From NCBI RefSeq assembly GCF_000276605.1, contig NZ_AKJX01000178.1:1-64000 (forward strand): DNA of 64,000 nt, read 5' to 3'. The position numbers and the translations under genes were made by a program. The notes beneath the pieces were generated by a model. That model had not been told where the DNA came from, ran no database searches, and saw only the letters and a program-made list of their open reading frames with translations. This DNA comes from Acidovorax sp. CF316 (GTDB lineage: Bacteria > Pseudomonadota > Gammaproteobacteria > Burkholderiales > Burkholderiaceae_C). Positions within the stretch are counted from its first letter, which is position 1; each line of letters opens with the position of its first letter. Positions 1 through 64,000 of this stretch are shown here, piece by piece.

Positions 1-1420
1 TGCCGCGACCGCACAGCAGCAGCGCGACGGCACCGAGCAGCGAGCCGCGCCAGTACAGACGCGTGTAGCGGAAGTCCGCGTCCATGCCGCTGCCCTTCAG
101 CTTGCGCACGCACAGGTGCACGGTCATGTTGGCGTCAAGGCTCTGGGCCAGCAGCCCGGCCATGAAATCTACGATCAATCCGGCATCGCGCGCCGGCACG
201 AAGGGCTGGTCGTCGCGTAGCGGGACGTCCACCATGCGCGCCAGTGCCAGATCCTCGCCGTCGAAGAGGCTCGTGAGCACCTCGCGCTGAAAGGCATCTG
301 TCGCCATCCAGAACGCGGCGCTGGCACCGCTGGCGAGCAGCTCGTTGGCCAGGGTCAGCGGCCGGCGGCCCATCATCGGGTGGCGCATCACGTTGCCCAG
401 CAGGGAGTTGGGGCGGTCATCCCACAGCGGGGTGTCCAGGTTCACCCCCGCGGCGACCAGTTCGGCAACGGTGCCTGCGTCGCGCTCCTGCCAGTACAGG
501 CGCTCCAGTCGGCGTTGATCGCTCATGGCCGGCGGCGCAACGGAGCGCGCGCCCAGCGTCTCCAGCACGGCCAGCACGTCCGGCCGGTCCTTGAAGAAAT
601 CCACACTGTTGAAGAGCAGGCTGCCCCGCACCTGCTCCGGGTGCAGGGCCCAGCGGATCTGCGCGTTGACGTCCACGCCCTCGCGCGACGCCAGCACGGC
701 CAGCAGCTCGGGATGGTCGCAGAGCGCGCGCAGCACATACTCCGAGCGCCACAGCGCCGCCGGGTCGGCCTGTGGCGCCTGGACGAACGTGCGCAGCAGC
801 GCCGGGGTGTTCTTGCCGCCGTAGCGCTGCACAACCTCTGCGACCTCGTCGACCCAGGCCAAGCAGGCGGTCAGGTCGACGCCCGCGTTCAGCAGCGCCG
901 ACACCGCCTTGCCCAGTCCGGCCTTGGCCGCATGCACCAGAAGCGGTGCGCCATCGACCACGGCGTTCTTCGGTGCACCGTCCTTGATGGCCTTGGCGAA
1001 GGCCGCCTCCTTGCCGTCGAGCAGCAGCTCCAGCAGCTGCTCCTCCTCGGTCAGCGTCGGCGCCGGGAAGGCCTTGGCCGCCACCTTCTTGCCGCCTTGG
1101 TAATGCAGCGTTCGCGTTTCGCCGACCTGCCCGTACCAGATGCGCACCCGGATGTGCGTCGCGCCGGCGTCGTGCAATGCCTGGATGTGCGCCTTCTCCA
1201 GCTCGTCGCCGGATGAGCTGTCGATCACGAAGCGCAGGGTCTCGCCGCGCAGCGACGTACTAGCCAAGAAGGGCTTCTCCCAATCGTCGAAGCAATCTTG
1301 CAGCGGCGCGGGCCACTGGTCGGCGAACTGGCCGACTGCGGCCTGGAGGTGACCATGCAGCGCGGAGAGCATAAGGGCATCGGCGCCGATGCAGGTAAAG
1401 GTCAGGATGTTGGAAGACAT
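1..1420 (-). CDS. Ankyrin-repeat-like protein, N-terminal part (cut by left edge)
   Basis: An uninterrupted minus-strand frame starts at ATG 1420 (MSSNILTFTC) and is still open at base 1, so about 473 residues are visible and the C-terminus lies outside. From about residue 125 the protein has repeated helix-turn-helix units with ankyrin character. Examples are KAIKDGAPKNAVVDGAPLLV, LLNAGVDL, LVAAGVNLDTPLWDD and LLASGASAAF. The first 110 residues resemble no family I recognise. Ankyrin proteins mediate protein-protein contacts; no enzymatic motif, signal peptide or membrane segment is visible. The long frames on the opposite strand are shadows of this gene. Confidence that it is coding is high from codon pattern and repeat logic; the exact function is unknown. 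Confidence 0.72.
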   Translation of the reverse strand, partial: MSSNILTFTCIGADALMLSALHGHLQAAVGQFADQWPAPLQDCFDDWEKPFLASTSLRGETLRFVIDSSSGDELEKAHIQALHDAGATHIRVRIWYGQVGETRTLHYQGGKKVAAKAFPAPTLTEEEQLLELLLDGKEAAFAKAIKDGAPKNAVVDGAPLLVHAAKAGLGKAVSALLNAGVDLTACLAWVDEVAEVVQRYGGKNTPALLRTFVQAPQADPAALWRSEYVLRALCDHPELLAVLASREGVDVNAQIRWALHPEQVRGSLLFNSVDFFKDRPDVLAVLETLGARSVAPPAMSDQRRLERLYWQERDAGTVAELVAAGVNLDTPLWDDRPNSLLGNVMRHPMMGRRPLTLANELLASGASAAFWMATDAFQREVLTSLFDGEDLALARMVDVPLRDDQPFVPARDAGLIVDFMAGLLAQSLDANMTVHLCVRKLKGSGMDADFRYTRLYWRGSLLGAVALLLCGRG

Positions 1421-1761
1421 GAGGGGTGGTGTAGAAAGGCGAGAAGGCGTCCGAGGCGCCATTGTGTCCAGGCTCGATGCCCGCTAGATTGACAATTTGT
1501 CCACACACCCATATTCAGCCTTTGCGACCTTCAATCGACGTTGCAAATTCGGCTTTAGATTTTGCTATCGGATAGAAGCGTGCGAACTGCCGCGTAGGAA
1601 AGGACGCAGCGGCCGAACCAACACTGTAGGAGATCCCTGAAGGTAAATTGGCATGCCTGCCTAGGTCCATCCGCCGTTGCAAGCCGTACTTTGAGGGTTT
1701 TCCAACCCAGCTGCGGCAGGCGTCAATCGAGCACCCTGCGGGCAACTCCAAGGAGACCATC
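1421..1761. other. Divergent intergenic region
   Basis: This gene-free stretch separates the minus-strand ankyrin-like gene from the plus-strand glycine-zipper gene, so it should hold promoters for both. A weak plus-strand sigma70 candidate is TTGACA at 1489-1494, a 17-base spacer, and TATTCA at 1512-1517. Its leader would be about 240 bases long. No other structure is evident. Confidence 0.4.
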
Positions 1762-2259
1762 ATGAGCGAGCTTCGTACCAGTCCACTTGATCCCGAGAAC
1801 AAACCTGGCGCTGGTGCCGTCGTCGGGGGCGCGGCAGGAGGGATTGCCGGTGGAGCCGCTGCCGGAGCCCTGGCAGGGGGTTTGACTGGGCCAGCAGGCG
1901 CTGCCGTAGGGGCTGTCGTTGGCGCTGTGGCGGGCGCCGTCATGGGTAGCAAGGCAGCGGATCCCGCTGTTGAAGATACCTATTGGCGCGAGAACTTTTC
2001 TTCGCGGCCCTATGCCGGCGGATCGACCTACGACGAGTATCAACCTGCCTATCGCTATGGCGTCGATTCCTATTCCAAGTACCCCAATCGCACGTACGAA
2101 GACATCGAACCCGAGCTCGGCAGAGACTGGGGCGGAGTCAGGGGACGGTCCTCACTCGAATGGGAGAAGGCAAAGCACGCAACCCGGGATGCATGGCATC
2201 GGGTGAGCAATGCTGTGGAACGGGCAGTTCCCGGTGACTCCGACAAGGATGGTCGCTAA
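1762..2259 (+). CDS. Glycine-zipper domain protein, probably envelope or stress related
   Basis: The predicted protein has 165 residues, starting at ATG 1762. An AGGAG ribosome site at 1751-1755 supports this over a longer upstream start. Residues 16-62 form a dense Gly/Ala zipper (GAVVGGAAGGIAGGAAAGAL and following), the pattern of outer-membrane or membrane-associated glycine-zipper proteins. The C-terminal half is polar and aromatic (YWRENFSSRPY, YDEYQPAYRYG, YEDIEPELGRDW) and ends in a helical DAWHRVSNAVERA segment. Similar small proteins occur in Burkholderiales stress-response neighbourhoods. The next gene, a small helical protein, lies 58 bases downstream on the same strand and may be co-transcribed. 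No classical signal peptide is seen, so localisation is uncertain. Confidence 0.75.
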   Translation: MSELRTSPLDPENKPGAGAVVGGAAGGIAGGAAAGALAGGLTGPAGAAVGAVVGAVAGAVMGSKAADPAVEDTYWRENFSSRPYAGGSTYDEYQPAYRYGVDSYSKYPNRTYEDIEPELGRDWGGVRGRSSLEWEKAKHATRDAWHRVSNAVERAVPGDSDKDGR

Positions 2260-2317
2260 CAACTGCATGCGGGGCATCTTCAATGCCTTTTTGCTTACTT
2301 CAACTCTTGGAAAAACC

Positions 2318-2563
2318 ATGCAAGAAAAACCCAATGATCCACATCCTCTCAGCGACCTTGCCTACGACTGGATCACCTTGATTCAGAACAAGGCCCAGGC
2401 ATTGATGGCGTACGACCAGTACATCAAGGACGCCGAAGCTGCAGGCTCGCCAGAGTGCGCCGCATTCTTCAAGAAGGTCCACGACACCGACAAAGCACAG
2501 CTCGCCGAAGCAAAACAGCATATGCTGGGGGTGCTTCAAGGCAATATGGGTGCTACCAAGTAG
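2318..2563 (+). CDS. Small helical protein of unknown function
   Basis: The predicted protein has 81 residues, beginning MQEKPNDPHPLSDLAYDW. ATG 2318 was chosen because the sequence before it reads as non-coding leader, although the ribosome site is poor. The protein is amphipathic and helical (LAYDWITLIQNKAQALMAYD, CAAFFKKVHDTDKAQLAEAK), recalling small ferritin-like or bacterioferritin-fragment stress proteins. I cannot assign a family. It follows the glycine-zipper gene on the same strand, so the two may be expressed together. Confidence 0.6.
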   Translation: MQEKPNDPHPLSDLAYDWITLIQNKAQALMAYDQYIKDAEAAGSPECAAFFKKVHDTDKAQLAEAKQHMLGVLQGNMGATK

Positions 2564-2697
2564 GTTCCAAGCACCCGTGCACCCTATCCAGGCTGCATAG
2601 AACCAGTCCTGCAGTTTGAGCAGGCGAAGAAGTAGGCCATCAGCGCAGGCAGTCACAGATCGATGAGCCCGCGTAAGTCCGCTGCTGCGGCTTTGCC

Positions 2698-3078
2698 TCA
2701 ACGCTGCCAGCCTATCCCGTGTACTCCGTTCGCGATCGCCGATCTCTCGAGCATCTGGCATTCGCTGAGCGTGAAGTGCTTCTTCATGAGTGCAACGTGC
2801 GCCAGCGTCGAATGGCCTCCTAAAGGCCCCATGTCGCCATCGTGAATCGCCCCGGGGCGATTCAGCGAGCCCAGGCTTGCTTCGACGAGAAATCTCTTTG
2901 TCCACGGCTGGCCTAGCAATTCGAGCCTTGCGAGGGCGTGATGTCGTTGATCGCGCTCGGTGAGGCGTTGGTAAAGAAGCTTCAACCACTCGGCGTTGGA
3001 TCTCGTGCAGCAGCCCAAATACGCAGCCGAGTGACGGGATGGCTTGTTGTCCGACAGGGTTCGATTAGCGCCGCTCAT
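2698..3078 (-). CDS. Doubtful hypothetical protein
   Basis: This 126-residue minus-strand frame begins MSGANRTLSDNKPSRHSAAY and ends with a stop at 2698. Its sequence is mixed polar and hydrophobic (FLVEASLGSLNRPGAI, VALMKKHFTLSECQML) and is not obviously a shadow of anything on the other strand, because no good plus-strand gene lies there. No family, motif or ribosome site supports it, and the 22-base palindrome falls inside it. It may be spurious or a decayed gene. Confidence 0.22.
   Translation of the reverse strand: MSGANRTLSDNKPSRHSAAYLGCCTRSNAEWLKLLYQRLTERDQRHHALARLELLGQPWTKRFLVEASLGSLNRPGAIHDGDMGPLGGHSTLAHVALMKKHFTLSECQMLERSAIANGVHGIGWQR
2843..2864. repeat. 22-bp perfect palindrome
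   Basis: GAATCGCCCCGGGGCGATTC at 2844-2863 is perfectly self-complementary. The flanking T (2843) and A (2864) also pair, giving 22 bases with no spacer. It could be an operator for a dimeric regulator or a cruciform. No T-run follows, so it is not a classical terminator. Confidence 0.6.
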
Positions 3079-3116
3079 AAGAATCGATTTCCCAGAGTCG
3101 ACAAAAGAGCCGCTCC

Positions 3117-3593
3117 ATGCCGCATTCCATTTCCCTGACAGTCAACGGCCGAACCCGCAGGTTCGATATCGAGCCATCGGTCACGTTGCTGGACCTCCTT
3201 CACGACAAGCTCGGCCTCACGGGCGTCAAGAAAGGCTGCGACCACGGTCAGTGCGGTGCATGCACCGTGCTGGTCAATGGCGAGCGCATCAACTCGTGCC
3301 TGACCCTCGCGGTTATGCGGGATGGCTGTCAGGTGACCACCGTGGAGGGTCTTGCCAAGGACGGCCAGTTGCACCCCTTGCAGCAGGCCTTCGTTGAGCA
3401 TGACGCCTTCCAGTGCGGGTATTGCACCCCTGGCCAGCTGTGTTCCGCAGTGGGCCTGATGAAGGAGGGCCATGCCAGGACGCGCGACGAGGTGCGCGAG
3501 CTCATGAGCGGCAACCTGTGCCGTTGCGGTGCGTATGTGCAGATTCTCAACGCGGTGACAGAAGTCGCATTGGGCGCCCGGGGAACGCCATGA
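3117..3593 (+). CDS. paoA: Aldehyde/xanthine oxidoreductase-type [2Fe-2S] subunit
   Basis: This 158-residue protein carries two [2Fe-2S] clusters that pass electrons from the molybdenum site to FAD. The plant-ferredoxin cluster ligands are C41, C46, C49 and C61 (GCDHGQCGACTVLVNG). The second cluster in the C-terminal helical domain uses C100, C103, C135 and C137 (QCGYCTPGQ, GNLCRCG). It matches PaoA/YagT of the E. coli periplasmic aldehyde oxidoreductase in domain order, but begins directly at the ferredoxin fold with no Tat leader. The assembled enzyme is therefore probably cytoplasmic. Its stop overlaps the start of the FAD subunit (ATGA, 3590-3593), showing translational coupling in a three-gene operon. 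Confidence 0.88.
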   Translation: MPHSISLTVNGRTRRFDIEPSVTLLDLLHDKLGLTGVKKGCDHGQCGACTVLVNGERINSCLTLAVMRDGCQVTTVEGLAKDGQLHPLQQAFVEHDAFQCGYCTPGQLCSAVGLMKEGHARTRDEVRELMSGNLCRCGAYVQILNAVTEVALGARGTP

Positions 3594-4627
3594 AAGGCTT
3601 TACCTATTTGGCGGCCACAGACACGGCGCAAGCGCTGGCTTCGGGGAACGAGGGCGCCTTTATTGCCGGAGGCACCAACCTGCTCGATCTGATGAAGGAG
3701 GGCGTGGCGCGCCCGCGGACGCTCGTTGACATCAACCCGCTGCCGCTGAGCGCCATCGAGCAAACCCAGAGTGGCGGGGTGTTGCTGGGCGCGTTGGCCC
3801 GCAATGCGGCCACGGCATATCATCCGCTGGTGCGCGACAGGTATCCCCTGCTCTCGGCTGCCATCCTCTCGGGCGCGTCCCCGCAGATCCGCAACATGGC
3901 CACCGATGGGGGCAACCTGCTTCAACGCACCCGGTGCCATTACTTCTACGACACCGGCACGCCCTGCAACAAGCGCCTGCCCGGTGGCGGGTGCTCGGCC
4001 ATAGGCAACCTGGCACGCCAGCACGCCATCCTGGGCGCCAGCCCGCAGTGCATAGCCACCCACCCTTCAGACATGTGCGTGGCACTGGCTGCGCTGGATG
4101 CAGTGGTGCACCTCGAATCCCCCGCGGAGCGCAGAAGCGTTCCATTCGCCGAGTTCCACCGGCTGCCCGGGGACCACCCCGACATCGACAACACTATGCA
4201 CCCGGGCGAGTTGATCACGCACATCGAGTTGCCCCCGTCTTCCCAGTTTGCTCAGCACAGCGCCTACCTCAAGATCAGGGAAAGAGCGTCGTACGCCTTC
4301 GCGCTCGTGTCGGTGGCTGCGGCACTTCACCTGGATGAGAGTGGTCGGATCGTCGAAGCACGAATCGCCGTCGGCGGCGTTGCGCACAAGCCTTGGCGCC
4401 AAACGCAGGCGGAGGCCCTGCTGCAGGGGAAAAGGCCCGAGCGTACGGTGTTTGCCGAAGCGGGTGCAGCCCTGCTGGCTGGCGCAGTCCCGCAGGGCAG
4501 CGGGCCCGGGAGCAACGCGTTCAAGATTCCCATGGCCCAGCGCGCAGTGGTGCGCGCCCTTGAGATGGCCCTGGCCGGGCAAACCAGTCTGTTGCCAGGC
4601 AACGCTGTGAAAGGGCACACCGCATGA
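3590..4627 (+). CDS. paoB: Aldehyde oxidoreductase FAD-binding subunit
   Basis: The predicted protein has 345 residues. It starts at the ATG overlapping the stop of the iron-sulphur subunit; the open frame extends further upstream but that part is a shadow. The N-terminal FAD-binding domain shows the FIAGGTNLLDLMKEGV and RNMATDGGNLLQRTRC motifs, followed by the CO dehydrogenase flavoprotein C-terminal domain. Cys116, Cys126, Cys135 and Cys154 (TRCHYFYDTGTPCNKR, GGGC, SPQC) reproduce the insertion that holds an extra [4Fe-4S] cluster in PaoB-type subunits and is absent from ordinary xanthine dehydrogenases. The stop overlaps the next start (ATGA, 4624-4627). Assignment to the PaoB branch is well supported by these cysteines. 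Confidence 0.87.
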   Translation: MKGFTYLAATDTAQALASGNEGAFIAGGTNLLDLMKEGVARPRTLVDINPLPLSAIEQTQSGGVLLGALARNAATAYHPLVRDRYPLLSAAILSGASPQIRNMATDGGNLLQRTRCHYFYDTGTPCNKRLPGGGCSAIGNLARQHAILGASPQCIATHPSDMCVALAALDAVVHLESPAERRSVPFAEFHRLPGDHPDIDNTMHPGELITHIELPPSSQFAQHSAYLKIRERASYAFALVSVAAALHLDESGRIVEARIAVGGVAHKPWRQTQAEALLQGKRPERTVFAEAGAALLAGAVPQGSGPGSNAFKIPMAQRAVVRALEMALAGQTSLLPGNAVKGHTA

Positions 4628-6966
4628 CATCGACTCTCAGCCAAAACACCCAGCAGCCCAAGGCGGAGCCCGGCACGGGCTACGTCCGAATCGGAGACTC
4701 CGTTTCACGCACAGACGGGCGCGCCAAAGTCACGGGCCAGGCGCTGTATGCGGCAGACCACTTCGTGCAGGGGATGCTGTTCGGGGTGGTGGTGAACAGC
4801 ACGATCACTCGGGGCCGTATTACCCGCTTCACGCTCGAGCGCGCGTTGGCCGTCGCGGGCGTGCGCGACATCCTGACCCACGAGAATCGACCCAAGACCC
4901 GGTCCATGGACATCTTCTACAAGGACATGACGGCACCGGGTGGCTCGCCCTTCAAGCCCCTGCACAGCGATGCGATCCTATACAGCGGACAACCCATCGC
5001 GCTGGTGCTGGCAGAAACCTTCGAGGCGGCCCGCGAAGCTTCCCAGCTGGTGGAGGTCGAGTACGAAGTCGAGAAGCATGAAACCGACCTGATGGCCGCG
5101 CTTCACCGGGCCCACGAGCCCAAGGGGTTCAAGGCCGGGTATGTGCCGCCACCCAATCCCAAGGGGGATGCGGACGCCGCCTTTGCGGCGGCGCCGGTGA
5201 AGATCGATGCGCAGTACTACAGCGGGGCTGAATACCACAACCCTCTGGAGATGCACGCCACCACCGTAGTACGCGACGAGGAAGGGCACCTCACCATCTA
5301 CGACAAGACGCAGGGATCGCAGAACAGCCGCTGGGTGGTGTCCCGTGTCTTTGGCTTGGGCAAGGACAAGGTCACGGTCAAGAATCCGTTTGTCGGGGGT
5401 GCTTTCGGATCGGGGCTGCGGCCGCAGTACAACCTCATCCTAGCGGTGATGGCTTCGCTGCATACCGAACGCTCTGTAAGGCTCGTGCTGACCCGCCAGC
5501 AGATGTTCACCTTCGGGCACCGGCCGGAAACCGTGCAGCGCGTGCGGCTTGCCGCCGACCGCGATGGCACCCTCCAGTCCGTCATCCATGAGGCGGTCGC
5601 AGAGACATCGCGCCTGGAAGACTATGTCGAGGTGGTGGTGAATTGGTCGGGCCAGCTGTACACGAGCGACAACGTTCGCCTGGAGTACAAGCTCGTCGAC
5701 CTAGACCGCTACAGCCCCATCGACATGCGAGCACCCGGCGCTGCCCATGGAGTGCACGCGCTCGAAATCGCCATGGATGAACTCTCGTACGCGCTCGGGA
5801 TGGATCCCTTGGCTCTGCGGTTGAAGAACTACGCCGAGCGCGACCCGTCCAGGGACCTACCCCATTCCACCAAGGAGTTGAAGGCCTGCTATGCACAGGG
5901 CGCCGAGCGCTTTGGCTGGGCAAAACGCCCGCTGGAGCCACGGTCCATGCGGGAGGGCAACGAACTGGTCGGCTGGGGCATGGCGACAGGCGTCTGGGAT
6001 GCAATGCAGATGCTCGCCCGTGCGCGGGCAGTGCTCCATGCTGACGGCCGGCTGGAAGTAAGCAGCGCTGCGAGCGACATTGGCACGGGCACCTATACCG
6101 TCATGGCGCAGATTGCCGCCGCGGCCCTGGGCCTGCCACTGGAGAACGTGACCTTCAAGCTCGGGGATTCGACCTTGCCGGTCGCGCCCATCGAAGGCGG
6201 CTCATCGCACGTGGCCACGGTGGGATCGGCCGTGGAAGGCGTTTGCGAGAAGCTGCGAAAGAGGCTGTTCAAGGTGGCCCGTGGACTGGACGATTCACCG
6301 TTTGCCAAGGCGCGCTTCGCAGACGTGGAATTCGTTCGCGGCACCCTGCGCCTGAAGGGGGTGTCAGGAGCGCAGTTGCCGCTCGCGCAGATTCTTGCCG
6401 CTGCTGGCGGCGAGCCTCTTGAGGAGAAGTACTTGATGCTCCCGCACATGCTCAAGCAGCGCAAGTATTCGCGGGCGACCCATTCTGCGGTGTTCTGCGA
6501 GGTGCGGGTGGACGAAGAGCTGGGCACAGTCCGTGTGACACGCGTGGTGAGCGCCATCGCAGCTGGCCGCATCATCAGCGCGAAGACGGCCCGCAGCCAG
6601 ATCCACGGTGGCGTGGTGTGGGGTATCAGCCAGGCTCTTCATGAGGAAGCCCATTCCGACAATTCACTGGGTCGCTTCATGAACCACAGCTTTGCCGAGT
6701 ACCACATCCCGGTGCAGGCGGACATCCACGATATTGACGTGATCTTCGTCGATGAGGATGACCGGATCGTGAGCCGGCTTGGCGCCAAAGGCGTGGGTGA
6801 AATCGGCCAGGTGGGCGTTGCGGCTGCCATCTCCAATGCCATCTTCCATGCCACCGGCAAGCGTGTGCGAAGTACGCCCTTGACGCCGGACAAAGTGATG
6901 CAACTAGAGAACGAGGGTAAGCGTCCAGGCAGCTATATGGATAGCGTCGTTCTCGCCGCTGACTAG
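4624..6966 (+). CDS. paoC: Aldehyde oxidoreductase molybdenum-binding subunit
   Basis: The predicted protein has 780 residues, somewhat longer than E. coli PaoC. The N-terminal aldehyde-oxidase a/b hammerhead domain (DGRAKVTGQALYAAD) is followed by the molybdopterin-cytosine-dinucleotide domain. Key motifs are the cofactor loop GGAFGSGLR and the catalytic base, about Glu726, in GAKGVGEIGQVGVAAAI. The family oxidises aldehydes, often aromatic ones, to carboxylic acids using water. It is the last gene of the operon. I see no XdhC/PaoD-type molybdenum cofactor insertase downstream, where one usually lies, so maturation must rely on a gene elsewhere. The aromatic catabolic context of the wider window fits an aromatic aldehyde substrate, but that is inference. 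Confidence 0.9.
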   Translation: MTSTLSQNTQQPKAEPGTGYVRIGDSVSRTDGRAKVTGQALYAADHFVQGMLFGVVVNSTITRGRITRFTLERALAVAGVRDILTHENRPKTRSMDIFYKDMTAPGGSPFKPLHSDAILYSGQPIALVLAETFEAAREASQLVEVEYEVEKHETDLMAALHRAHEPKGFKAGYVPPPNPKGDADAAFAAAPVKIDAQYYSGAEYHNPLEMHATTVVRDEEGHLTIYDKTQGSQNSRWVVSRVFGLGKDKVTVKNPFVGGAFGSGLRPQYNLILAVMASLHTERSVRLVLTRQQMFTFGHRPETVQRVRLAADRDGTLQSVIHEAVAETSRLEDYVEVVVNWSGQLYTSDNVRLEYKLVDLDRYSPIDMRAPGAAHGVHALEIAMDELSYALGMDPLALRLKNYAERDPSRDLPHSTKELKACYAQGAERFGWAKRPLEPRSMREGNELVGWGMATGVWDAMQMLARARAVLHADGRLEVSSAASDIGTGTYTVMAQIAAAALGLPLENVTFKLGDSTLPVAPIEGGSSHVATVGSAVEGVCEKLRKRLFKVARGLDDSPFAKARFADVEFVRGTLRLKGVSGAQLPLAQILAAAGGEPLEEKYLMLPHMLKQRKYSRATHSAVFCEVRVDEELGTVRVTRVVSAIAAGRIISAKTARSQIHGGVVWGISQALHEEAHSDNSLGRFMNHSFAEYHIPVQADIHDIDVIFVDEDDRIVSRLGAKGVGEIGQVGVAAAISNAIFHATGKRVRSTPLTPDKVMQLENEGKRPGSYMDSVVLAAD

Positions 6967-7409
6967 CTAAGCCACGGTGCCGTCGTGGTACTAGCAGCCG
7001 GGAACCGGGGCCAGCCGCTTGAACAAGGCGTTCCGCCGGCGTGGCGCGGGAGCGTGGCCAGAGTGTTGTGGCCGGCGTCAAGCAACTGCTCAGAGATGAG
7101 TGTGTGGGTGGAGCAGCTTCTTCGGCGTTGACCGCCGAGGAAGTGGAGCGCCACTGGCGCCCCCAGCTCACGGCCTATAAAGTGCCGCGCAGATAGTGAT
7201 ACGCGATCGGCCGCCCCAGTCGCCGGTGGCAAGATATTCTGTTGCTGGGCAGGCAGGTGCAGGCGGTGCGCACGACCGATTGAGCCATCGGTGCCTGCTA
7301 GGTAAGCGGGCGAACTGTGCCCCCCTGGGTCGGCCACGCTGGTCTGCCTGGGCAGAACGCCTGGTTTCGATCCACGGCAGGATGGCCGCAACACCTCAGG
7401 AGAAAAAAA
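6967..7409. other. Intergenic region with decayed gene remnant
   Basis: There is no intact gene in this stretch. It carries the tail of an acyl-CoA ligase (7041-7196), and the remainder looks like degraded coding sequence without recognisable motifs. An AGGAG ribosome site at 7398-7402 serves the next gene. Confidence 0.45.
7041..7196 (+). pseudogene. Remnant of an acyl-CoA synthetase C-terminus
   Basis: One frame reads SALTAEEVERHWRPQLTAYK then VPRR and a stop at 7194-7196. This closely resembles the C-terminal LTAEEV...LAxYKVPR segment of FadD/AMP-ligase proteins. Upstream, GVP appears in another frame (7028-7036), suggesting at least one frameshift. No start codon or N-terminal domain is present. 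It is best read as a decayed gene end left after deletion or rearrangement, not an expressed protein. Confidence 0.45.
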
Positions 7410-7760
7410 ATGGACAAAAAGCGATGGAGTGCCGAGACCCTCATGCGCGGCGAAAAGGCTATGAGCGACCTTGAGACCTTTTGGGGCAACTTCAAGGCCA
7501 GTACACGCGAAGGGCGAAGGCTCATGATGTCGCAACTTCCCAGCCTCCGCTCAGAACTCGCGGGGGTGAGTGAAGCCGACAGTTATGTGCTTGAGCGCCT
7601 GACCAAACTGGATGACGCATGCAGGCAACTATCGCGACTCCAACCTATGAGCTTCAGCGAAGAAGATCAGATCGTGTTCGCACTAGGTGACGTCTCCGTG
7701 ATCCGCGGCCAGCTGCACATGCTGGGCATTGTTGAAGAGGAAACGGCCGCACCCAAATAG
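7410..7760 (+). CDS. Small hypothetical protein
   Basis: The predicted protein has 116 residues and starts at ATG 7410 behind AGGAG (7398-7402), which decides the start over a longer upstream frame. It is helical and charged (EKAMSDLETFWGNFKASTRE, DSYVLERLTKLDDACRQLSR). It contains no cysteine pair, signal peptide or membrane span. I do not recognise a family. It stands alone between the acyl-CoA ligase remnant and a convergent NmrA-like gene. Confidence 0.55.
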   Translation: MDKKRWSAETLMRGEKAMSDLETFWGNFKASTREGRRLMMSQLPSLRSELAGVSEADSYVLERLTKLDDACRQLSRLQPMSFSEEDQIVFALGDVSVIRGQLHMLGIVEEETAAPK

Positions 7761-7980
7761 CCAAATACCGCCTTCTAGCGCTACCCTCCTACGCATCAGG
7801 AGACTGGCAAGGCGTCCGATGGCCTGCTCCACCAAGAAGCCCCCCTGTAGTGCGGCTGGCACCAAGTTTTCAGTTCCGGGAAACTCCATCGGATTGATGA
7901 AGGCCAACAGCACTAGGCTTGCGACTCACGTGGAACCCGTACCTCTCCGCGATCTCGCCGTGGAGGGCCGCCGGGACCGA

Positions 7981-8841
7981 TCAAGCTCTTGCAAATGCAC
8001 TATGCAGATATTCGTCAAAGCTGGTATCCCCCCGCACAGAGTCGTCCGGCATCGCAAAACCATTGTCTATGCTGAGGCGTGTCATCCTGGCGTATGACTC
8101 AGCCGCCGCTGCCGAGAATCCCAGCGCGCGGAACGCCTCTTCCATTTGGGCGCGCGGCGTGACAACCACCTCCACGGGTCTGCCCAACACTTGAGAAACG
8201 CTTTGTGCCACGTCCCTTGGACTGTATCGCCTAGGACCTTCGACATGGCGAAGGGCCACGTCGCTCACCGAGGAAAGCAATCGTTCAGCTGCGTACTTTC
8301 CCAAGTCGCTTGGCGCCACCATCGGAATCGCCATGTCAGCGGGGATCATCGAATGCAACTGGCCTGTTTGGCTCACGGCGTCGATCTGAGCGAACCAATT
8401 GCTCATGTAGTAAGCACCGCGCTGCACGGCGGCGGGAGTGGATAACCTCCCCAGCCCCTGCTCTAGTTCCCAAAGCACGTTGAGATCCCCGATGCGATCT
8501 CCGGCCTGGGCCCCGCCGGTTGAAGCCGCAACCACCTTCTCCAGCCCCGATTCTTCCAACGCTTCCAGGATATTGGCGACCGTCTGCCGTTCCACGATAT
8601 CCGTATCCAGCGATGTGTCTGCGGGCGGATTGAGCACGAAAGCGCGGCGTCCTTGCTTGAACGCGGCCCTGAGAGAAGCAGGCTTCCAGATATCCGCCAC
8701 CAGGATCTCCGCTCCGCGTTGTTTCCATTCCTTCGCGTGCTCGGCGTGATGGGTGACGATGCCGACGGGCTCACCTCGCGCCAAAAGAGTTGAGGCCACA
8801 CCAGAGCCCACGTGACCAGTGCCTCCCATGACTACGTACAT
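7981..8841 (-). CDS. NmrA-like NAD(P)H-binding oxidoreductase or sensor
   Basis: The predicted protein has 286 residues, starting at ATG 8841 (MYVVMGGTGHVGSG). A GGAGG lying 5-10 bases upstream selects this Met over one five codons earlier. The Rossmann motif GGTGHVGSGVA (residues 6-16) and the RGEPVGIVTHH strand place it in the atypical SDR / NmrA family, which reduces quinone-type substrates or senses the NADP redox state. The active-site tyrosine pattern of classical SDRs is not conserved, as expected for this family. It is transcribed divergently from the LuxR-type response regulator, with 264 bases between the two starts. That gap includes a small inverted repeat, GACAG-ATC-CTGTC, at 8892-8904. 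Confidence 0.8.
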   Translation of the reverse strand: MYVVMGGTGHVGSGVASTLLARGEPVGIVTHHAEHAKEWKQRGAEILVADIWKPASLRAAFKQGRRAFVLNPPADTSLDTDIVERQTVANILEALEESGLEKVVAASTGGAQAGDRIGDLNVLWELEQGLGRLSTPAAVQRGAYYMSNWFAQIDAVSQTGQLHSMIPADMAIPMVAPSDLGKYAAERLLSSVSDVALRHVEGPRRYSPRDVAQSVSQVLGRPVEVVVTPRAQMEEAFRALGFSAAAAESYARMTRLSIDNGFAMPDDSVRGDTSFDEYLHSAFARA

Positions 8842-9105
8842 ATGCAGATCCTCCATAGGAAATTCAGGTGTCCATTTTTTGACCTCCTACCGACAGATCC
8901 TGTCAGCAGGTCAGGCAAATTGGTAACAGGGCGATTCCTAACGAGGGCAGCGCGACCAACCACTGAGCACGACCTTGAACCGCCAATGCTGAGCTGCCTT
9001 CGGAGTTTTCCTACATCGATATAAGAAAGCTAGGAACTGCCATAACAGTTCCGATTGATAGAGTGCTTGCGGTTTCCAACCCAAAAAATAGTTTGTGAGG
9101 GATCA

Positions 9106-9780
9106 ATGCTGCAAGCAGACTTCGAAAAACCCCGGCTCACGCAGAAGAAGGTCAGAGTGGCACTGGTGGACGATCACGCGATCGTGCGCAGGGGATTGCG
9201 CGAATACCTAGAAAGCCATGATGACATTCACATCATTGCCGAAGCAGGCAACGGTCGTGAAGCGATGAACTTGGTGCGCGACCACGCCATTGACGTGCTG
9301 GTGCTTGATCTGACGATGCCCCAGTTCAGCGGGTTGGATGCCCTGGCCAGCTTGAAGGCTCGCTCGCCAGATACAGGCATTCTCATTTTTTCGGGGATGC
9401 CAGTTTCGCAATACGCCATCACCCTTTTGCAACAGGGCGTAGATGGTTACCTCAACAAGGACTGCGATCCGGATGAGGTGGTGCGCGCTATTCGGGTCGT
9501 CGGCGAAGGTCGACGATACCTTACGAGCGAGGTGGCGGAATTGCTCGCCCAGGAGGTTCTGAAGCCGAAGCCAAGCCTCCCCCACGAGTCGCTGAAGGCG
9601 CGGGAGTTTCAGATTTTCTTGAAGCTCGCTCAGGGACAGGACGTCGGTGAGATTGGAAAAATGCTTAACTTGAGCACCAAGACAGTAAGCACCTATCGCA
9701 CCAGAACCTTGAAGAAACTCGGGCTCGACAGCAATAGCGAAGTGACCTACTACGCGCTAAAGCACGGCCTCATCGACTGA
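9106..9780 (+). CDS. NarL/LuxR-family response regulator, orphan
   Basis: The predicted protein has 224 residues from ATG 9106, preceded by GAGGGATC. The N-terminal receiver domain has acidic residues D22 and D23 (VDDH), the phosphoacceptor D68 (VLVLDLTMP) and the conserved K of YLNKD. The C-terminal GerE helix-turn-helix (about residues 155-215) reads EIGKMLNLSTKTVSTYRTRT. The protein should bind DNA as a phosphorylation-triggered dimer. No histidine kinase is adjacent, so its partner is unknown. The divergent NmrA-like gene and the convergent DUF3606 gene are its only immediate neighbours. Confidence 0.87.
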   Translation: MLQADFEKPRLTQKKVRVALVDDHAIVRRGLREYLESHDDIHIIAEAGNGREAMNLVRDHAIDVLVLDLTMPQFSGLDALASLKARSPDTGILIFSGMPVSQYAITLLQQGVDGYLNKDCDPDEVVRAIRVVGEGRRYLTSEVAELLAQEVLKPKPSLPHESLKAREFQIFLKLAQGQDVGEIGKMLNLSTKTVSTYRTRTLKKLGLDSNSEVTYYALKHGLID

Positions 9781-9797
9781 CGGGGCATCTCTTGAGA

Positions 9798-9828
9798 GCC
9801 GTGCGAATTCGCAAGGGCGAAGCACGGC
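9798..9828. terminator. Hairpin between convergent genes
   Basis: Outer arms GCCGTGC (9798-9804) and GCACGGC (9822-9828) enclose an inner stem TTCGC/GCGAA around an AAGG loop, with a three-base bulge. It lies between the stop of the response regulator and the end of the convergent DUF3606 gene, so it could stop transcription from both sides. There is no T-tract, so intrinsic termination is uncertain. Confidence 0.4.
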
Positions 9829-9850
9829 CTCACTGCCGCTTGGGGGCCAG

Positions 9851-10060
9851 CTATTTGGAGCCTGACTGTTGCACCCGATCAGCGTTTGTTGAACTTCGCG
9901 CTCCCTTGAGATGCAGCTCAATGTCGGTCGCCTTGTCTCCAACCTGGGCAACTGCGTTCTTCAGCTGTTCTTCAGTCGTGTCGAGCTCACGCTTCCAACG
10001 AGCCAGTGATGCGGCGTCGTTTACGTCAATGCGATCTGGTTGAGGGTTCGATTGCGCCAT
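9851..10060 (-). CDS. DUF3606 family small protein
   Basis: The predicted protein has 69 residues (MAQSNPQPDRIDVNDAASLA). The core, with DRIDVND, a conserved W (RWKRELDTTEEQLKNAVAQV) and a short VGDKATDIELHLKG tail, matches the DUF3606 pattern of short stress-associated proteins common in Proteobacteria. An AAGGAC ribosome site precedes ATG 10060. Function is unknown. It is convergent with the LuxR-type regulator and separated from it by a hairpin. Confidence 0.72.
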   Translation of the reverse strand: MAQSNPQPDRIDVNDAASLARWKRELDTTEEQLKNAVAQVGDKATDIELHLKGARSSTNADRVQQSGSK

Positions 10061-10422
10061 CGGTATGTCCTTTCTGGTTGGTCTACCGTTTCAAATGCTA
10101 GCCCTGTGAACCGGCTCGCAATGTAGGCGAGTAGCATATTTACCTTCTGCAATGGATGAGTTCGGTTGGACCGCACCGACCGTCGTTGCGAGTTAAGTTG
10201 AACTGAAAATCCATTGGATGGTTCCCTCGACTCAATGCGTGAATGTGCTGTGCACAAGGAGCGACGCAATATCCAAGGCGGATGCGAAATCGCCCGTTCG
10301 TCTGGATATGCGCCGAGTGCTGGCAGACCAAACTTGGAATCATCAAGGGCAGGCGCAGCCGGTCTTCCAAATAGCCACGTCAACGGCTGAGCCTGGATTT
10401 CGGAAGTGATGCGCCAGCGCAG
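10061..10422. other. Intergenic region, nothing recognised
   Basis: This stretch lies upstream of the DUF3606 gene and downstream of the alpha/beta hydrolase gene, both on the minus strand. Short frames on both strands have no recognisable motifs or ribosome sites. I see no clear terminator or promoter. Confidence 0.4.
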
Positions 10423-11331
10423 TCAGCCTTTGCCCCTGACGAGTTCCAGCACCGCCATGGCGAATTCCTGTGGTGCTTCTTGCGGAAGGTTGTGACCGAC
10501 GCCGTCCAGGATCCGATGGCCGTGCAGAGCGCTGAAGCGTGCTGCATGTACCGACGTCTCCGCCGGCGGACGCACTCCGTCGTCGGCGCCATCCAAGGTG
10601 ATAGATGGAACGGTGATGACGGGTTGCTGGGCAAGCTTCGCTTCGATGCCGGCATAGGCCGGATCACCCGGCACCAAGGCGTAGCGGTGCCGGTACGAGT
10701 GGATTACCACTTCGACGAAATCCGGGTTGTCGAAGGCTGCAGCGCTCTGCTCGAAAGTGGCATCATCGAAGCGCCAGGTCGGTGACCACAGTTGCCACAA
10801 CAGCTTCGCCAAAGGGCCGCGGTTTTGCTTCAGCCCCGCATGGCCACGCTCGCTGTGGAAGTAGTACTGGTACCAAAGCCTCAGCTCCTTTTCAGGCTCT
10901 TCTGGCACTAGGGCCTTGGCAATGTTTTGGATGTTGTAGCTGTTCACGGACACCAGGCCTGCACATCGCTCGGGCCAGAGAGCGGCAACGACACACGCGG
11001 CGCGGCCACCCCAGTCGTAACCGGCAAGATAAGTACGATCGATCTTTAGCGCGTCTAGAAAGGCGAGCAGGTCGGCTCCTAGCGCTGCCTGCTCGCCTGA
11101 CCGCACGGTGGCCGTGTGCAGAAAGCGTGTGGAGCCATATCCACGCAGATATGGGACAAGCACGCGACAGCCGGCCTCGGCCAGGAGCGGAGCGACCTCT
11201 TGATAGCTATGGATGTCATACGGAAATCCGTGCATCAACACCACCGGCGGCCCATCGGCAGGGCCTTGTTCGACGTATGCAATGTTTAGAACTCCGGCCT
11301 GGACAGTGCGTGGGGGTTTCATGCGATCCAT
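10423..11331 (-). CDS. Alpha/beta hydrolase, epoxide hydrolase / haloalkane dehalogenase-like
   Basis: The predicted protein has 302 residues from ATG 11331 (MDRMKPPRTV). AAGGAG six bases before this ATG decides the start over a frame 19 codons longer. The oxyanion motif HGFP (34-37), an aspartate nucleophile D106 in AGYDWGGR, and a late His (about H280 in DGVGHNLPQE) form an Asp-His catalytic set. That is typical of epoxide hydrolases, haloacetate and haloalkane dehalogenases, rather than serine esterases. The substrate cannot be read from sequence. It is followed by the exonuclease VII-like operon on the same strand, which ends 37 bases upstream of its start; read-through is possible but functional linkage is not obvious. 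Confidence 0.82.
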   Translation of the reverse strand: MDRMKPPRTVQAGVLNIAYVEQGPADGPPVVLMHGFPYDIHSYQEVAPLLAEAGCRVLVPYLRGYGSTRFLHTATVRSGEQAALGADLLAFLDALKIDRTYLAGYDWGGRAACVVAALWPERCAGLVSVNSYNIQNIAKALVPEEPEKELRLWYQYYFHSERGHAGLKQNRGPLAKLLWQLWSPTWRFDDATFEQSAAAFDNPDFVEVVIHSYRHRYALVPGDPAYAGIEAKLAQQPVITVPSITLDGADDGVRPPAETSVHAARFSALHGHRILDGVGHNLPQEAPQEFAMAVLELVRGKG

Positions 11332-11368
11332 GGGTGTCTCCTTTACAGCCGCATTGCACAGGCTGGCG

Positions 11369-11638
11369 CTAAAAGGGAATGTCGTCATCAGTGCCAGGTG
11401 CGGCAGCGGATGTCGAAGCAGCCTTCGCAGAGTTTGAAGTTGGCGGTTCTGCGGCGGAGTTCAAAGCCGTTTCAAGTGCTTTTTCCACCGCGTCGATGCG
11501 CGTCTGGCATACCTTGTACGCAGCAACCGATTCCTCAACGATGCGAAGAAGATCATCGATGTTTGGTTCAGTCTGCTTGCGCAGGGTCTGGGCATGCGCT
11601 TGCAACACCCCATATGATTTCTTGAACGTTTCGCTCAT
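11369..11638 (-). CDS. xseB: Exonuclease VII small subunit-like protein
   Basis: The predicted protein has 89 residues. The N-terminal helical half (FKKSYGVLQAHAQTLRKQTE, PNIDDLLRIVEESVAAYKVC) matches the XseB fold, two helices that wrap the large subunit. The Ala/Ser-rich tail ending DDDIPF is longer and more acidic than in canonical XseB and resembles single-stranded DNA-binding protein tails. Its start overlaps the xseA-like stop by four bases (ATGA, 11635-11638), so the two subunits are translationally coupled. It probably acts with the neighbouring large subunit on single-stranded DNA. Confidence 0.8.
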   Translation of the reverse strand: MSETFKKSYGVLQAHAQTLRKQTEPNIDDLLRIVEESVAAYKVCQTRIDAVEKALETALNSAAEPPTSNSAKAASTSAAAPGTDDDIPF

Positions 11639-13368
11639 GGCTTGTCTTCCTTGCGCAGCGTCGCGCTGCGCGTGCCGTCTCTGAATTGGATGGTGACCTT
11701 GGCACCAGCGCTGGTCGCACTGGTAACTGCCTTGCCAGCAGCATCACGCACCAGCGCAAAGCCACGGCTCAAAGTCTTTGCGGGTCCTTGCCCAGCGATC
11801 TCTCGGATGAGCGCCTGTGCTGCGACCCTGGCTTCCGCCACTGTCTTGTGCGCTTGCGGTCCTACCTCTGCAAACGCATTGGAGGCAGCATCTTTCATAT
11901 GGCGCACGTCAGCCGCAGCCCGGTCGAGCACAAAGGTTTTGTCTGCTTTGATCGTGGCCCGTGCTGTCTGCAGGGTTTGCCGCGCTTCACTGCGTATTTC
12001 AGCCATTAGCGCGGGCACCTGGTTGCGGGCCCAACCCAGTTGGTGCGTTGCCATGCGACGCACATCGACCATGCTCCGCTCGGTCTGCTCGGCGCCGTTT
12101 CGCACGGCCTGCACTGCATCGAGCTGCAGTTGCGCCAACATCTCGGTAGTGCGCTGCCGGCTGCGAGCAATCTCCTGCCTGGCTCCCGCCTCTATAGCAG
12201 TGAAGTTCTCGAAGAAGATTCGCCGCGCGCTGCCCATGGCGTGCGTAGCTTCGCGGATGATGTCGTCGAACAAGCTCTTGGCTTCCTGGGCTCGTAGCAG
12301 AATGAGTCGCTCAATGCCCGCGATGACCTTGGAAGGGGTGTCAAATCGGATATTGGCAACCTCGTCGAGCACGGTGTTGTCTCGCTCGTGCCCTATGCCA
12401 GTGAGCACGGGGACATCCAGTTCGCAGACGGCGCGCACTAGCGCATAGTCATTGAGCCAAGCCATGTCGTTGATAGCCCCACCACCGCGGATGATGGCCA
12501 CGGCGTCGGGGTGCAAGCCCTCTTGATCCATGCGCTCCAGCGCGCCAAGCAACTCCATGCGGATCTCTGCAGCAGCACCATCGCCCTGAAATCGACTGTG
12601 GACATATACGAACCGGCAGATTCCACTGGCCTCCAGCCGCTTCGCCTCAGCTTGGAAGTCGCCCAAGCCGGCTCCCCCCTCCGGTGCCACGACCAGGACC
12701 AGGTAGTAATCCCACGGACTTGGCAACTGTCGATTCAGTTCGAACAAGCCCTCGTGCTGCAAGCGCTCGCGGATTTCACGCTTGCGGGCCTCCAAGTCAC
12801 CCAGCGTGTAGTCAGAGTCGATGGCATCGACCTCGATGCTGAAACCGAACTGCGGCTTGAACACGGGCCGTGCACGCACCAGCAGTTTGATACCTGGCCC
12901 GATCTGGGCGCCGGTCGCCGACTCGAACTTGGGGAGAATCTGGCTGGCCGTACTGGCCCAGATGACAGCATTGGCCTTGGCGGTGATGACGCCCGAAACG
13001 TCGCGCTCGGAGACTTCAAGGTACACATGGCCGTTGCGAATCCGCGTATCCACCACCTCCACGAGCGTCCAGACCCCGGCTTTGAAAGCCTGCGCTACCG
13101 CCCCCGAGACGCCTTGCAGCAACTGAGACAGCGATACCCCCTTCTTTTCAGGGACCGCCAAGCCGCTGGACGCGGTCGGGGAAGGCGCCAGCAAATCACG
13201 CGAGACTACGGGTGCCGGCACATCTGCAGCAGGCAACCACTGCGCGAACGGCGCCAGTTCGCGGCCCTCGGGCACATACCACTGCCGGCGAGTCGGATCC
13301 CAACGTGCGCCCAGCGCTTTGACGCGGTCTTTGTCCGCAAATGATGATACAAGGTAGGTGTCGGTCAT
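11635..13368 (-). CDS. xseA: Exonuclease VII large subunit with N-terminal DUF5710 domain
   Basis: The predicted protein has 577 residues from ATG 13368, which overlaps the stop of the upstream zinc-ribbon gene. Residues 1-47 (SFADKDRVKALGARWDPTRR, QWYVPEGRELAPFAQWLP) are a DUF5710 domain, typical of plasmid and conjugative-element proteins. An OB-fold (about 95-180) follows, then the exonuclease VII catalytic core. RGGG (294-297) and GHERD (326-330) supply the Arg, His and Asp needed in the E. coli enzyme, where the second motif is GHETD. A long Ala/Glu/Arg coiled coil (about 355-520) and a C-terminal segment complete the fold. Canonical XseA lacks DUF5710, so this looks like an accessory paralogue, possibly from a mobile element. 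It likely degrades or trims single-stranded DNA. Confidence 0.85.
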   Translation of the reverse strand: MTDTYLVSSFADKDRVKALGARWDPTRRQWYVPEGRELAPFAQWLPAADVPAPVVSRDLLAPSPTASSGLAVPEKKGVSLSQLLQGVSGAVAQAFKAGVWTLVEVVDTRIRNGHVYLEVSERDVSGVITAKANAVIWASTASQILPKFESATGAQIGPGIKLLVRARPVFKPQFGFSIEVDAIDSDYTLGDLEARKREIRERLQHEGLFELNRQLPSPWDYYLVLVVAPEGGAGLGDFQAEAKRLEASGICRFVYVHSRFQGDGAAAEIRMELLGALERMDQEGLHPDAVAIIRGGGAINDMAWLNDYALVRAVCELDVPVLTGIGHERDNTVLDEVANIRFDTPSKVIAGIERLILLRAQEAKSLFDDIIREATHAMGSARRIFFENFTAIEAGARQEIARSRQRTTEMLAQLQLDAVQAVRNGAEQTERSMVDVRRMATHQLGWARNQVPALMAEIRSEARQTLQTARATIKADKTFVLDRAAADVRHMKDAASNAFAEVGPQAHKTVAEARVAAQALIREIAGQGPAKTLSRGFALVRDAAGKAVTSATSAGAKVTIQFRDGTRSATLRKEDKP

Positions 13369-13625
13369 GCCGCTGCAGACACTGGCGGGGGCGCATCCGA
13401 TGCGCCTAGCCGCCAGGCATCCAGGTCGGTGAACTCTCGCGTGCATCCCGAGCACAACAAACGCTCGCCGTAGCGCATCGAGCCCTGTGCATCGCGTTCA
13501 ACCACTCTGCGGTAGTTGGTAGATCCACAGTAGCCACAGCGATTGATGGGGGCAGTCTGATCGGTTTCCATCGTTGAGCTCTTATACAGAAATCTGCCTT
13601 TCAGGCACTTCGGGCATTGCAGCAT
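13365..13625 (-). CDS. Zinc-ribbon protein coupled to the exonuclease VII-like genes
   Basis: About 86 residues if translation begins at ATG 13625 (MLQCPKCLKG), where AAGGT lies upstream; a longer start at 13670 cannot be excluded. Three CxxC pairs (QCPKC, RCGYCG, LLCSGC) indicate zinc binding. The remainder (YRRVVERDAQGSMRYGERLL, CTREFTDLDAWRLG) is basic and aromatic. The stop overlaps the xseA-like start by four bases, so it is the first gene of a three-gene operon with xseA and xseB. A DNA- or protein-binding accessory role is inferred. The operon is transcribed away from imuA, with the LexA box in the shared upstream region. Confidence 0.62.
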   Translation of the reverse strand: MLQCPKCLKGRFLYKSSTMETDQTAPINRCGYCGSTNYRRVVERDAQGSMRYGERLLCSGCTREFTDLDAWRLGASDAPPPVSAAA

Positions 13626-13813
13626 GCTGACCTTGCACCAGGGTTTCGTCCGCACGCTCCGCTTGGTCATCGCAAATTTTTTCCACGCTGATGGTTCTTT
13701 TGATCCTCCAGCGCAGACGCTGATTTCCCCGCTATCGATTTGGGTGCGAACCGCTCGCAATGGCCTTCAACCGCCGTCGGAACCCTCTTTCCATGTCAGT
13801 AAGTCTGTCCATA

Positions 13814-13833
13814 TACTGTATTTAATTACAGTA
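13814..13833. promoter_or_regulatory. LexA (SOS) box
   Basis: TACTGTATTTAATTACAGTA contains CTGT-N8-ACAG, the full LexA consensus, with matching TA flanks. It overlaps a likely -10 (TATACT, 13812-13817) of the imuA promoter and ends 7 bases before the imuA ATG, so LexA binding should block transcription until DNA damage. It lies about 190 bases upstream of the divergent zinc-ribbon/xseA operon, which might also respond. Confidence 0.92.
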
Positions 13834-13840
13834 TTTTGCC

Positions 13841-14494
13841 ATGCCTGCCGCTCGCGCTTCCCAGCCCTTCGACAATCAGAGTCTGCCCATCTCGGTGCGG
13901 GAGTCAGTGTGGCTGGGCGACGACCTGGTGCACGAAGGCCACCCGACAATCTCTACGGGTTTTGACCTGCTGGACGCCTCCCTGCCGGGTGGTGGCTGGC
14001 CCACACGCGCCCTGACCGAGGTCCTCACGGCCCAAGCACCGCTGTGCGAATGGCGCCTGCTGGGCCGATGCTTGCCCAGCCTGGTCCAGAATGGCGGCCA
14101 GATACTGCTCGTTGCCCCACCCCAGCAGCCCCATGCAGGTGGCCTGGCTCAGCTCGGGGTGCCCGCCGACCAGATCGTCTGGATCCAGGCCAAGACTCCA
14201 GCCGAGCGCTTGTGGGTGACGGAGCAATTGGTGAAGTCCAATCCCCGCGGAGCGGTGCTGTCCTGGCTCCCCCAGGTCCGCGCGGACCAGATCAGGCGCC
14301 TGCAGGTGCACGCCCAGTCCTGTCAGTCGCCCGTCTTTCTCTTTCGGCCCTTGAACGCGCAGCGAGAGGCCTCGCCGGCGCCACTGCGCACCCTGGTGTC
14401 GCTCGGCACAGGCTGGAACATGTGCGCATCCTCAAGCGCCGTGGCACGCCATGCCCCGGTGTGCTGGAACTGCAGGCCATCCCCGGCCGCCTGA
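13841..14494 (+). CDS. imuA: ImuA (RecA-like mutasome protein), apparently frameshifted
   Basis: In the frame from ATG 13841 the protein has 217 residues. PTISTGFDLLDASLPGGGWP is the diagnostic ImuA start of the RecA-like domain, followed by LTEVLTAQAPLCEWRLLG, GGQILLVAPPQQPHAGGLAQ and FLFRPLNAQREASPAPLRTL. Beyond residue about 193 the frame becomes unlike ImuA. In the -1 frame the expected continuation VRILKRRGTPCPGVLELQAI appears, then GRLSQVLPPRL, and it runs to a stop at 14634. A one-base loss near 14420-14424 explains this. The last 50 or so residues are therefore lost or the assembly has an indel. ImuA normally supports ImuB and DnaE2 in SOS mutagenesis. Confidence 0.8.
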   Translation: MPAARASQPFDNQSLPISVRESVWLGDDLVHEGHPTISTGFDLLDASLPGGGWPTRALTEVLTAQAPLCEWRLLGRCLPSLVQNGGQILLVAPPQQPHAGGLAQLGVPADQIVWIQAKTPAERLWVTEQLVKSNPRGAVLSWLPQVRADQIRRLQVHAQSCQSPVFLFRPLNAQREASPAPLRTLVSLGTGWNMCASSSAVARHAPVCWNCRPSPAA

Positions 14495-14569
14495 GCCAGG
14501 TGCTGCCGCCGCGACTGCACCGCCTGGACACCGATTTCGCCATCCCCCTGCGCAGAGAGGAGGCCACCG

Positions 14570-15895
14570 ATGATCGGCATCTGGGTCGCACTGCTACCGC
14601 ACAAGACCAGCACCGAGTCCTGCACCGCCATTGACCTGCCTTCCCTGGCTGTTTGGGCGCTGCAGTTCTCTCCGAGGGTGGCGGTGCGCGAAGAGGTGGT
14701 CTTGGTGGAGGTGGGAGCCAGCGCACGCCTGTTCGGCGGCCTGTCGCACCTGCGTGGGCGCATCGAGTCGGAGGCCAGTGAGTTGGGCGTTGAAGCTTTC
14801 GCCTGGGCCCCGACTGGCATGGCCGCGCTGGCTCTGGTGCGCTCGCGCGTGGTGGATGGCTTTGCAGGCCCGCTGCCATCCATCCTCGACAAACTACCGC
14901 TGGAAACGATCACCGCGGTGGCGCGCCATCAGTGCACGCTGCACCGCCTCGGATCACGCACGCTGGGTGATGTACGCAAGCTGCCCCGGGGTGGCCTGGG
15001 CCGGCGCTTCGACAAGGAGCTGCTTCACTGCCTGGACCAGGCCTACGGACTGCGTCCGGAGGTCTGCGAGTGGCAGCAGTTGCCCGAGACCTTCAGTGCC
15101 CGCCTGGAGTTCATGTTCCGCGTCGAAAACGCGATGGCGCTGATGTTCGGCGCCCGTCGCTTGTTGCTCCAGATGTCCGGCTGGCTCGCGGCCAGGCACA
15201 TGGGCGTCACCTCGTTCACGTTGCGCTGGGCCCATGACGCGATGCGCGCCAAGACCGCAGGGACTGGCGGCGAGATCACCGTACGCACCGCGGAGGCCAC
15301 GCAGAACGTGGACCACCTGGGCCGCCTGCTCAGCGAGCACCTAGCCAAAGTCGAGCTGCTGGCACCCGCTGGCGACATCGAGCTGCTTGCTTCCGAGACC
15401 ATCCCCATCAAGCAGGAGAGCAAGTCACTGCTGCCTGAGACGATCCGCCAAGGCGAAGCCACGTCCCTGGTCTTGGAGCGCGTGCAGGCCCGACTGGGCA
15501 AGGATCGCGTGGTGCGTCCTGTCCTGAATGCCGACCACCGCCCAGAATGGATGCAGTGCTGGCAAGGTGCGGAGATGGCACGTCCACGCGCTGCACCCGA
15601 CTGCCACGAGTTGCCACTGCCCGCATGGGTGCTGCCCGAACCGATGCGCTTGGCCGAGCGGGAGCACCGTCCGATATACCAAGGCCAACTGCAGTTGCTG
15701 CTGGGCCCCGACCGCGTGGAAGGCGGCTGGTGGCACCGAGAGTCCTCGACGGCTGCAGGTGCACCGGGCGGCCAGCTCAACGTGCAACGCGACTACTGGA
15801 TCGCCTTGAGCCGGCATGCCGGAGTGCTGTGGATCTTCCAGCGCCGCTTGGCCGAGGACGAGACAGGCTGGTTCCTTCACGGCCTGTACGCCTGA
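14570..15895 (+). CDS. imuB: ImuB, inactive Y-family polymerase-like protein
   Basis: The predicted protein has 441 residues from ATG 14570, behind a strong GAGAGGAGG ribosome site. It has the Y-family scaffold (LVEVGASARLFGGLSHLRGR, GVEAFAWAPTGMAALALVRS). The acidic DxD and SxDE catalytic residues of DinB-type polymerases are absent, as in other ImuB proteins. ImuB is the hub that binds ImuA, DnaE2 and the beta clamp during SOS mutagenesis. The little-finger and C-terminal parts end at a compact WFLHGLYA. It overlaps the shifted frame of imuA by 65 bases and precedes dnaE2 by 28 bases, so the cassette is transcribed from the LexA-controlled promoter. Confidence 0.9.
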   Translation: MIGIWVALLPHKTSTESCTAIDLPSLAVWALQFSPRVAVREEVVLVEVGASARLFGGLSHLRGRIESEASELGVEAFAWAPTGMAALALVRSRVVDGFAGPLPSILDKLPLETITAVARHQCTLHRLGSRTLGDVRKLPRGGLGRRFDKELLHCLDQAYGLRPEVCEWQQLPETFSARLEFMFRVENAMALMFGARRLLLQMSGWLAARHMGVTSFTLRWAHDAMRAKTAGTGGEITVRTAEATQNVDHLGRLLSEHLAKVELLAPAGDIELLASETIPIKQESKSLLPETIRQGEATSLVLERVQARLGKDRVVRPVLNADHRPEWMQCWQGAEMARPRAAPDCHELPLPAWVLPEPMRLAEREHRPIYQGQLQLLLGPDRVEGGWWHRESSTAAGAPGGQLNVQRDYWIALSRHAGVLWIFQRRLAEDETGWFLHGLYA

Positions 15896-15923
15896 ACGAT
15901 GCATCGACCTCCAGGCAACAGTC

Positions 15924-18900
15924 ATGGCGCTTCCCTTTTACGCAGAGCTGCGCTGCGTCTCCAATTTCACGTTCCTTGTCGGGGCCAGCTGGCCTGACGA
16001 GCTGGTCGAGCGCGCCAAGGAACTGGGCTACAGCGCCATTGCCATCACCGACGAATGCACGCTGGCCGGTGTCGTGCGCGCGCATGTCGCCGCCAAGAAG
16101 GAGGGACTGCAGTTGCTGGTGGGCTCGCAGTTCAGGGTGCAGGCCGCCCTGCCTTTCACGATGGTGGTGCTTGCGCAGAACCTCGACGGCTATGGGAACC
16201 TCTGCCAGTTCATCACGCGGCTGCGGCGCACCGCCGAGAAAGGCACTTACCTTCTCGAACGGTCAACCATCGAAGGCGATGCGCTGGCCGACTGCCTGGT
16301 GATGGTGACGCCCGACCGGACAGGGACGGACGAGCAGCTGGAGGAACTGGGGCGCTGGACCTTGACGCACTTCATCGGGCGAACCTGGATTGGCGTGGAC
16401 CTGAACCGCCGCATCGATGACGAGCTGTGGCTGCACCGCATGCGGGAGTTGTCTGCGCTGACTGCCATACCGCTGGTGGCCATGGGCGATGTGCACATGC
16501 ACCGGCGCAGCCGCAAACCACTACAGGACGTGATGACCGCCACCAGGGTAGGTCGGCCCCTGACCGAGTGCGGCTACGAGCTGCAGCGCAGTGCCGAGCG
16601 ACATCTGCGCAGCCGCCTGCGCTTGGCACAGACCTACCCCGATGAATTGCTGGCTGAAACGATTCGCGTGGCTGAGCGATGCACCTTCAGTCTCGACGAG
16701 CTGAGATACCAGTACCCGGACGAAGTCGTTCCAGAGGGCCACACCCCTGCCAGCTACCTGCGGCAGGCCACCTACGAAGGCGCCGGCCGCCGCTGGCCGC
16801 ACGGCATCACCGCGAAGGTGCAGGCGCAGATAGAGCATGAGCTGGAGCTGATCTGCGACCTGCACTACGAGCACTACTTCCTCACTGTGTTCGACATCGT
16901 CAGCTTCGCGCGCTCCCAGCACATCCTCTGCCAGGGCCGTGGGTCCGCTGCGAACAGCGTGGTCTGCTATTGCCTGGGCGTGACCGAGGTGGACCCAGAT
17001 CGCATGTCGACGCTGTTCGAACGCTTCATCAGCAGGGAGCGCAACGAGCCGCCGGACATCGATATCGACTTCGAGCACCAGCGCCGCGAAGAAGTGATCC
17101 AGTACCTGTACACAAAATACGGAAGGGACCGCGCTGCATTGGCAGCGATTGCGGTGACGTACGGACCCAAGTCAGCGATACGCGATGTCGGCAAGGCACT
17201 TGGCTTCAGCCTTGAAACCGTGGATGCCCTGGCCAAAGGGCACCAGTGGTGGGACGGCGAAGGTGTGCGGCTTGAGCGCTTCGAGGAACTAGAGTTGTCC
17301 GAGAACGACCTGGCAGTGAAGCAGCTCATCTTGCTGGCAAGCCAGCTGATTGGCTTTCCGCGGCATCTGTCACAGCACCCCGGTGGTTTTGTGCTCACGC
17401 GGGGTCTGCTCAGCCGCATGGTTCCGATCCAGAACGCGAGCATGGAAGACCGCACGGTCATCGAATGGGACAAGGACGACCTGGATGCAGTCGGTTTGCT
17501 CAAGGTCGATGTTCTAGCCCTGGGCATGCTCACGGCCATCCGCAAAGCCCTGACCCTGGTGGGCCGGCGCAAGGGGTACGACTTCGGGATGCAGGACATT
17601 CCAGTGGAGGACCGCGAAACGTACAAAATGATTTCTCGCGCGGACACGGTGGGCGTTTTCCAGGTGGAGAGCCGCGCGCAGATGTCGATGCTGCCGAGGC
17701 TCAAACCACGGTGCTTCTACGACCTCGTGATCTCCGTGTCGATCGTGCGGCCCGGCCCGATCCAGGGCGGTATGGTGCACCCATACCTCAACCGCCGACA
17801 AGGCCTGGAACCTGTGATCTATCCGAGCGAGGATTTGAAGCAGGTGCTCAGCCGCACGCTGGGTGTGACGCTGTTCCAGGAGCAGGTCATGCAGGTGGCG
17901 ATGGTCGCCGCCGGCTTCACTGCAGGCGAGGCCGATGACCTTCGCCGCGCCATGGCGGCGTGGAAGAAGCGCGGCGGGCTGGAGAAGTACCAGACCAAGC
18001 TCATCGAGGGCATGAGGGCGCGGGGATATGACGAACCCTTTGCCCAGTCGATCTACCAGCAGATCAAGGGCTTCAGCGGGTACGGCTTTCCGGAAAGCCA
18101 TGCGGCCAGCTTTGCGTTGCTGGTCTATGCCAGCTGCTGGCTCAAGCGGCACGAGCCAGCAGCCTTTCTCACGGCACTGCTCAACTCGCAGCCGATGGGC
18201 TTTTACACGCCAAGCCAGCTTGTGCAGGATGCCAAGCGACACCGCGTGGAAGTGCGAAGGATCGACGTGATGCACAGCGCCGTCGAATCAACACTGGAGG
18301 ACTTGCCCACAATCCCTGCGGTGCGGCTTGGACTGCACATGGTTGCAGGCCTGCACGCCACTTCGGCCACGAAGATCGTCGAGGCCCGTGAAAACGGGCC
18401 GTTCGACAGTGCGGAAGACTTGGCCATGCGGGCAGGATTGGAACAGCACGAGATGAAGCTGTTGGCTGCAGCAGATGCGTTGCTCAGCCTGTCGGGCCAC
18501 CGCCGCCAGCAAGTGTGGGACGCTGCAGGCCTGCACTCGACGCCGGAGCTGCTGCAGGACGCACCGATCAACGAGGAGTATCTGGAGCTACAGGACGCCC
18601 CGGAGGGCGAGGAGATCGTGTGGGACTACGCATCCACCGGACTCACCCTGCGTCGGCATCCGTTGGCGCTACTACGGCCACGGATGGCGGCCAAGAAGCT
18701 GCTGTCGTCGCGCGATCTGCGCCATATCCCGGACGGCAGGGTGATCCGCACAGCTGGCATCGTGACCCTGCGGCAGCAGCCGTCCACGGCCAAAGGCACG
18801 ATCTTCGTATCTTTGGAAGACGAGTTTGGGACCGTGCAGGTGATCGTGTGGTCATCGGTAAGAGATGAGCAGCGGCAGGTGCTGCTGGAGTCCCGGGTGC

Positions 18901-19022
18901 TGGCGGTCAAAGGGGTTTGGCAGCGGCGGGGGCAGGTGACCAATCTGATCGCGGATCGGCTGGTCGATCTGACGCCATGGCTGGGGAGGCTGGGGCGGTT
19001 GGAGAGTCGGGATTTCAAGTAG
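15924..19022 (+). CDS. dnaE2: Error-prone DNA polymerase DnaE2 (ImuC)
   Basis: The predicted protein has 1032 residues, a normal DnaE2 length, starting at ATG 15924 (MALPFYAELRCVSNFTFLVG). The upstream in-frame Met would lie inside imuB. The N-terminal PHP domain is followed by the C-family polymerase palm with CQGRGSAANSVVCYCLGV and the catalytic aspartates in PPDIDIDF (377-383). KVDVLALGML, the helix-hairpin-helix region and a C-terminal OB-fold (GTIFVSLEDEFGTVQVIVW) follow. It performs translesion synthesis in the ImuA-ImuB-DnaE2 mutasome. It is the last gene of the LexA-controlled cassette. Confidence 0.95.
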   Translation: MALPFYAELRCVSNFTFLVGASWPDELVERAKELGYSAIAITDECTLAGVVRAHVAAKKEGLQLLVGSQFRVQAALPFTMVVLAQNLDGYGNLCQFITRLRRTAEKGTYLLERSTIEGDALADCLVMVTPDRTGTDEQLEELGRWTLTHFIGRTWIGVDLNRRIDDELWLHRMRELSALTAIPLVAMGDVHMHRRSRKPLQDVMTATRVGRPLTECGYELQRSAERHLRSRLRLAQTYPDELLAETIRVAERCTFSLDELRYQYPDEVVPEGHTPASYLRQATYEGAGRRWPHGITAKVQAQIEHELELICDLHYEHYFLTVFDIVSFARSQHILCQGRGSAANSVVCYCLGVTEVDPDRMSTLFERFISRERNEPPDIDIDFEHQRREEVIQYLYTKYGRDRAALAAIAVTYGPKSAIRDVGKALGFSLETVDALAKGHQWWDGEGVRLERFEELELSENDLAVKQLILLASQLIGFPRHLSQHPGGFVLTRGLLSRMVPIQNASMEDRTVIEWDKDDLDAVGLLKVDVLALGMLTAIRKALTLVGRRKGYDFGMQDIPVEDRETYKMISRADTVGVFQVESRAQMSMLPRLKPRCFYDLVISVSIVRPGPIQGGMVHPYLNRRQGLEPVIYPSEDLKQVLSRTLGVTLFQEQVMQVAMVAAGFTAGEADDLRRAMAAWKKRGGLEKYQTKLIEGMRARGYDEPFAQSIYQQIKGFSGYGFPESHAASFALLVYASCWLKRHEPAAFLTALLNSQPMGFYTPSQLVQDAKRHRVEVRRIDVMHSAVESTLEDLPTIPAVRLGLHMVAGLHATSATKIVEARENGPFDSAEDLAMRAGLEQHEMKLLAAADALLSLSGHRRQQVWDAAGLHSTPELLQDAPINEEYLELQDAPEGEEIVWDYASTGLTLRRHPLALLRPRMAAKKLLSSRDLRHIPDGRVIRTAGIVTLRQQPSTAKGTIFVSLEDEFGTVQVIVWSSVRDEQRQVLLESRVLAVKGVWQRRGQVTNLIADRLVDLTPWLGRLGRLESRDFK

Positions 19023-19319
19023 ACTGAAATTTCGCCATCACCGTCACCATGCAACTTGCGCTTTGCAGGACACCAGCGTTCCTGTAGTTATAGCTTTGCC
19101 AATTTTTTCTCCAGCAATGCTTCGAGCGTCGCTGCCTCCGGCAGAGAAGGGCGCGTTGGACCAACACGCTGCGCTAGCTTTTAACGGGTGCTTTGGAAAA
19201 CTAAAGCTTGGAACCAGGGAATTTTCGAGACGAGGGGGCTGACGCCACCCAAGTCAGCTAGCAACCTTCGAGCTTGGCAAATGCGCTATAACTGCGTTTC
19301 AACTCATTCTCGAAAGCCT

Positions 19320-19649
19320 ATGAACCGCGCTGATCTCATCGAAGTTATTGCTTCCAAGCACGACCTGTCCAAAGCCGCCGCTGGTGCAGTCCTCGAAACT
19401 CTCATCGACACCATTCAGACGGCAGTCAAGAAAGGTGACGCTGTCCAATTGGTAGGCTTCGGCACCTTCAAGTCTGCCAAACGTGCAGCACGCACCGGCA
19501 AGAATCCATCGACTGGGGCCGCGTTGAAGATCCCAGCATCCACCGTACCAAAGTTTGTGGCGGGCGCCAAGTTCAAGGCCGCTGTAGATCCTAAAGCGGC
19601 AAAGCGCAAGGCCGACAAGGCTGACAAGGCTGACAAGGCTGCAAAGTAA
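19320..19649 (+). CDS. HU-family nucleoid protein with Lys-rich tail
   Basis: The predicted protein has 109 residues. Residues 1-90 are a classic HU fold (MNRADLIEVIASKHDLSKAA, GFGTFKSAKRAARTGKNP) with the DNA-intercalating Pro in the arm (GKNPSTG). The C-terminal tail is an Ala/Lys repeat (KADKADKADKAAK, from three copies of GACAAGGCT), as seen in many Burkholderiales HU proteins, and adds non-specific DNA contacts. A possible -10 (TATAAC, 19287-19292) lies 28 bases before the ATG. The 297-base gap back to dnaE2 otherwise shows no feature. A terminator follows at 19684-19716. Confidence 0.9.
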   Translation: MNRADLIEVIASKHDLSKAAAGAVLETLIDTIQTAVKKGDAVQLVGFGTFKSAKRAARTGKNPSTGAALKIPASTVPKFVAGAKFKAAVDPKAAKRKADKADKADKAAK

Positions 19650-19683
19650 CTGCGCTTGAGGCCTTGTGCCGATACAACCAATC

Positions 19684-19716
19684 AACCGCCAAGGCTTGAG
19701 GCCTTCGGCGGTTTTT
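19684..19716 (+). terminator. Rho-independent terminator after HU
   Basis: AACCGCCAAGGC (19684-19695) pairs with GCCTTCGGCGGTT (19700-19712) with one bulged base and a short TTGA loop. A run of five T follows directly (19712-19716). It is placed 34 bases after the HU stop. Confidence 0.82.
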
Positions 19717-19769
19717 CATTTCTGGTGCCGCTTTCCAAATGTCGCAGCATATTCATACACAATGCGCCC

Positions 19770-20228
19770 ATGAATACTTTCTCGAATGCATTCCGCGCGG
19801 AAGTTGTCCGCATGGCTCGTAAAGAGCTGAAGCCAGAACTGCAGAGCATGCGCAAGGCGCTGACTTCCCATCGCTCGGAGATCGCCGCTTTGAAGCGTGA
19901 AGTGAAAGCACTGACGTCTCAGCTCAAAGCGACGCAACGCACTGTCAAGGTTCAGGAGAAAAGCCCAGCCAGTGAAGAAGCACCTGCACGCAAAGGCGGC
20001 AGAAAATGGGTATTCAAGCCCGAGGCCCTGGCCACCAAAAGAGCCGAGTTGGGCATCTCGCAGAAGGACATGGCCAAGCTCTTGCAGGCATCTTCACTAT
20101 CTGCGTACAAATGGGAATCCGGGAAGGCCCATCCACGTGCGGCGCAACTGGAACGAATCCACGAGGTGCTCGGTTTGGGTAAACGCAAAGCCCTTGCCCT
20201 CCTCGCCGAACACCCAGTAGCAGCTTAG
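19770..20228 (+). CDS. Small helix-turn-helix protein with coiled coil
   Basis: The predicted protein has 152 residues from ATG 19770. Residues 10-60 are a heptad-rich coiled coil (RMARKELKPELQSMRKALTS, ALKREVKALTSQLKATQRTV). Residues 80-135 form an XRE-type helix-turn-helix (KRAELGISQKDMAKLLQASS, LSAYKWESGKAHPRAAQLER) of the kind found in phage and toxin-antitoxin regulators. It probably binds DNA as a dimer. A convergent small gene ends 16 bases downstream. Targets are unknown and no autoregulatory operator was identified. Confidence 0.75.
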   Translation: MNTFSNAFRAEVVRMARKELKPELQSMRKALTSHRSEIAALKREVKALTSQLKATQRTVKVQEKSPASEEAPARKGGRKWVFKPEALATKRAELGISQKDMAKLLQASSLSAYKWESGKAHPRAAQLERIHEVLGLGKRKALALLAEHPVAA

Positions 20229-20244
20229 CACCGCTGCGGCAAGC

Positions 20245-20520
20245 TCAGGCTGCTTCGCCAGCCTCCAGCACCTTCGCCCCAAAGAAGATGCACTCCAACT
20301 TCTCATTGATGTAGTCCGACATCACAGGATGAAGCGGCAGGATCTGCCCGTTGTGCACATTGCACTGCGTGAAATCAATGCCCTTGGTGTTCGCGGCGCG
20401 GCAGGCTGTGATGTACTCATTCATGAGCCCTGCAAACTCGATGAATGAATGGTTGCGCACGCAGCTTGTCTCATGCAATTCTTTCACTGGTCGGACCAGA
20501 TACTCAGATCCAGCTGACAT
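20245..20520 (-). CDS. Small hypothetical protein
   Basis: The predicted protein has 91 residues beginning MSAGSEYLVRPVKELHETSC, with AGGA upstream of ATG 20520. It has globular protein composition (FIEFAGLMNEYITACRAANT, LHPVMSDYINEKLECIFFGA) with Cys at several positions but no recognised motif. It is convergent with the helix-turn-helix gene and lies 74 bases downstream of the enoyl-CoA hydratase start region of the next operon. Codon composition supports it as real; function is unknown. Confidence 0.6.
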   Translation of the reverse strand: MSAGSEYLVRPVKELHETSCVRNHSFIEFAGLMNEYITACRAANTKGIDFTQCNVHNGQILPLHPVMSDYINEKLECIFFGAKVLEAGEAA

Positions 20521-20594
20521 ACGACTTTCCTGGTCAGGAGCGCCGGCTATGCATCTTCAAAACTTGAGAATTCATTCTCTCTTAGGTGTCAGGC

Positions 20595-21434
20595 TCACTC
20601 GTCAGCTGCAACTTCACCATCGCCAGTGCTACTTCTGCGCGGATCTCTAAACACAGGCTCACGCTTTTGAGCAAATGCATCCAGCCCCTCGGCCAGGTCC
20701 GCGCTGCGCGCATAGCTTGCAAACGCGCCGATCTCGGCGCGCGCTGCTGCGCGGGGACCGGACTGCAGGCCGCGGCGCAGCAGTTGCTTAATTGTTTGAA
20801 GACCCAGGGGACTGTGCCGAGCCAGCATGCGTGCCAAGCTTTGCACCGCGCCGGTCAGCTCATCGTCTGCCACCACTTGGTTGACAAGGCCCCATTGCTC
20901 CAGGGTACGGGCCGGCAACAGCTCGGCGCTGAGCAACAGGTAGTTGGCCCGGTTCGCGGCGATCTTGCGCGGCAGGCGGGCCGATGAGCCCCCCGCGGGA
21001 ATGATGCCGTAGCGCGCATGCCCGTCGCCAATGCGTGCGGACTCCGCGGCAATGACCAGGTCGCAGCACAACAGCAGCTCCAGCCCGCCGGCCACGGCCA
21101 CGCCATTGACGGCGCCGATGACCGGCATGGGCAGATCCTCGATGCGGTCGAAAACCTGCTGGGCATAGCGCAGCCGGGCCAAGAGGCGGTCGGTCGTGGG
21201 CTCGGCCAGATCGGCCTGGAAGCCGCGCAGGTCGCCCCCGGCGCAGAAGGCCTTGCGGCCCGCGCCGGTGATGACCACGCAGCGCACGGCACCGCTGTCC
21301 CTGTGCAGGTCTTCAACTGCCTCGGCCAGTTGCTCCAGCATGGGCAGGGACAGCGCATTCATGCTCGCAGGGTGGTCGAGCGTGAGCCACTCCTCCCCGT
21401 CCTTGCGCTCCCTGCCGATCAGGCGTTCCGTCAT
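20595..21434 (-). CDS. Enoyl-CoA hydratase/isomerase
   Basis: The predicted protein has 279 residues from ATG 21434, behind AGGAG, which rules out the longer upstream frame. It has the crotonase fold: LDHPASMNALSLPMLEQLAE, the oxyanion loop FCAGGDL and AVNGVAVAGGLELLLCCDLV, with a Glu in the AGGLELLL helix. The family adds water to, isomerises or cleaves 2-enoyl-CoA thioesters. It is the last gene of the SDR-thiolase-hydratase set divergent from the GAF/PucR regulator, so it is expected to act in beta-oxidation-like shortening of the acyl-CoA made by the ligase at 32.3-34.2 kb. Confidence 0.85.
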   Translation of the reverse strand: MTERLIGRERKDGEEWLTLDHPASMNALSLPMLEQLAEAVEDLHRDSGAVRCVVITGAGRKAFCAGGDLRGFQADLAEPTTDRLLARLRYAQQVFDRIEDLPMPVIGAVNGVAVAGGLELLLCCDLVIAAESARIGDGHARYGIIPAGGSSARLPRKIAANRANYLLLSAELLPARTLEQWGLVNQVVADDELTGAVQSLARMLARHSPLGLQTIKQLLRRGLQSGPRAAARAEIGAFASYARSADLAEGLDAFAQKREPVFRDPRRSSTGDGEVAADE

Positions 21435-21454
21435 GAGTCGTCTCCTGGCCCGCG

Positions 21455-22660
21455 CTATACGCGTTCGAAGATGGCGGCTATGCCCTGCCCGCCGCCGATG
21501 CACATGGTGGCCAGGCCGTAGCGGGCGCCCACGCGCTGCATCTCATAGACCAGCTTCACGGTGATGATCGCCCCGGTGGCCCCGACCGGGTGGCCCAGTG
21601 AGATACCGCTGCCGTTCGGGTTGACCTTCTCGGGATCGAAGCCCAGCATCTTGCTCACGGCGCAGGCCTGCGCGGCAAAGGCCTCGTTGGACTCGATCAC
21701 CCCCAGGTCCGCCACGGACAGGCTCGCGCGCTGCAGTGCCAGTCGCGTCGCGGGCACGGGGCCGATGCCCATGTAGGCCGGGTCTACCCCCGCATGGGCA
21801 TAGGAAACCAGCCGTGCCAGGGGCTGCAGGCCGTGGCGCTGCACCGCGTCGCCACTGGCCAGCACCACGGCGGCGGCGCCGTCGTTGATGCCGGAGGCAT
21901 TGCCTGCGGTGACCGTGCCGCCCTCTTTCTTGAACAGGGGCCGCAGGCCGGCCAGTTCGCCGGCATCGGTGCCGGGGCGCACATGTTCGTCCTGCGCGAA
22001 CACCACGGTCTTGCCCTTGGCCCGAGTCTCGATGAGCAGGATCTGGTCCTGGAAGCGCCCCGCCGCAATGGCAGCGCTGGCACGCGCGTGGCTCTGGGCG
22101 GCCAGCTCGTCCTGCTCGCTGCGCGAGACGTCGTGGCGCTCGGCCACGTTCTCGGCGGTGACGCCCATGAGGATGCGGTTGAACGGGTCGGTCAGCGCTC
22201 CGGTCAGCGTGTCCTGCAGGGCCACGTCGCCCATGCGCTGGCCCCAGCGCGTGGAGGGCGAGAGAAAGGGCGCGCGGCTCATGCTTTCGGCGCCACCGCC
22301 CACGGCGATGTCGGCATCGCCCAACATCACGGCCTGGGCCGCGCTCAACACCGCCTGCAGGCCCGAACCGCACAGGCGGTTGAGCGTGAGCGCCGGCACC
22401 CCGAACGGCAGGCCGGCCTGCAGCGTGGCGATGCGGGCCAGGTAGGCGTCGCTGGGCTCGGTGGGGATCACCTGCCCGAAGACGACATGGCCCACGGCAT
22501 CGGCCGCCGCACCGCTGCGGCGCAGCGCCTCTGCCGTAACGCTGGCAGCCAATGCGCTGGGTGCCACGTCGCGCAGGCTGCCACCGAAGGAACCGATTGC
22601 CGTGCGCACGGCGGAGACGACAAAGACCTCCTGGGTGCCCATGGGGGTGCTCCCGCTCAT
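21455..22660 (-). CDS. Acetyl-CoA C-acetyltransferase-type thiolase
   Basis: The predicted protein has 401 residues; ATG 22660 overlaps the SDR stop (ATGA). An alternative start is 22642. Active-site residues are all present: Cys97 in NRLCGSGLQA, His357 in GISLGHPVGATGA and Cys387 in MCIGGGQG. Length and motifs fit a biosynthetic- or degradative-type thiolase. In this operon, between an SDR and a crotonase, it most likely cleaves a 3-oxoacyl-CoA with CoA as the last step of a beta-oxidation turn. Strongly translationally coupled to the SDR. Confidence 0.92.
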   Translation of the reverse strand: MSGSTPMGTQEVFVVSAVRTAIGSFGGSLRDVAPSALAASVTAEALRRSGAAADAVGHVVFGQVIPTEPSDAYLARIATLQAGLPFGVPALTLNRLCGSGLQAVLSAAQAVMLGDADIAVGGGAESMSRAPFLSPSTRWGQRMGDVALQDTLTGALTDPFNRILMGVTAENVAERHDVSRSEQDELAAQSHARASAAIAAGRFQDQILLIETRAKGKTVVFAQDEHVRPGTDAGELAGLRPLFKKEGGTVTAGNASGINDGAAAVVLASGDAVQRHGLQPLARLVSYAHAGVDPAYMGIGPVPATRLALQRASLSVADLGVIESNEAFAAQACAVSKMLGFDPEKVNPNGSGISLGHPVGATGAIITVKLVYEMQRVGARYGLATMCIGGGQGIAAIFERV

Positions 22661-23631
22661 GCCTGTGCAGCCGCCGGCTCGCGGGCAGCGCGGGCCTTGA
22701 GCAGCTCGCGCTTGGACTGGTCGAACCCGGTGGCAGGAACGATCTCGCCGCGCCGCTCGACCAGGGCCGGCGCGTTCAGCGCGATCAGCTCGGGCGCCAG
22801 CGGGCCGTCGCCCGCAAAGATGCCTTCGGTCATGGTGACGTTGGAGCAGGCAAAGGCGCCGGCACCCGCGCACAGAATGGTCTTGTTGGGCGCACTGCCC
22901 GAGACCAGGTACACCAGCCCCGGCGTGACACTGGCGGGCGTGAGCAGGTCCAGCTCTTCCTGCGCGAACAGTTCGTCGGTCATGCGCGTTGCGGCCGAGG
23001 GGGCCAGGCAGTTGACGTGCACGCCGTACTTGGCGCCTTCCATGGCCAGGGTCTGCATGAGCCCCACCAGCCCCATCTTGGCGGCGCTGTAGTTGGCCTG
23101 GCCGAAGTTGCCGAAGAGGCCCGAGGACGAGGTCGTCATCACGATGCGGCCATAGTTCTGGGCCTTCATGGTGTCCCACACGGCCTTGGTGCAGCGCACG
23201 GCGCCCATGAGGTGCACGTCGACGATGGCGGCGAAGTCCTCCAGGCTCATCTTGGAAAAGCTCTTGTCGCGCAGGAAGCCGGCGTTGTTGACCAGGATGT
23301 CGATGCGGCCCCAGCGCGCCAGGGTGGCGTCGACCATGCGCTGCACTTCGGCCGCGTCGGTGACCGAGGCGGCATTGGCCACGGCCTCGCCGCCCATGGA
23401 GATGATCTCCCGCACGACCGCGTCCGCTTCGGCGGACGAGGCAGCCGAGCCGTCGCGCGCCACGCCCAGGTCGTTGACGACGACCTTGGCGCCGCGCTGC
23501 GCGAGTTCGATGGCATGGGAACGCCCCAGGCCCCGGCCGGCGCCGGTCACGATGGCGACCTGCCCATCCAGGCGCAGGGTGGACAACAAGGGGTTGCCGG
23601 CAGGGCCGGACTTTTCAAACGTTGCAGACAT
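22657..23631 (-). CDS. Short-chain dehydrogenase/reductase, probable 3-hydroxyacyl-CoA dehydrogenase
   Basis: The predicted protein has 324 residues from ATG 23631; the much longer open frame upstream crosses the divergent promoter and is rejected. Rossmann motif VTGAGRGLGRSHAIELAQRG, NNAG, and the catalytic Ser...Tyr-x-x-x-Lys (TTSSSGLFGNFGQANYSAAK) are intact. The VVVNDLGVARDG insertion is characteristic of the MFE-2/17-beta-HSD4 branch that oxidises 3-hydroxyacyl-CoA. First gene of the three-gene operon with thiolase and hydratase. A shared ACAATGTG-N7-CACA motif lies 79-97 bases upstream of its start. Confidence 0.9.
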   Translation of the reverse strand: MSATFEKSGPAGNPLLSTLRLDGQVAIVTGAGRGLGRSHAIELAQRGAKVVVNDLGVARDGSAASSAEADAVVREIISMGGEAVANAASVTDAAEVQRMVDATLARWGRIDILVNNAGFLRDKSFSKMSLEDFAAIVDVHLMGAVRCTKAVWDTMKAQNYGRIVMTTSSSGLFGNFGQANYSAAKMGLVGLMQTLAMEGAKYGVHVNCLAPSAATRMTDELFAQEELDLLTPASVTPGLVYLVSGSAPNKTILCAGAGAFACSNVTMTEGIFAGDGPLAPELIALNAPALVERRGEIVPATGFDQSKRELLKARAAREPAAAQA

Positions 23632-23709
23632 GGTCGTCGATGGAGAGTGGTTGGCAGAGGGGGCCCTGGGGCGCGACAGCAGCGACTGTAGGCACCCGGC
23701 CCACAGCCA

Positions 23710-23728
23710 ACAATGTGTGTTTTTCACA
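23710..23728. promoter_or_regulatory. Candidate regulator site ACAATGTG-N7-CACA, copy 1
   Basis: Sits in the divergent region between the SDR operon and the GAF/PucR regulator gene. The same spaced motif recurs at 34488-34506 upstream of the acyl-CoA ligase. This suggests a common regulator, plausibly the neighbouring GAF/PucR protein (inference). Confidence 0.45.
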
Positions 23729-23816
23729 AGCAAGGCACCCGACACTGGGTAGTTCTCACAATGGCGCGCAGAGGCTTGCGCCATTACCCTTGACCACCTT
23801 TTCCAGGCCCACGCCC

Positions 23817-25814
23817 GTGCAACACCCTGCCCTCGACCCTCCGCCCGCATTCGCCAGCACCGCCGCAATCCATGGCGAAATCCTGCAACTGCTGGAACAG
23901 GGAGACGGCGCACCCGCAGCACTGGCCGCGCTGCTGCAAGAGATCGAGCGGCTGCCCGACGGCCACCCCGACCGCGCGACACTGCTCGGAGCGGCACACC
24001 GCGCACTGGCCATCGGCCAAAGGCTGGAGCAGCACCGCCAGAACGAAGCCAGCCTGCGCGGGGTGTTCGAAAGCGCACAGGCGCTCACCGAGCTCAGGGA
24101 GCTGGACCAGGTGCTGTTCGAGATCGTGGAACGCGGGCGCAAGCTGCTGGGCAGCGACCTGGCCTGGCTGGCCGGCCTGGACCCGGAAGATGGAAGCCTG
24201 CGCGTGCAGGCGGTGAGCGGCGTGTTCTCCAACGAGACGCTCAAGACCAGCACCCACACCACCACGGGCGTCGCCGGCCACGTGCTCCAGAGCCGCAGCC
24301 CCTTCGCCACCAGCGACTACATGGCCGACGTGCATTTCGAGCACAGCCCGGGCACGGACCTGATGATCCGGCGAGAGGGCCTGCAGTCGCTGGTGGCGGC
24401 GCCACTGCTGTCGGGTGCAGAGGTGGTGGGCATCCTGATCGTGGGAGACCGCTATGCACGCAGCTACCTGCAGCGCGAGATCTCGGTGCTGGCTACGCTG
24501 GCCGCGCACGCCTCGGTGGCGGTGCGCAATGCGCGCGCCTACGATCTCACGCGCCAGGCCCTGCTCAAGGCCGAGCAGGCCAACGCACGGCTGAAGGAGC
24601 AGACCGCCTCGCTGGAGTACGCGGCCGACGCGCACGAGCAACTGACCCGGCTGCTGGCCAAGGGCGCCTCGCTGAAGGACCTGATCCACGCCGTCGCCAC
24701 CATCCTGGGTGGACAGGTCATGTACCTCAATGCGGCAGGCATCGAGGTGTGCGCCGCCGCCCCTCCCGGTTACGAGGCGCCCGAGGTCATCGGCACCTAC
24801 CAGGGATTCTCGGGCATGGACTCGGGCATCCAGTCGGCCGTGGGCCAGAGCCGGGTGACGGGTCGGGCCACGGCGGCCACCGTCCCGGGCACGGACCTGC
24901 ACTGCCAGGTGGCGGCCGTGATCAGCAAGGACGAGCTGTTCGGCGCCCTGGTGGTACAGACCCGCGCGCCCATGACCGGGCAGGCGCTGCGCATCCTGGA
25001 GCGCAGCGCCATGGCCACGGCGGTGCTGCAACTGTCGACGGACAAGAGTTCCGCCTCGCTCGACCAGGACCTCAACCTCACGGTGCGCGCCCTGGTGGAG
25101 CCCAGCCAGCACGGGGACAGCGGCTTGGCGGCGCGCATCGCGCGGCATGGTGTCGACATCACGCAGCCGACCATGCTGGCCCTGCTCCAGGTGGAGCCAG
25201 GCAAGGCAGGCTACGCGGTGCGAAAGCTGGCAGGCCGGCAGCGCGGCGCGTTGCAGGTCGCGACCGAGATCGCCGGGCAGGTGGTGGTGCTTGCCAACCA
25301 TGCCGACGCCGCAGGCTTCGAGGACGCGCTGCGCACGCTGCTGTTCGACGAACTCTCGCTGCCCGGCGTGGCCTGCATCGCGGGTCCGCACACCTCGCTG
25401 CCCGGGCTGGCCCAGGCCTACGGCCACCTGCAGCGGGCCCTGGGCCTGCTGCACGCGCTGCGCCGGACGGACTGCGTGGTGCACGAGGCCTCGCTGCGCA
25501 TGTATGCGGTGCTGTTCCAGCACCAGTCTGCCGAGGCGCTGGATGCGACCATCGATGCCGTCATCGGCCGGCTGCTCAAGCACGACGCCAGGCGCAACGC
25601 CCAACTCACCGACACCCTGCACGCCTACCTGGACCACCAGCAGAATGCCCGGGCCACGGCAGCGGCGCTGCAGATCCACGCCAACACCCTGCACAACCGG
25701 CTGGAAGCCATAGGCGCCCTGCTCGGCCCGTGGGAGGCGGACGGCCGTGTGGCAGACATCCACCTGGCCCTGCGCCTCGCACGGCTCAGGGGCGCGCCAC
25801 CGCCATCCGCATAG
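23817..25814 (+). CDS. GAF-domain PucR-type transcriptional regulator
   Basis: About 665 residues if translation begins at GTG 23817; TTG 23790 is an alternative. In-frame ATGs further upstream overlap the divergent SDR start and are implausible. A GAF sensor domain covers about residues 90-245 (LTELRELDQVLFEIVERGRK, LQSLVAAPLLSGAEVVGILI). A short coiled coil, a second sensor-like region and a C-terminal PucR-type helix-turn-helix follow (TLHAYLDHQQNARATAAALQ, IHANTLHNRLEAIGALLG, ending RLARLRG). Such proteins activate catabolic operons on binding a small effector. It stands divergent from the SDR operon and convergent with the tannase gene (3 bases apart), at the centre of the ester/acyl-CoA cluster, so it is the natural candidate regulator of that cluster. 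Confidence 0.83.
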   Translation: MQHPALDPPPAFASTAAIHGEILQLLEQGDGAPAALAALLQEIERLPDGHPDRATLLGAAHRALAIGQRLEQHRQNEASLRGVFESAQALTELRELDQVLFEIVERGRKLLGSDLAWLAGLDPEDGSLRVQAVSGVFSNETLKTSTHTTTGVAGHVLQSRSPFATSDYMADVHFEHSPGTDLMIRREGLQSLVAAPLLSGAEVVGILIVGDRYARSYLQREISVLATLAAHASVAVRNARAYDLTRQALLKAEQANARLKEQTASLEYAADAHEQLTRLLAKGASLKDLIHAVATILGGQVMYLNAAGIEVCAAAPPGYEAPEVIGTYQGFSGMDSGIQSAVGQSRVTGRATAATVPGTDLHCQVAAVISKDELFGALVVQTRAPMTGQALRILERSAMATAVLQLSTDKSSASLDQDLNLTVRALVEPSQHGDSGLAARIARHGVDITQPTMLALLQVEPGKAGYAVRKLAGRQRGALQVATEIAGQVVVLANHADAAGFEDALRTLLFDELSLPGVACIAGPHTSLPGLAQAYGHLQRALGLLHALRRTDCVVHEASLRMYAVLFQHQSAEALDATIDAVIGRLLKHDARRNAQLTDTLHAYLDHQQNARATAAALQIHANTLHNRLEAIGALLGPWEADGRVADIHLALRLARLRGAPPPSA

Positions 25815-25817
25815 GGC

Positions 25818-27521
25818 CTACGGCACGCATTCGAACGAAGCGGCCAGGTTGGCATCGCCACGGCCCTTGTAGCGGGGCCAGGTCGGGTACTCGCACATCG
25901 GGCGCGTGCGGCCCGGTACCCCGGTGATGTCCGCGACCACCTGGGCCACGGGGATCTTGCCGTCGACGCGCCAGGCATCCAGTGCCGTCAGCGAGTCCCA
26001 CGCCGCGTTGAACACCTGGCTCGAAGCGTGGCCGTAGCCGGGCACCTCGTAGTAGCGCACGAACCCGTCCACCTTCGACGCGCCGAGCTGGGCCTGCAGG
26101 CGCCGGTAGTATTCTTGCGTGGGGCGCGAGCTGACGACCGTATCGGCCAGGCCATGGGCGATCAGCAGCTTGCCGCCGCGGGCCTGGAAGGCCGAGATGT
26201 CCGTTTTGGCATCCAGCAGCCGGCTGACTTCCTGTACGCGGCCCGTCCATGGGCCCATGTTTTCCGGATCGAACTCGAGGGAGTTGAGGTTCTGGTCGCG
26301 CGCCACGAAGTAGCGCACCCACTGGTCGCCCAGGATGGCCATGAACGGCGCCGTGACCGGCATGGGGAAGGCCGGCTGCGAGGTATTGAAGTTCACCAGG
26401 CTCACGTAGGCCTGGGTCGGCTTGTTCCAAGCGGTGATGCCGGTGTCGGCCCCCCAGACGTTGAAGCCCGGGTGGTCGGTGTCGCCGTTGAGCAGGGGCG
26501 CCTTGAAGCTGAACGGGCTGTTGATCATCTTGAGCGCGGTGATCTGCGCATCCGACAGGCAGGTGTCACCCGTATCCGCACCGCCGGGGCAGCGCAGCGG
26601 CGCGCCGCGCAGCATCGCGGTGGACGGATCGAAGCGCGCGTTGCACGCATTCTGGTGGCTGATCACCCCATCGGCCACGCCGTCCAGCGCATCGCAGGCC
26701 TCCAGCGCCGCGTCGAACAGCGCGAGCCGCTTGGCCGGGTTGGGGTAGGCCCCGGGCTGTGCCAGCGCGCGCCCCATGACCTGGCCGGCCAGCAGCGCCG
26801 CCACGTCGTTCCACGCCGGGTACCAGGCAATGGCGCCGTCCCAGTCGGCCGGCCAGCGCTGGATGGCGGTCAGCGTCTCGCGCCCGCCGTTGGAACCGCC
26901 GGCAAAGTACGAGGTCGCGGGCAGCTTGCCATAGTGCGCCTGGATGATCGCCACCGCGGTGTCGCGCGTCTTCTTCAGGGCATCGCCGCCGTAGTTGCGC
27001 AGCGCTTCGTCGTTCATGGCGAACAGACCATCGCGCGTGGTCAGCGGGCCGGACTGGTGCCCGGAATCGCTGGCGAAGGTGGCATAGCCCCGGCCCAGCG
27101 GCGTGGGCTGGTCGGTGGGCCCGGCCGGCACGTTGTTCTTCACGCTGGGGACGCTGCCGTTGAAGCCGCCGCCGCCGAACATCATGGCCTTCTGGTTCCA
27201 GTTCACTGGCAGGCCGACCTGGAACAGGATGTTGGGGGCCGTGGTGTCCACCGGCGCAATCCTGCCCGCCACTTCGCAGTAGGCGGGCACGGCAGTGGCG
27301 CCGCTGCCGCTGGCCTCCACCAGCTTGGCCGAGGTCACCGTGGCACCGGTGGTCGGCAGCCCGATGGACGCGGCCAGGATGGCCAGCCCCTGCAATTTCT
27401 CGCAGGCCACCGGCGCGGACGCCGCAGGCTCCAGCGATACGCCGCCACAGGCAACGAGCGAACCGCCCGCCGCGATCGCCATGGCCGCGCGCACGGCCCG
27501 TTCTCCAAGAGTGCTTGTCAT
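25818..27521 (-). CDS. Tannase/feruloyl esterase-family lipoprotein
   Basis: The predicted protein has 567 residues from ATG 27521 behind AGGAGACC. Residues 1-25 are a lipoprotein signal with lipobox LVAC (Cys25), placing it at the periplasm or outer membrane. The tannase-family fold is clear: FGGGGFNGS, GYATFASDSGHQ, the nucleophile Ser210 in FAGGSNGGRE, the acid in LIAHGLADTVV and the late His in VPGYGHASSQ. In classical members Cys flanks both Ser and His (CS-D-HC disulphide). Here they are Gly209-Ser and His-Ala, so the disulphide is lost. Substrate may be an aryl ester such as a hydroxycinnamate, gallate or terephthalate ester. It follows the ABC importer genes and precedes the regulator, fitting extracytoplasmic ester cleavage before uptake. 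Confidence 0.85.
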   Translation of the reverse strand: MTSTLGERAVRAAMAIAAGGSLVACGGVSLEPAASAPVACEKLQGLAILAASIGLPTTGATVTSAKLVEASGSGATAVPAYCEVAGRIAPVDTTAPNILFQVGLPVNWNQKAMMFGGGGFNGSVPSVKNNVPAGPTDQPTPLGRGYATFASDSGHQSGPLTTRDGLFAMNDEALRNYGGDALKKTRDTAVAIIQAHYGKLPATSYFAGGSNGGRETLTAIQRWPADWDGAIAWYPAWNDVAALLAGQVMGRALAQPGAYPNPAKRLALFDAALEACDALDGVADGVISHQNACNARFDPSTAMLRGAPLRCPGGADTGDTCLSDAQITALKMINSPFSFKAPLLNGDTDHPGFNVWGADTGITAWNKPTQAYVSLVNFNTSQPAFPMPVTAPFMAILGDQWVRYFVARDQNLNSLEFDPENMGPWTGRVQEVSRLLDAKTDISAFQARGGKLLIAHGLADTVVSSRPTQEYYRRLQAQLGASKVDGFVRYYEVPGYGHASSQVFNAAWDSLTALDAWRVDGKIPVAQVVADITGVPGRTRPMCEYPTWPRYKGRGDANLAASFECVP

Positions 27522-27603
27522 AGGTCTCCTTTTGCTTGTAATGGCCCCGGCGATGCACCAAGGCTCTGAACGTCCGCGAAACGGACGGTGGACGCCACGG
27601 CCT

Positions 27604-28320
27604 TCAGGCCGCGACGTTGACACCCAGGTAACGGTCCTTGGCCGCGTCGTCGCTGGCGAACTCGGCATTGCTGGCCGTGTAGACCACCCTGCCCTGCTCC
27701 AGGATGGTGTGACGCTGAGAGAGCTGGGCGCAGACCTCCAGGTTCTGCTCCACCAGCACGATGGGCATGCCCGTGGCGCTGATCTGGCGCAACTGGTCCA
27801 CGATCTCTTCCACGATGACCGGGGCCAGTCCCTCCACGGGCTCGTCGAGCATGAGCAGCCGGGGGTGGTTGAGCAGCGCACGGGCAATGGCCAGCATCTG
27901 CTGCTCGCCGCCCGACAGCTGGGTGCCGCCATTCCTGCGGCGCTCCTTGAGGCGCGGGAAGATGCGGTACACGTCGGCCATCTGCCAGGGCGAGCTGCGG
28001 CGCACGGCGATGGCCAGGTTTTCCTCCACCGACAGCAGGCCGAAGATGCCGCGGTGCTCGGGCACCAGGCACAGGCCTTGCGCCGCGATGCGGTACGGCT
28101 CCTGCCCGGCCAGGTCGCGGCCCTGGAACACCACGCGCCCGCGCAGCGGCGGCAGCACGCCCACGATGCTCTTGAGCGTGGTGGTCTTGCCCGCCCCATT
28201 GCGGCCCAGCAGGGTGACGACCTCGCCGGCCCTCACCGTGAACGACACGCCCTGCAGCACATGGCTCTTGCCATAGCAGGCGTGCAGGTCTTCCACCTGC
28301 AGTACGACATCGGTGCTCAA
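27604..28320 (-). CDS. livF: Branched-chain-type ABC transporter ATPase LivF
   Basis: The predicted protein has 238 residues with Walker A GRNGAGKTT, signature LSGGEQ, Walker B LLMLDEP and the LVEQN switch region, all diagnostic of the shorter LivF-type ATPase. Its start overlaps the livG stop by four bases (28317-28320). It forms the importer with LivG, LivH, LivM and LivK. In this context the transporter is likely to carry the acid released by the tannase-family protein or a related aromatic carboxylate, rather than leucine. Confidence 0.92.
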   Translation of the reverse strand: MSTDVVLQVEDLHACYGKSHVLQGVSFTVRAGEVVTLLGRNGAGKTTTLKSIVGVLPPLRGRVVFQGRDLAGQEPYRIAAQGLCLVPEHRGIFGLLSVEENLAIAVRRSSPWQMADVYRIFPRLKERRRNGGTQLSGGEQQMLAIARALLNHPRLLMLDEPVEGLAPVIVEEIVDQLRQISATGMPIVLVEQNLEVCAQLSQRHTILEQGRVVYTASNAEFASDDAAKDRYLGVNVAA

Positions 28321-29114
28321 TTGCGGCCCCCTGTGATCATGTTGCCCAGATAGGCGCGGCGCACCTGCTCGTCGTTGCGGATCGCATCGGGTGTGCCTTC
28401 CACCAGCACACGCCCGAGCTGCATCACCGTGATGGTGTCGGAGATGCCCATCACGATGTCCATGTTGTGCTCGATCAGCACCACGGCATACCCGTCCTGT
28501 TTGAGCGCAAAGATCAGCGCCTTCATCTCGCCGATGTCGTCGATGCCCATGCCCGAGGTGGGCTCATCCAGGAAGACGATGCGCGGCTGCGCGGCCAACG
28601 CCATGGCCACTTCCAGCCGGCGCTGCTGGCCGTGGGACAGCAGCGCCGCGGCGCGCCCGGCCACAGGGCCGAGCCGAAAGCGCGCGAGCAGCCCCTCGGC
28701 CACAGCCATCGCCGCATCATCGGGTGCAGGGGGACGCCAGCCGAACAGCGCCTGGCGCGGCACCCGGCCCTGGGCGGCCACGCGCAGGTTCTCGCGCACG
28801 CTCAGGTTCTGGAACAGGCTGGTGACCTGGAACGAGCGCGCCATGCCGCTCTGCACGCGTTGGTGCCCGGGCAGGTGGCCCACCTCCTGCCCCGCAAAGC
28901 GGATGCGGCCCGCGGTGATGGGCACGGTGCCCGTGAGCGTGTGGAACAGCGTGGTCTTGCCCGCGCCGTTGGGCCCGATGACCGAATGGATGCTGCCTGG
29001 CATCACGTCCAGGCTGACCGACTCCACGGCCGTGAAGGCGCCATAGCGCTTGGTGACAGAGCGCGCCTGCAGCAGCGCCCCGGTGGTTCCGTCCATGCTG
29101 GCGCTGTGGTTCAT
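28317..29114 (-). CDS. livG: Branched-chain-type ABC transporter ATPase LivG
   Basis: The predicted protein has 265 residues. Walker A GPNGAGKTT, signature LSHGQQRRLEVAMAL and Walker B IVFLDEPTSGM identify LivG; the variant LSHGQQ replaces LSGGQQ. Start overlaps the livM stop by four bases and stop overlaps the livF start, so the genes are translationally coupled. Residues 1-10 add a short Met/Ser-rich leader. Confidence 0.92.
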   Translation of the reverse strand: MNHSASMDGTTGALLQARSVTKRYGAFTAVESVSLDVMPGSIHSVIGPNGAGKTTLFHTLTGTVPITAGRIRFAGQEVGHLPGHQRVQSGMARSFQVTSLFQNLSVRENLRVAAQGRVPRQALFGWRPPAPDDAAMAVAEGLLARFRLGPVAGRAAALLSHGQQRRLEVAMALAAQPRIVFLDEPTSGMGIDDIGEMKALIFALKQDGYAVVLIEHNMDIVMGISDTITVMQLGRVLVEGTPDAIRNDEQVRRAYLGNMITGGRN

Positions 29115-30112
29115 GCCTGCTCCTTGTGCTGTGTGCTGGCCGCGGCCGCTGGCGGGTCCTTCCTCAAAGCCTGTGCGATGCGTTCGATAAGGCCCCAGAT
29201 GCCCTTTTGCATGTACAGCGTGACGGCGATCAGCAGCAGGCCCAGCAGCAGCATCCAGCGCGGCCAGAACGAGGCCAGCCAGTCGGCCGCGATGGTGTAG
29301 AACGCCGCGCCGATGACCGAGGCGAGCAGGTTGCCGGTGCCGCCGATCACGGTCATGAGCAGAATGGTCTCGCTCACGTGGTACTCAATGCTGGACAGTG
29401 GCGCGATCCCCGACAGCATGGCGGCCAGCCCGCCTGCCAGGCCGGTCACTGCGCCCGAGATCACAAAGGCCAGCAGCTTGAACGCCCGGACGTTGTAGCC
29501 CACGGCGGCGGCGCGCGCTTCGTTGTCGCGGATGGCCAGCAAGGTGCGCCCGAACTTCGACTCGGCCACGCGCTGCATGGCCACGAACACGGCAAGAAAG
29601 ACCACCGCCACGAAGGCGTAGTAGCGCCAGGGGCTGCCGGTGTCGAACAACTCCAGGCCGAAGACCAACAAAGGGGGCCGCGCAATGCCGAGCAGCCCGT
29701 TGTCGCCACCCGTGAGGTCCACCATCGAATACGCGAGGAAGTAGGCCATCTGCGCGAAGGCCAGCGTCAGCATCACGAAGTACACGCCGCGCTGGCGGAT
29801 GGCGAACCAGCCCACAAGGGCGGCAGCCAGCGCACCGATGGCGGTGGCGCCCAGCATGGCCACCAGCAGCGGCACCTTGAAGTGCAACAGCAGCAGCCCC
29901 GCGGCATAGCTGCCCAGGCCGTAGAAGATGCCCTGCCCGAAGGACATGAGCCCGGTGTAGCCCAGCAGCAGGTTGCAGGCCATGGCCGCCATCGCGAAGA
30001 TGAGCAGTTCGGTGGCCAGCGAGCCCGATGCCAGCACCAGCGGCAACGCCAGCGCCAACAGGGCAGCCAGCGCCGTGAAGCGGTGGCGAACGAGAAGCTT
30101 GTTGTGGTTCAT
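29111..30112 (-). CDS. livM: Branched-chain-type ABC permease LivM
   Basis: The predicted protein has 333 residues, with about nine hydrophobic segments and the LivM EAA-like loop with the motif ESKFGRTLLAIRDNEARAAA. N-terminal FTALAALLALALPLVLASGS and the TGLMSFGQGIFYGLGSYAAG segment are typical. Starts 10 bases after livH and overlaps livG by four bases. It is the larger permease of the importer. Confidence 0.92.
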   Translation of the reverse strand: MNHNKLLVRHRFTALAALLALALPLVLASGSLATELLIFAMAAMACNLLLGYTGLMSFGQGIFYGLGSYAAGLLLLHFKVPLLVAMLGATAIGALAAALVGWFAIRQRGVYFVMLTLAFAQMAYFLAYSMVDLTGGDNGLLGIARPPLLVFGLELFDTGSPWRYYAFVAVVFLAVFVAMQRVAESKFGRTLLAIRDNEARAAAVGYNVRAFKLLAFVISGAVTGLAGGLAAMLSGIAPLSSIEYHVSETILLMTVIGGTGNLLASVIGAAFYTIAADWLASFWPRWMLLLGLLLIAVTLYMQKGIWGLIERIAQALRKDPPAAAASTQHKEQA

Positions 30113-30122
30113 TGTTGTCCCC

Positions 30123-30980
30123 CTATGCGCGGCCGAGCAGTCCGTTGGGGCGCAGCAGCAACACCAAGGCCATGGCCACGTAGATCATCAGATTGGCGCC
30201 GGGGGGCCAGAGCGTGCTCATCATGCTTTGCACGATGCCCACCAGCAGGCCACCCACCAGCGCCCCGGTGAAGCTGCCCATGCCCCCCACCACCACGGCG
30301 ACGAAGGCAATGCCCAGTGCCTCCACCCCCATGAACGGGTCGACCCCACGGATGGGGGCTGCCAACACGCCCGCCAGGGCCGCCGTGGCCGCGCCCAGGG
30401 CGAACACCAGCGAGAAGATGCGCCGGATGTTCAGGCCCAGCAGCGACACCATCTCCGCCGATTCGCTGCCTGCCCGCACGATGGCGCCCAGCCGCGTTCC
30501 TTCGAGCACCGCGCCCAGCACGGCCGCCATGGCCACGCCCAAGCCGATCACGAACAGCCGGTACTTGGGGTAGACAAAATCGCCGGCCACCACCACGCCC
30601 TGCAGCAGCTCGGGCGGCGGCACGTTGTTGCCGTGCGGGCCCCAGTACAGGATCACCGCCTCCTGCAGCACCAGGGCCAGGCCCACGGTGATGAGGATGT
30701 GCAGCTCATGCGGCAGGTGGTAGACCCGGCGGAACAGCAGGGCCTCGGCCAGCCATGCGAACAGGCCGACCGCCAGCGGGCCGAGAACGAGCGTCCACCA
30801 GAAGTTGAGGCCTGCGCCGACGAGCTGGTAGCAGCCGTATGCCCCCAGCAGAAAGAAAGCGCCGTGCGCGAAGTTCACGAAGCGCAGCAGGCCGAAGATG
30901 ATGGACAGGCCGACGGCCAGCACGAAATACAGCATGCCCAGGCCGATGCCGTTGACAAGCTGGAGCAGATAGACGTTCAT
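30123..30980 (-). CDS. livH: Branched-chain-type ABC permease LivH
   Basis: The predicted protein has 285 residues (MNVYLLQLVNGIGLGMLYFV). About eight membrane segments and the loop motif RAGSESAEMVSLLGLNIRRI identify the smaller permease of the Liv family. It is preceded by livK with a 67-base gap containing a strong GC hairpin (31007-31036), which may regulate the ratio of binding protein to membrane components. Confidence 0.92.
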   Translation of the reverse strand: MNVYLLQLVNGIGLGMLYFVLAVGLSIIFGLLRFVNFAHGAFFLLGAYGCYQLVGAGLNFWWTLVLGPLAVGLFAWLAEALLFRRVYHLPHELHILITVGLALVLQEAVILYWGPHGNNVPPPELLQGVVVAGDFVYPKYRLFVIGLGVAMAAVLGAVLEGTRLGAIVRAGSESAEMVSLLGLNIRRIFSLVFALGAATAALAGVLAAPIRGVDPFMGVEALGIAFVAVVVGGMGSFTGALVGGLLVGIVQSMMSTLWPPGANLMIYVAMALVLLLRPNGLLGRA

Positions 30981-31006
30981 GGGCGGAATTCACTGGTGGG
31001 AACGGC

Positions 31007-31036
31007 GCGCGCGCAGGCCCCTGGGCCCGCGCGTGC
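31007..31036. other. GC-rich hairpin between livK and livH
   Basis: Arms GCGCGCGCAGGCCC (31007-31020) and GGGCCCGCGCGTGC (31023-31036) pair with only two G-U-type mismatches around a two-base loop. No T-run follows on the minus strand. Such structures after substrate-binding protein genes often protect the upstream mRNA and lower downstream expression. Confidence 0.5.
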
Positions 31037-31047
31037 ACGGCAGGCCC

Positions 31048-32247
31048 TCAGGCCATCTTGCAGCCGGCCTCCTGGGGCGACAGGAAGAAGCGGCCCGAGC
31101 TGATGATGTCGGCGTAGTCGTCCTTGTCGCGCATCTGGCCCTTGGCCTTGCCCTTGATGAGGTAGAAGTCGCGCAGCACCTGGTGGTCCTCCTTGCGCAC
31201 TTCTTCCAGGCCGGTCAGGCTCTCGAACTTCAGCCCCTCCAGCGCCGCAGCGACGGCCTTGGGGTCGGTGCTCTTGGCCTTGTTGATCGCCTCGATCAGC
31301 ATGCGCGTGTTGATGTAGGGCGCGGCCAGGCTGTAGTTGGGCGTGAGCTTGAACTTCTCGCGCACCTGGCTCACGAAGCGCTTGTTGTAGGCCGTGTCGA
31401 TGGTGTGCCAGTACACGGCGCCGAAGTACACGCCGTCGCAGATGTCCGCGCCCAGCGACTCGAACTGCTCCAGCCCCGATGCCGCCGCGACGACGATGGT
31501 CATCTTCTGTTTCATGCCAAAGCTCACCGCCTGGCGCAGCGTGTCGGACGCCTGCGCGCCGTAGTTGAGCAGGAACAGCACGTCGGCCTTCGAGGCCATG
31601 GCGTTGGTCAGGTGGCCGCTGAACTCGCGCTCGGTCAGCGAGTGGTAGCTGTTGCCCACGTGCTCGATGCCCTTTTCCTTGAACAGGTCCTTGGCGTTCT
31701 TGAGCAGACCTTCGCCGAACACGTACTGCGGCGTGATGGTGTACCAACGCCTGGCCTTTGGCATGCGCTCGGCCAGCGGCCGGGCCGAGCCCTGGATCAG
31801 CCCGTAGGTGGGCAGCGCCCAGCGGAAGGTGCTGCGGTTGCAGTCGCTACCGGTCAGCTCGTCGGCACCGCCGTTGGTGACCAGGATGCCGCCGGCCTTG
31901 TCGATCTCCTTGCTCATGGCCAGCGATTCGGCGGACAGCAGTGCGCCGGTGAAGAGGTTGATCTTGTGCTGCTCCATGGCCTCCTGCACGCGGCGCACGG
32001 CCGTCGCGGGCTTGGCCTCGGTATCGAGCATGCGGTAGCCGAGCTTGCGGCCGAGCACCGTGCCCTGCTGCTCCACGGCCAGCTGCATGCCCATCTCGGA
32101 GTACTTGCCGATGGCGGAGAAGGTGCCCGACATGGCGGTCGGGCAGGCAAGCACCAGGTCATTGTTGCCCTGGGCGATGGAGAACAGCGGGTGGGCGGCC
32201 AGGCCGGCTGCGGCCGTGGCTTGCAGGAATGCGCGTCGTTGGATCAT
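31048..32247 (-). CDS. livK: ABC transporter periplasmic binding protein, LivK type
   Basis: The predicted protein has 399 residues from ATG 32247 behind AAGGAG. A Tat- or Sec-type leader (MIQRRAFLQATAAAGLAAHP) precedes the type I periplasmic-binding fold: LACPTAMSGTFSAIGKYSEM, AMEQHKINLFTGALLSAESL, DTLRQAVSFGMKQKMTIVVA. The fold binds amino acids, amides or aromatic acids. It is encoded between the acyl-CoA ligase and the permeases, so its ligand is probably the precursor of the ligase substrate. Confidence 0.9.
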   Translation of the reverse strand: MIQRRAFLQATAAAGLAAHPLFSIAQGNNDLVLACPTAMSGTFSAIGKYSEMGMQLAVEQQGTVLGRKLGYRMLDTEAKPATAVRRVQEAMEQHKINLFTGALLSAESLAMSKEIDKAGGILVTNGGADELTGSDCNRSTFRWALPTYGLIQGSARPLAERMPKARRWYTITPQYVFGEGLLKNAKDLFKEKGIEHVGNSYHSLTEREFSGHLTNAMASKADVLFLLNYGAQASDTLRQAVSFGMKQKMTIVVAAASGLEQFESLGADICDGVYFGAVYWHTIDTAYNKRFVSQVREKFKLTPNYSLAAPYINTRMLIEAINKAKSTDPKAVAAALEGLKFESLTGLEEVRKEDHQVLRDFYLIKGKAKGQMRDKDDYADIISSGRFFLSPQEAGCKMA

Positions 32248-32322
32248 GGATGTCTCCTTGGGTGGTTGTTGGTGGTCGGCAAGAAAAAGAGGCAGGCGCG
32301 GTGCTTCCACGCCATCAGGGGC

Positions 32323-34218
32323 TCACGGGGATCCGTCGTCGTCCACCCAGGCCAGGTGGACCTTGGCAGGCAGCCGGGCCCAGGCAGCGGACAGCCGCTC
32401 AGCGCACGCGGCCCGGTCGATGGGCGCGGTGGCGCGCAGCGTGACGGTGGCTTCGGTGCCGTCGTTCGCGGCCGCAATGTCCACCAGCGCGACCGGCTGC
32501 TGCAGGTCGGCGATTTCCATGCGCAGCTTGTAGACCAGCGCCATGTCGCGCAGCGCGGGCTTGTAGATCTTGCCCACGCCCGTCACGGGGATCGAATCGA
32601 GCACGAACAGGTGGCGCGGCTTCGCCGGCGGCTCGGGAATGCGGTCGCCGATGTAGCGCTGCAGCTCGGCGGTGTCCACGCTCTGGCCCGGCGCCAGCGC
32701 CACGAAGATCACGGGCAGCTCGCCCGCATACCCGTCGGGCATGCCCACGGCCGCGCTCAGCGCCACGGCGGGGTGGGCGTTGGCCACTTCTTCGATGGAC
32801 TGCGGGTCGATGTTGTGGCCGCTGCGGATGATCAGGTCCTTCTCGCGGCCGGTGAGGAACAGGTAGCCGTTCTCGTCCAGGCGGCCCAGGTCACCCGTGA
32901 CCAGCCCGCCATCGGGCGTGAAGGCGCCGTGGTCGTGCCCGGGGTTGAGGTAGCCGCCCACGATCTGCGGGCCGCGCGCGACGACCGAGCCGATGGTGCC
33001 CACCGGGCAGGGCTGCCAGCGCCCCTCGGCATCGCGCTGCAGGATGTCGATGGCCGAGAACGGCGCGCGGATGCCCACGCTGCCGCGCACATGCGCCCCA
33101 TGCAGTGGCGTGGCGGCGATGGCGGCCACGCTCTCGGTCATGCCGTACTGCTCCAAGAGCGCAATGCCCGTGCGCTCCTCGAAGCGTTGGCCGATGGCCG
33201 TGGGCAGGGCCGCGCCGCCGGTGAAGGCAAAGCGCACCGAAGACAGGTCGCAGCCCTGCACCGGCACCTCGCTGAGCGCGCCGATGGAGGTCGGCACGCC
33301 CCCGATGAAGGTGGCGCGGTAGCGCTCGGCGATGCGCCAGAAGTTCTTCACGATGGCCGGGTCGCGCAGCCCCGCGGGCGACAGCATCACCACATGGCCA
33401 CCTGCGGCCAGCACCGACATGCCGATGGTGGAGGTACCGCCCACATGGAACAGCGGAAAGCCGTTGAGCGCGACATCCTGCTCGGTCAGGTCGAAGGCCT
33501 GGGCCAGCGCCCAGGCCGCATGGATCTGGTTGCCGTGCGTCTGGCGCACCAGCTTGGGCAGGCCGGTGGTCCCGCCGGTATGGAACAGCGCCGCGATGGC
33601 GGCGGGATCGTGGACGCGCTCGAAGGCCAGGCGGTCGCCAGGCTGCGCGTCCATGGCCGCTTCGAGGGCGTGCACGCGCGGGTCCTGGGCCCCGGGCGCG
33701 CCGCCCATCACCAGCACGGCCTGCAGGCCTGGCACGCGGGGCAGCACCTGCTGCACCTTGGCCCAGATCTCCGGGTCCAGCGCAGGGCCGGGGCAGACCA
33801 GGATGCGGGCGGCCTCCGCCTCCAGCAGCGCGGCGATGACCTCGGGCGCCAGCAGGTAGTTGATGCAGCTGGCGGTGCCCGCCGTCTGCGCGCCCCAGAT
33901 CAACGCCGGAACACGGGCATGGGTGCGTGCGACGATGGACACCACGCCCTCCCCCGCTATGCCGAAGTGCGCGAACAGGTTGGCGGCGCGCGTGATCTCG
34001 GCCAGCAGCTCCTTGTGGGTATAGGTGGCCGGCACATCCTCAAGCGCGGCCGAAGGCATCATGGTCAAGGCCATGCGGTCGCCGCACAGTGTGGCCGTGG
34101 CCTGGAACACTTCGTAGATGCTGCGCGACGGCACCAGCTCGCCGTAGGGCAGGGTCTCCAGCCGCTCGATATCCGCGATGCCCCGGATCTTCTGTTCCGA
34201 GCGTGTCGTCTTGGTCAT
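32323..34218 (-). CDS. AMP-forming acyl-CoA synthetase
   Basis: The predicted protein has 631 residues. ATP-binding P-loop LFHTGGTTGLPKL, adenylate motif YGMTES, and TGDLGRLDENGYLFLTGREK with the IKPxx-type C-terminal domain (GVGKIYKPALR) are complete. The enzyme activates a carboxylic acid to its CoA thioester. It is the first gene of the minus-strand operon with the Liv importer and tannase, so activation is coupled to uptake. Substrate is unknown; aryl-propionate or hydroxycinnamate-type acids fit the neighbouring beta-oxidation genes. A C-terminal extension (about 60 residues after the catalytic Lys region) is longer than usual. Confidence 0.9.
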   Translation of the reverse strand: MTKTTRSEQKIRGIADIERLETLPYGELVPSRSIYEVFQATATLCGDRMALTMMPSAALEDVPATYTHKELLAEITRAANLFAHFGIAGEGVVSIVARTHARVPALIWGAQTAGTASCINYLLAPEVIAALLEAEAARILVCPGPALDPEIWAKVQQVLPRVPGLQAVLVMGGAPGAQDPRVHALEAAMDAQPGDRLAFERVHDPAAIAALFHTGGTTGLPKLVRQTHGNQIHAAWALAQAFDLTEQDVALNGFPLFHVGGTSTIGMSVLAAGGHVVMLSPAGLRDPAIVKNFWRIAERYRATFIGGVPTSIGALSEVPVQGCDLSSVRFAFTGGAALPTAIGQRFEERTGIALLEQYGMTESVAAIAATPLHGAHVRGSVGIRAPFSAIDILQRDAEGRWQPCPVGTIGSVVARGPQIVGGYLNPGHDHGAFTPDGGLVTGDLGRLDENGYLFLTGREKDLIIRSGHNIDPQSIEEVANAHPAVALSAAVGMPDGYAGELPVIFVALAPGQSVDTAELQRYIGDRIPEPPAKPRHLFVLDSIPVTGVGKIYKPALRDMALVYKLRMEIADLQQPVALVDIAAANDGTEATVTLRATAPIDRAACAERLSAAWARLPAKVHLAWVDDDGSP

Positions 34219-34326
34219 TGTTGGTCGCTCCGCACGTGGCGCTTCGCAAGAAATTCAAAGCCCTTGGCCTATGGCACGCCATCCAACCTCCGTGGTACTG
34301 CCGGAAAGCGCGCAAGCGCTGCCCTA

Positions 34327-34343
34327 CCCGGAAATGTTCCGGG
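34327..34343. repeat. Inverted repeat CCCGGAAATGTTCCGGG
   Basis: Seven-base perfect arms (CCCGGAA / TTCCGGG) flank ATG. It is placed 109-125 bases upstream of the acyl-CoA ligase start, so it could be an operator or a leader hairpin. Confidence 0.45.
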
Positions 34344-34487
34344 AGCTTTTGCGTGGACCAGGGGGTGGAAGAAAGCCGTGCCGAAATGCGTTCAGGCGGT
34401 GATGTCTCTTGCGCTCCTTGTAATCCGGCTGCATGGCTTGCATGCGCCGTGTTGATGGAGCAAGTCTAGGAATCGCACGCATTGCGG

Positions 34488-34506
34488 ACAATGTGACGAA
34501 GTCACA
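34488..34506. promoter_or_regulatory. Candidate regulator site ACAATGTG-N7-CACA, copy 2
   Basis: The same eight-plus-four-base motif with identical spacing as at 23710-23728. Here it also forms a local palindrome TGTGAC-GAA-GTCACA. It is about 270 bases upstream of the acyl-CoA ligase start. Confidence 0.45.
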
Positions 34507-34670
34507 GCGCCCACCCGAAGTTTTGTGCAAGGGGCACACGGCGCCCCCTGCCACTAGCGGCTATGGTTCAGGCCACAGCACCCGCGCCAGACGGGTGCAC
34601 CGGAGACAAGCCCAAAGGAATGACAACACCCGCCCACCACGGGCCCACGGCCTGTGGAGACCCGGCCGCA

Positions 34671-35756
34671 TCAGCCACCAGCCGGCACCGCCTTCATCAG
34701 CCGCTGCCACAGCTGCTGGTTGAAGTCGCGCGCCGGCGCCGTCTGGCCGGTGCGCACCACGATCAGCTGGCGGCTGGGCACCACGAAGAGCTTGCGGTCG
34801 TGAAAGCCCAGCGCGGCCACCAGGTCGGCCGGAGCGGTCTCGATCAGCGGCCCCTCGCGCCGGGGCGCGTCTGCACCGCTCAGGTAGGCATGGCTGCCGC
34901 CATTGAGCCACCACAGGCGCCCATAGGCCGGGTTGGTCGGCGTGCGCTGCAGCAGCAGGCCGAGCTGCGCGGCCGATACCACACGGCGGCCGTCGGGCGC
35001 GAGGCCCTGGTCCAGCACCAGCTGCCCCATGCGTGCGATGTCGCGCGGCGTGGTCACCAGCCCGGTGGGGTTGCCTGCGTCGGCCAGCGCGGCGGGCCGG
35101 GGGCGCCAGGCGGTATCGGCCATGCCCAGCGGCACGGTGAGCCACTGGCGCGTGATCTCGTCCAGCGGCCCGCGCGCCGCCTGCTCCAGCACGCGCTTGG
35201 TCACGGCGTAGGCAGGCGTGTTGTAGAAGAAGCGCGCGCCCGGCTCGGCCTCGGTGCGCAGGTCCTCCGTGAGGCCGGAGGTCATTTCCAGCAACTGGCG
35301 CACGGTGATGCGCGCCTCCACCGCGGGCGGGGCCTTGGACCAGGCGGCACCGATATAGGTGGCCACCGGGCGCTCCACGTCCATCAGCCCGCGGTCGGCC
35401 GCAATGGCCGCCAGCAGCGCGATGAAGCTCTTTTGCTGCGAGGCTACGTCCTCCAGCAGCGCGCCATCGGCCGCCTGGCCATGCACGAAGGCGGCGCGAA
35501 AGACGGTTGCATCCGCCGGCAGCGGCCAGTGCTGCTCGGCAATCACCTGCCGGTTCTGGATGATCAGCAGGCCCGTGGTCTTTTGCGCGCGTGCGTAGTC
35601 GAGCACCTCCTGCAGCGCGGCGGCGTTCCAGGCGGCTGGTACCGTGGCGCCCATGGCGGGTGGCGCGGCCGTGGGCGAAGCAGCGCAGCCCAGCAGGGCG
35701 GCGGCCACGCACAGTGCGGTGGCGGCTGCACGGGTGGTGGTAGCGATGGGAGTCAT
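34671..35756 (-). CDS. Beta-lactamase-family serine hydrolase lipoprotein
   Basis: About 361 residues from ATG 35756, chosen because an AAGG lies nine bases upstream and the earlier ATGs lack one. A lipoprotein signal ends at LLGC. The class C beta-lactamase/esterase active site is present: SxxK as SQQK (ASQQKSFIALLAAI) and YxN as YNT (RFFYNTPAYAV). This fold includes esterases, D-amino-peptidases and PBP-like proteins. It follows the CoA transferase gene by 42 bases on the same strand, so it may be part of that operon, perhaps cleaving an ester outside the cytoplasm. It is not expected to be a resistance enzyme. Confidence 0.8.
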   Translation of the reverse strand: MTPIATTTRAAATALCVAAALLGCAASPTAAPPAMGATVPAAWNAAALQEVLDYARAQKTTGLLIIQNRQVIAEQHWPLPADATVFRAAFVHGQAADGALLEDVASQQKSFIALLAAIAADRGLMDVERPVATYIGAAWSKAPPAVEARITVRQLLEMTSGLTEDLRTEAEPGARFFYNTPAYAVTKRVLEQAARGPLDEITRQWLTVPLGMADTAWRPRPAALADAGNPTGLVTTPRDIARMGQLVLDQGLAPDGRRVVSAAQLGLLLQRTPTNPAYGRLWWLNGGSHAYLSGADAPRREGPLIETAPADLVAALGFHDRKLFVVPSRQLIVVRTGQTAPARDFNQQLWQRLMKAVPAGG

Positions 35757-35798
35757 GGTCGTCATCCTTGCTTTCATTGCATTGCGCATGGCGGCAAC

Positions 35799-36902
35799 TC
35801 AGCTGGCCACGCGCCAGCCCAGGCCGGGCGAGATGGCGCGGGCATCGCCCTCGCCCAGCGCCAGCGGCTGCAGCAGCCCGGTCTCGGCCGCCTGCTGGGC
35901 GAATTCGCGCAGACTGCGCACGCGCGCCGCGGGCACGCCCGCTGCGTTCAGGCCCTGCTCCAGCTCGGCCGCGGGCTGGTCGGCCAGTTGCGCGGCCAGC
36001 AGTTCGCGGAAGGCGCCGGGGTCCAGCGCGCGCGCAAAGCTCGGGCCGCTGCCCGTGCCGGGGTCAAGCAGCGGCGTGTAGCGCGCGGGCTCCACGCCCA
36101 GCACCCGCATCAGCGCCGCAATGTGCTGCGGCGTGTTGGCGCCAATGGCCAGCCAGCCGTCGCGGCAGGCAAAGGTGTCGGCCGCCGGGCTGCCCGAGAA
36201 GCCCTTGTTGCCCACGCGCGGGATCTCCTGCCCGGTGCTCAGCACGTCGCAGGCAAAGGGGTACATGAGCTGCAGCGCGCTGGCCCACATGCTCACGTCA
36301 AGGAAGCTGCCCTCGCCCGTCAGGTCCCGCTCGCGCAGCGCGGCCATGATGGCCATCGCACCGACCAGGCCCGTCGCCGCGTCGATGACAGGAAAGCCCA
36401 CCTTGGTCGGCGGCGCGCCTTCCTGGCCGCCCAGCAGGGTCATGCCGGTCAGCGCCTGCATCACATGATCGTAGGCGCCCCGCGGCGTGAGTTCCGGGTC
36501 ACTCAGGCCGTAGCCCGAGATGGCGCAGTACACGATGCGCGGGTTGACGGCCTTCACCTGCTCGTAGCCCAGGCCATGGCGCTCGAGCACGCCGGGGCGG
36601 TAGTTGTCGACCATCACGTCGGCGTGGCGCGCCAGGTCCAGTGCCTGGGCACGGCCCTCCGCCGTCGCCAGATCGATCGCCTGCATGTGCTTGCCGGCGT
36701 TCAGTGCCGTGAAGGCGTGCGCGCCTGCGCCACCGCGGCGCATCACGTCGCCGCCGCCGGGGCGCTCGACCTTGGTCACCTCGGCCCCCATCTGCGCGAG
36801 TTGGAAGGTGGCGAACGGGCCGGCAATGACATGGCTAAAATCCAGTACGCGCACGCCGCGCAGCGCCTGCGGCGGCGATTTCCAGGTGCGGGGTGCGCTC
36901 AT
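35799..36902 (-). CDS. CaiB/BaiF family CoA transferase
   Basis: The predicted protein has 367 residues. ATG 36902 overlaps the Bug receptor stop (ATGA), so the two are coupled. N-terminal LRGVRVLDFSHVIAGPFATF, the GADVxKVERP-type loop and the catalytic Asp in GSFLDVSMW are typical of family III CoA transferases, which exchange CoA between acids such as succinyl-CoA and an acceptor. Pairing with a Bug receptor and a porin is a frequent arrangement for carboxylate uptake and activation in Burkholderiales. The substrate cannot be deduced. Confidence 0.9.
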   Translation of the reverse strand: MSAPRTWKSPPQALRGVRVLDFSHVIAGPFATFQLAQMGAEVTKVERPGGGDVMRRGGAGAHAFTALNAGKHMQAIDLATAEGRAQALDLARHADVMVDNYRPGVLERHGLGYEQVKAVNPRIVYCAISGYGLSDPELTPRGAYDHVMQALTGMTLLGGQEGAPPTKVGFPVIDAATGLVGAMAIMAALRERDLTGEGSFLDVSMWASALQLMYPFACDVLSTGQEIPRVGNKGFSGSPAADTFACRDGWLAIGANTPQHIAALMRVLGVEPARYTPLLDPGTGSGPSFARALDPGAFRELLAAQLADQPAAELEQGLNAAGVPAARVRSLREFAQQAAETGLLQPLALGEGDARAISPGLGWRVAS

Positions 36903-37900
36903 CGGATGCTCCCTTGCGTGGCCTTGACGAGCTTTTCCAGCTTGGCCGTCTCGGCCTGGATGAAGGTGGCGAAGGCCTGGGGCGAGGCACTCAGGCTGAC
37001 CACCGTGCCCGCGTCCTCGGTCTCCTTGCGCAGGGCCGGGTCGTCGAAGGCCCGGTGCACCGCCTTGAACAGCGCCTGCACGGTGCCCTCTGGCGTACCG
37101 GCGGGTGCCCACAGGCCGAACCATGCGTCCAGCACCAGGTCCTCGCTGCCCAGCAGTTCCCGCAGCGTGGGCACCTGCGGAAAGGCGGCCAGGCGCTTGG
37201 CGCTGGTCACGGCCAGGGCATGCACCTTGCCCGACTGCACATGCGGCGCCGCCGTGGACGCGATGGGGAACGCGAAATGAACCGAACGCGAGAGCAGTGC
37301 GGGGATGATCTCCACCGAGCCCTTGTAGGGCACGTGCAACGCGTCGATGCCGGTGTGCAGCGACAGCGCCGCAGCGCACAGGTGGGCGGCGCTGCCGATG
37401 CCGCCCGAGGCGTAGTTGAGCGTGCCCGGGCTCTTGCGCGCGGCCGCCACCAGGTCGTCCACGCTGCGGTAGGGCGAATCGGCCGCCACCACCAGGATGG
37501 ACGGTGCCAGGCCGATGGCCGAGATCGGCGCAAAGTCTTTTTGAGGATCGAACTTCACGCTGGGCTGCAGCGCCTTCTGCACGATGTGCGACGAGGCACC
37601 CATGAGCAGGTTGTAGCCATCGGGCGCCATGCGCGCCACATTCTGCGCGGCGACGATGCCGCCGGCACCGACGACGTTCTCGACGAACATCACGGCGCCC
37701 TTGCCCAGCGCGGGCGCCATGCGCACGGCCGTGGCACGGGCCAGCAGGTCCGGCCCGCCGCCCGCGGCGAAGGGCACGACCAGCCGCACCGGGCGGCTCG
37801 GAAAATCGCCGGCCTGCTGCGCGAACGCCGCACGGGGCAGGCCAGTGGCGGCGGCCGCCAGGGCCAGGAGTTGCAGTTGGAATCGGCGTCGATCAGGCAT
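36899..37900 (-). CDS. Tripartite tricarboxylate transporter receptor (Bug family)
   Basis: The predicted protein has 333 residues from ATG 37900. The leader begins PDRRRFQLQLLALAAAATGL, with consecutive arginines that could use Tat, and cleaves near AFAQQ. The Bug fold motifs are FPSRPVRLVVPFAAGGGPDL, APDGYNLLMGASSH and HVPYKGSVEIIPALL. Bug proteins bind carboxylates for a TctAB-type permease encoded elsewhere or act as sensors. It is coupled to the CoA transferase and follows the porin gene by 60 bases. Confidence 0.92.
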   Translation of the reverse strand: MPDRRRFQLQLLALAAAATGLPRAAFAQQAGDFPSRPVRLVVPFAAGGGPDLLARATAVRMAPALGKGAVMFVENVVGAGGIVAAQNVARMAPDGYNLLMGASSHIVQKALQPSVKFDPQKDFAPISAIGLAPSILVVAADSPYRSVDDLVAAARKSPGTLNYASGGIGSAAHLCAAALSLHTGIDALHVPYKGSVEIIPALLSRSVHFAFPIASTAAPHVQSGKVHALAVTSAKRLAAFPQVPTLRELLGSEDLVLDAWFGLWAPAGTPEGTVQALFKAVHRAFDDPALRKETEDAGTVVSLSASPQAFATFIQAETAKLEKLVKATQGSIR

Positions 37901-37960
37901 ACGCAAAGGGTCTCGGAAAATCGGTGGGTTCACAGAAGGCAGCATGCGGGAACACCGTCG

Positions 37961-39022
37961 TCAGAAGGCGTGCCGCACACCGAGGGCCACACCGGTGGCC
38001 GAGCCATTGGGGCCGGTGACCGCGCCTTCGAAGGTGCGCGACGCGCCCCCTGCGTTCTCGATGCGTGCCACGATGCCATACAGCGTGGTGCGCTTGCTCA
38101 GGTGGTAGCCATACCCGACAGAAAAGCGGGTCGTGCGCGGGGACGAGGGGGCCGTGGAGGTGTAGCGCGATACCTGCGCCTTGAACTCGTGCACCCCCAT
38201 GGGCACGCGCGCACCAAGCTCCCAGCCCCGGCCATCGGGTGGATCGCCGGCGACCTTGTCGCGCATCGCCACGGCCATCAGTTCCAAGGCACCGAAGTCG
38301 TAGCTGCCCGCAATGCTGGCGTTGCTGACCCGACCCGATGCGAAATCGGTCTGCATGCCGCCTACGCCGATCTTCACCGCGCCGGCTTCATAGCCGGCGC
38401 GCAGGCTGTAGCCCGTGCCATCGCGGCCCGTGGCGCTGCCGTCCTTCGCGTTCTCGCCGAGGAAGTAGGCCGCATGCACGAAGGCGCCGCCCAGTGTGGC
38501 CGGCGTGAAGTAGTGCACGGCATTGGAGGCCCGCACCCACGAGGTCGACACGCCAGCCACGGTGGAGGTGATCAGCTGCGCCTGCCCGATGCCGATGTGC
38601 GCGAACGGGTCGAACAGGCCGATGTTCAGGTAGTGCGGCTGCAGGTCGCGGCCCGCGCGCAGCTCGCCCCAGGGGCCGAACAGGCTGACCGTGGAGCGCC
38701 GCCCGAAGGTCAGGCCGCCCACCGTGCCCTGGCCGCTCACCTGGTTGTTGGTGTTGGTCGCGCCCCCCGCCCCGCTGTCGGGAAAGATGGCGCCTTCGAG
38801 CCAGAAGCCGGCGCGCCAACCCCCGCCCAGGTCCTCGACGCCGCGGAACCCGATCCGCGAGGCGCCCCAGTTGCTGTTGGACATGGTAGTGCCGCTGGCG
38901 ACCGTGCCGCTCGATCGGGTCAGGGCCGCATCGAGCGTGCCGAACACGGTGACGGAACTCTGTGCGCCAGCCGTGCAGGCGAGCGAAAGCAGCGCTGGGA
39001 GTAGCGCCCATTTTTTCTTCAT
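37961..39022 (-). CDS. Gram-negative general porin
   Basis: The predicted protein has 353 residues from ATG 39022 (MKKKWALLPALLSLACTAGA signal peptide, then QSSVTVFGTLDAAL). Alternating beta-strand pattern, SSVTVFG start and terminal aromatic VALGVRHAF are the signature of 16-stranded trimeric betaproteobacterial porins. First gene of the porin-Bug-CoA transferase-hydrolase operon, divergent from the LysR gene. It likely admits the anionic substrate of this operon. Confidence 0.92.
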   Translation of the reverse strand: MKKKWALLPALLSLACTAGAQSSVTVFGTLDAALTRSSGTVASGTTMSNSNWGASRIGFRGVEDLGGGWRAGFWLEGAIFPDSGAGGATNTNNQVSGQGTVGGLTFGRRSTVSLFGPWGELRAGRDLQPHYLNIGLFDPFAHIGIGQAQLITSTVAGVSTSWVRASNAVHYFTPATLGGAFVHAAYFLGENAKDGSATGRDGTGYSLRAGYEAGAVKIGVGGMQTDFASGRVSNASIAGSYDFGALELMAVAMRDKVAGDPPDGRGWELGARVPMGVHEFKAQVSRYTSTAPSSPRTTRFSVGYGYHLSKRTTLYGIVARIENAGGASRTFEGAVTGPNGSATGVALGVRHAF

Positions 39023-39188
39023 GGTGATTTGTCTCCAAACTTCGGGAAGGAATGCCACAGGCCTGTAAAAGCGTCCTGCGGAGCCGGCTCGTTGGATGGG
39101 CAAAAATGCTATCGCCGAACCTGTGAATTCATTCTAGGAACGGGTGGCCCTTTACCTCAATTGATAAATTCTTTTGGAGACTAAGCCT

Positions 39189-40175
39189 GTGGTTAAGTCA
39201 ATCGTGTCCACCCCCGCCGGACTGCGCCCGTTCCCCCCGCTGCTGCGCGGCCTGCGTCTGCCGCAGCTGCAGCTTGTGCGCATGGCCGGCGCGGGCGCCA
39301 ACTTCCGCGAGATGGCCGATGCACTCCATGTGACCCAGCCGGCCATCACCAAGATGGCGCGCGAACTCGAACGTACGCTGGGCGCGCCGGTGTTCGAGCG
39401 CAGCGCTTCGGGCGTGCGGCTCAGCGCCTTCGGCCAGGCCGTGCTGTCGCAGGTGCAGCGCTCGCTGGCCCACCTGGACCAGTTGGCCGACGACCTGCCG
39501 AGTCACCGTGAGGGCGCCGGTGCAGCCCTGCGCATCGGCTCCCCCTCGTTCACGGCAGCGGCGCTGCTGGCGCGCCCCGTGGCCCAGTGGCTGGGAGCCA
39601 CGCCTGGGGGCCGCGTCATCATGAGCGATGGGGTGAGCGCACAGTTGCTGGCACCACTGCTCGCGGGCGAGCTCGATGCCGTGGTCGGCAGCGTGGACGA
39701 CGGAGCCTGCAGCGACGACGAGCTGCAGCAGCTGCGCTTCGAGCCGCTGTACGACGATGCCATCACCTTCGTCACCAGCGCAGACACGCCTGGCCTGGAG
39801 GGGCCGATGGACCTGGCCGACCTGTGCCGTCTGCCCTGGGTCATGCCGCCGCGCAACTCGCAGGTGTGGATGGCGTTGCGGCGCGAATTCATGGTGCTGG
39901 GCCAGGGCCTGCCCCGGGGCGTGGTGGAAGCCAGCTCGATACCGGCGCTGGGCACCATCTTGCGCCATGCCCCCGGCACCGTGGGGGCACTGCGCGCCGA
40001 CGCCGGCCGCTACCTGGTGCGCGACCAGGGCCTGCGCCTGCTGCAGGTGGCGCCCGCCGTCGCGTTGCCGCGCGTGGGCATCGTGCGCCTGAGTTCGGCT
40101 GCGCCTGACGCCGCATTGGAATCGTTGCTGGCCTTGGTACGCTCTGAAGTGAACGTAATTTTTGCTTCTGAGTAG
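39189..40175 (+). CDS. LysR-family transcriptional regulator
   Basis: About 328 residues from GTG 39189, which has GGAGA (39176-39180) at ideal spacing; a TTG at 39174 lacks one. N-terminal winged helix-turn-helix reads LPQLQLVRMAGAGANFREMA, then VTQPAITKMARELERTLGAP and FERSASGVRLSAFGQ; an effector-binding domain follows. It is divergent from the porin operon with a 166-base shared region, the classic layout for a LysR regulator and its target. Effector unknown. Confidence 0.9.
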   Translation: MVKSIVSTPAGLRPFPPLLRGLRLPQLQLVRMAGAGANFREMADALHVTQPAITKMARELERTLGAPVFERSASGVRLSAFGQAVLSQVQRSLAHLDQLADDLPSHREGAGAALRIGSPSFTAAALLARPVAQWLGATPGGRVIMSDGVSAQLLAPLLAGELDAVVGSVDDGACSDDELQQLRFEPLYDDAITFVTSADTPGLEGPMDLADLCRLPWVMPPRNSQVWMALRREFMVLGQGLPRGVVEASSIPALGTILRHAPGTVGALRADAGRYLVRDQGLRLLQVAPAVALPRVGIVRLSSAAPDAALESLLALVRSEVNVIFASE

Positions 40176-40351
40176 CCTGCCTGAATCCAGATCCCCACTC
40201 GCCTTCGCTCCTTTTCACGCAACAAGCGGTCAGTAGATTGGGAACTGGTCTGAGAAGTTTTCCTGGCAACTCAGATTGCAGGTGCAGGACTTAGCCATAC
40301 AAGCAAGTGCCTAGCAGCAACTTTCAGCATCACACACGAAGGCCATACCGC

Positions 40352-41791
40352 TTACGCCTGTGTGTAGGCAGTCTTCACAGCGGTGTAGAACTCTGATGCG
40401 TACCTGCCTTGCTCACGCGGTCCATAGCTAGAGCCCTTGCGACCGCCAAAAGGCACGTGGAAATCAACTCCTGCGGTGGGTAGGTTCACCATAGCCATGC
40501 CAGCCTGGACGTGCCGCTTGAAATGAGTGGCATGCTTGAGCGAAGTCGTCGCAATTCCAGCCGCCAGGCCGAAAGGCGTGTCGTTGGCTAGGCACAGCGC
40601 TTCCTCGTAATTGCGCGCTCTGAGCACACTGACCACTGGGCCGAAGACTTCCTCCCGGTTGATGCGCATCTCCGCCGTAGTGTCGACAATCAAAGCGGGG
40701 GTCATGTAGAAGCCCGGTTTCCCCGTCGGGCCCTGCGCCAACGCCTCGCCCCCGTGAGCCAACCGCCCACCTTCCTTTTGGGCGATATCAACATACTCCA
40801 AGTTTTGGCTCAGCTGATTCTGATCAACCACCGGTCCAATGTCTGTCCCAGCAGCGCGCGCGTCGTCCACCCTTAGGAACTTCAGGCGCTCGACCATCGC
40901 GGCGACGAACCGGTCATGGATGCCTTCGGTGACGATGAGGCGCGACGACGCCGTGCAGCGCTGACCGGTAGAGAAGTAGCCACTGTTGACCGCACAATTC
41001 ACGGCGAGATCCAGGTCCGCATCGTCCAGAACCACCATCGGGTTCTTGCCCCCCATCTCCAGCTGGAACTTGGCCATCCGGGCGACGCAGGCAGTCGCCA
41101 CCTTGCGACCCGTCGCGGCGGATCCCGTGAAGGAGATCGCGGTGACGCGCGCATCGTCCAGCAGTGCGGCCCCCACCTCGGAGCCCCGCCCCATCACCAG
41201 ATTGAACACGCCCGCCGGCAGGCCCGCGCGCGACAGGATCTCGGCCAGCGCCCAGGCTGAGCCCGGCACCAACTCCGCCGGCTTGAACACCACGCAATTG
41301 CCATAGGCCAGCGCTGGCGCGATCTTCCACGCCGGAATGGCGATCGGAAAATTCCAGGGCGTGATGATGCCCACCACGCCCAGCGGCTCGCGCGTGATTT
41401 CCACACCGACGCCTGGTCGCACCGAAGGCAGGGCCTCCCCGCCGGGACGCAAGGCCTCGCCGGCGTAAAACTTGAAGATATTCCCGGCGCGCACCACCTC
41501 GCCGATGGCTTCGGGCAGGGTCTTGCCCTCCTCGCGTGCCAGCAGGTCGCCGAGCTCGCTGCGGCGCCCCAGCATCTCGCTGCCTACCGCATCCAGCAGG
41601 TCGAAGCGCTGCTGCGGTGTAGAGAGGCTCCACCCTGCGAAGGCGGCCTCGGCGGCGGCGATGGCCAGCCGGGTCTGCGCGGCATCGGCCTGCGCGTACT
41701 CTCCCACCAGATCGCGGGTATCGGAGGGGTTGATGTTGCGGGAGACCTGCGGCCCCGCCAGCCAGCTGCCGTCGATGAAGTTCTTGAACAT
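40352..41791 (-). CDS. Aldehyde dehydrogenase, alpha-ketoglutaric semialdehyde dehydrogenase-like
   Basis: The predicted protein has 479 residues from ATG 41791 behind GAGG. Catalytic Glu in FQLEMGGKNPMVVLDDADLD and nucleophile Cys in STGQRCTASSRLIVTEGIHD are intact; the latter string is typical of KGSADH (2,5-dioxopentanoate dehydrogenase) proteins. A closely conserved AraC-type activator site and -10 lie at 41856-41914 upstream, shared with the other operons of the region. The enzyme is thus part of the same regulon, although the 2,5-dioxopentanoate assignment is from sequence resemblance only and another semialdehyde may be the real substrate. Confidence 0.88.
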   Translation of the reverse strand: MFKNFIDGSWLAGPQVSRNINPSDTRDLVGEYAQADAAQTRLAIAAAEAAFAGWSLSTPQQRFDLLDAVGSEMLGRRSELGDLLAREEGKTLPEAIGEVVRAGNIFKFYAGEALRPGGEALPSVRPGVGVEITREPLGVVGIITPWNFPIAIPAWKIAPALAYGNCVVFKPAELVPGSAWALAEILSRAGLPAGVFNLVMGRGSEVGAALLDDARVTAISFTGSAATGRKVATACVARMAKFQLEMGGKNPMVVLDDADLDLAVNCAVNSGYFSTGQRCTASSRLIVTEGIHDRFVAAMVERLKFLRVDDARAAGTDIGPVVDQNQLSQNLEYVDIAQKEGGRLAHGGEALAQGPTGKPGFYMTPALIVDTTAEMRINREEVFGPVVSVLRARNYEEALCLANDTPFGLAAGIATTSLKHATHFKRHVQAGMAMVNLPTAGVDFHVPFGGRKGSSYGPREQGRYASEFYTAVKTAYTQA

Positions 41792-41855
41792 TGCTTTGGT
41801 CCTCTGTGAGAGTCGGTGGACGGGCCTCGCTTGCCGCAGGCCGCAGCCACCCCTG

Positions 41856-41914
41856 AGGCTACGCAAGACGCCTTCCCAGGTCCCTGCACAGGCGGCAGAT
41901 TCGTTGGCACTTTT
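41856..41914 (-). promoter_or_regulatory. AraC-type activator site and -10, promoter of the aldehyde dehydrogenase gene
   Basis: Minus-strand site with direct-repeat half-sites beginning GTG 21 bases apart (GTGCCAACGAATCTG, then GTGCAGGGAC). The -10 TAGCCT (41856-41861) starts exactly 34 bases after CGAATCTG. It ends 64 bases before ATG 41791. Same arrangement as the two other sites in the window. Confidence 0.8.
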
Positions 41915-41938
41915 GACGCGCCGGCCGACGTCGCTCGC

Positions 41939-43597
41939 TCAGCGCCTGGCCGCGCCGTCGGCGAGCTGGAAGGCTGCGACCACGTGGCTCAGGCGCTGAG
42001 CTTGGGACTGCAGCGACTGCGCTGCCGCCGCACTCTGCTCCACCAGCGCGGCATTCTGCTGGGTGGACTGGTCCATGCCGTTCATGGCCTGTGCGACCTC
42101 GTCGATGCCCACGCTTTGCGATGCTGCAGCATGGGTGATCTCGTGGATGGCTGCCGTGACCTGGCGCACTCCGGCGACGATGCCCTCCATCTTCTGGCCC
42201 GCGTCGTGCACCAGCGCGCTTCCGGATACCACGCTGGCCACGGACGACTGGATCAGAAGCTTGATGTCTTTGGCCGCTGCGTCCGATCGGTGCGCGAGGC
42301 TGCGCACCTCGCCCGCTACCACCGCGAATCCACGACCTTGCTCCCCCGCCCGGGCCGCCTCCACGGCGGCATTGAGTGCCAGGATATTGGTCTGAAAGGC
42401 GATGCCTTCGATCAGGCCGATGATGTCGGCGATTTTGCGGGACTGCATGGCAATGTCCTGCATGCTCTGCACGGCCTGCACCACCACCTGCCCCCCCTGC
42501 TCAGCGGCAAGGGCCGCATTGCGTGCCAGGTCGTCTGCGGCGTGCGCCGACTGGGCCGACTGGCGCACCGCCCCTGACAGTTGGTCCACGGATCCCGCCG
42601 TCCTCTGCAGCTGGCTGGCCGCGTGCTCGGTGCGCTGCGAGAGGTCGTTGTTGCCCGAGGAGACATCGGTGGAAGCGTCCTGGATGGAATGGGCGGCATC
42701 CCGCACCTCGCGCACCAGTGCGCCCAGGCTGGCCTGCATGCGGGCCAGGGCATCCAGCAAGGCCCCCGTTTCGTCACGGCCACCGCGCGGGATCACAAGC
42801 GAAAGATCTCCCTGCGCCACCCGCTCGGCGACGCGGACCGCCTCCCCGATGGGTCGGGTCACGCCCCGCGCGATGCTCCAGGCAGCCAGTGCGCCGCCCA
42901 GGATTGCCAGCACCGATGCCAGCACCTGGACCGACTGGGCAAGCGCTGCCGCAGCCGATGCGTGGGCCTGACGCTCGCGCCCGGCCGTCGTGGTCGCCTT
43001 CACGATCGGATCGACAGCCTTTGCCCACTGCTCGACCCGTGCCCTCATGGTGCCAGCGAACTGGTCGATCACCGCAAGGTCAGGCTCCACATCGCCCTGG
43101 CCCCGGACCGCATCCACCCGGCTGCGGATGCTGCGCTCCAGCTCCTGCAGCACGCCCTCGGCCTGCGCAAGTCCGCCCAGGGCCCCCGCCAAGCCCGGGA
43201 TGTCCTGGCCACCGTGGGTCAGCGACATCAGCTCGCTCCTGGCCAGCTGGTACAGGCCACGCGACTGCTCGACCAGGCCTTGGTGGAAGTCGATATCCTC
43301 GCGCTGGGTCGACAGCACCAGCAGCAGGGCGTTGAGGTAGATGTCGTCGATGCTGCTGCGCATGGCGCCGGCACGGGCGGCGATCTCGGCATGGGCATGG
43401 ACCGCCGCTGCCATGTTCCGTTCCATGGCCCTCATCTGCAAAACCGCATAGGCCGTGGTGCCGGCGAACAGCGCCAGCACCAGGCCGAAGCCCAGGGCCA
43501 GCCGCATGCCGATGCCCAGCCGGCCGCCCCCTTGTGGGAGCCTTGCTGCGGCCACGGCATGTCGGAGACGAAACGATGGAAGCGGGGACGACGGCAT
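41939..43597 (-). CDS. Methyl-accepting chemotaxis protein
   Basis: The predicted protein has 552 residues from ATG 43597. Transmembrane helix 1 (about 31-54, [20 protein letters not shown]), a four-helix periplasmic sensor (about 60-235), transmembrane helix 2 (about 238-260), HAMP (about 260-312) and the signalling domain with hairpin tip [20 protein letters not shown] follow in order. It lacks a terminal CheR/CheB pentapeptide. It lies in the same minus-strand run as the lactonase-PD40-Bug genes under the AraC-type promoter at 47947-48005, so it may guide chemotaxis towards the substrate of this catabolic region. Confidence 0.9.
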
Positions 43598-43638
43598 GGT
43601 GTCTCGCTGGTTGGTGGATGTTGGATGCGGGGAAAGGT

Positions 43639-44610
43639 CTACTGGCGGGGTATCCCGGCTCTGTCGATTACCGAGCGCCATTTGGCGATGTCGCTGCGCA
43701 TGCGCTGGGCCATCTGCTGCGGCGTGCTGGCTTGGGCTTCGGCCCCCAGGTCCAGCAGCGCCTTGCGCACCTGTGGCGACCCCACGGCCGTTGCAATTTC
43801 CCCGGCGAGCCGGCTCACCACCGCTTGCGGCGTACCCGCAGGGACGGAGATGCCGTTCCAGGAGGACACCTCAAACCCTGCCAGGCCGCTGTCCGCCACC
43901 GTCGGCACCCCGGGCAGGCCGGCGAAGCGGTGGGCCGAGGTCACCGCCAGGGGCTTGATCGCACCGGCCTGGATCTGGCTGAGCACGACTGGCAGCATGT
44001 CGATCGCCACATGCACGTCCCTGGCCCGGATCGCGCTGACCAAGTCAGCGGTGGTCTTGTAGGGCACGATCACTGCGTCGATGCCAGCCATGGACCGGAA
44101 CATTTCGGCCGCCAGGTTCTGCGTGCTGCCGACCCGAGCACTGCCGATGTTGAGCTTGCCCGGATGGGCCTTCGCGAAAGCAATCACATCAGTCACCGAG
44201 CGCAGGTCCGACGGCCCCGCGGCGACGAGCGCGAGATCGAACGAGGACAGGGTGGAGACATGGGTGAAGTCCGCCATCAGGTCGTAGGGCAGCTTGTGAA
44301 AGAGCGCCGAGGTGAGCGCGGTTCCGCTGCCCGCCATAAGCAGGGTGTGACCATCCGGCCGGGCATGCTTTACCAATGAAGCGGCCGCCACCGGAACGGG
44401 ACGGTTCTCGATCACCACCGGCTTGCCCAGGCCTTCGCCCATTTTTTGCGCCACAAGCCGGGCCACGATGTCACCCGCGCCGCCCGGCGCGAACGCCACG
44501 ACCAGTTGCAGGGGCTTGCTGGGATAGGACTGCGCACGGATACCACCCGTGGCAAACGCCAGGGCGACCGCGCTCCCGTAGCGCACGAAGTTTCTTTTCT
44601 GGGAGTCCAC
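43639..44610 (-). CDS. Tripartite tricarboxylate transporter receptor (Bug family)
   Basis: The predicted protein has 323 residues from GTG 44610, placed four bases after AGGAGG. The signal sequence ([20 protein letters not shown]) is followed by Bug motifs [34 protein letters not shown] and [15 protein letters not shown]. Lies between the PD40 gene (150-base gap with a small hairpin) and the chemoreceptor (41-base gap). A carboxylate-binding role is inferred; no permease genes are nearby. Confidence 0.9.
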
Positions 44611-44760
44611 GGTACCTCCTCCCGCCGCAGCGGGACATCCGTGATGCACATGAATGGGACCGGCGCAAGCCGGTGGGGATGCAGGCGCTCAGGCCCCCAC
44701 CGCCACGCCCACCAGGATTCGTGGCGGCCGGGGAGCTGCGCTGCGCGCTGCCTGGGCCGA

Positions 44761-46674
44761 TCAGCGCGCGCCGGGTGGCGCGTACTGCGGCGTCGAGTCT
44801 TCCCAGATGCTGTCAGTGATCTGGCGCTTGCCACTGCCGTCGGCGTTCATCACAAACACCTGGCCGTAGGGCTGGAAGGTCTGGTCATAGTGGCAGGCCT
44901 CGTCGCGGTATCCGGCCTGGCCACTGTTGTAGAGAATCTGCTTGCCGTCTGCTGTCCACACGGGGTGGCCATCGCTGGCCGGGTGGTCGGTCAGGCGGCG
45001 CAGGTCGCTGCCATCGGGGCGCACCGTGTACAGGTCGAAATTCGACCAGATGCTGTCGGGGTTGCGCACCCCCCGGTTGAACAGGATGCGGCTGCCATCA
45101 GGCGACCAGATCGGCATGTTGTCATAGCCCCGGGTGATGTGCCGGATCTGGCGTGTCTCCAGGTTCAGCACGGCCAGCCCTCCCAGCGACGCGCTGCTGG
45201 GATCCTGGTTGGCGATGCGAAAGACCACTTCCTTCCCGTCGGCGGAATAGCTGGGAAAGCCCGCATTGAAGACGCTGTCGTCCGTCAGTTGTTCCAGGCC
45301 GGAGCCATCGCGTTTGACGCGCATCAGCTTGGCACGACCCTTTCCACGCTGCGTGAACCACTCGCCGACGCCGAAGACGATCCACTCCCCGTCCGGCGAC
45401 CACACGGGGAAGAAGGCTCCCGCCAGGCCCCGTTTGACCAGCGTCAAGTCCAGGCCGCTCTGCTTGGTGACGTCGTAGACACGGCGACGCTCGCTGCCAT
45501 CGGCACGCATCACATCCACCGAACCATCTTCATGCTTGGCCGTCAGCACCATCCAGCCATCCTTGGAAAAGGCAGGCCAGACGTCGGTGTAGCGGTACTC
45601 ACGGCCAGCCTCCCAGCTGTACAGCGCCTGGTTCTGCTTCCAGCCGCGCCACGTGAATTTCTCGTAGACCACCCGCTTGCCGTCCGGCGACCAGGCGGGC
45701 GTGCGCAGGCCGGCGATCTTGACCATGGCCTTGCCCGCTGCCGTGGAATAGAGCCCATCCTCGGGCCCGCCCTTGCGGCGGTAGACGATCTCGTCGCTGC
45801 CCAGGTACTGGGGGCTGATCTTGAAGCCCGGGCCGCTGGTGTGCTCGGTGCGTTCGCCACTGGCCACGTCTACAGAAACGATCTGCGAGTCGATCTTCAG
45901 CAGCAAGTCCGGGCGCAGGACCCAGTAGGTGTACTCGGCCTGGGTCTCATAGAACACGATGCGCTTGCCATCGGCCGACCACTTGGGCGACCCCTGGCAG
46001 TAGTCCTTGCGGCTGCTGATCTTGCGGAATCCGGTGCCGTCGGCGCGAATCACGTAGATGCTGAGCTCCTGTGTGTGCTCCCAGCCCGCGCCGTTGTGGT
46101 GGCCCTTCCACTCGGTGTCGCGGTCGGAGGAAAAGGCCAGCCACTGGCCGTCGGGTGACCAGCTGGGGCGGAAGAAACCGTTGGGCGAATCGGCCCGTCC
46201 CTGGATGCCCTTCACGCCAGTGAGGTTCTTCAGCGTGCGGATCTTGAGGTCCAGCATCCAGATGTTGGCAAGCATGCCGTCGCGCGTGCTGACGAAGGCG
46301 ACCTTGCTGGCATCGGGCGAGAGGGCTGCCGCATCTTCCACGATGGAGCCATCCGTCAGGCGCTCCACCTGCGTGCCGTCGGTCCGAGCGCGGTAGAGAT
46401 TGGAGTTGCCCAGGCCATCGCGCTCGGATGTGAAGACGATCCATTGGCCGTCGGCCGAGAACGAGGCGTTGTAATCCAGGGTGCCGCTGTCGATCAGCTT
46501 GCGCTCATTGGATCCATCGGCGTTCGCGATGAAGATCTGCGAGGCCGAAGGTCCGATGCGATTGAGGAGCAGCGGCCCCTTGGCAGGCTCTGCCGCCACT
46601 GCGGCCCACGGTTGCTGCCCAAAGGCCATGAGGCTGGCCGAAGCGGCGCCGCCCAGAAATTTTCTACGATCCAC
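44761..46674 (-). CDS. Exported PD40/TolB-like beta-propeller protein
   Basis: The predicted protein has 637 residues from ATG 46674. A Tat leader (MDRRKFLGGAASASLMAFGQ) is followed by at least nine WD40-like PD40 repeats of the form DGSxxRKLTD...WSPDGxxIVFxSxRDG (for example RPSWSPDGQWLAFSSDRDTE, PAWSPDGKRVVYEKFTW). The TolB-like fold usually binds protein partners, ligands or, in some members, acts as a hydrolase. No catalytic signature stands out. The gene is 51 bases after the lactonase-like gene under the shared AraC-type promoter. Confidence 0.85.
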   Translation of the reverse strand: MDRRKFLGGAASASLMAFGQQPWAAVAAEPAKGPLLLNRIGPSASQIFIANADGSNERKLIDSGTLDYNASFSADGQWIVFTSERDGLGNSNLYRARTDGTQVERLTDGSIVEDAAALSPDASKVAFVSTRDGMLANIWMLDLKIRTLKNLTGVKGIQGRADSPNGFFRPSWSPDGQWLAFSSDRDTEWKGHHNGAGWEHTQELSIYVIRADGTGFRKISSRKDYCQGSPKWSADGKRIVFYETQAEYTYWVLRPDLLLKIDSQIVSVDVASGERTEHTSGPGFKISPQYLGSDEIVYRRKGGPEDGLYSTAAGKAMVKIAGLRTPAWSPDGKRVVYEKFTWRGWKQNQALYSWEAGREYRYTDVWPAFSKDGWMVLTAKHEDGSVDVMRADGSERRRVYDVTKQSGLDLTLVKRGLAGAFFPVWSPDGEWIVFGVGEWFTQRGKGRAKLMRVKRDGSGLEQLTDDSVFNAGFPSYSADGKEVVFRIANQDPSSASLGGLAVLNLETRQIRHITRGYDNMPIWSPDGSRILFNRGVRNPDSIWSNFDLYTVRPDGSDLRRLTDHPASDGHPVWTADGKQILYNSGQAGYRDEACHYDQTFQPYGQVFVMNADGSGKRQITDSIWEDSTPQYAPPGAR

Positions 46675-46725
46675 GGTTCTTTGTCTCCTGCCAGGCTAGG
46701 TTCGGCTGCACAGCAAGGTGCAACC

Positions 46726-47883
46726 TCAGTTCACGAACAAGACGCTCACGGGCGCTGGCGATTCCAGCGCCACGCCGGTATCGGACAAACGCCCCGAGGC
46801 CGCATCGATGCGCATCAGGCTCACGCGATTGCTGCGGTAGTTGGCCACCAGCATCCATTGGCCGGATGGATGAATATCGAAGGCCCACGGGGCTTCGCCC
46901 CCGCTGGGCAGGCGCTGCACGGGCGTGAGCTCGCCAGAGCCGGCATCCACCCGATAGACGAGCAGCTGGCTCTCGCCCCGGTTGCCCACGTAGAGAAAAC
47001 GGCCATCAGGGCTCAGCGCCAGTTCGGAAGCGCTGCGCGTGCCAGCAAATTCCGCACTGGACAAGGCCAGGGTCTGTACGGGCGCCAAACGGCCGGACGA
47101 AGCGTCCCAGCGCAATGCGGTGATCTCAGCCGTCAACTCGCTCAGCACGTAGACGATGCGCCCCGTTGTGCTGAAAACAGCCCGGCGCGGTCCGCTTCCG
47201 GCAGCCGCCTGGAAGGAACGGGGAGCGGCCGCATCGTCGGGCGCCAACACCCGGGTCGAGCGCTCGAAGCCGTAGACGAACACGCGGTCCGCCCCCATGT
47301 CCGCGACCAGGGCGTGACGTCCCGCCGGGTCGATCGCTACGCCATGGGCATGGGGACTGGCTTGGCGGCGGTGCGGCCCCGAACCCGTGGCCTTGATGGT
47401 GCTGACCAAGGCACCTGGCTTGCCATCGGGCAAAAGTGCGATGCTGGAAACCGTACCTGCTGCGAAATTCGCGGCCAGAAGGGTCATGGACGGGGCATCC
47501 AGCCACAGATGCGTGGTACCGGCCCCACCCGCAGCCCCTTCGCCCAACAAGGAGAGTCCCCCGGTGCGGCCGTCCACCGTATAGGCAAGCACACGTCCCT
47601 CGCCCTCTGCCCCCTCTGCCGCCGCGTACAGCACGGGCAGGCGCGGGTGCTTGAGCAGCCACCTGGACTTGCGGGCATCCGCGGGTCGCCCCAGCGGCGC
47701 GAGCGTCCCCGCACAGGCGTCAAAGCGGACCGCCCGGATCCCCACCCCATCCGTCCCCAGGTAGGCCAGTTCGGACGCATTGCAGGGCACCGCTGCAGCG
47801 GCGTTGGCCGCGCCCCAGCACCACAGCAGCGCGAGGCCCAGGCCGCGCCAGGCCGATCCCGATCGTGTGAAATGCCCCAACAT
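46726..47883 (-). CDS. Exported beta-propeller lactonase-family protein
   Basis: The predicted protein has 385 residues from ATG 47883, ten bases after AGGAGA; a GTG at 47904 is an alternative. The leader LGLALLWCWGAANAAAA predicts export. Repeated blades follow the lactonase/YbhE pattern (HPRLPVLYAAAEGAEGEGRV, HAHGVAIDPAGRHALVADMG, SELALSPDGRFLYVGNRGES), including a conserved HAHG. This PF10282-type fold includes 6-phosphogluconolactonase and muconate-cyclase enzymes. It is the first gene after the AraC-type promoter at 47947-48005, hence part of the ring-cleavage regulon. Confidence 0.83.
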   Translation of the reverse strand: MLGHFTRSGSAWRGLGLALLWCWGAANAAAAVPCNASELAYLGTDGVGIRAVRFDACAGTLAPLGRPADARKSRWLLKHPRLPVLYAAAEGAEGEGRVLAYTVDGRTGGLSLLGEGAAGGAGTTHLWLDAPSMTLLAANFAAGTVSSIALLPDGKPGALVSTIKATGSGPHRRQASPHAHGVAIDPAGRHALVADMGADRVFVYGFERSTRVLAPDDAAAPRSFQAAAGSGPRRAVFSTTGRIVYVLSELTAEITALRWDASSGRLAPVQTLALSSAEFAGTRSASELALSPDGRFLYVGNRGESQLLVYRVDAGSGELTPVQRLPSGGEAPWAFDIHPSGQWMLVANYRSNRVSLMRIDAASGRLSDTGVALESPAPVSVLFVN

Positions 47884-47946
47884 GGCCAGCAGGTCTCCTG
47901 TCACTTGTTATGCCCGCCGCACCACATGGCTCCCGACGGTATCTCA

Positions 47947-48005
47947 AGGATAGGGGAGGACCTGCCGCGGGTATCTACACGAAAGGCAGATTCGCTGGCA
48001 CTTTT
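47947..48005 (-). promoter_or_regulatory. AraC-type activator site and -10, promoter of the lactonase operon
   Basis: Half-sites GTGCCAGCGAATCTG and GTGTAGATAC begin 21 bases apart on the minus strand. The -10 TATCCT (47947-47952) starts 34 bases after CGAATCTG. The ATG at 47883 is 64 bases downstream of the -10. Near-identical to the site at 41856-41914 (16 of 19 bases of the core match or better). Confidence 0.82.
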
Positions 48006-48016
48006 CATGCCCTCGG

Positions 48017-48034
48017 GCTTGACGCGGGTCAAGC
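48017..48034. terminator. Hairpin after the AraC gene
   Basis: GCTTGAC-GCGG-GTCAAGC, perfect seven-base arms, lies 73 bases beyond the araC-like stop and directly before the lactonase promoter. No T-tract follows on the minus strand, so it may be a weak terminator or a boundary element. Confidence 0.35.
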
Positions 48035-48106
48035 ATCCGCCCCTTGCAGGCATGCCCCGCGAGTGGGGGAAGGCCATGGCGCCGAGGGTGGTGGCCCTCC
48101 AGCAAG

Positions 48107-49030
48107 CTACATAGCGGGTTGGGTCTGCTCGCGTGCGGCAGTGCGGAACTGGCTGGGAGACTGTCCCACTTCCTTGCGGAAGAAGCGCGTGAAGTACGCA
48201 GTGTCCATGAAGCCCAGCCCATAGGCGATCTGCTCGATCGACATGTCGCCAAAGATCAGGTTGCGCTTGGCCTCGGTGATCAAACGGGCATGGATCAGCT
48301 TGGTGGGACTCAGGCCCGTGGCGGCGACACAGGCCGCACGCAGCTGCGTGGGCGACACCGCCATCTTCGAGGCATAGGTCTGCAGGCGCAGGTTTTCCCG
48401 GTAGTGCTGGTGGACGAGCTCACGGAAGCGGTTGGTCAGGCGGATCGCATTGCGCGTGGCGCCTTCCTTGTCGAGTTGGTCCAGCCGGGTGCTGCGCACC
48501 AGCATCAGCAGCAGCGAGGTCAGCAGGGCCTCCGTCCCCACGACATGACCCAGCGCCATGGATCGGATTTCGTGTTCCAGCCGGCTGACCAGGCCATGGA
48601 CGTCTTCTGGCGCCTCGGGGTTGTGGGTGAGCGGAATCACGCGCGGTTCCGTCCACAGCTGTATGAACTCGGGCAGCTTGGCATTGACCTGGTTCAGGTA
48701 GGTTTCCTCGATGGTCACCACCCAGCGGTCCACATCAATCTCGTACTCCAGGCCGTGCACGCATTCGTTGGGCAGCAGCAGTGCGCACGGGCCTTCGAAA
48801 GGCACACTGCTGCCTTCGAGGTTCATGACGCCGCGCCCGATGCGGACAAAGATCACCTGACCGTAGGCGGGATGGGAGTGGGGGGCCGTACGACGGCGCC
48901 CGCCTTCCGTGACATGGCCGACGTTCACGAACCAGGACTGCGGCTTCTCTGGGCTTTCGACGTACAGGCGCACCTTCGGCACCGGTTCCGGCACGTTCGG
49001 TGGGTACCAATCACGTTGGGACTTGGTCAT
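48107..49030 (-). CDS. AraC/XylS-family transcriptional activator
   Basis: The predicted protein has 307 residues. The N-terminal cupin-like effector domain includes APHSHPAYGQVIFVRIGRGV and FEGPCALLLPNECVHGLEYE. The C-terminal double helix-turn-helix (about 200-300) reads LRLQTYASKMAVSPTQLRAA, HARLITEAKRNLIFGDMSIE and IAYGLGFMDTAYFTRFFRKE, the AraC signature. It lies between the ring-cleavage operon and the lactonase operon. All three promoters of the region carry matched sites with AraC-type direct repeats, so this protein is the probable activator. Its own upstream region lacks the site. Confidence 0.9.
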   Translation of the reverse strand: MTKSQRDWYPPNVPEPVPKVRLYVESPEKPQSWFVNVGHVTEGGRRRTAPHSHPAYGQVIFVRIGRGVMNLEGSSVPFEGPCALLLPNECVHGLEYEIDVDRWVVTIEETYLNQVNAKLPEFIQLWTEPRVIPLTHNPEAPEDVHGLVSRLEHEIRSMALGHVVGTEALLTSLLLMLVRSTRLDQLDKEGATRNAIRLTNRFRELVHQHYRENLRLQTYASKMAVSPTQLRAACVAATGLSPTKLIHARLITEAKRNLIFGDMSIEQIAYGLGFMDTAYFTRFFRKEVGQSPSQFRTAAREQTQPAM

Positions 49031-49261
49031 CGAGAGCTGCTCATTGGATGGAATGCGCCGGGCCTACGGCAACAGGACAAACCGCTCAGGCCCTCAGGCC
49101 ACGTGGCCCAGCACCGCAAGCGGGCTGCATGGCAGGGTGTTGGAGAAGAACGCAGAAGACGCCGCGCATAGCAATGGTGCACGCGTTGTAAAGATGCTCG
49201 GCCAGGGCTGCCCCCCTGGCAAGCGGGTAATCCCGGGCGACAGCCACCCGGGAGCCTCTTC

Positions 49262-50398
49262 TCAGTAGCGCAGGCGTCCCTTGGCATCGATCACCGCAAT
49301 GTTGACGAACTGGCTGCCGGCATTGCCCTTGCCAAAATTGAGCCGATAGCCATCCACCGCGATTTCCCCCATGGTCTGCAAGGCCTTGGCCAAGGCGCCG
49401 GGCGTGATGTCACCACGGATGCGGCGCAGCCCCTCGACCGCAACGCGCGTCGAGACATAGCCTTCGAACTGGGCCGGCGTATATGCATCCAGCTCCGGGA
49501 AGGCGGCCTTCATCGCCGCCTGAAATTCGCGCACGCCCGTTTTGCTGTTCGGATCGGGGTAGATCTGCACGATGCCGACGCCGCGGGCCGCCTCGTGCCC
49601 CGCGGTCCGGATCAGAAACTCCGGCGACATGTCGGCCGCCAGGAAGATGGTCTGGCCCACGCCGGCTTTACGCAACTGCGCTACGGACGACGCGGCGAAC
49701 GGCGGAGCACCCAGCACCAATACGCCGTCTGCGCCGAGTCCGAAAGTCTCCCGCGCTCCACTGGCCAGATTTTCCGAGGCCACGGCAACGCCTTTGACCT
49801 CTATGCCGCCGATCCGCGCCGCTTCTCGGACAACGTCTTCCAGCCCGGCAACCCCCACGGGGTTGTTCTGGTACAGCACTGCCAGCTTGCGCATGCTCAA
49901 AGCGCGTGCATGCAAGACGATCTTGCTCAACTTCTGCAGGTCACTTGCACGCACATGGAACAGCCTGGCATGCCCAGGATTGCGAAAGGCATCCGACCCA
50001 GGTACGACATTCATGACCACGAGGTCGTACCTGTCGAGCAACTTGTCACCCAGCATCTTCTGAACCGCCCCCGACCCCCAGGGCGAGATCAGAGCCACGG
50101 GCTTGCGCTGCATGGCGGTATCGAACTGGTCCGCAAAGACCGCCGGAGACAGCGTGTCATCCAGTTCAAACCAGGCAATCCTGCGCCCAGCCACCCCGCC
50201 AGAACGGTTGACATGGGCCACTGCGGCCCTTGCGCCCTGGCTGATCTGCCGGGCATCCGGCACGGGAACGCCCGTGAACGGCCCGATCTGAGCCAGCACA
50301 ATGTCCTGGGCCAGGGCGGGGGTTCCCAGCACCACCCATGCCATCAGGCACCGTTCCAACCACCTGACGATGGGGCCAGGCCCCGCGGGATTGTTCAT
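49262..50398 (-). CDS. LivK-like periplasmic binding protein
   Basis: The predicted protein has 378 residues. Signal peptide MAWVVLGTPALAQ precedes DIVLAQIGPFTGVPVPDARQ, and the type I binding fold follows (LDRYDLVVMNVVPGSDAFRN, PVGVAGLEDVVREAARIGGI). No matching Liv permease or ATPase genes lie beside it, so it either works with a transporter elsewhere or senses an aromatic ligand. It is the last gene of the long catabolic operon (64 bases after the second Pht5-like gene). Confidence 0.85.
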   Translation of the reverse strand: MNNPAGPGPIVRWLERCLMAWVVLGTPALAQDIVLAQIGPFTGVPVPDARQISQGARAAVAHVNRSGGVAGRRIAWFELDDTLSPAVFADQFDTAMQRKPVALISPWGSGAVQKMLGDKLLDRYDLVVMNVVPGSDAFRNPGHARLFHVRASDLQKLSKIVLHARALSMRKLAVLYQNNPVGVAGLEDVVREAARIGGIEVKGVAVASENLASGARETFGLGADGVLVLGAPPFAASSVAQLRKAGVGQTIFLAADMSPEFLIRTAGHEAARGVGIVQIYPDPNSKTGVREFQAAMKAAFPELDAYTPAQFEGYVSTRVAVEGLRRIRGDITPGALAKALQTMGEIAVDGYRLNFGKGNAGSQFVNIAVIDAKGRLRY

Positions 50399-50462
50399 GG
50401 CATCTCCACGGCCTGGTGCCGCTGGTTATCGGGCAATCACAGTCTGGGCGAGCGGACTTGCA

Positions 50463-51356
50463 TCAGCCCAGTGCGCCGGTGACATCGTCGAACAGCTCGT
50501 CGACGCTCAGACGGTGCGGGATGATCTTCTGGTCCAGCGCCCAGTCGATCGCCAGCTGCAGGCCCTTGCGGTTGGCCTCGAGCCCGACCGGCGGGAACAC
50601 CGCCGGCACGCCTTCGGCCAGTGCACGGCTTTCGACCACCATGCGATAGAGCTCGCGAACGATGTCCGGCCGCTTCTTCGAGAGGTCTGCATGCACCACG
50701 AACATGTGGTTGATCGGCACGATCCCCACGCGCTCGTACCAGGTCCTGGCTGCGGCCTGCGCATCTGGCACCAAGGTGCGCACGCGGGGATCCTTGGGCA
50801 TGTCCTCGCCGAGCAGCGCCGCCGTCAACTGGCCGGCCATCATCATGTCCGGGATCGAGGAGCCGGCAGGCAGGCGCTGGCAGTTTTCTGGGTCCTTGTA
50901 CTCGGCCAGATGTCCATCCCCCAGGGTCATCCAGGTCACCTTGTCGAGGTCGACGCCGCACTCGTGGCGCAGGACGCCCCGGATCCACAGCGCGGTGGTC
51001 TGCGTGTAGGTGCGCACGCCCACCTTCTTGCCTTCGATGTCTTTGGGGCGAATGTCGCCAAACTCGATGTTGAAGCCAGCGCAGTGGTGCTGGAAGCGCC
51101 CGGAAATCGGCACCGGCAGCATCACATAGGGCTTGCCATAGGCCTTGGCTTGCAGAAAGGTGACGATGGCGAGCTCGCCTGCATCGAACTTGCTTTCGCG
51201 CACCATGGCCTTGAAGCCGTTGTGCGCCGGAGTCGGGCCGCAGTAGTCGAGGTGGACGATGTCGGTCTTCACGCGTCCATCCTTCATCGCTTTGGTGACG
51301 GCGTAGTCGGCCAGGTTCGTGCGCAGCGTCGGCACCGTGGTGTCGGTCGTGGTCAT
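50463..51356 (-). CDS. 4,5-Dihydroxyphthalate decarboxylase-like protein 2
   Basis: The predicted protein has 297 residues from ATG 51356, shorter than typical Pht5 (about 330). It has FDAGELAIVTFLQAKAYGKP, the GKKVGVRTYTQTTALWIRGV loop, and a tail LEANRKGLQLAIDWALDQ. These match the Pht5/PBP2-type fold, which contains both decarboxylases and ABC-type binding proteins. It has no signal peptide, so a cytoplasmic enzyme is favoured. It is a distant paralogue of the protein at 57733-58701; the two genes bracket the catabolic operon. Confidence 0.72.
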   Translation of the reverse strand: MTTTDTTVPTLRTNLADYAVTKAMKDGRVKTDIVHLDYCGPTPAHNGFKAMVRESKFDAGELAIVTFLQAKAYGKPYVMLPVPISGRFQHHCAGFNIEFGDIRPKDIEGKKVGVRTYTQTTALWIRGVLRHECGVDLDKVTWMTLGDGHLAEYKDPENCQRLPAGSSIPDMMMAGQLTAALLGEDMPKDPRVRTLVPDAQAAARTWYERVGIVPINHMFVVHADLSKKRPDIVRELYRMVVESRALAEGVPAVFPPVGLEANRKGLQLAIDWALDQKIIPHRLSVDELFDDVTGALG

Positions 51357-51382
51357 GTGGTGTCTCTTCCGGATGGAGATGT

Positions 51383-52927
51383 TTACAGCCTGACTTCGAT
51401 CAGGCAGGGACCGGGCTCGCGGGTGGAATTCACCATGGCCTGGTAGAAGCTTTCTGCGGTCTCGACCGCCACCGCCGGCACGCCCATGCTCTTGGCCATG
51501 GCGAGCCAGTCGATGCGGGGCCGGTCGATGTCGATCATCGACAGCGCACGGGCGCCAGGCGTACCCGCCCCCATGTTGGCGTACTCGGCCTTCAGGATCG
51601 CGTAGCTGTTGTTCGCAAAGATGATGGTGGTCACGTTCAGGCCCTCGCGCGCCTGCGTCCACAGCGATTGGATCGTGTACATCGCGCTGCCGTCACCCAC
51701 CATGCAGAACACGCGCCGCTCAGGGCAGGCGAGTGCCGCACCGGTGGCCACTGGTGTCGCATAGCCGATGGATCCACCCATGTTGTTGATCAGGTCGTGG
51801 GGGCGGGCGCCCATCGTCAGGCCCATGGACTCCCGGCCGGTGGTCAGCGACTCGTCCACCAGGATGCAGTGCTCGGGTAATGCCGCCGCCAGCGCATGCG
51901 CCACGCTGGTGGGGTTGAGCGCGCCCGAAGGCACCGACGTCTCCAAGCGGGGCTGCAGCAGCGCCTCGGTGCCCGTCGCGCCCAGGGCTTCGAGCAGCAT
52001 GTCGAATGCCAGTTCGCTGTCCTCATCGGCCTCCACCAAGGGATGAACCGCGGTGCCTTCGGCCTTCAGCAGGCTGGGCCTGTCCGGATAGGCGAAGAAA
52101 GCCACGGGCTCCCGCGTTTCCACCGTGATGAGGTGCTTGAAGCCCTGGAGAAAAGCCTGCGCCTGCGGCACGGCATACGGGATGCGCTCGATCGGCACCC
52201 GCCCAGCCCCGCGTTCGATGCGGGCCGTGAAGAATTGCGAACCCAGGCGGGCGCCGGTGGCAGCCGCAATCTGGCCGGCGCGCTGCAGCGCCATCCCACG
52301 GGTGGCCGTGTTGGCCAGGATGATCAACGCAGGCTCCCCTGAGCGCAGCACCCGGGCCACATGCGCGATGCGCGCCGCATCGGGCAGCTTGCGCCGGGGC
52401 GCGGCCGGCTTGGGCAGCACCGGCGTGCCCGCTTCCTGCCACGATGTGTCGCCTGGAAGGATCAGCGTGGCGATCTGGCCCGGGTGCTCGGACGCCCTGG
52501 CCACCGCCTGCGCGGCGTCCCACGCAATGGCATTGGCCGAGTCGGCACGCCGCACCCAATGGCTCAGAGGCCGGGCCAGGCCTTCGATGTCCGAGGTCAG
52601 CGGTGGGTCGTACTTCAGGTGCGAAGTGGAGTGCTCGCCGATGATGTTGACCATGCCCGACGAGGCACGCTTGGCGTTGTGGATGTTGGCCAATCCGTTG
52701 GCTAGGCCCGGCCCCAGGTGCAGCAAGGTGGACGCGGGTGTTCCCTTCATCCGGTACCAGCCATCGGCTGCACCCGTGGCAACCCCCTCGAACAGGCACA
52801 GCACGCTGCGCATCTTCGGGTTTTCCAGCGCCGCCAGAAAGTGCATTTCCGACGTGCCAGGATTGGCAAAACAGATATCGACGCCCTGGTCCACCAGGGT
52901 CGCGACGAGGCTTTCAGCTCCGTTCAT
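51383..52927 (-). CDS. Thiamine diphosphate-dependent decarboxylase/acetolactate synthase-family enzyme
   Basis: The predicted protein has 514 residues. The ThDP-activating Glu47 (LFEGVATGAADG) and the cofactor motif GDG (411-413) ... N440 (VGDGSAMYTIQSLW, IIFANN) are in place, with the three-domain fold of the acetolactate synthase/benzoylformate decarboxylase family. It therefore can act on 2-oxo acids. It lies 4 bases downstream of the aldolase gene, so it likely handles the 2-oxo acid or oxo-diacid released by ring cleavage, but carboligation is also possible. The precise reaction is unknown. Confidence 0.85.
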   Translation of the reverse strand: MNGAESLVATLVDQGVDICFANPGTSEMHFLAALENPKMRSVLCLFEGVATGAADGWYRMKGTPASTLLHLGPGLANGLANIHNAKRASSGMVNIIGEHSTSHLKYDPPLTSDIEGLARPLSHWVRRADSANAIAWDAAQAVARASEHPGQIATLILPGDTSWQEAGTPVLPKPAAPRRKLPDAARIAHVARVLRSGEPALIILANTATRGMALQRAGQIAAATGARLGSQFFTARIERGAGRVPIERIPYAVPQAQAFLQGFKHLITVETREPVAFFAYPDRPSLLKAEGTAVHPLVEADEDSELAFDMLLEALGATGTEALLQPRLETSVPSGALNPTSVAHALAAALPEHCILVDESLTTGRESMGLTMGARPHDLINNMGGSIGYATPVATGAALACPERRVFCMVGDGSAMYTIQSLWTQAREGLNVTTIIFANNSYAILKAEYANMGAGTPGARALSMIDIDRPRIDWLAMAKSMGVPAVAVETAESFYQAMVNSTREPGPCLIEVRL

Positions 52928-52931
52928 GGCA

Positions 52932-53789
52932 TCAATACGAAGTGGCAGCCTGCTGGGCCAGGCCCACGACGCCGTAGCTCTTTGTCGGTGCGGCCATCAG
53001 AAAGCGGTAGCCTTCGTCCAGCAATTTCTTGTGGTTCTTGGCCGTTACATGCGGGTTGCCAACGACCACCTTGTGCCTGTGGCAGGTTTCGACGATGCGG
53101 CGCATCGCGTCCTGCACCTCGGGGTGCTCGTACTGGCGCGGGAAACCCAGGGCCTGGCTGAGGTCGCCTTCTCCGATCAAGATGAAGCCGATGCCGGGCA
53201 CGTTGGACAGGATGTCGTCGAGGTTCTCTACGGCCTCGGGGCTTTCGCACATCAGGCCCACGAGGAGTTCGCCCTCTGGCGCCAGGGGCCAGACGTCGGC
53301 TTTCTGGTAGTAGTCGGCCATGGACAGTCCCCAGTAGCGCGACGCATTGGCCGGACCGTCACCGCGCACGCCCTTGGGCTCGTACAGCGGCGCGCCCTTG
53401 GGACGTGCGTAACGGCACGATGCCACGGCGTTGTAGGCCTGCTCGACGGTGGACACATGCGGCCAGATGACGCCATAGCAACCGCGGTCCAGAACCTGCT
53501 TGGCAAAGCTCTGGTTCATCTCCACACCGTTGGCCGGTATGCGGGCCAACGGCGTCACCCTGGGTGCGACCGATCCGCTCTCGGCGATCTGCTTGCGGTT
53601 GAGCATGTACTGCAAGGCGTCGCCCAAGGCCGACACGTCGTAGGGGTTGTGCTCCATCTCGTAGACGACGCCGTCGTAGGGAGAATCGGCAAACTCGGCA
53701 GCGCTGAACTTGTCGAGCTTGGAGAAGGCCGTGAAGGCAGGCTTGCCGGCCTCGAAGGCCTTGATGATGCTGTTCAGACGTTGTGTCAT
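52932..53789 (-). CDS. HpcH/HpaI-family class II aldolase
   Basis: The predicted protein has 285 residues from ATG 53789 behind GAGGAAG. Active-site residues of the pyruvate aldolases are present: Glu46-His47 (VVYEMEHNPYD), Arg77 (APRVTP), metal ligands Glu182 (CESPE) and Asp209 (IGEGDLSQALG). Such enzymes cleave 4-hydroxy-2-oxo acids to pyruvate and an aldehyde or oxo acid. The gene overlaps the dioxygenase gene by four bases. In this operon it could cleave the hydrated product of LigJ (4-carboxy-4-hydroxy-2-oxoadipate), replacing the RraA-type LigK; this is inference. Confidence 0.87.
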   Translation of the reverse strand: MTQRLNSIIKAFEAGKPAFTAFSKLDKFSAAEFADSPYDGVVYEMEHNPYDVSALGDALQYMLNRKQIAESGSVAPRVTPLARIPANGVEMNQSFAKQVLDRGCYGVIWPHVSTVEQAYNAVASCRYARPKGAPLYEPKGVRGDGPANASRYWGLSMADYYQKADVWPLAPEGELLVGLMCESPEAVENLDDILSNVPGIGFILIGEGDLSQALGFPRQYEHPEVQDAMRRIVETCHRHKVVVGNPHVTAKNHKKLLDEGYRFLMAAPTKSYGVVGLAQQAATSY

Positions 53790-54793
53790 TTCTTTGCTTC
53801 CTCGGGGTTCCAATACATGAAGCCCATGCCTTCGCCGGTACCGGCAGCGGTGCGCCAGCAGGGCACGTAGTCGACTAACGTCATCTGCGCACCCGTGTGC
53901 TGCAGCGCTTTCATGACGGTCGAATAGATCTTGATTTCCGAAGTGCCGGACTGGAACCAGCCATCCGGTATGGCCGACAGGCCCTCGTAGTCGTAGCCAG
54001 CCAGCTTCTGGAGGATGTCCTGGTCGAACTCCTCGTCGTTGACGAAGTGCGAGAGCCCGCCCGAAGCGATGACTGCCACGCGCACGTCTTCGGGCCAGGC
54101 CTCGATGGCATTGCGCAGCACATCACCGAACTCGATGCAGCGCGCCATCGACGGCTGCGTCGGCGGGTAGAAAAGATTCATCAGCACCGGCACATGCGGC
54201 GGCGGGTTGTCGCCCATGATCTGGTGGTAGACGAAGCTGTAGGCATGGGGCACGACGGGGTAGTCGGCCTTTTGCTTCATCTGCTTTTCCATCCAGACGT
54301 TCTCGGGCCAGTCCTCCAGGTCGCACATGTCGAAGCCCTGGGCCTGGAAGGCCTTGAGCAGGTAGGCAGCCAGCTCGGGGTGGCACTGGTGCACGACATG
54401 GTGATCGGGCGCGTACACCTTGCGCTGCGGCGGCCCGTTGTGCACTTCCTTGCCGCTGTAGATGGCGATGGAAGGCGAGAGCTGCGGAAAGATTTCCTTT
54501 TGGTCCTTGCCGAGAATGATGGCCACATCGATATTGGCGCGCTGGTAGGCAGCGGCCATCACATCGAGAGCCGCGCGGCAGCGGCCGGCGCGGGCCGTGC
54601 GTTCCTCGATCGTGAGGTACTGCTCGAAGGCCTTGCCGCGATGGGCCTCCAGTTCCGGATAGGTCCAGGTTCGGTTGCGGAACCACAGTTCCGGGTTGTT
54701 GAAGTCGCGCTCGGCGTTGTGGAGCCATTCCTCGGGCTTCTGGCCCAGCATGCCGCTGTGTGGAACCGCCATCCCGAAAACGATTTTTGCCAT
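53786..54793 (-). CDS. LigB-type class III extradiol dioxygenase, alone
   Basis: The predicted protein has 335 residues, longer than LigB (302). It matches LigB in order: iron ligand His12 (VPHSGMLG), the strand NIDVAIILGKDQKEIFPQLS, His183 (VPHAYSF), His249 (SGGLSHF) and Glu286 (SGTSEIKIYSTVM). At the position of LigB His61 (NDH), an iron ligand, this protein has Gln98 (KDQ). No LigA-type alpha subunit gene is present. Extradiol enzymes open catechol-type rings with O2; the substrate here is probably a carboxylated or trihydroxylated ring given LigJ and the Pht5-like proteins. The altered ligand makes catalytic details uncertain. Confidence 0.8.
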   Translation of the reverse strand: MAKIVFGMAVPHSGMLGQKPEEWLHNAERDFNNPELWFRNRTWTYPELEAHRGKAFEQYLTIEERTARAGRCRAALDVMAAAYQRANIDVAIILGKDQKEIFPQLSPSIAIYSGKEVHNGPPQRKVYAPDHHVVHQCHPELAAYLLKAFQAQGFDMCDLEDWPENVWMEKQMKQKADYPVVPHAYSFVYHQIMGDNPPPHVPVLMNLFYPPTQPSMARCIEFGDVLRNAIEAWPEDVRVAVIASGGLSHFVNDEEFDQDILQKLAGYDYEGLSAIPDGWFQSGTSEIKIYSTVMKALQHTGAQMTLVDYVPCWRTAAGTGEGMGFMYWNPEEAKK

Positions 54794-54832
54794 GGGTCTC
54801 TACCAATTCTGTTTGTTAAATGGAGGCGAGCA

Positions 54833-55813
54833 TCAATTGACGACCACACCGGCCTTGGTGACGATCTGACGCCAGACAGGGATCTCACGCTTGATCTGCG
54901 CAGCAAACTCCTCAGGCGTGGAAGTGCCCGGCTCGATGCCTAGCTCGAGCATCCTCTTGGCGATCTCGGGGTCCTTGACGAGCTTGGCAACCTCGGAGTT
55001 GAAGCGCAGGATGATGTCCTTGGGCGTGCCCTTTGGCGCCAGCAAGCCGAACCACACGTCGACGCTGAAACCAGGCACGCCTTGTTCCGCCACGGTGCGC
55101 AGCTCGGGAAGGAACATAGAGCGCTTGCTGCCGGCATAGGCCAACATCTGCAGGCGGCCCTGCTTGACCAGTGGCAGGACGGCGGTGGGACCGGCAAAGG
55201 CCATGGAGACCTGGCCGCCGGCCACATCGTTCAGCGCCGAAGGGCCGCCCTTGTAGGGGACATGCACGACATCCACACCGGCCAGCAGATTGAATTGCGA
55301 CAGTGCCAGATGGCCGGTGGACGCATTGCCGGAGCTGGCGGCGTTGAGCTCGCCCTTGCGGCTCTTCGCCAGGGCGATCAGTTCGGGCAGCGTCTTGGCC
55401 GGCAGCTTGGGACTCGTCACCAGCACCAGCGAGTTCTGGCCGATGTTGATGATGGGCTCGAAGTCGTTGACCGGGTCGTAGCGGACCTTGGACACCACCG
55501 GGTTGATGGTGAAGGGGGCGTTGGACGCCAGCAGCAGCGTGTAGCCGTCCGGTTTGGCCCGGGAGACGGCTTCGGTGCCAATGCTCTGGCCGGCGCCGTT
55601 GCGATTCTCGATGACGATGGGTTGCCCCAGGGCTGCACTGAGCCTGGGCGAAATCAGCCGCATGAAGGCATCGTGCGTGGCCGCCGCCTGCACCGGCACG
55701 ATCACCGTGATGGGACGCGCGGGGTAGGTTTGGGCCTGCGCCATCACGCTCCAGGCGAGCAGCCCGGTCACCAGAGCCCTGGCAGCGGTTCTTGAAAGAT
55801 GGATCAATTGCAT
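54833..55813 (-). CDS. Tripartite tricarboxylate transporter receptor (Bug family)
   Basis: The predicted protein has 326 residues. Signal LVTGLLAWSVMAQAQ is followed by YPARPITVIVPVQAAATHDA, NRNGAGQSIGTEAVSRAKPD, HVPYKGGPSALNDVAGG and the usual tail. It is embedded in the ring-cleavage operon between the amidohydrolase and dioxygenase genes, so the ligand is probably the aromatic acid substrate. The third Bug gene of the window; no TctA/TctB permease genes are seen. Confidence 0.92.
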   Translation of the reverse strand: MQLIHLSRTAARALVTGLLAWSVMAQAQTYPARPITVIVPVQAAATHDAFMRLISPRLSAALGQPIVIENRNGAGQSIGTEAVSRAKPDGYTLLLASNAPFTINPVVSKVRYDPVNDFEPIINIGQNSLVLVTSPKLPAKTLPELIALAKSRKGELNAASSGNASTGHLALSQFNLLAGVDVVHVPYKGGPSALNDVAGGQVSMAFAGPTAVLPLVKQGRLQMLAYAGSKRSMFLPELRTVAEQGVPGFSVDVWFGLLAPKGTPKDIILRFNSEVAKLVKDPEIAKRMLELGIEPGTSTPEEFAAQIKREIPVWRQIVTKAGVVVN

Positions 55814-55833
55814 GGTGTGGACGCTGTGAGGCT

Positions 55834-56679
55834 TCAGGCGAGCGCGGGATACAGATGTTGCGCCGTCTTGCCAAAGATCCAGTCGCGGTCTTGCGCGCTC
55901 AGGCTGGCGAGGCCGGTCTGGGCCGTGGCCAGGATCTCCGCCAACGTACCAGGCGAGGTGGGGAAGTTCGATCCCCAGGCCATGCGCTGCGCACCGAAGG
56001 CCTCGACCACGCGCGGGAAGAAGGTCTCGGCGCTGGCCTTGTCCTTTTGCACGTCGCCGAAGATGCGCGGCGTGAGTTTCATGTAGAGATTGGGCAGGTC
56101 GGCCAGGTCGAACAGGCTTTGCGCACTCTGGTAGGGCGGGCCATCGAGCACGTCCGGTCTTCCGAGGTGGTCAAGGATGATGGCCACGTTCTGGAATTTC
56201 TCGGCCAGCATGCGCACCTGCGGCAGGCCGATGGGGCCGGTCTGGATGCACATCGGCAAACCCAGTTCGGCGCACATCTCCCAGGCCTTGAAGCTCTTCG
56301 GGTTGTCCAGCTCGCTGGGGTCAAAGTCTTTGGTCGAACCGCCGGTGAAAATGCGCAGGCCAGCCAGGCCCCTGTCGGCCCAGCCCTTGATCACGGCGGG
56401 CACGTCGTCGGCCAGCATGTCCACCGAACCCACGGCCACCAGCCGGTCCTTGTGCTGGTTGCAGCCATCGACGACATAGCTGTTGTCGAAGCCGTAGGTG
56501 GTCGAGGAGTGCACGACCGCCGCCTTCGCGACGCCCGCTTCGTCCATCGCTGCGATCAGCGATTCGACGGTGCTGGGCCGCTCCTGGGACCAGTCCGAGC
56601 GCTTGCCGAACAGCGGCGCTGGCGGGTAACGCTTCTCGTCGTCCGAGATGATGTGGGGATGGATGTCGATGATGTTCAT
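55834..56679 (-). CDS. Amidohydrolase-2 family, LigI-related
   Basis: The predicted protein has 281 residues from ATG 56679 behind GGAG. Metal-binding HxH His7/His9 (NIIDIHPHII), a TIM-barrel pattern (SLIAAMDEAGVAKAAVVHSS), ILDHLGRPD and the terminal AWGSNFP place it in amidohydrolase_2, which includes the 2-pyrone-4,6-dicarboxylate lactonase LigI and related decarboxylases. It lies 14 bases after ligJ. A role as a hydrolase of a pyrone-type dead-end or a decarboxylase of the aromatic acid is inferred. Confidence 0.82.
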   Translation of the reverse strand: MNIIDIHPHIISDDEKRYPPAPLFGKRSDWSQERPSTVESLIAAMDEAGVAKAAVVHSSTTYGFDNSYVVDGCNQHKDRLVAVGSVDMLADDVPAVIKGWADRGLAGLRIFTGGSTKDFDPSELDNPKSFKAWEMCAELGLPMCIQTGPIGLPQVRMLAEKFQNVAIILDHLGRPDVLDGPPYQSAQSLFDLADLPNLYMKLTPRIFGDVQKDKASAETFFPRVVEAFGAQRMAWGSNFPTSPGTLAEILATAQTGLASLSAQDRDWIFGKTAQHLYPALA

Positions 56680-56693
56680 GGGTACTCCGTCCG

Positions 56694-57719
56694 TCACAGG
56701 CCCTTGGCCTTCAGGTGCTTGTCCAGGCGCGGGTAGATGCGGCGCGCATTGCCTTCAAAGATGGCGTGTCGATCCGCCTCCGATAGCGCTTCGCACTGGT
56801 CGATGTAGCGCTTGGTGTCGTCAAAGTAGTTGCCGGTATCGGGATCGCGGCCACGCACCGCCCCGATCATCTCGGAGCCAAAGAGCACGTTCTTGGTCGG
56901 AATCACCTTGGTCAGCAGTTCGACGCCCGGGTGGTGGTAAACGCAGGTGTCGAAGAAGACGTTGTCCAGCAGCCCTTCCAGCGGGCGCTTGGCGATTTCC
57001 AGCGACATGCCGCGGTAACGGCCCCAGTGATAGGGCACTGCGCCGCCGCCGTGCGGGATCACCAGGCGCAGCTGCGGGAAATCCTTGAACACCTCGCCCT
57101 GCAGCAACTGCATGAACACCGAGGTATCGGCATTCAGGTAGTGCGCCCCCGTTCCATGGTGGCAGGCATTGCAGGAGGCTGCGACGTGGATCATCGCGGG
57201 CACGTCCAGTTCGCACAGCGCCTCGTACACCGGGTACCAGCTCTTGTCGGTCATCGGCAGGCCTGTCCAGTGCCCGCCGCTGGGGTCGGGATTGAGGTTC
57301 ACGCCGACGAAGCCCAGTTCATTGACGATGCGCTTCAACTCCGGGATGGAGTTCTTCGGAGGCGCCAGAGGCGACTGAGGCAGCATGCCCACAGGAACGA
57401 AGTTGTCCGGATAGAGGTCGCAGACACGCCGCACCAGGTCGTTGGAGATGCGGGCCCACTCCAGGCTGGTGCGCTCATTTCCCAGGTGGTGGCTCATCAG
57501 GCCGGCAATGGGCGAGAACAGCGTGATGTCGCTGCCACGCTCCTGTTGCAGCTTGAGCTGGCCATTGCCGACGCCTTCGCGGATTTCATCGTCGGATACA
57601 TGGGCACCCGACAGCGGAGGTGCGTTGCCAGGATCGTTGGCGGCAGCCACTTGGGCGGCACGCCAGTCGCGAAAGGAAGCAGGGACGGTCGTGAAATGAC
57701 CGTGGCAATCGATGATCAT
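56694..57719 (-). CDS. ligJ: 4-Oxalomesaconate hydratase, LigJ type
   Basis: The predicted protein has 341 residues. It follows Sphingobium LigJ almost motif for motif: IIDCHGHFTTVPASFRDWRA, QERGSDITLFSP, GFVGVNLNPDPSGGHWTGLP, GAHYLNADTSVFMQ, VIPHGGGAVPYHWGRYRG and FGSEMIGAVRGRDP. Zinc ligands His6, His8, His178, His223 and Glu283 are conserved. LigJ hydrates 4-oxalomesaconate to 4-carboxy-4-hydroxy-2-oxoadipate in the protocatechuate 4,5-cleavage and gallate pathways. It is the second gene of the operon, after the Pht5-like gene (13-base gap), and is the strongest single clue to the pathway. Confidence 0.93.
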   Translation of the reverse strand: MIIDCHGHFTTVPASFRDWRAAQVAAANDPGNAPPLSGAHVSDDEIREGVGNGQLKLQQERGSDITLFSPIAGLMSHHLGNERTSLEWARISNDLVRRVCDLYPDNFVPVGMLPQSPLAPPKNSIPELKRIVNELGFVGVNLNPDPSGGHWTGLPMTDKSWYPVYEALCELDVPAMIHVAASCNACHHGTGAHYLNADTSVFMQLLQGEVFKDFPQLRLVIPHGGGAVPYHWGRYRGMSLEIAKRPLEGLLDNVFFDTCVYHHPGVELLTKVIPTKNVLFGSEMIGAVRGRDPDTGNYFDDTKRYIDQCEALSEADRHAIFEGNARRIYPRLDKHLKAKGL

Positions 57720-57732
57720 GGGAGATTCCGGT

Positions 57733-58701
57733 TCAGGCTTTGGGGTCCACGAACAACTCGTGCATGGACATGCGGCGCGGGGTCAGGCCTTGCTTGAAAG
57801 CGGTTTGCTCCAGGGCCTCGATGGTCTTGCGGTTTTCCTCGATGCCATAGGGCAGCGGGTCGTGGCCGACGATCTTGCGCAACTCCAGGTACTTCTTGTC
57901 CGTCGCGCTGTTCGCCTCGCCAGCGTCCAGCCGCGCCAGGTAGTCCTGCTTTGCCTTGTCGAAGGCGTCGTAGAGCGACTTGGCGACCCAGGGGTGTTCG
58001 GCCAGCACCGAGTCCTTGACGACGATGGTGCCGTGCATCGGGTAGATGCCCGTGCGAGCGTAGTACTCGGCTTCGAGCTCGGCGGCATTGGGCAGCAGGT
58101 CGGGGTAATTCGCCTCGACCTCCTGCCAGCCGCCCGTGGGGTTGCCTGTGCGACCTATGCCGGCGGCGCCGTCGAAGCCCGCCACCAATTCACCGTCCGC
58201 CATCATCTCCGCCAAAGGGCGTGTGGCATGAACCACGTTGGACGGCAGCTTGAGTTGCGTTACATGCTCTTCATCGTCGACTACCCAAGTGACCTTGTCG
58301 TTGTCCAGGCCGAATTCTTCGATCAGAACCTGCCGTGTCCAGACACCCGTGGTGACCGAGTAGGCGCGCACACCCACCTTCTTGCCTTCAAGGTCCTTGG
58401 CGGTCTGGATACCGGCATCCGGGCGCACCAGCAGGCCTGCGTGGTGAAAGCGACGCACCACAAAGATGGGCAGTGCGACAAACGGTGCCCCGTATGCGCG
58501 GGCGATGATGTAAGTGGTGGGGGCAATCTCGCAGACATCGAATTCGACGTCACGGACCATGCGGCGGAAGGCGCCTATCTGCGGCTTGACGGTGATGATT
58601 TCGGCATCCACCCCCTCGATGGGAATGCTGCCGTTGCGAATCGCCGACGTGTGCGGATGCTCCGCAATGGCGATCTTGAGATGGACTTTTTTGCTGGACA
58701 A
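57733..58701 (-). CDS. 4,5-Dihydroxyphthalate decarboxylase-like protein 1
   Basis: The predicted protein has 322 residues from TTG 58701, which has AAGGAG at seven bases; the only upstream ATG is poorly placed. It resembles Pht5 along its length: FDVCEIAPTTYIIARAYGAP, FHHAGLLVRPDAGIQTAKDL, GKKVGVRAYSVTTGVWTRQV, YYARTGIYPMHGTIVV and PYGIEENRKTIEALEQTAFK. Pht5 removes one carboxylate from 4,5-dihydroxyphthalate to give protocatechuate. The fold is also used by substrate-binding proteins, so the activity is not certain. No signal peptide is seen. It is the first gene of the catabolic operon, directly after the AraC-type promoter at 58789-58847. Confidence 0.78.
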   Translation of the reverse strand: MSSKKVHLKIAIAEHPHTSAIRNGSIPIEGVDAEIITVKPQIGAFRRMVRDVEFDVCEIAPTTYIIARAYGAPFVALPIFVVRRFHHAGLLVRPDAGIQTAKDLEGKKVGVRAYSVTTGVWTRQVLIEEFGLDNDKVTWVVDDEEHVTQLKLPSNVVHATRPLAEMMADGELVAGFDGAAGIGRTGNPTGGWQEVEANYPDLLPNAAELEAEYYARTGIYPMHGTIVVKDSVLAEHPWVAKSLYDAFDKAKQDYLARLDAGEANSATDKKYLELRKIVGHDPLPYGIEENRKTIEALEQTAFKQGLTPRRMSMHELFVDPKA

Positions 58702-58788
58702 CGTGCGTCTCCTTGAACTTTCCTGTTGGTGCCTGCGCAGCAGGCTCCACCGCCTTGGGGCATGTGGAACCATGCTCTGACAGACTGA

Positions 58789-58847
58789 AGGTTAGGGTCC
58801 GCTCGCCGATGCGCACATCTACAAAAATCAGATTCGCTTGTACTTTC
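58789..58847 (-). promoter_or_regulatory. AraC-type activator site and -10, promoter of the ring-cleavage operon
   Basis: Half-sites GTACAAGCGAATCTG and GTAGATGTGC begin 21 bases apart on the minus strand; -10 TAACCT (58789-58794) starts 34 bases after CGAATCTG. It lies 88 bases before the TTG start. Also 69 bases upstream of the divergent MFS gene, which it may influence. A CCGGTG-AATC-CACCGG inverted repeat adjoins it at 58847-58862. Confidence 0.8.
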
Positions 58848-58915
58848 CGGTGAATCCACCGGCAACGGATCCCGGCGCTGAAAAAATGACCGCGCTGCGT
58901 CCTAGACTCCGGCGC

Positions 58916-60202
58916 ATGAACGCTTTCACGACCCCTTCCACGGGCAGCGCGCAACTGCGCGAGCAACACGATTACCTGCGCCTTCTGGGCGCCCGCGTGA
59001 CGGGTGGGGCCGCCAACCAGATGCTGATGGTGGCGCTGGGCTGGCAGATGTATGACCTGACAGGCAGTGCCTGGGACCTGGGCCTGGTCGGGCTTGCGCA
59101 GTTCCTTCCGGCACTGCTGCTGACCCTGCCCGCCGGGCATCTGGTCGACCAGCACGATCGTCGCCTGCTGCTTGCAGGCAGCTTGGGCCTGCAATGCGCG
59201 GTTGCACTGTGCCTGGCCCTGTCCTGCTTCCACGGGTGGATTGGTTCCCACATGATTCTGGTGCTGTCCATCGCGCTGGGCGCCGCACGGGCGCTGCAGA
59301 TGCCTTCGCAGCAGGCCTTGCTTCCGTCACTGGTACCCACGGCCCTGCTGCCGCGCGCAGTCGCTGCGGCCAGCTCATCGATGCAGGCCGCCGTGATCGC
59401 CGGACCGGCCCTGGGCGGCGTCCTCTATGCGCTGGGCCCCCAGGTCTCGCAGTTGGGACAGCCGGTGGCCCAGGCTGGCGCCAACTGGGGCGCTGCGCTG
59501 GTCTATGCGGTTTCGTTGGCCTTGCTGCTCATCGCGGTGAGCGCCGTGCTGGCGATCCGGCACCGGCCGCTGGAGCGGGTGCGCCGAGCCCCTGGATTGG
59601 CCCAGCTGACCGCTGGCATCCACTTCATCTGGCAGCGCCCCGTGGTCCTGGGTGCCATCTCCCTGGACCTGTTCGCCGTGCTCCTGGGAGGCGCCACCGC
59701 GCTCCTGCCGATCTTCGCGCGCGACATCCTGCACACCGGGCCTGAAGGGCTCGGGATGTTGCGCTCCGCGCCCGCGCTGGGTGCGGTGATCGTGGGCCTG
59801 GGCCTCGCGCGCATGCCAATCAATCGGCGGGTGGGCCGCGCCCTGCTCAGCGCCGTGGCGCTGTTCGGCTGCTCGATGATCGCCTTCGCGTTGACGGCCT
59901 CGTTTTGGGTGGCCTTTGCAGCACTGGCCGTCAGCGGCGCAGCAGACATGGTCAGCGTGGTGATCCGCCAGTCCCTGGTGCAGCTGGAAACCCCGGACGA
60001 GATGCGCGGCCGCGTGGGCGCCGTGAACTCGGTGTTCATCGGCGCCAGCAACCAGCTGGGTGAGTTCGAATCGGGAAGCACCGCCGCCCTGCTGGGGCCC
60101 GTCGGCTCCGTCCTTCTGGGAGGGGTAGGCACCCTTGCCATCGTGTTGCTCTGGACCCGGCTGTTTCCCGCGCTGGCACAGCGCGATCGCTTGCAGTCCT
60201 GA
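58916..60202 (+). CDS. MFS transporter, EntS-like
   Basis: The predicted protein has 428 residues from ATG 58916; the upstream Met at 58886 lacks a ribosome site. Twelve membrane segments with the MFS loop motif GHLVDQHDRRLLL after helix 2 (between helices 2 and 3), and the enterobactin exporter-like pattern GARVTGGAANQMLMVALGWQ and TPDEMRGRVGAVNSVFIGAS, place it in the EntS-like MFS exporter group. It is divergent from the catabolic operon, with the AraC-type site and an inverted repeat in the shared 214-base region. An exporter for a toxic intermediate or unrelated compound is possible. Confidence 0.85.
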   Translation: MNAFTTPSTGSAQLREQHDYLRLLGARVTGGAANQMLMVALGWQMYDLTGSAWDLGLVGLAQFLPALLLTLPAGHLVDQHDRRLLLAGSLGLQCAVALCLALSCFHGWIGSHMILVLSIALGAARALQMPSQQALLPSLVPTALLPRAVAAASSSMQAAVIAGPALGGVLYALGPQVSQLGQPVAQAGANWGAALVYAVSLALLLIAVSAVLAIRHRPLERVRRAPGLAQLTAGIHFIWQRPVVLGAISLDLFAVLLGGATALLPIFARDILHTGPEGLGMLRSAPALGAVIVGLGLARMPINRRVGRALLSAVALFGCSMIAFALTASFWVAFAALAVSGAADMVSVVIRQSLVQLETPDEMRGRVGAVNSVFIGASNQLGEFESGSTAALLGPVGSVLLGGVGTLAIVLLWTRLFPALAQRDRLQS

Positions 60203-60598
60203 GGGCAGGCAGCCACTGGGAACGGGCTTGGGACAGATGGCAGTGTCCCGGCCCCATCAGCGACGGTGCAACGCCGGCAGGCGAGATTCCGTGCCACGCA
60301 AGCAGCCAGGGCGCCAAGCACTTCCCCCTTCATCGGCCCGCGTCCCTCCCGCTCCCTCGGGCCCGCGCCTTGCCGGGTGGTCAGCGCCGTGCCCGACACC
60401 CATCCCGACAAGGTCTTTGCGCGACCTCAGAGGCCGAAACAGGCTCTGCGCGCAGGATGCATTGCCTGAGCACCCTGCAACGGGGCGCGCGGGGCCGGAG
60501 GCAGTCCCGGCGCAAAAGGGTTCGGCAGAGCCGAGCGGGCCACAGGAGGAGGTCGAAGAATGGAGGCTGGGCGCGCGATGGACGCCCAGGTCCCGGGG
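60203..60598. other. Intergenic region between convergent MFS and RND genes
   Basis: There is no credible gene. A small hairpin GGGACA-GATGGCAG-TGTCCC (60230-60249) lies 28 bases after the MFS stop. The rest is GC-rich sequence with no recognised element; longer frames here are shadows of the RND gene. Confidence 0.45.
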
Positions 60599-62998
60599 CT
60601 ACCGGTGCCGTGTGCGCAGCGCGGTGGGCCGCTTCGGCTTGAGCAGAAAATGCGCCAGCGCCGGCAGCAGCACCAGGGCGCCCACCATGTTGACCACGAA
60701 CATGAAGGCCAACAGCACCCCCATGTCCGCCTGGAACTTGATGGGCGAGAGTGCCCAGGTGGCCACTCCGATGGCCAAGGTGATGCCGGTCAGCATCACC
60801 ACCCGGCCGGTGAAGAGCAGCGAGTGGAAATAGGCGGCACGCAGGCTGGCCCCTTCGCGCAATTGCACCAGCATGAGGCTGAGAACATACAGCGCATAGT
60901 CCACGCCAATGCCCACACCCAGCGCCACCACCGGCAGCGTGGCCACCTTGAGGCCGATGCCCAGATGCACCATCAGCGCTTCGGCCAGCACCGAGGTGAC
61001 GGCGAGCGGAATGATGGCGCAGGCTACGGCCCGCCAGGAGCGGAAGGTCAGGTAGCTCAGCAGAACGACCGCTGCGTACACCAGCACCAACATCTGGCGG
61101 TTGGCCTTTTCGACGACGGCGTTGGTGGCGGCCTCGAAACCCGCATTGCCCGCGGCCAACAGGAAGCTCGCGTCCTCGTTGTCGTTGCGCCGGGCGAAAT
61201 CCTCCACGGCCGCGGTCACCCGCTTGAGCGTATCGGCCTTGTGGTCGGCCAGGTAGACCTGCACCTGCAGCAGCGAGAAGCCGGCGTCGACAAGCTGGCG
61301 GGGAGCGCGCGAGCCCGCCGTGTTGAGTGCGCCCTGGTTGGGCTGCAGCTCGTACCAGCGGGGGTTGCCCTCGTTCATCGCCACGGCGGTCTGGCGCGCC
61401 AGCGACGCGAGCGATTGCGTGCTCTCCACGCCAGCGACCTGGCGCAGCTCCCACTCCAGCTCATCCACGCGCTCCAGCACGGCATGCGCCATGGCGCCCT
61501 GCTCCTTGGTGCGCACCATCACGGTCAGCACATCGCTGCTGGTGGCGTAGTGCGCGGTCAGGTAGGCGTTGTCCTGGTTGTAGCGCGACTGGGGGCGCAA
61601 CTCGGGTGCGCCGGCGTCGAGGTCGCCAATCTGCAACAGGCGGGCCTGGTACAGCCCCACCCCGGTCAGCACGACGGCCACGGCGATCGCCGCCTGTGCC
61701 CAGCGCCGGTCGGTGAAACGGCACAGCAGATTCCAGAGCCAGGCGCTTGTGGGATTCTCGCTGTGTTCTGCCCTGGCGGCACGGCGCGCAGCCGCCGCGC
61801 TCACCCCGGTATAGCTCAGCAGCACCGGCAGCAAGATCAGATTGGTGAACACCAGAAGGGCCACCCCCAGGCTGGCGACGATGGCGAGTTGGCGGATGGA
61901 CTGGATATCGATCAGCAGCAGCACGGCAAAGCCGACTGCATCGCATGCCAGCGCAGTGAAGCCCGCCGTGAACAGACGGCGGAAGGTGAAGCGTGCCGCG
62001 ACCAGGCGGTGCATGCCGCGGCCGATGTCCTGCATGATGCCGTTCATCTTCTGCGCGCCATGGCTCATCCCGATGGCGAACACCAGAAAGGGCACCAGCA
62101 CGGCATAGGGGTCGAGTGCAAAACCCAACATGGGCAGCAGGCCCAGCTGCCACACTACGGCGATGATGGAGCACAGCATCACCAGCAGGGTGCTACGCAG
62201 GCAGCGTGTGTACCAGAGCACCACGGCCGTGGCGATGGCTGCGGCCAGGGCAAAGAACAGCAGCACCTGGGTCAGGCCCTCGATCAGGTCACCGGCAACC
62301 TTGGCGAAGCCGGTGATACGCACTTCCAGCCGGTGGTCGCTGTGCTTGGCGCGCAAGGCCTCCAGACGCTCTGACAGCTGCGCATAGTCGAGTGCCAGCC
62401 CGGTCTCCGGGTCGCGCTCCGCCAGCGGCACCAGGACGGCGCTGGACTGGTAATCCCTGGCTACCAATTGGCCGACCTCTCCCGAACGCTCGATGTTCAG
62501 CCGCACGCGCGCCAGCGCTCCAGGCGACCCGTCGTAGCTGTCAGGCATCACCGTGCCGCCCTCGAAGCCGCTCTCGGTCACGGCGGTCCATCGGGTGGAC
62601 GGCGTCCACAGCGACTTCATCTGACCACGCACCACGCCAGGAAGGGCAAACAGATCGTCGTTCAGTGCCCTAAGCCGGGTCAGGTAATCTGCATCCAGGA
62701 TGCTTCCCCCGTCCCGGCGCTCCAGCACCACACGCAGGCTGTTCGCTTGCGAGACGATCTTTTTGCGCTCGGCCAGGTAATTTTGCAGGTAGGGGTGCGA
62801 CAGCGGGAGCATCCCCTCGAAGCTGGCGTTGGATGCCACTCGCGTCGCCTGCCACCCAAGCACCAGGGTCAAGACAAGGCAGACCAGCAGCACGAATGCG
62901 CGGTGGTTGAAGACCGCACGCTCCAGCCGGCTGCCAGAGTCTGCATCGAAGCTCTCGGTCGAGGGAATGTCGGTCACGGTGTGCAGCGCCACGCTCAT
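60599..62998 (-). CDS. RND/MMPL-family transporter
   Basis: The predicted protein has 799 residues. Twelve membrane segments in the order 1 + 5 + 1 + 5 with large periplasmic loops after helices 1 and 7. The sterol-sensing-like region FALAAAIATAVVLWYTRCLR...DPYAVLVPFLVFAIGMSHGA and GVGIGVDYALYVLSLMLVQL near the second half match RND lipid or hydrophobic-compound exporters (HpnN/MmpL type). ATG 62998 overlaps the stop of the YCF48-type gene by four bases. Such pairs, often with DUF1302 and DUF1329 genes, accompany degradation of hydrophobic substrates. Confidence 0.88.
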   Translation of the reverse strand: MSVALHTVTDIPSTESFDADSGSRLERAVFNHRAFVLLVCLVLTLVLGWQATRVASNASFEGMLPLSHPYLQNYLAERKKIVSQANSLRVVLERRDGGSILDADYLTRLRALNDDLFALPGVVRGQMKSLWTPSTRWTAVTESGFEGGTVMPDSYDGSPGALARVRLNIERSGEVGQLVARDYQSSAVLVPLAERDPETGLALDYAQLSERLEALRAKHSDHRLEVRITGFAKVAGDLIEGLTQVLLFFALAAAIATAVVLWYTRCLRSTLLVMLCSIIAVVWQLGLLPMLGFALDPYAVLVPFLVFAIGMSHGAQKMNGIMQDIGRGMHRLVAARFTFRRLFTAGFTALACDAVGFAVLLLIDIQSIRQLAIVASLGVALLVFTNLILLPVLLSYTGVSAAAARRAARAEHSENPTSAWLWNLLCRFTDRRWAQAAIAVAVVLTGVGLYQARLLQIGDLDAGAPELRPQSRYNQDNAYLTAHYATSSDVLTVMVRTKEQGAMAHAVLERVDELEWELRQVAGVESTQSLASLARQTAVAMNEGNPRWYELQPNQGALNTAGSRAPRQLVDAGFSLLQVQVYLADHKADTLKRVTAAVEDFARRNDNEDASFLLAAGNAGFEAATNAVVEKANRQMLVLVYAAVVLLSYLTFRSWRAVACAIIPLAVTSVLAEALMVHLGIGLKVATLPVVALGVGIGVDYALYVLSLMLVQLREGASLRAAYFHSLLFTGRVVMLTGITLAIGVATWALSPIKFQADMGVLLAFMFVVNMVGALVLLPALAHFLLKPKRPTALRTRHR

Positions 62999-64000
62999 AC
63001 AGGGGACTTCCTAACGGAAGAAGAAGGAGAAGAAGATGCGGCGGCCGTCAATTCGGCCGGCGTCAATCGCAGCAGGCCACGCATGCCGACGAGGAGCACG
63101 GTGCCATCGTCGGCTTCTGCCAGCCCCGTGAAAGGAAAGCGCTGCGGCAGCGCCAGGGGGTGAAAGCGCTGGCCACCATCACGGCTCAGCAGCACCTGGC
63201 CTGCAGCGCCCACCAGCAGCACGCTGCCGTCGGCCAGTTGGGTGCCCGCGACCAGGGAGGCATCCACGGGCGTCTGCACCGCCGTCCAGGCATCGCCCGG
63301 TTCGGCACTGCGCCACAGCTTGCCGCGCAGCCCCAGCATCAGCAGCGACCCCTCACGCAGCGCCAGCGCGCCAAACAGGCTGCCGTTGGAAGGCGATGGC
63401 TGGGCCGAGAAATTTCCGCTCACGCCACCGGTGCGGCGGCCCAAAACCAGCCCTTGCTCACCGAACAACAACTGCTCCCCTTTTCGGGAGACCAGGCCGT
63501 AGTAGCTCAGGCCATCCGGGTTGGGCAGCCGGTGCATCTGCGATTGCCACTCCCGCCCGCCATCGGTGCTGGAGAAGGCCAGTCCATAGGCGCCCACCGC
63601 CCACAGCGCGCCATCGTCACCGAGCGCAATGTCCAGCAACGGCTTGTCGGCCCCTTCTGCGACCAGGCGCTGTGCATCCTCCACCAGCAGATTGCCCTGG
63701 GCCATGGCCTCGCTGCCGGGTGGGCTGGCCTGCAGCTGTGCCTGCGCCGCCTGCAGAGCCAGCCGGGCCGCTGTCTGGCCATCGAGACACCGGCGCCAAC
63801 TCGCGCCGCCATCCTCGGTGGCCAGAACCACGCCCATGCTTCCGACGGCCCAGCCGCGCTGCGCATCGGCGAATCGCAGCGCCGTGAGCGTGCAGCTCAC
63901 CGGCACCCGAGCCTGCACCCAGCTCTGGCCCCCATCGTTCGAGTAAATGACCAGGCCACGCTCGCCCACCGCCACCATCCGCTTGCCTGCACGGGCCACT
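62995..64000 (-). CDS. YCF48-type beta-propeller protein, partial at right edge
   Basis: Visible part about 335 residues, open at the window edge; the first codon seen (GTG, 63999) is probably internal. Six to seven repeated blades of the form VAVGERGLVIYSNDGGQSW, GAYGLAFSSTDGGREWQ, VGAAGQVLLSRDGGQRF match YCF48/Hcf136-type or sialidase-like propellers, generally exported. Stop overlaps the RND gene start (ATGA). In related clusters this protein is paired with the RND transporter and may assemble with it. Confidence 0.82.
   Translation of the reverse strand, partial: VARAGKRMVAVGERGLVIYSNDGGQSWVQARVPVSCTLTALRFADAQRGWAVGSMGVVLATEDGGASWRRCLDGQTAARLALQAAQAQLQASPPGSEAMAQGNLLVEDAQRLVAEGADKPLLDIALGDDGALWAVGAYGLAFSSTDGGREWQSQMHRLPNPDGLSYYGLVSRKGEQLLFGEQGLVLGRRTGGVSGNFSAQPSPSNGSLFGALALREGSLLMLGLRGKLWRSAEPGDAWTAVQTPVDASLVAGTQLADGSVLLVGAAGQVLLSRDGGQRFHPLALPQRFPFTGLAEADDGTVLLVGMRGLLRLTPAELTAAASSSPSSSVRKSPV

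Follow-up and report, generated by a model that had tools for sequence, protein, structure and literature searches.

A conserved proteobacterial operon with a LigZ-like dioxygenase and a variant LigJ, predicted to act on gallate-series plant polyphenols

Results

An eight-gene ring-cleavage operon in Acidovorax sp. CF316

Within a 64,000-nucleotide stretch of the Acidovorax sp. CF316 genome (contig NZ_AKJX01000178.1, positions 1 to 64,000; hereafter, the window), we identified an operon that, with a probability of about one half, encodes an aerobic meta-cleavage pathway dedicated to a plant polyphenol of the gallate/tannin series, one that is carboxylated and already bears vicinal hydroxyls. 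The operon is common to dozens of species of soil and plant-associated bacteria and apparently has not yet been described: among the matches listed in the open-access literature (most subscription journals lie outside this scope), we found neither a description of it nor the already characterized orthologous operon that a first-pass annotation of this DNA had named as the counterargument to its own proposal.

Gene families were assigned against Pfam, NCBIfam and PDB sequences. All eight genes lie on the minus strand, spaced by 4 to 39 bases or overlapping by 4 bases, and run in the order that had been claimed earlier: Pht5-like A, LigJ, amidohydrolase, Bug receptor, LigB-type dioxygenase, HpcH aldolase, ThDP enzyme and Pht5-like B. 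They and their neighbors are as follows (loci are those of the survey described below).

57733..58701, minus: Pht5-like protein A (SBPA), 4,5-dihydroxyphthalate decarboxylase relative, SBP-like family (PDB 9jp7, E 1.4e-42; 68/85 loci)
56694..57719, minus: LigJ-type hydratase, Ile71 and Gly73 variant (2gwg, E 7e-147; LigY, 2e-57)
55834..56697, minus: Amidohydrolase_2 protein (AH2), lactonase-like (PF04909, 112.8 bits; alternative ATG possible at 56679)
54833..55813, minus: Bug/TctC periplasmic receptor (PF03401, 221 bits)
53786..54793, minus: LigZ-like class III extradiol dioxygenase, predicted ring-cleaving enzyme (PF02900, 45.5 bits)
52932..53789 (start approximate), minus: HpcH/HpaI-type class II pyruvate aldolase (PF03328, 75 bits)
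51383..52927, minus: ThDP-dependent enzyme, PRK07586 "acetolactate synthase large subunit" (NF005760, 737 bits, above cut-off; 56/85 loci)
50463..51356, minus: Pht5-like protein B (SBPB), second decarboxylase-like protein (9jp7, E 2.8e-19; ATG start; 70/85 loci)
49262..50398, minus: Peripla_BP_6 substrate-binding protein, accessory (only 1/85 relatives)
48107..49030, minus: AraC-family regulator, HpaA-like, possibly the operon's regulator (TIGR02297, 146 bits, under cut-off; 43/85 loci)
46726..47904, minus: 7-bladed lactonase-family protein, N-terminus leader-like by eye (PF10282, 282 bits; 40/85 loci)
44761..46674, minus: TolB-like WD40/PD40 propeller, Tat-like leader by eye (PF07676; 42/85 loci)
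58838..60202, plus: divergent MFS transporter (PF05977/PF07690; relatives in 13/85 loci)
60599..62998, minus: MMPL transporter of a flanking DUF1302/DUF1329/YCF48/MMPL cassette (PF03176; 9/85 loci)
62995..63999, minus: YCF48-type protein of the same cassette (PF14870)

The DUF1329 and DUF1302 genes of this cassette lie just beyond the window edge.

To gauge conservation, we surveyed 85 loci, reaching up to 10 kb on either side of the LigB-type gene (many were shorter), of which 77 were adequately covered. All six core genes were present in 62 of these 77, and their order and strand were kept in 60, across alpha- and betaproteobacteria, an arrangement well past chance expectation. Often found with the core are a transporter (usually MFS), the ThDP enzyme, a regulator of the AraC family and a pair of beta-propeller proteins that seem to be exported; in many relatives the unit continues to the AraC regulator, the lactonase-family protein and the TolB-like protein. 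The Bug receptor fills a slot usually held by an MFS gene (MFS in 78/85 loci, Bug in 2/85), and relatives of two TonB receptors occur in 19 of 27 alphaproteobacterial loci.

No ring hydroxylase, LigA, LigC or LigK is present among the operon genes, and a search of the operon contig gave no RraA/LigK-type match. Likewise, the genes identified at 44761-63999 include neither phthalate dioxygenase nor cis-diol dehydrogenase. This gene content upholds the earlier statement that the operon has no hydroxylase of its own and does not match the textbook protocatechuate 4,5 and phthalate operons.

The operon dioxygenase is probably related to LigZ

The LigB domain of the dioxygenase scores well above the PF02900 cut-off of 26.3 bits. 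Its predicted structure (pLDDT 89.8) matches the gallate enzyme DesB best (Z 29.8 over 253 residues, rmsd 2.3), followed by LigAB (Z 28.9), and on sequence and model together we assign it to the class III extradiol type with a predicted LigAB/DesB fold. Across 32 aligned members, His12, His249 and Glu286 (own numbering), to which we ascribe presumed metal and catalytic roles, are invariant. LigB has a second His metal ligand; Gln98, found in all 32 members, apparently occupies its place and is a trait of this branch.

In our tree, from which LigZ itself is absent, the operon enzyme joins L019, L021 and L024 at 99/97, with long branches flagged. Two of these three partners directly adjoin LigY-like genes; one of the three, a 39% identical Polymorphobacter relative, adjoins a LigY (545 bits to LigY versus 197 to LigJ). 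Because the gene next to L019 is a LigY, we took L019 for LigZ, and with this stand-in the operon enzyme is taken as lying near LigZ. The substrate of LigZ, OH-DDVA, is a biaryl dicarboxylate. In PMC12997858, LigZ is listed as the OH-DDVA oxygenase. The first-pass annotation had stressed a lone LigB-type enzyme without LigA; LigA is indeed absent, but for a LigZ-like enzyme this says less than it might seem to; in three records, the relatives of the enzyme have no LigA annotated next to them.

A uniform LigJ variant

The hydratase belongs to the LigJ family by sequence (492 bits to LigJ versus 198 to LigY), and His6, His8, His178, His193, His223, Arg234 and Glu283 are kept in 78/78 proteins. 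It differs from other members at position 71 (window numbering), directly after Ser-Pro: Ile is found there in 72/72 module LigJs, while Arg is found in 3/3 other LigJs (one from the same genome) and in 3/3 LigY-like proteins, as well as in a fourth LigY-like protein. At 20 columns that split the three other LigJs from four LigY-like proteins, 18 module LigJs all sided with LigJ at 12 and all sided with LigY at none; the remaining 8 columns were mixed or different. A LigY-type C-C hydrolase as the operon partner was rejected on these scores and columns. As the module LigJs differ at an otherwise conserved Arg, a residue that may bind a substrate carboxylate, their substrate may be an analogue of 4-oxalomesaconate. 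The earlier suggestion that LigJ implies a 4-oxalomesaconate-type intermediate is weakened by Ile71 in every module LigJ examined.

The amidohydrolase, the aldolase and the Pht5-like proteins

The amidohydrolase had been labeled "LigI-like", but AH2 is only a remote LigI relative (E 6.6e-6, 28.7 bits), short of LigI-level similarity; its NF042924 score of 49 bits is far under the cut-off, and it is also remotely related to 4-sulfomuconolactone hydrolase. Its HxH, Asp, His and Asn244 are invariant in 84/84 proteins. Asn244 stands where LigI has what we take to be its catalytic Asp, Asp248; at this place the aligned sequence of 2ffi, the second match, reads Asp, and that of 4dia, a LigI entry that is probably an engineered mutant, reads Asn. 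In the HpcH aldolase, His55, Arg91, Glu190 and Asp217 (counted from the upstream TTG at 53813), presumably the catalytic residues, are invariant in 82/82.

The Pht5-like assignment made earlier stands at the family level for both proteins, given their matches to the solved 4,5-dihydroxyphthalate decarboxylase 9jp7; they are 30% identical to each other. Pht5-like A starts with TTG, as annotated for its Acidovorax DW039 orthologue, has no signal peptide visible by eye and is predicted to be a cytoplasmic decarboxylase.

The operon co-occurs with gallate dioxygenase

In this genome, a subtype B tannase (368 bits) and a gallate dioxygenase (789 bits) lie ~13 kb and ~15 kb from the operon, respectively. 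The DW039 operon plasmid also carries both, as does the putative operon contig of Acidovorax soli (contig assigned by its number). Gallate dioxygenase occurs in 38 of the 49 operon genomes and in 29 of 31 operon Burkholderiales; of 300 genomes sampled across the order, 14 have it, among them this one and a second genome with the operon. Species in such counts are not independent samples. Within one genus, it was present in 31/33 genomes with the operon versus 50/84 without (Fisher p 1.4e-4), while a gentisate dioxygenase control showed no link (13/33 versus 37/84, p 0.68). The within-genus link was weaker for single-chain NF009904 matches only (18/33 versus 23/84, p 0.009) and absent for split forms only (13/33 versus 27/84, p 0.52). 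The matches of ~440 bits are split forms of the beta subunit, and protocatechuate enzymes may be among them. The nearby genes and the strong genome co-occurrence support the link to gallate-like chemistry proposed at first pass.

Among the 17 operon genomes from alphaproteobacteria, only 9 have a gallate dioxygenase above the cut-off, and no such gene lies within the 85 loci, which reach at most 10 kb to each side of LigB and are often shorter. Just 4 of the 49 operon genomes encode a subtype B tannase. In the tested genus, almost all genomes have a member of the broad tannase family (107/117; 33/33 versus 74/84, p 0.06), which makes that family uninformative.

Discussion

We infer the substrate, the order of steps and all the reactions of the proposed pathway as follows. 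The compound would be taken up through the Bug receptor or an MFS transporter (TonB receptors in sphingomonads), and any lactone would be opened by the lactonase-family protein and/or AH2. The LigZ-like dioxygenase would cleave the ring, the two Pht5-like proteins would take off ring or side carboxylates, and the variant LigJ would carry out a hydration step. HpcH aldol cleavage would then give pyruvate and an oxo-acid, and the ThDP enzyme, with a nearby aldehyde dehydrogenase in some genomes, would deal with a C-C or aldehyde by-product. Speaking for this pathway are the gene set without a hydroxylase, the colinear core, the LigZ-like kinship, the predicted DesB/LigAB fold, the tannase and gallate dioxygenase genes close to the operon, the gallate dioxygenase link and the TonB receptor relatives; speaking against it are the alphaproteobacterial gallate dioxygenase count, the weaker link for single-chain matches, the lack of that gene within the loci, the scarcity of subtype B tannase and a module without LigB.

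Such LigB-less modules occur in Paracoccus (L123, L125) and in Paraburkholderia largidicola, where the plasmid with the module also bears a LigB operon; in Caballeronia grimmiae a VOC-family protein adjoins the module and a LigB match was not found. Most module steps are therefore independent of the operon dioxygenase, and it is possible, if on balance improbable, that the six genes form a general lower pathway, which would process a polycarboxylated dienoate or lactone made by differing upstream enzymes, with LigB as one of several interchangeable entry enzymes and a purely ecological link to gallate. However, in the window's clade LigB is embedded in the module in 60 of 77 covered loci, and the gentisate control gave no general enrichment of aromatic degraders.

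Less likely still is a route from ellagic acid, in which lactonases would yield hexahydroxydiphenic acid (HHDP), LigZ-like cleavage beside the biaryl bond and C-C hydrolysis would give 3,4,5-trihydroxyphthalate, a Pht5-like protein would form gallate and a separate gallate dioxygenase would finish. LigZ, the nearest characterized kind, has a biaryl substrate; Pht5 decarboxylates 4,5-dihydroxyphthalate, so that by chemical reasoning the 3-hydroxy analogue would yield gallate; lactonase-type genes, tannase and gallate dioxygenase are close by; and operon and gallate dioxygenase co-occur. In the 5,5'-dehydrodivanillate (DDVA) pathway, DdvT and DdvK serve uptake. The sphingomonad TonB receptor and MFS genes recall this pair (names from PMC12997858). 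Yet the operon has a LigJ and no LigY-type C-C hydrolase, the LigB-less module is unaccounted for, and an aerobic bacterial pathway for ellagic acid, the biaryl part of tannins, was not found for comparison among the open-access matches listed. Doubtful, and a shade more so, is the full version, in which the operon, spread by transfer among soil and plant alpha- and betaproteobacteria, is the aerobic bacterial pathway for the ellagitannin core through lactonase opening, LigZ-like HHDP cleavage and Pht5-like gallate formation from trihydroxyphthalate, with a new LigJ subtype acting on a non-oxalomesaconate intermediate.

On a par with the ellagic acid route, and thus also rather unlikely, is a monoaromatic gallate-like acid such as trihydroxyphthalate or methylgallate, which the LigB-type enzyme would convert to a pyrone or oxalomesaconate analogue, with AH2 and LigJ acting as LigI and LigJ and an HpcH-type aldolase replacing LigK. 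AH2, LigJ and HpcH would parallel LigI-LigJ-LigK and also the end of the lumichrome (riboflavin) lower pathway, given in PMC12746152 as extradiol cleavage to a pyrone, hydrolysis, hydration and retro-aldol cleavage; a distant cluster (L025) combines a Rieske oxygenase, LigB, LigJ and HpcH, and DesB is the best structural match. But the 38 genomes above already own a gallate dioxygenase, AH2 is only remotely LigI-like with Asn in place of the presumed catalytic Asp, Ile71 argues against plain oxalomesaconate, and two decarboxylases are unaccounted for unless the substrate bears additional carboxyls. Despite the common gene families, it is very improbable that the operon is just another form of the protocatechuate 4,5 or phthalate 4,5 pathway. 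LigA, LigC, LigK and a ring hydroxylase are missing, a separate LigJ and RraA aldolase lie with a LigB homologue elsewhere in the genome (contig C26), and Pht5-like A shares only 31-32% identity with two genes on plasmids that carry the annotation 4,5-dihydroxyphthalate decarboxylase.

Among known systems, the LigZ/LigY DDVA pathway of Sphingobium SYK-6 shares a class III dioxygenase (probably LigZ-like in the operon), a LigJ/LigY-family partner, a decarboxylase and, near sphingomonad operon relatives, MFS and TonB genes; unlike it, the operon pairs the dioxygenase with a LigJ-type protein, has Pht5-like proteins in place of LigW decarboxylases, lacks a LigX demethylase and adds an HpcH aldolase and a ThDP enzyme. 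The protocatechuate 4,5 (lig/pmd) and gallate (gal/des) pathways share the dioxygenase-hydratase-aldolase logic, the LigJ family and the DesB-like fold, whereas the operon has a LigB from another branch, no LigA/LigC, HpcH in place of an RraA aldolase, a variant LigJ and two Pht5-like proteins, the genome's separate LigB, LigJ and RraA set lying apart. The phthalate 4,5 (pht) pathway shares the Pht5 family, but the operon has two such proteins and neither phthalate dioxygenase nor cis-diol dehydrogenase. The lumichrome pathway resembles the operon in its sequence of steps, in another organism and after other upstream reactions. The fde naringenin/flavonoid operon also serves bacterial ring cleavage of a plant polyphenol; PMC11069340 calls a protein with 66% identity to FdeC a putative glyoxalase, so the fde enzyme is not LigB-type.

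Returning to the proposed meta-cleavage pathway, a conserved operon that usually accompanies gallate dioxygenase provides a concrete gene set for work on the degradation of tannins, which are among the commonest plant polyphenols. Its variant LigJ, LigZ-like dioxygenase and paired Pht5-like proteins could disclose new reactions for lignin and tannin conversion.

An eight-gene operon of predicted ring-cleavage enzymes

The eight operon genes run in tandem on the minus strand (58701-50463), and neighbors are separated by no more than 39 bases or overlap by 4. Pfam, NCBIfam and PDB sequence searches assigned them as Pht5-like A, LigJ, an Amidohydro_2 protein (AH2), a Bug receptor, a LigB-domain protein, an HpcH aldolase, a ThDP enzyme of the PRK07586 group and Pht5-like B. 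Since neither Pht5-like protein shows a signal peptide by eye, a role as cytoplasmic enzymes would fit them better than their automatic name, "substrate-binding protein"; Pht5-like A shares 31-32% identity with two plasmid genes that carry a 4,5-dihydroxyphthalate decarboxylase annotation. Genes for a stand-alone binding protein, an AraC regulator, a lactonase-family protein and a TolB-like protein lie downstream of the operon; by eye, the last two proteins have a leader-like N-terminus. On the upstream side, a divergent MFS gene is followed by an MMPL/YCF48/DUF1329/DUF1302 cassette, parts of which also stand beside 9-11 of the 85 relatives' loci.

Features in and beyond the window (C178 is the window's contig; L022 is its continuation beyond the window)
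Window 60599-63999 and L022 277-3356, minus strand: MMPL, YCF48, DUF1329 and DUF1302 cassette flanking the operon
Window 25818-41866, minus strand: further catabolic-looking genes
C178:71737-74759 (L022 7737-10759), plus strand: subtype B tannase and gallate dioxygenase, just past the window end

Our annotation of the window covers 25.8 kb rightward, plus two genes to the left of that point. The segment at 25818-41866 holds a tannase/feruloyl-esterase family protein, branched-chain-type ABC transporter genes, an AMP-ligase, a CoA-transferase, a Bug receptor, a porin and an aldehyde dehydrogenase whose top NCBIfam match, alpha-ketoglutaric semialdehyde dehydrogenase, scores 504 bits, below the cut-off. 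The window's genome has seven LigB-domain matches, one of them near a separate LigJ and an RraA aldolase on another contig (C26).

A conserved module, with and without LigB

We aligned seven close LigB relatives and scanned genomes with this alignment, which found 95 relatives, of which 80 loci were kept (LigB identity 74-98%). Their hosts include Comamonadaceae, Sphaerotilaceae, Oxalobacteraceae, Burkholderiaceae, sphingomonads, Caulobacter and Nitrospirillum. From the best 20 of 76 plasmid records, five of the seven with at least 60% identity were added, giving 85 loci for synteny. At identity cut-offs of our own choice, gene counts among these loci, some of which end at contig ends, were 85 for LigB, 78 for MFS, 75 for HpcH, 74 for AH2, 70 for Pht5-like B, 68 for Pht5-like A, 65 for LigJ, 56 for ThDP, 43 for AraC, 42 for TolB-like, 40 for lactonase and 2 for Bug. 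All six core genes were present in 62 of the 77 loci where the sequence on either side of LigB reaches about 5 kb or more, their order and strand were kept in 60 of these 62, and 49 of the 62 also carried the ThDP gene. In some Burkholderiaceae the LigB, MFS, TolB, AraC and lactonase genes form one part, separate from the rest of the set. One aldehyde dehydrogenase group recurs in 25 of the 85 loci, and 19/27 alphaproteobacterial loci, versus 1/58 others, contain a relative of either of two TonB-dependent receptors.

The nesting of alphaproteobacterial LigBs among betaproteobacterial ones in the LigB tree points to transfer. A record titled Pantoea sp. 18069 has the complete six-gene core, and its LigB clusters with Diaphorobacter (99/88); this would be a recent transfer, or else an assembly that is mislabelled or mixed.

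Copies of the module also occur apart from LigB. Paraburkholderia largidicola (AP028202.1) has a LigB operon and, elsewhere on the same plasmid, a module copy with ThDP and without LigB. Most of the module stands with other genes in Paracoccus methylovorus and P. denitrificans, with no LigB match within about 23 kb. The Caballeronia grimmiae locus has Pht5-like A and B, LigJ, HpcH and a VOC-family protein, again with no LigB match at the locus, and an AH2 match of only 25%. Near this last module we observed a fumarylacetoacetate-hydrolase-type protein along with the VOC-family protein, and the same lower pathway may be supplied there by a different entry reaction. Given these LigB-less copies, we regard the module as a unit in its own right, with the LigB-type dioxygenase as one possible entry.

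The LigB-type dioxygenase and its probable LigZ kinship

By profile, the LigB-type protein comes closest to gallate dioxygenases, protocatechuate dioxygenases and a "putative dioxygenase" group, each a weak match, and searches returned distant relatives at about 29-41% identity. Its AlphaFold model (mean pLDDT 89.8) superimposed on DesB with Z 29.8 and rmsd 2.3 over 253 residues, and on LigAB with Z 28.9. His12, Gln98, His249 and Glu286 are invariant in all 32 aligned members, LigY-associated ones included, and we therefore dismissed the idea that Gln98, in place of a His, marks a broken Fe site.

The amidohydrolase beside a Polymorphobacter relative (L019) scored 545 bits to LigY versus 197 to LigJ. 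In Sphingobium SYK-6, ligY is SLG_07750 and ligZ is SLG_07720 (PMC12997858). From this neighbor and these locus tags we take L019 to be a probable LigZ. The window's LigB clade forms one group (100/100) that joins L019 and two further loci, L021 and L024, at 99/97 in a tree with flagged long branches; LigB-type proteins of Bradyrhizobium and of genomes G325, G294 and G143 fall outside this larger group. LigY-like genes directly adjoin L019 and L021 and lie about 6 kb from the L024 LigB-type gene, with "LigY-like" resting on direct comparison for the L019 neighbor and, for the others, on 44-71% identity to it and 32-36% to pmd LigJ. The Bradyrhizobium LigB-type gene also adjoins a LigY-like gene.

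A variant LigJ and its partner enzymes

Seven residues (His6, His8, His178, His193, His223, Arg234 and Glu283) are kept in 78/78 LigJ-family sequences. We ruled out a disguised LigY: of 20 columns chosen because they distinguish four LigY-like proteins from three other LigJs, 12 are LigJ-like in every one of 18 module LigJs, 8 are mixed or different, and none is LigY-like throughout. All 72 module LigJs, including those of LigB-less modules, have Ile71 and Gly73, while position 71 is Arg in 6/6 others (the C26 LigJ of the window's genome, the G325 and Sinorhizobium LigJs and three LigY-like proteins). From this replacement we infer that Arg71 would bind a substrate carboxylate in oxalomesaconate-type substrates and that module LigJ probably accepts something else. 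G325 has another cleavage cluster that uses HpcH where LigK would stand: at L025 7231-12911, a LigXa_C-type Rieske oxygenase, a reductase, a LigB-type dioxygenase (36%), an Arg71 LigJ and an HpcH aldolase are consecutive.

Four residues of the HpcH aldolase that we take to be catalytic are invariant in 82/82 sequences. In AH2, an HxH motif, an Asp, a His and an Asn are invariant in 84/84, the Asn presumably occupying the place of LigI's catalytic Asp. Printed alignments give Asp at that position in the PDB entry 2ffi and Asn in the LigI entry 4dia, which is taken to be an engineered mutant. As the similarity is remote, we do not call AH2 LigI, and as 4dia also has Asn, the residue is a remark only.

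Association with gallate dioxygenase

Beyond the window, TRAP transporter genes stand just ahead of a subtype B tannase (368 bits, about 13 kb from the operon), which is followed directly by a gallate dioxygenase with a fused LigA domain (C178:73485-74759; 789 bits, about 15 kb from the operon) and then by a porin. Tannase and gallate dioxygenase lie 13 and 46 kb from the operon on the same plasmid in Acidovorax DW039, and both are on contig 20 in Acidovorax soli, presumed from its number to be the operon contig.

We chose 50 operon genomes from the 80 loci and searched 49. A match to NF009904, our gallate dioxygenase profile, exceeded the cut-off in 38: by groups that we assigned from record titles, 29/31 Burkholderiales, 9/17 alphaproteobacteria and 0/1 for the genome labelled Pantoea. 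In an order-wide sample the enzyme was found in 14/300 genomes, counting the window's genome and G255, which also has the operon LigB. Within the genus of G255, gallate dioxygenase was present in 31/33 LigB-positive versus 50/84 other genomes (p 1.4e-4), and single-chain forms alone in 18/33 versus 23/84 (p 0.009). Neither split forms alone (13/33 versus 27/84, p 0.52) nor the control gentisate 1,2-dioxygenase (13/33 versus 37/84, p 0.68) showed a link in this genus. Tannases were dropped as markers: subtype B was present in only 4/49 operon genomes, and the broad family (33/33 versus 74/84, p 0.06) is near-universal in the genus and hence uninformative. All these p-values are optimistic because the genomes share kinship.

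Candidate substrates

Open-access literature, which mostly excludes subscription journals, was searched for this operon and for the catabolism of ellagic acid and gallate; among the matches listed, no title named the operon. As the set has no hydroxylase, the substrate should come with vicinal hydroxyls already present. Probable LigZ-like kinship points to a carboxylate that is bulky or biaryl, the gallate dioxygenase link suggests the tannin series, and the lactonase-type genes suggest a lactone.

Each of these features fits ellagic acid. Its breakdown would be expected to give 3,4,5-trihydroxyphthalate, the 3-hydroxy analogue of the Pht5 substrate, which would in turn yield gallate. However, we see no evident C-C hydrolase of the kind this route requires, and the route leaves the LigB-less modules unexplained; for these reasons we consider an ellagic acid pathway rather unlikely and rank it below a more general reading. 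The flavonoid (fde) operon, brought up by the ThDP and dioxygenase genes, was dropped, as an FdeC relative is described as a putative glyoxalase (PMC11069340). The lumichrome pathway (PMC12746152) is kept purely as an analogy. The general reading, to which we assign a probability of about one half, is that the operon encodes a meta-cleavage pathway for a gallate- or tannin-type acid.
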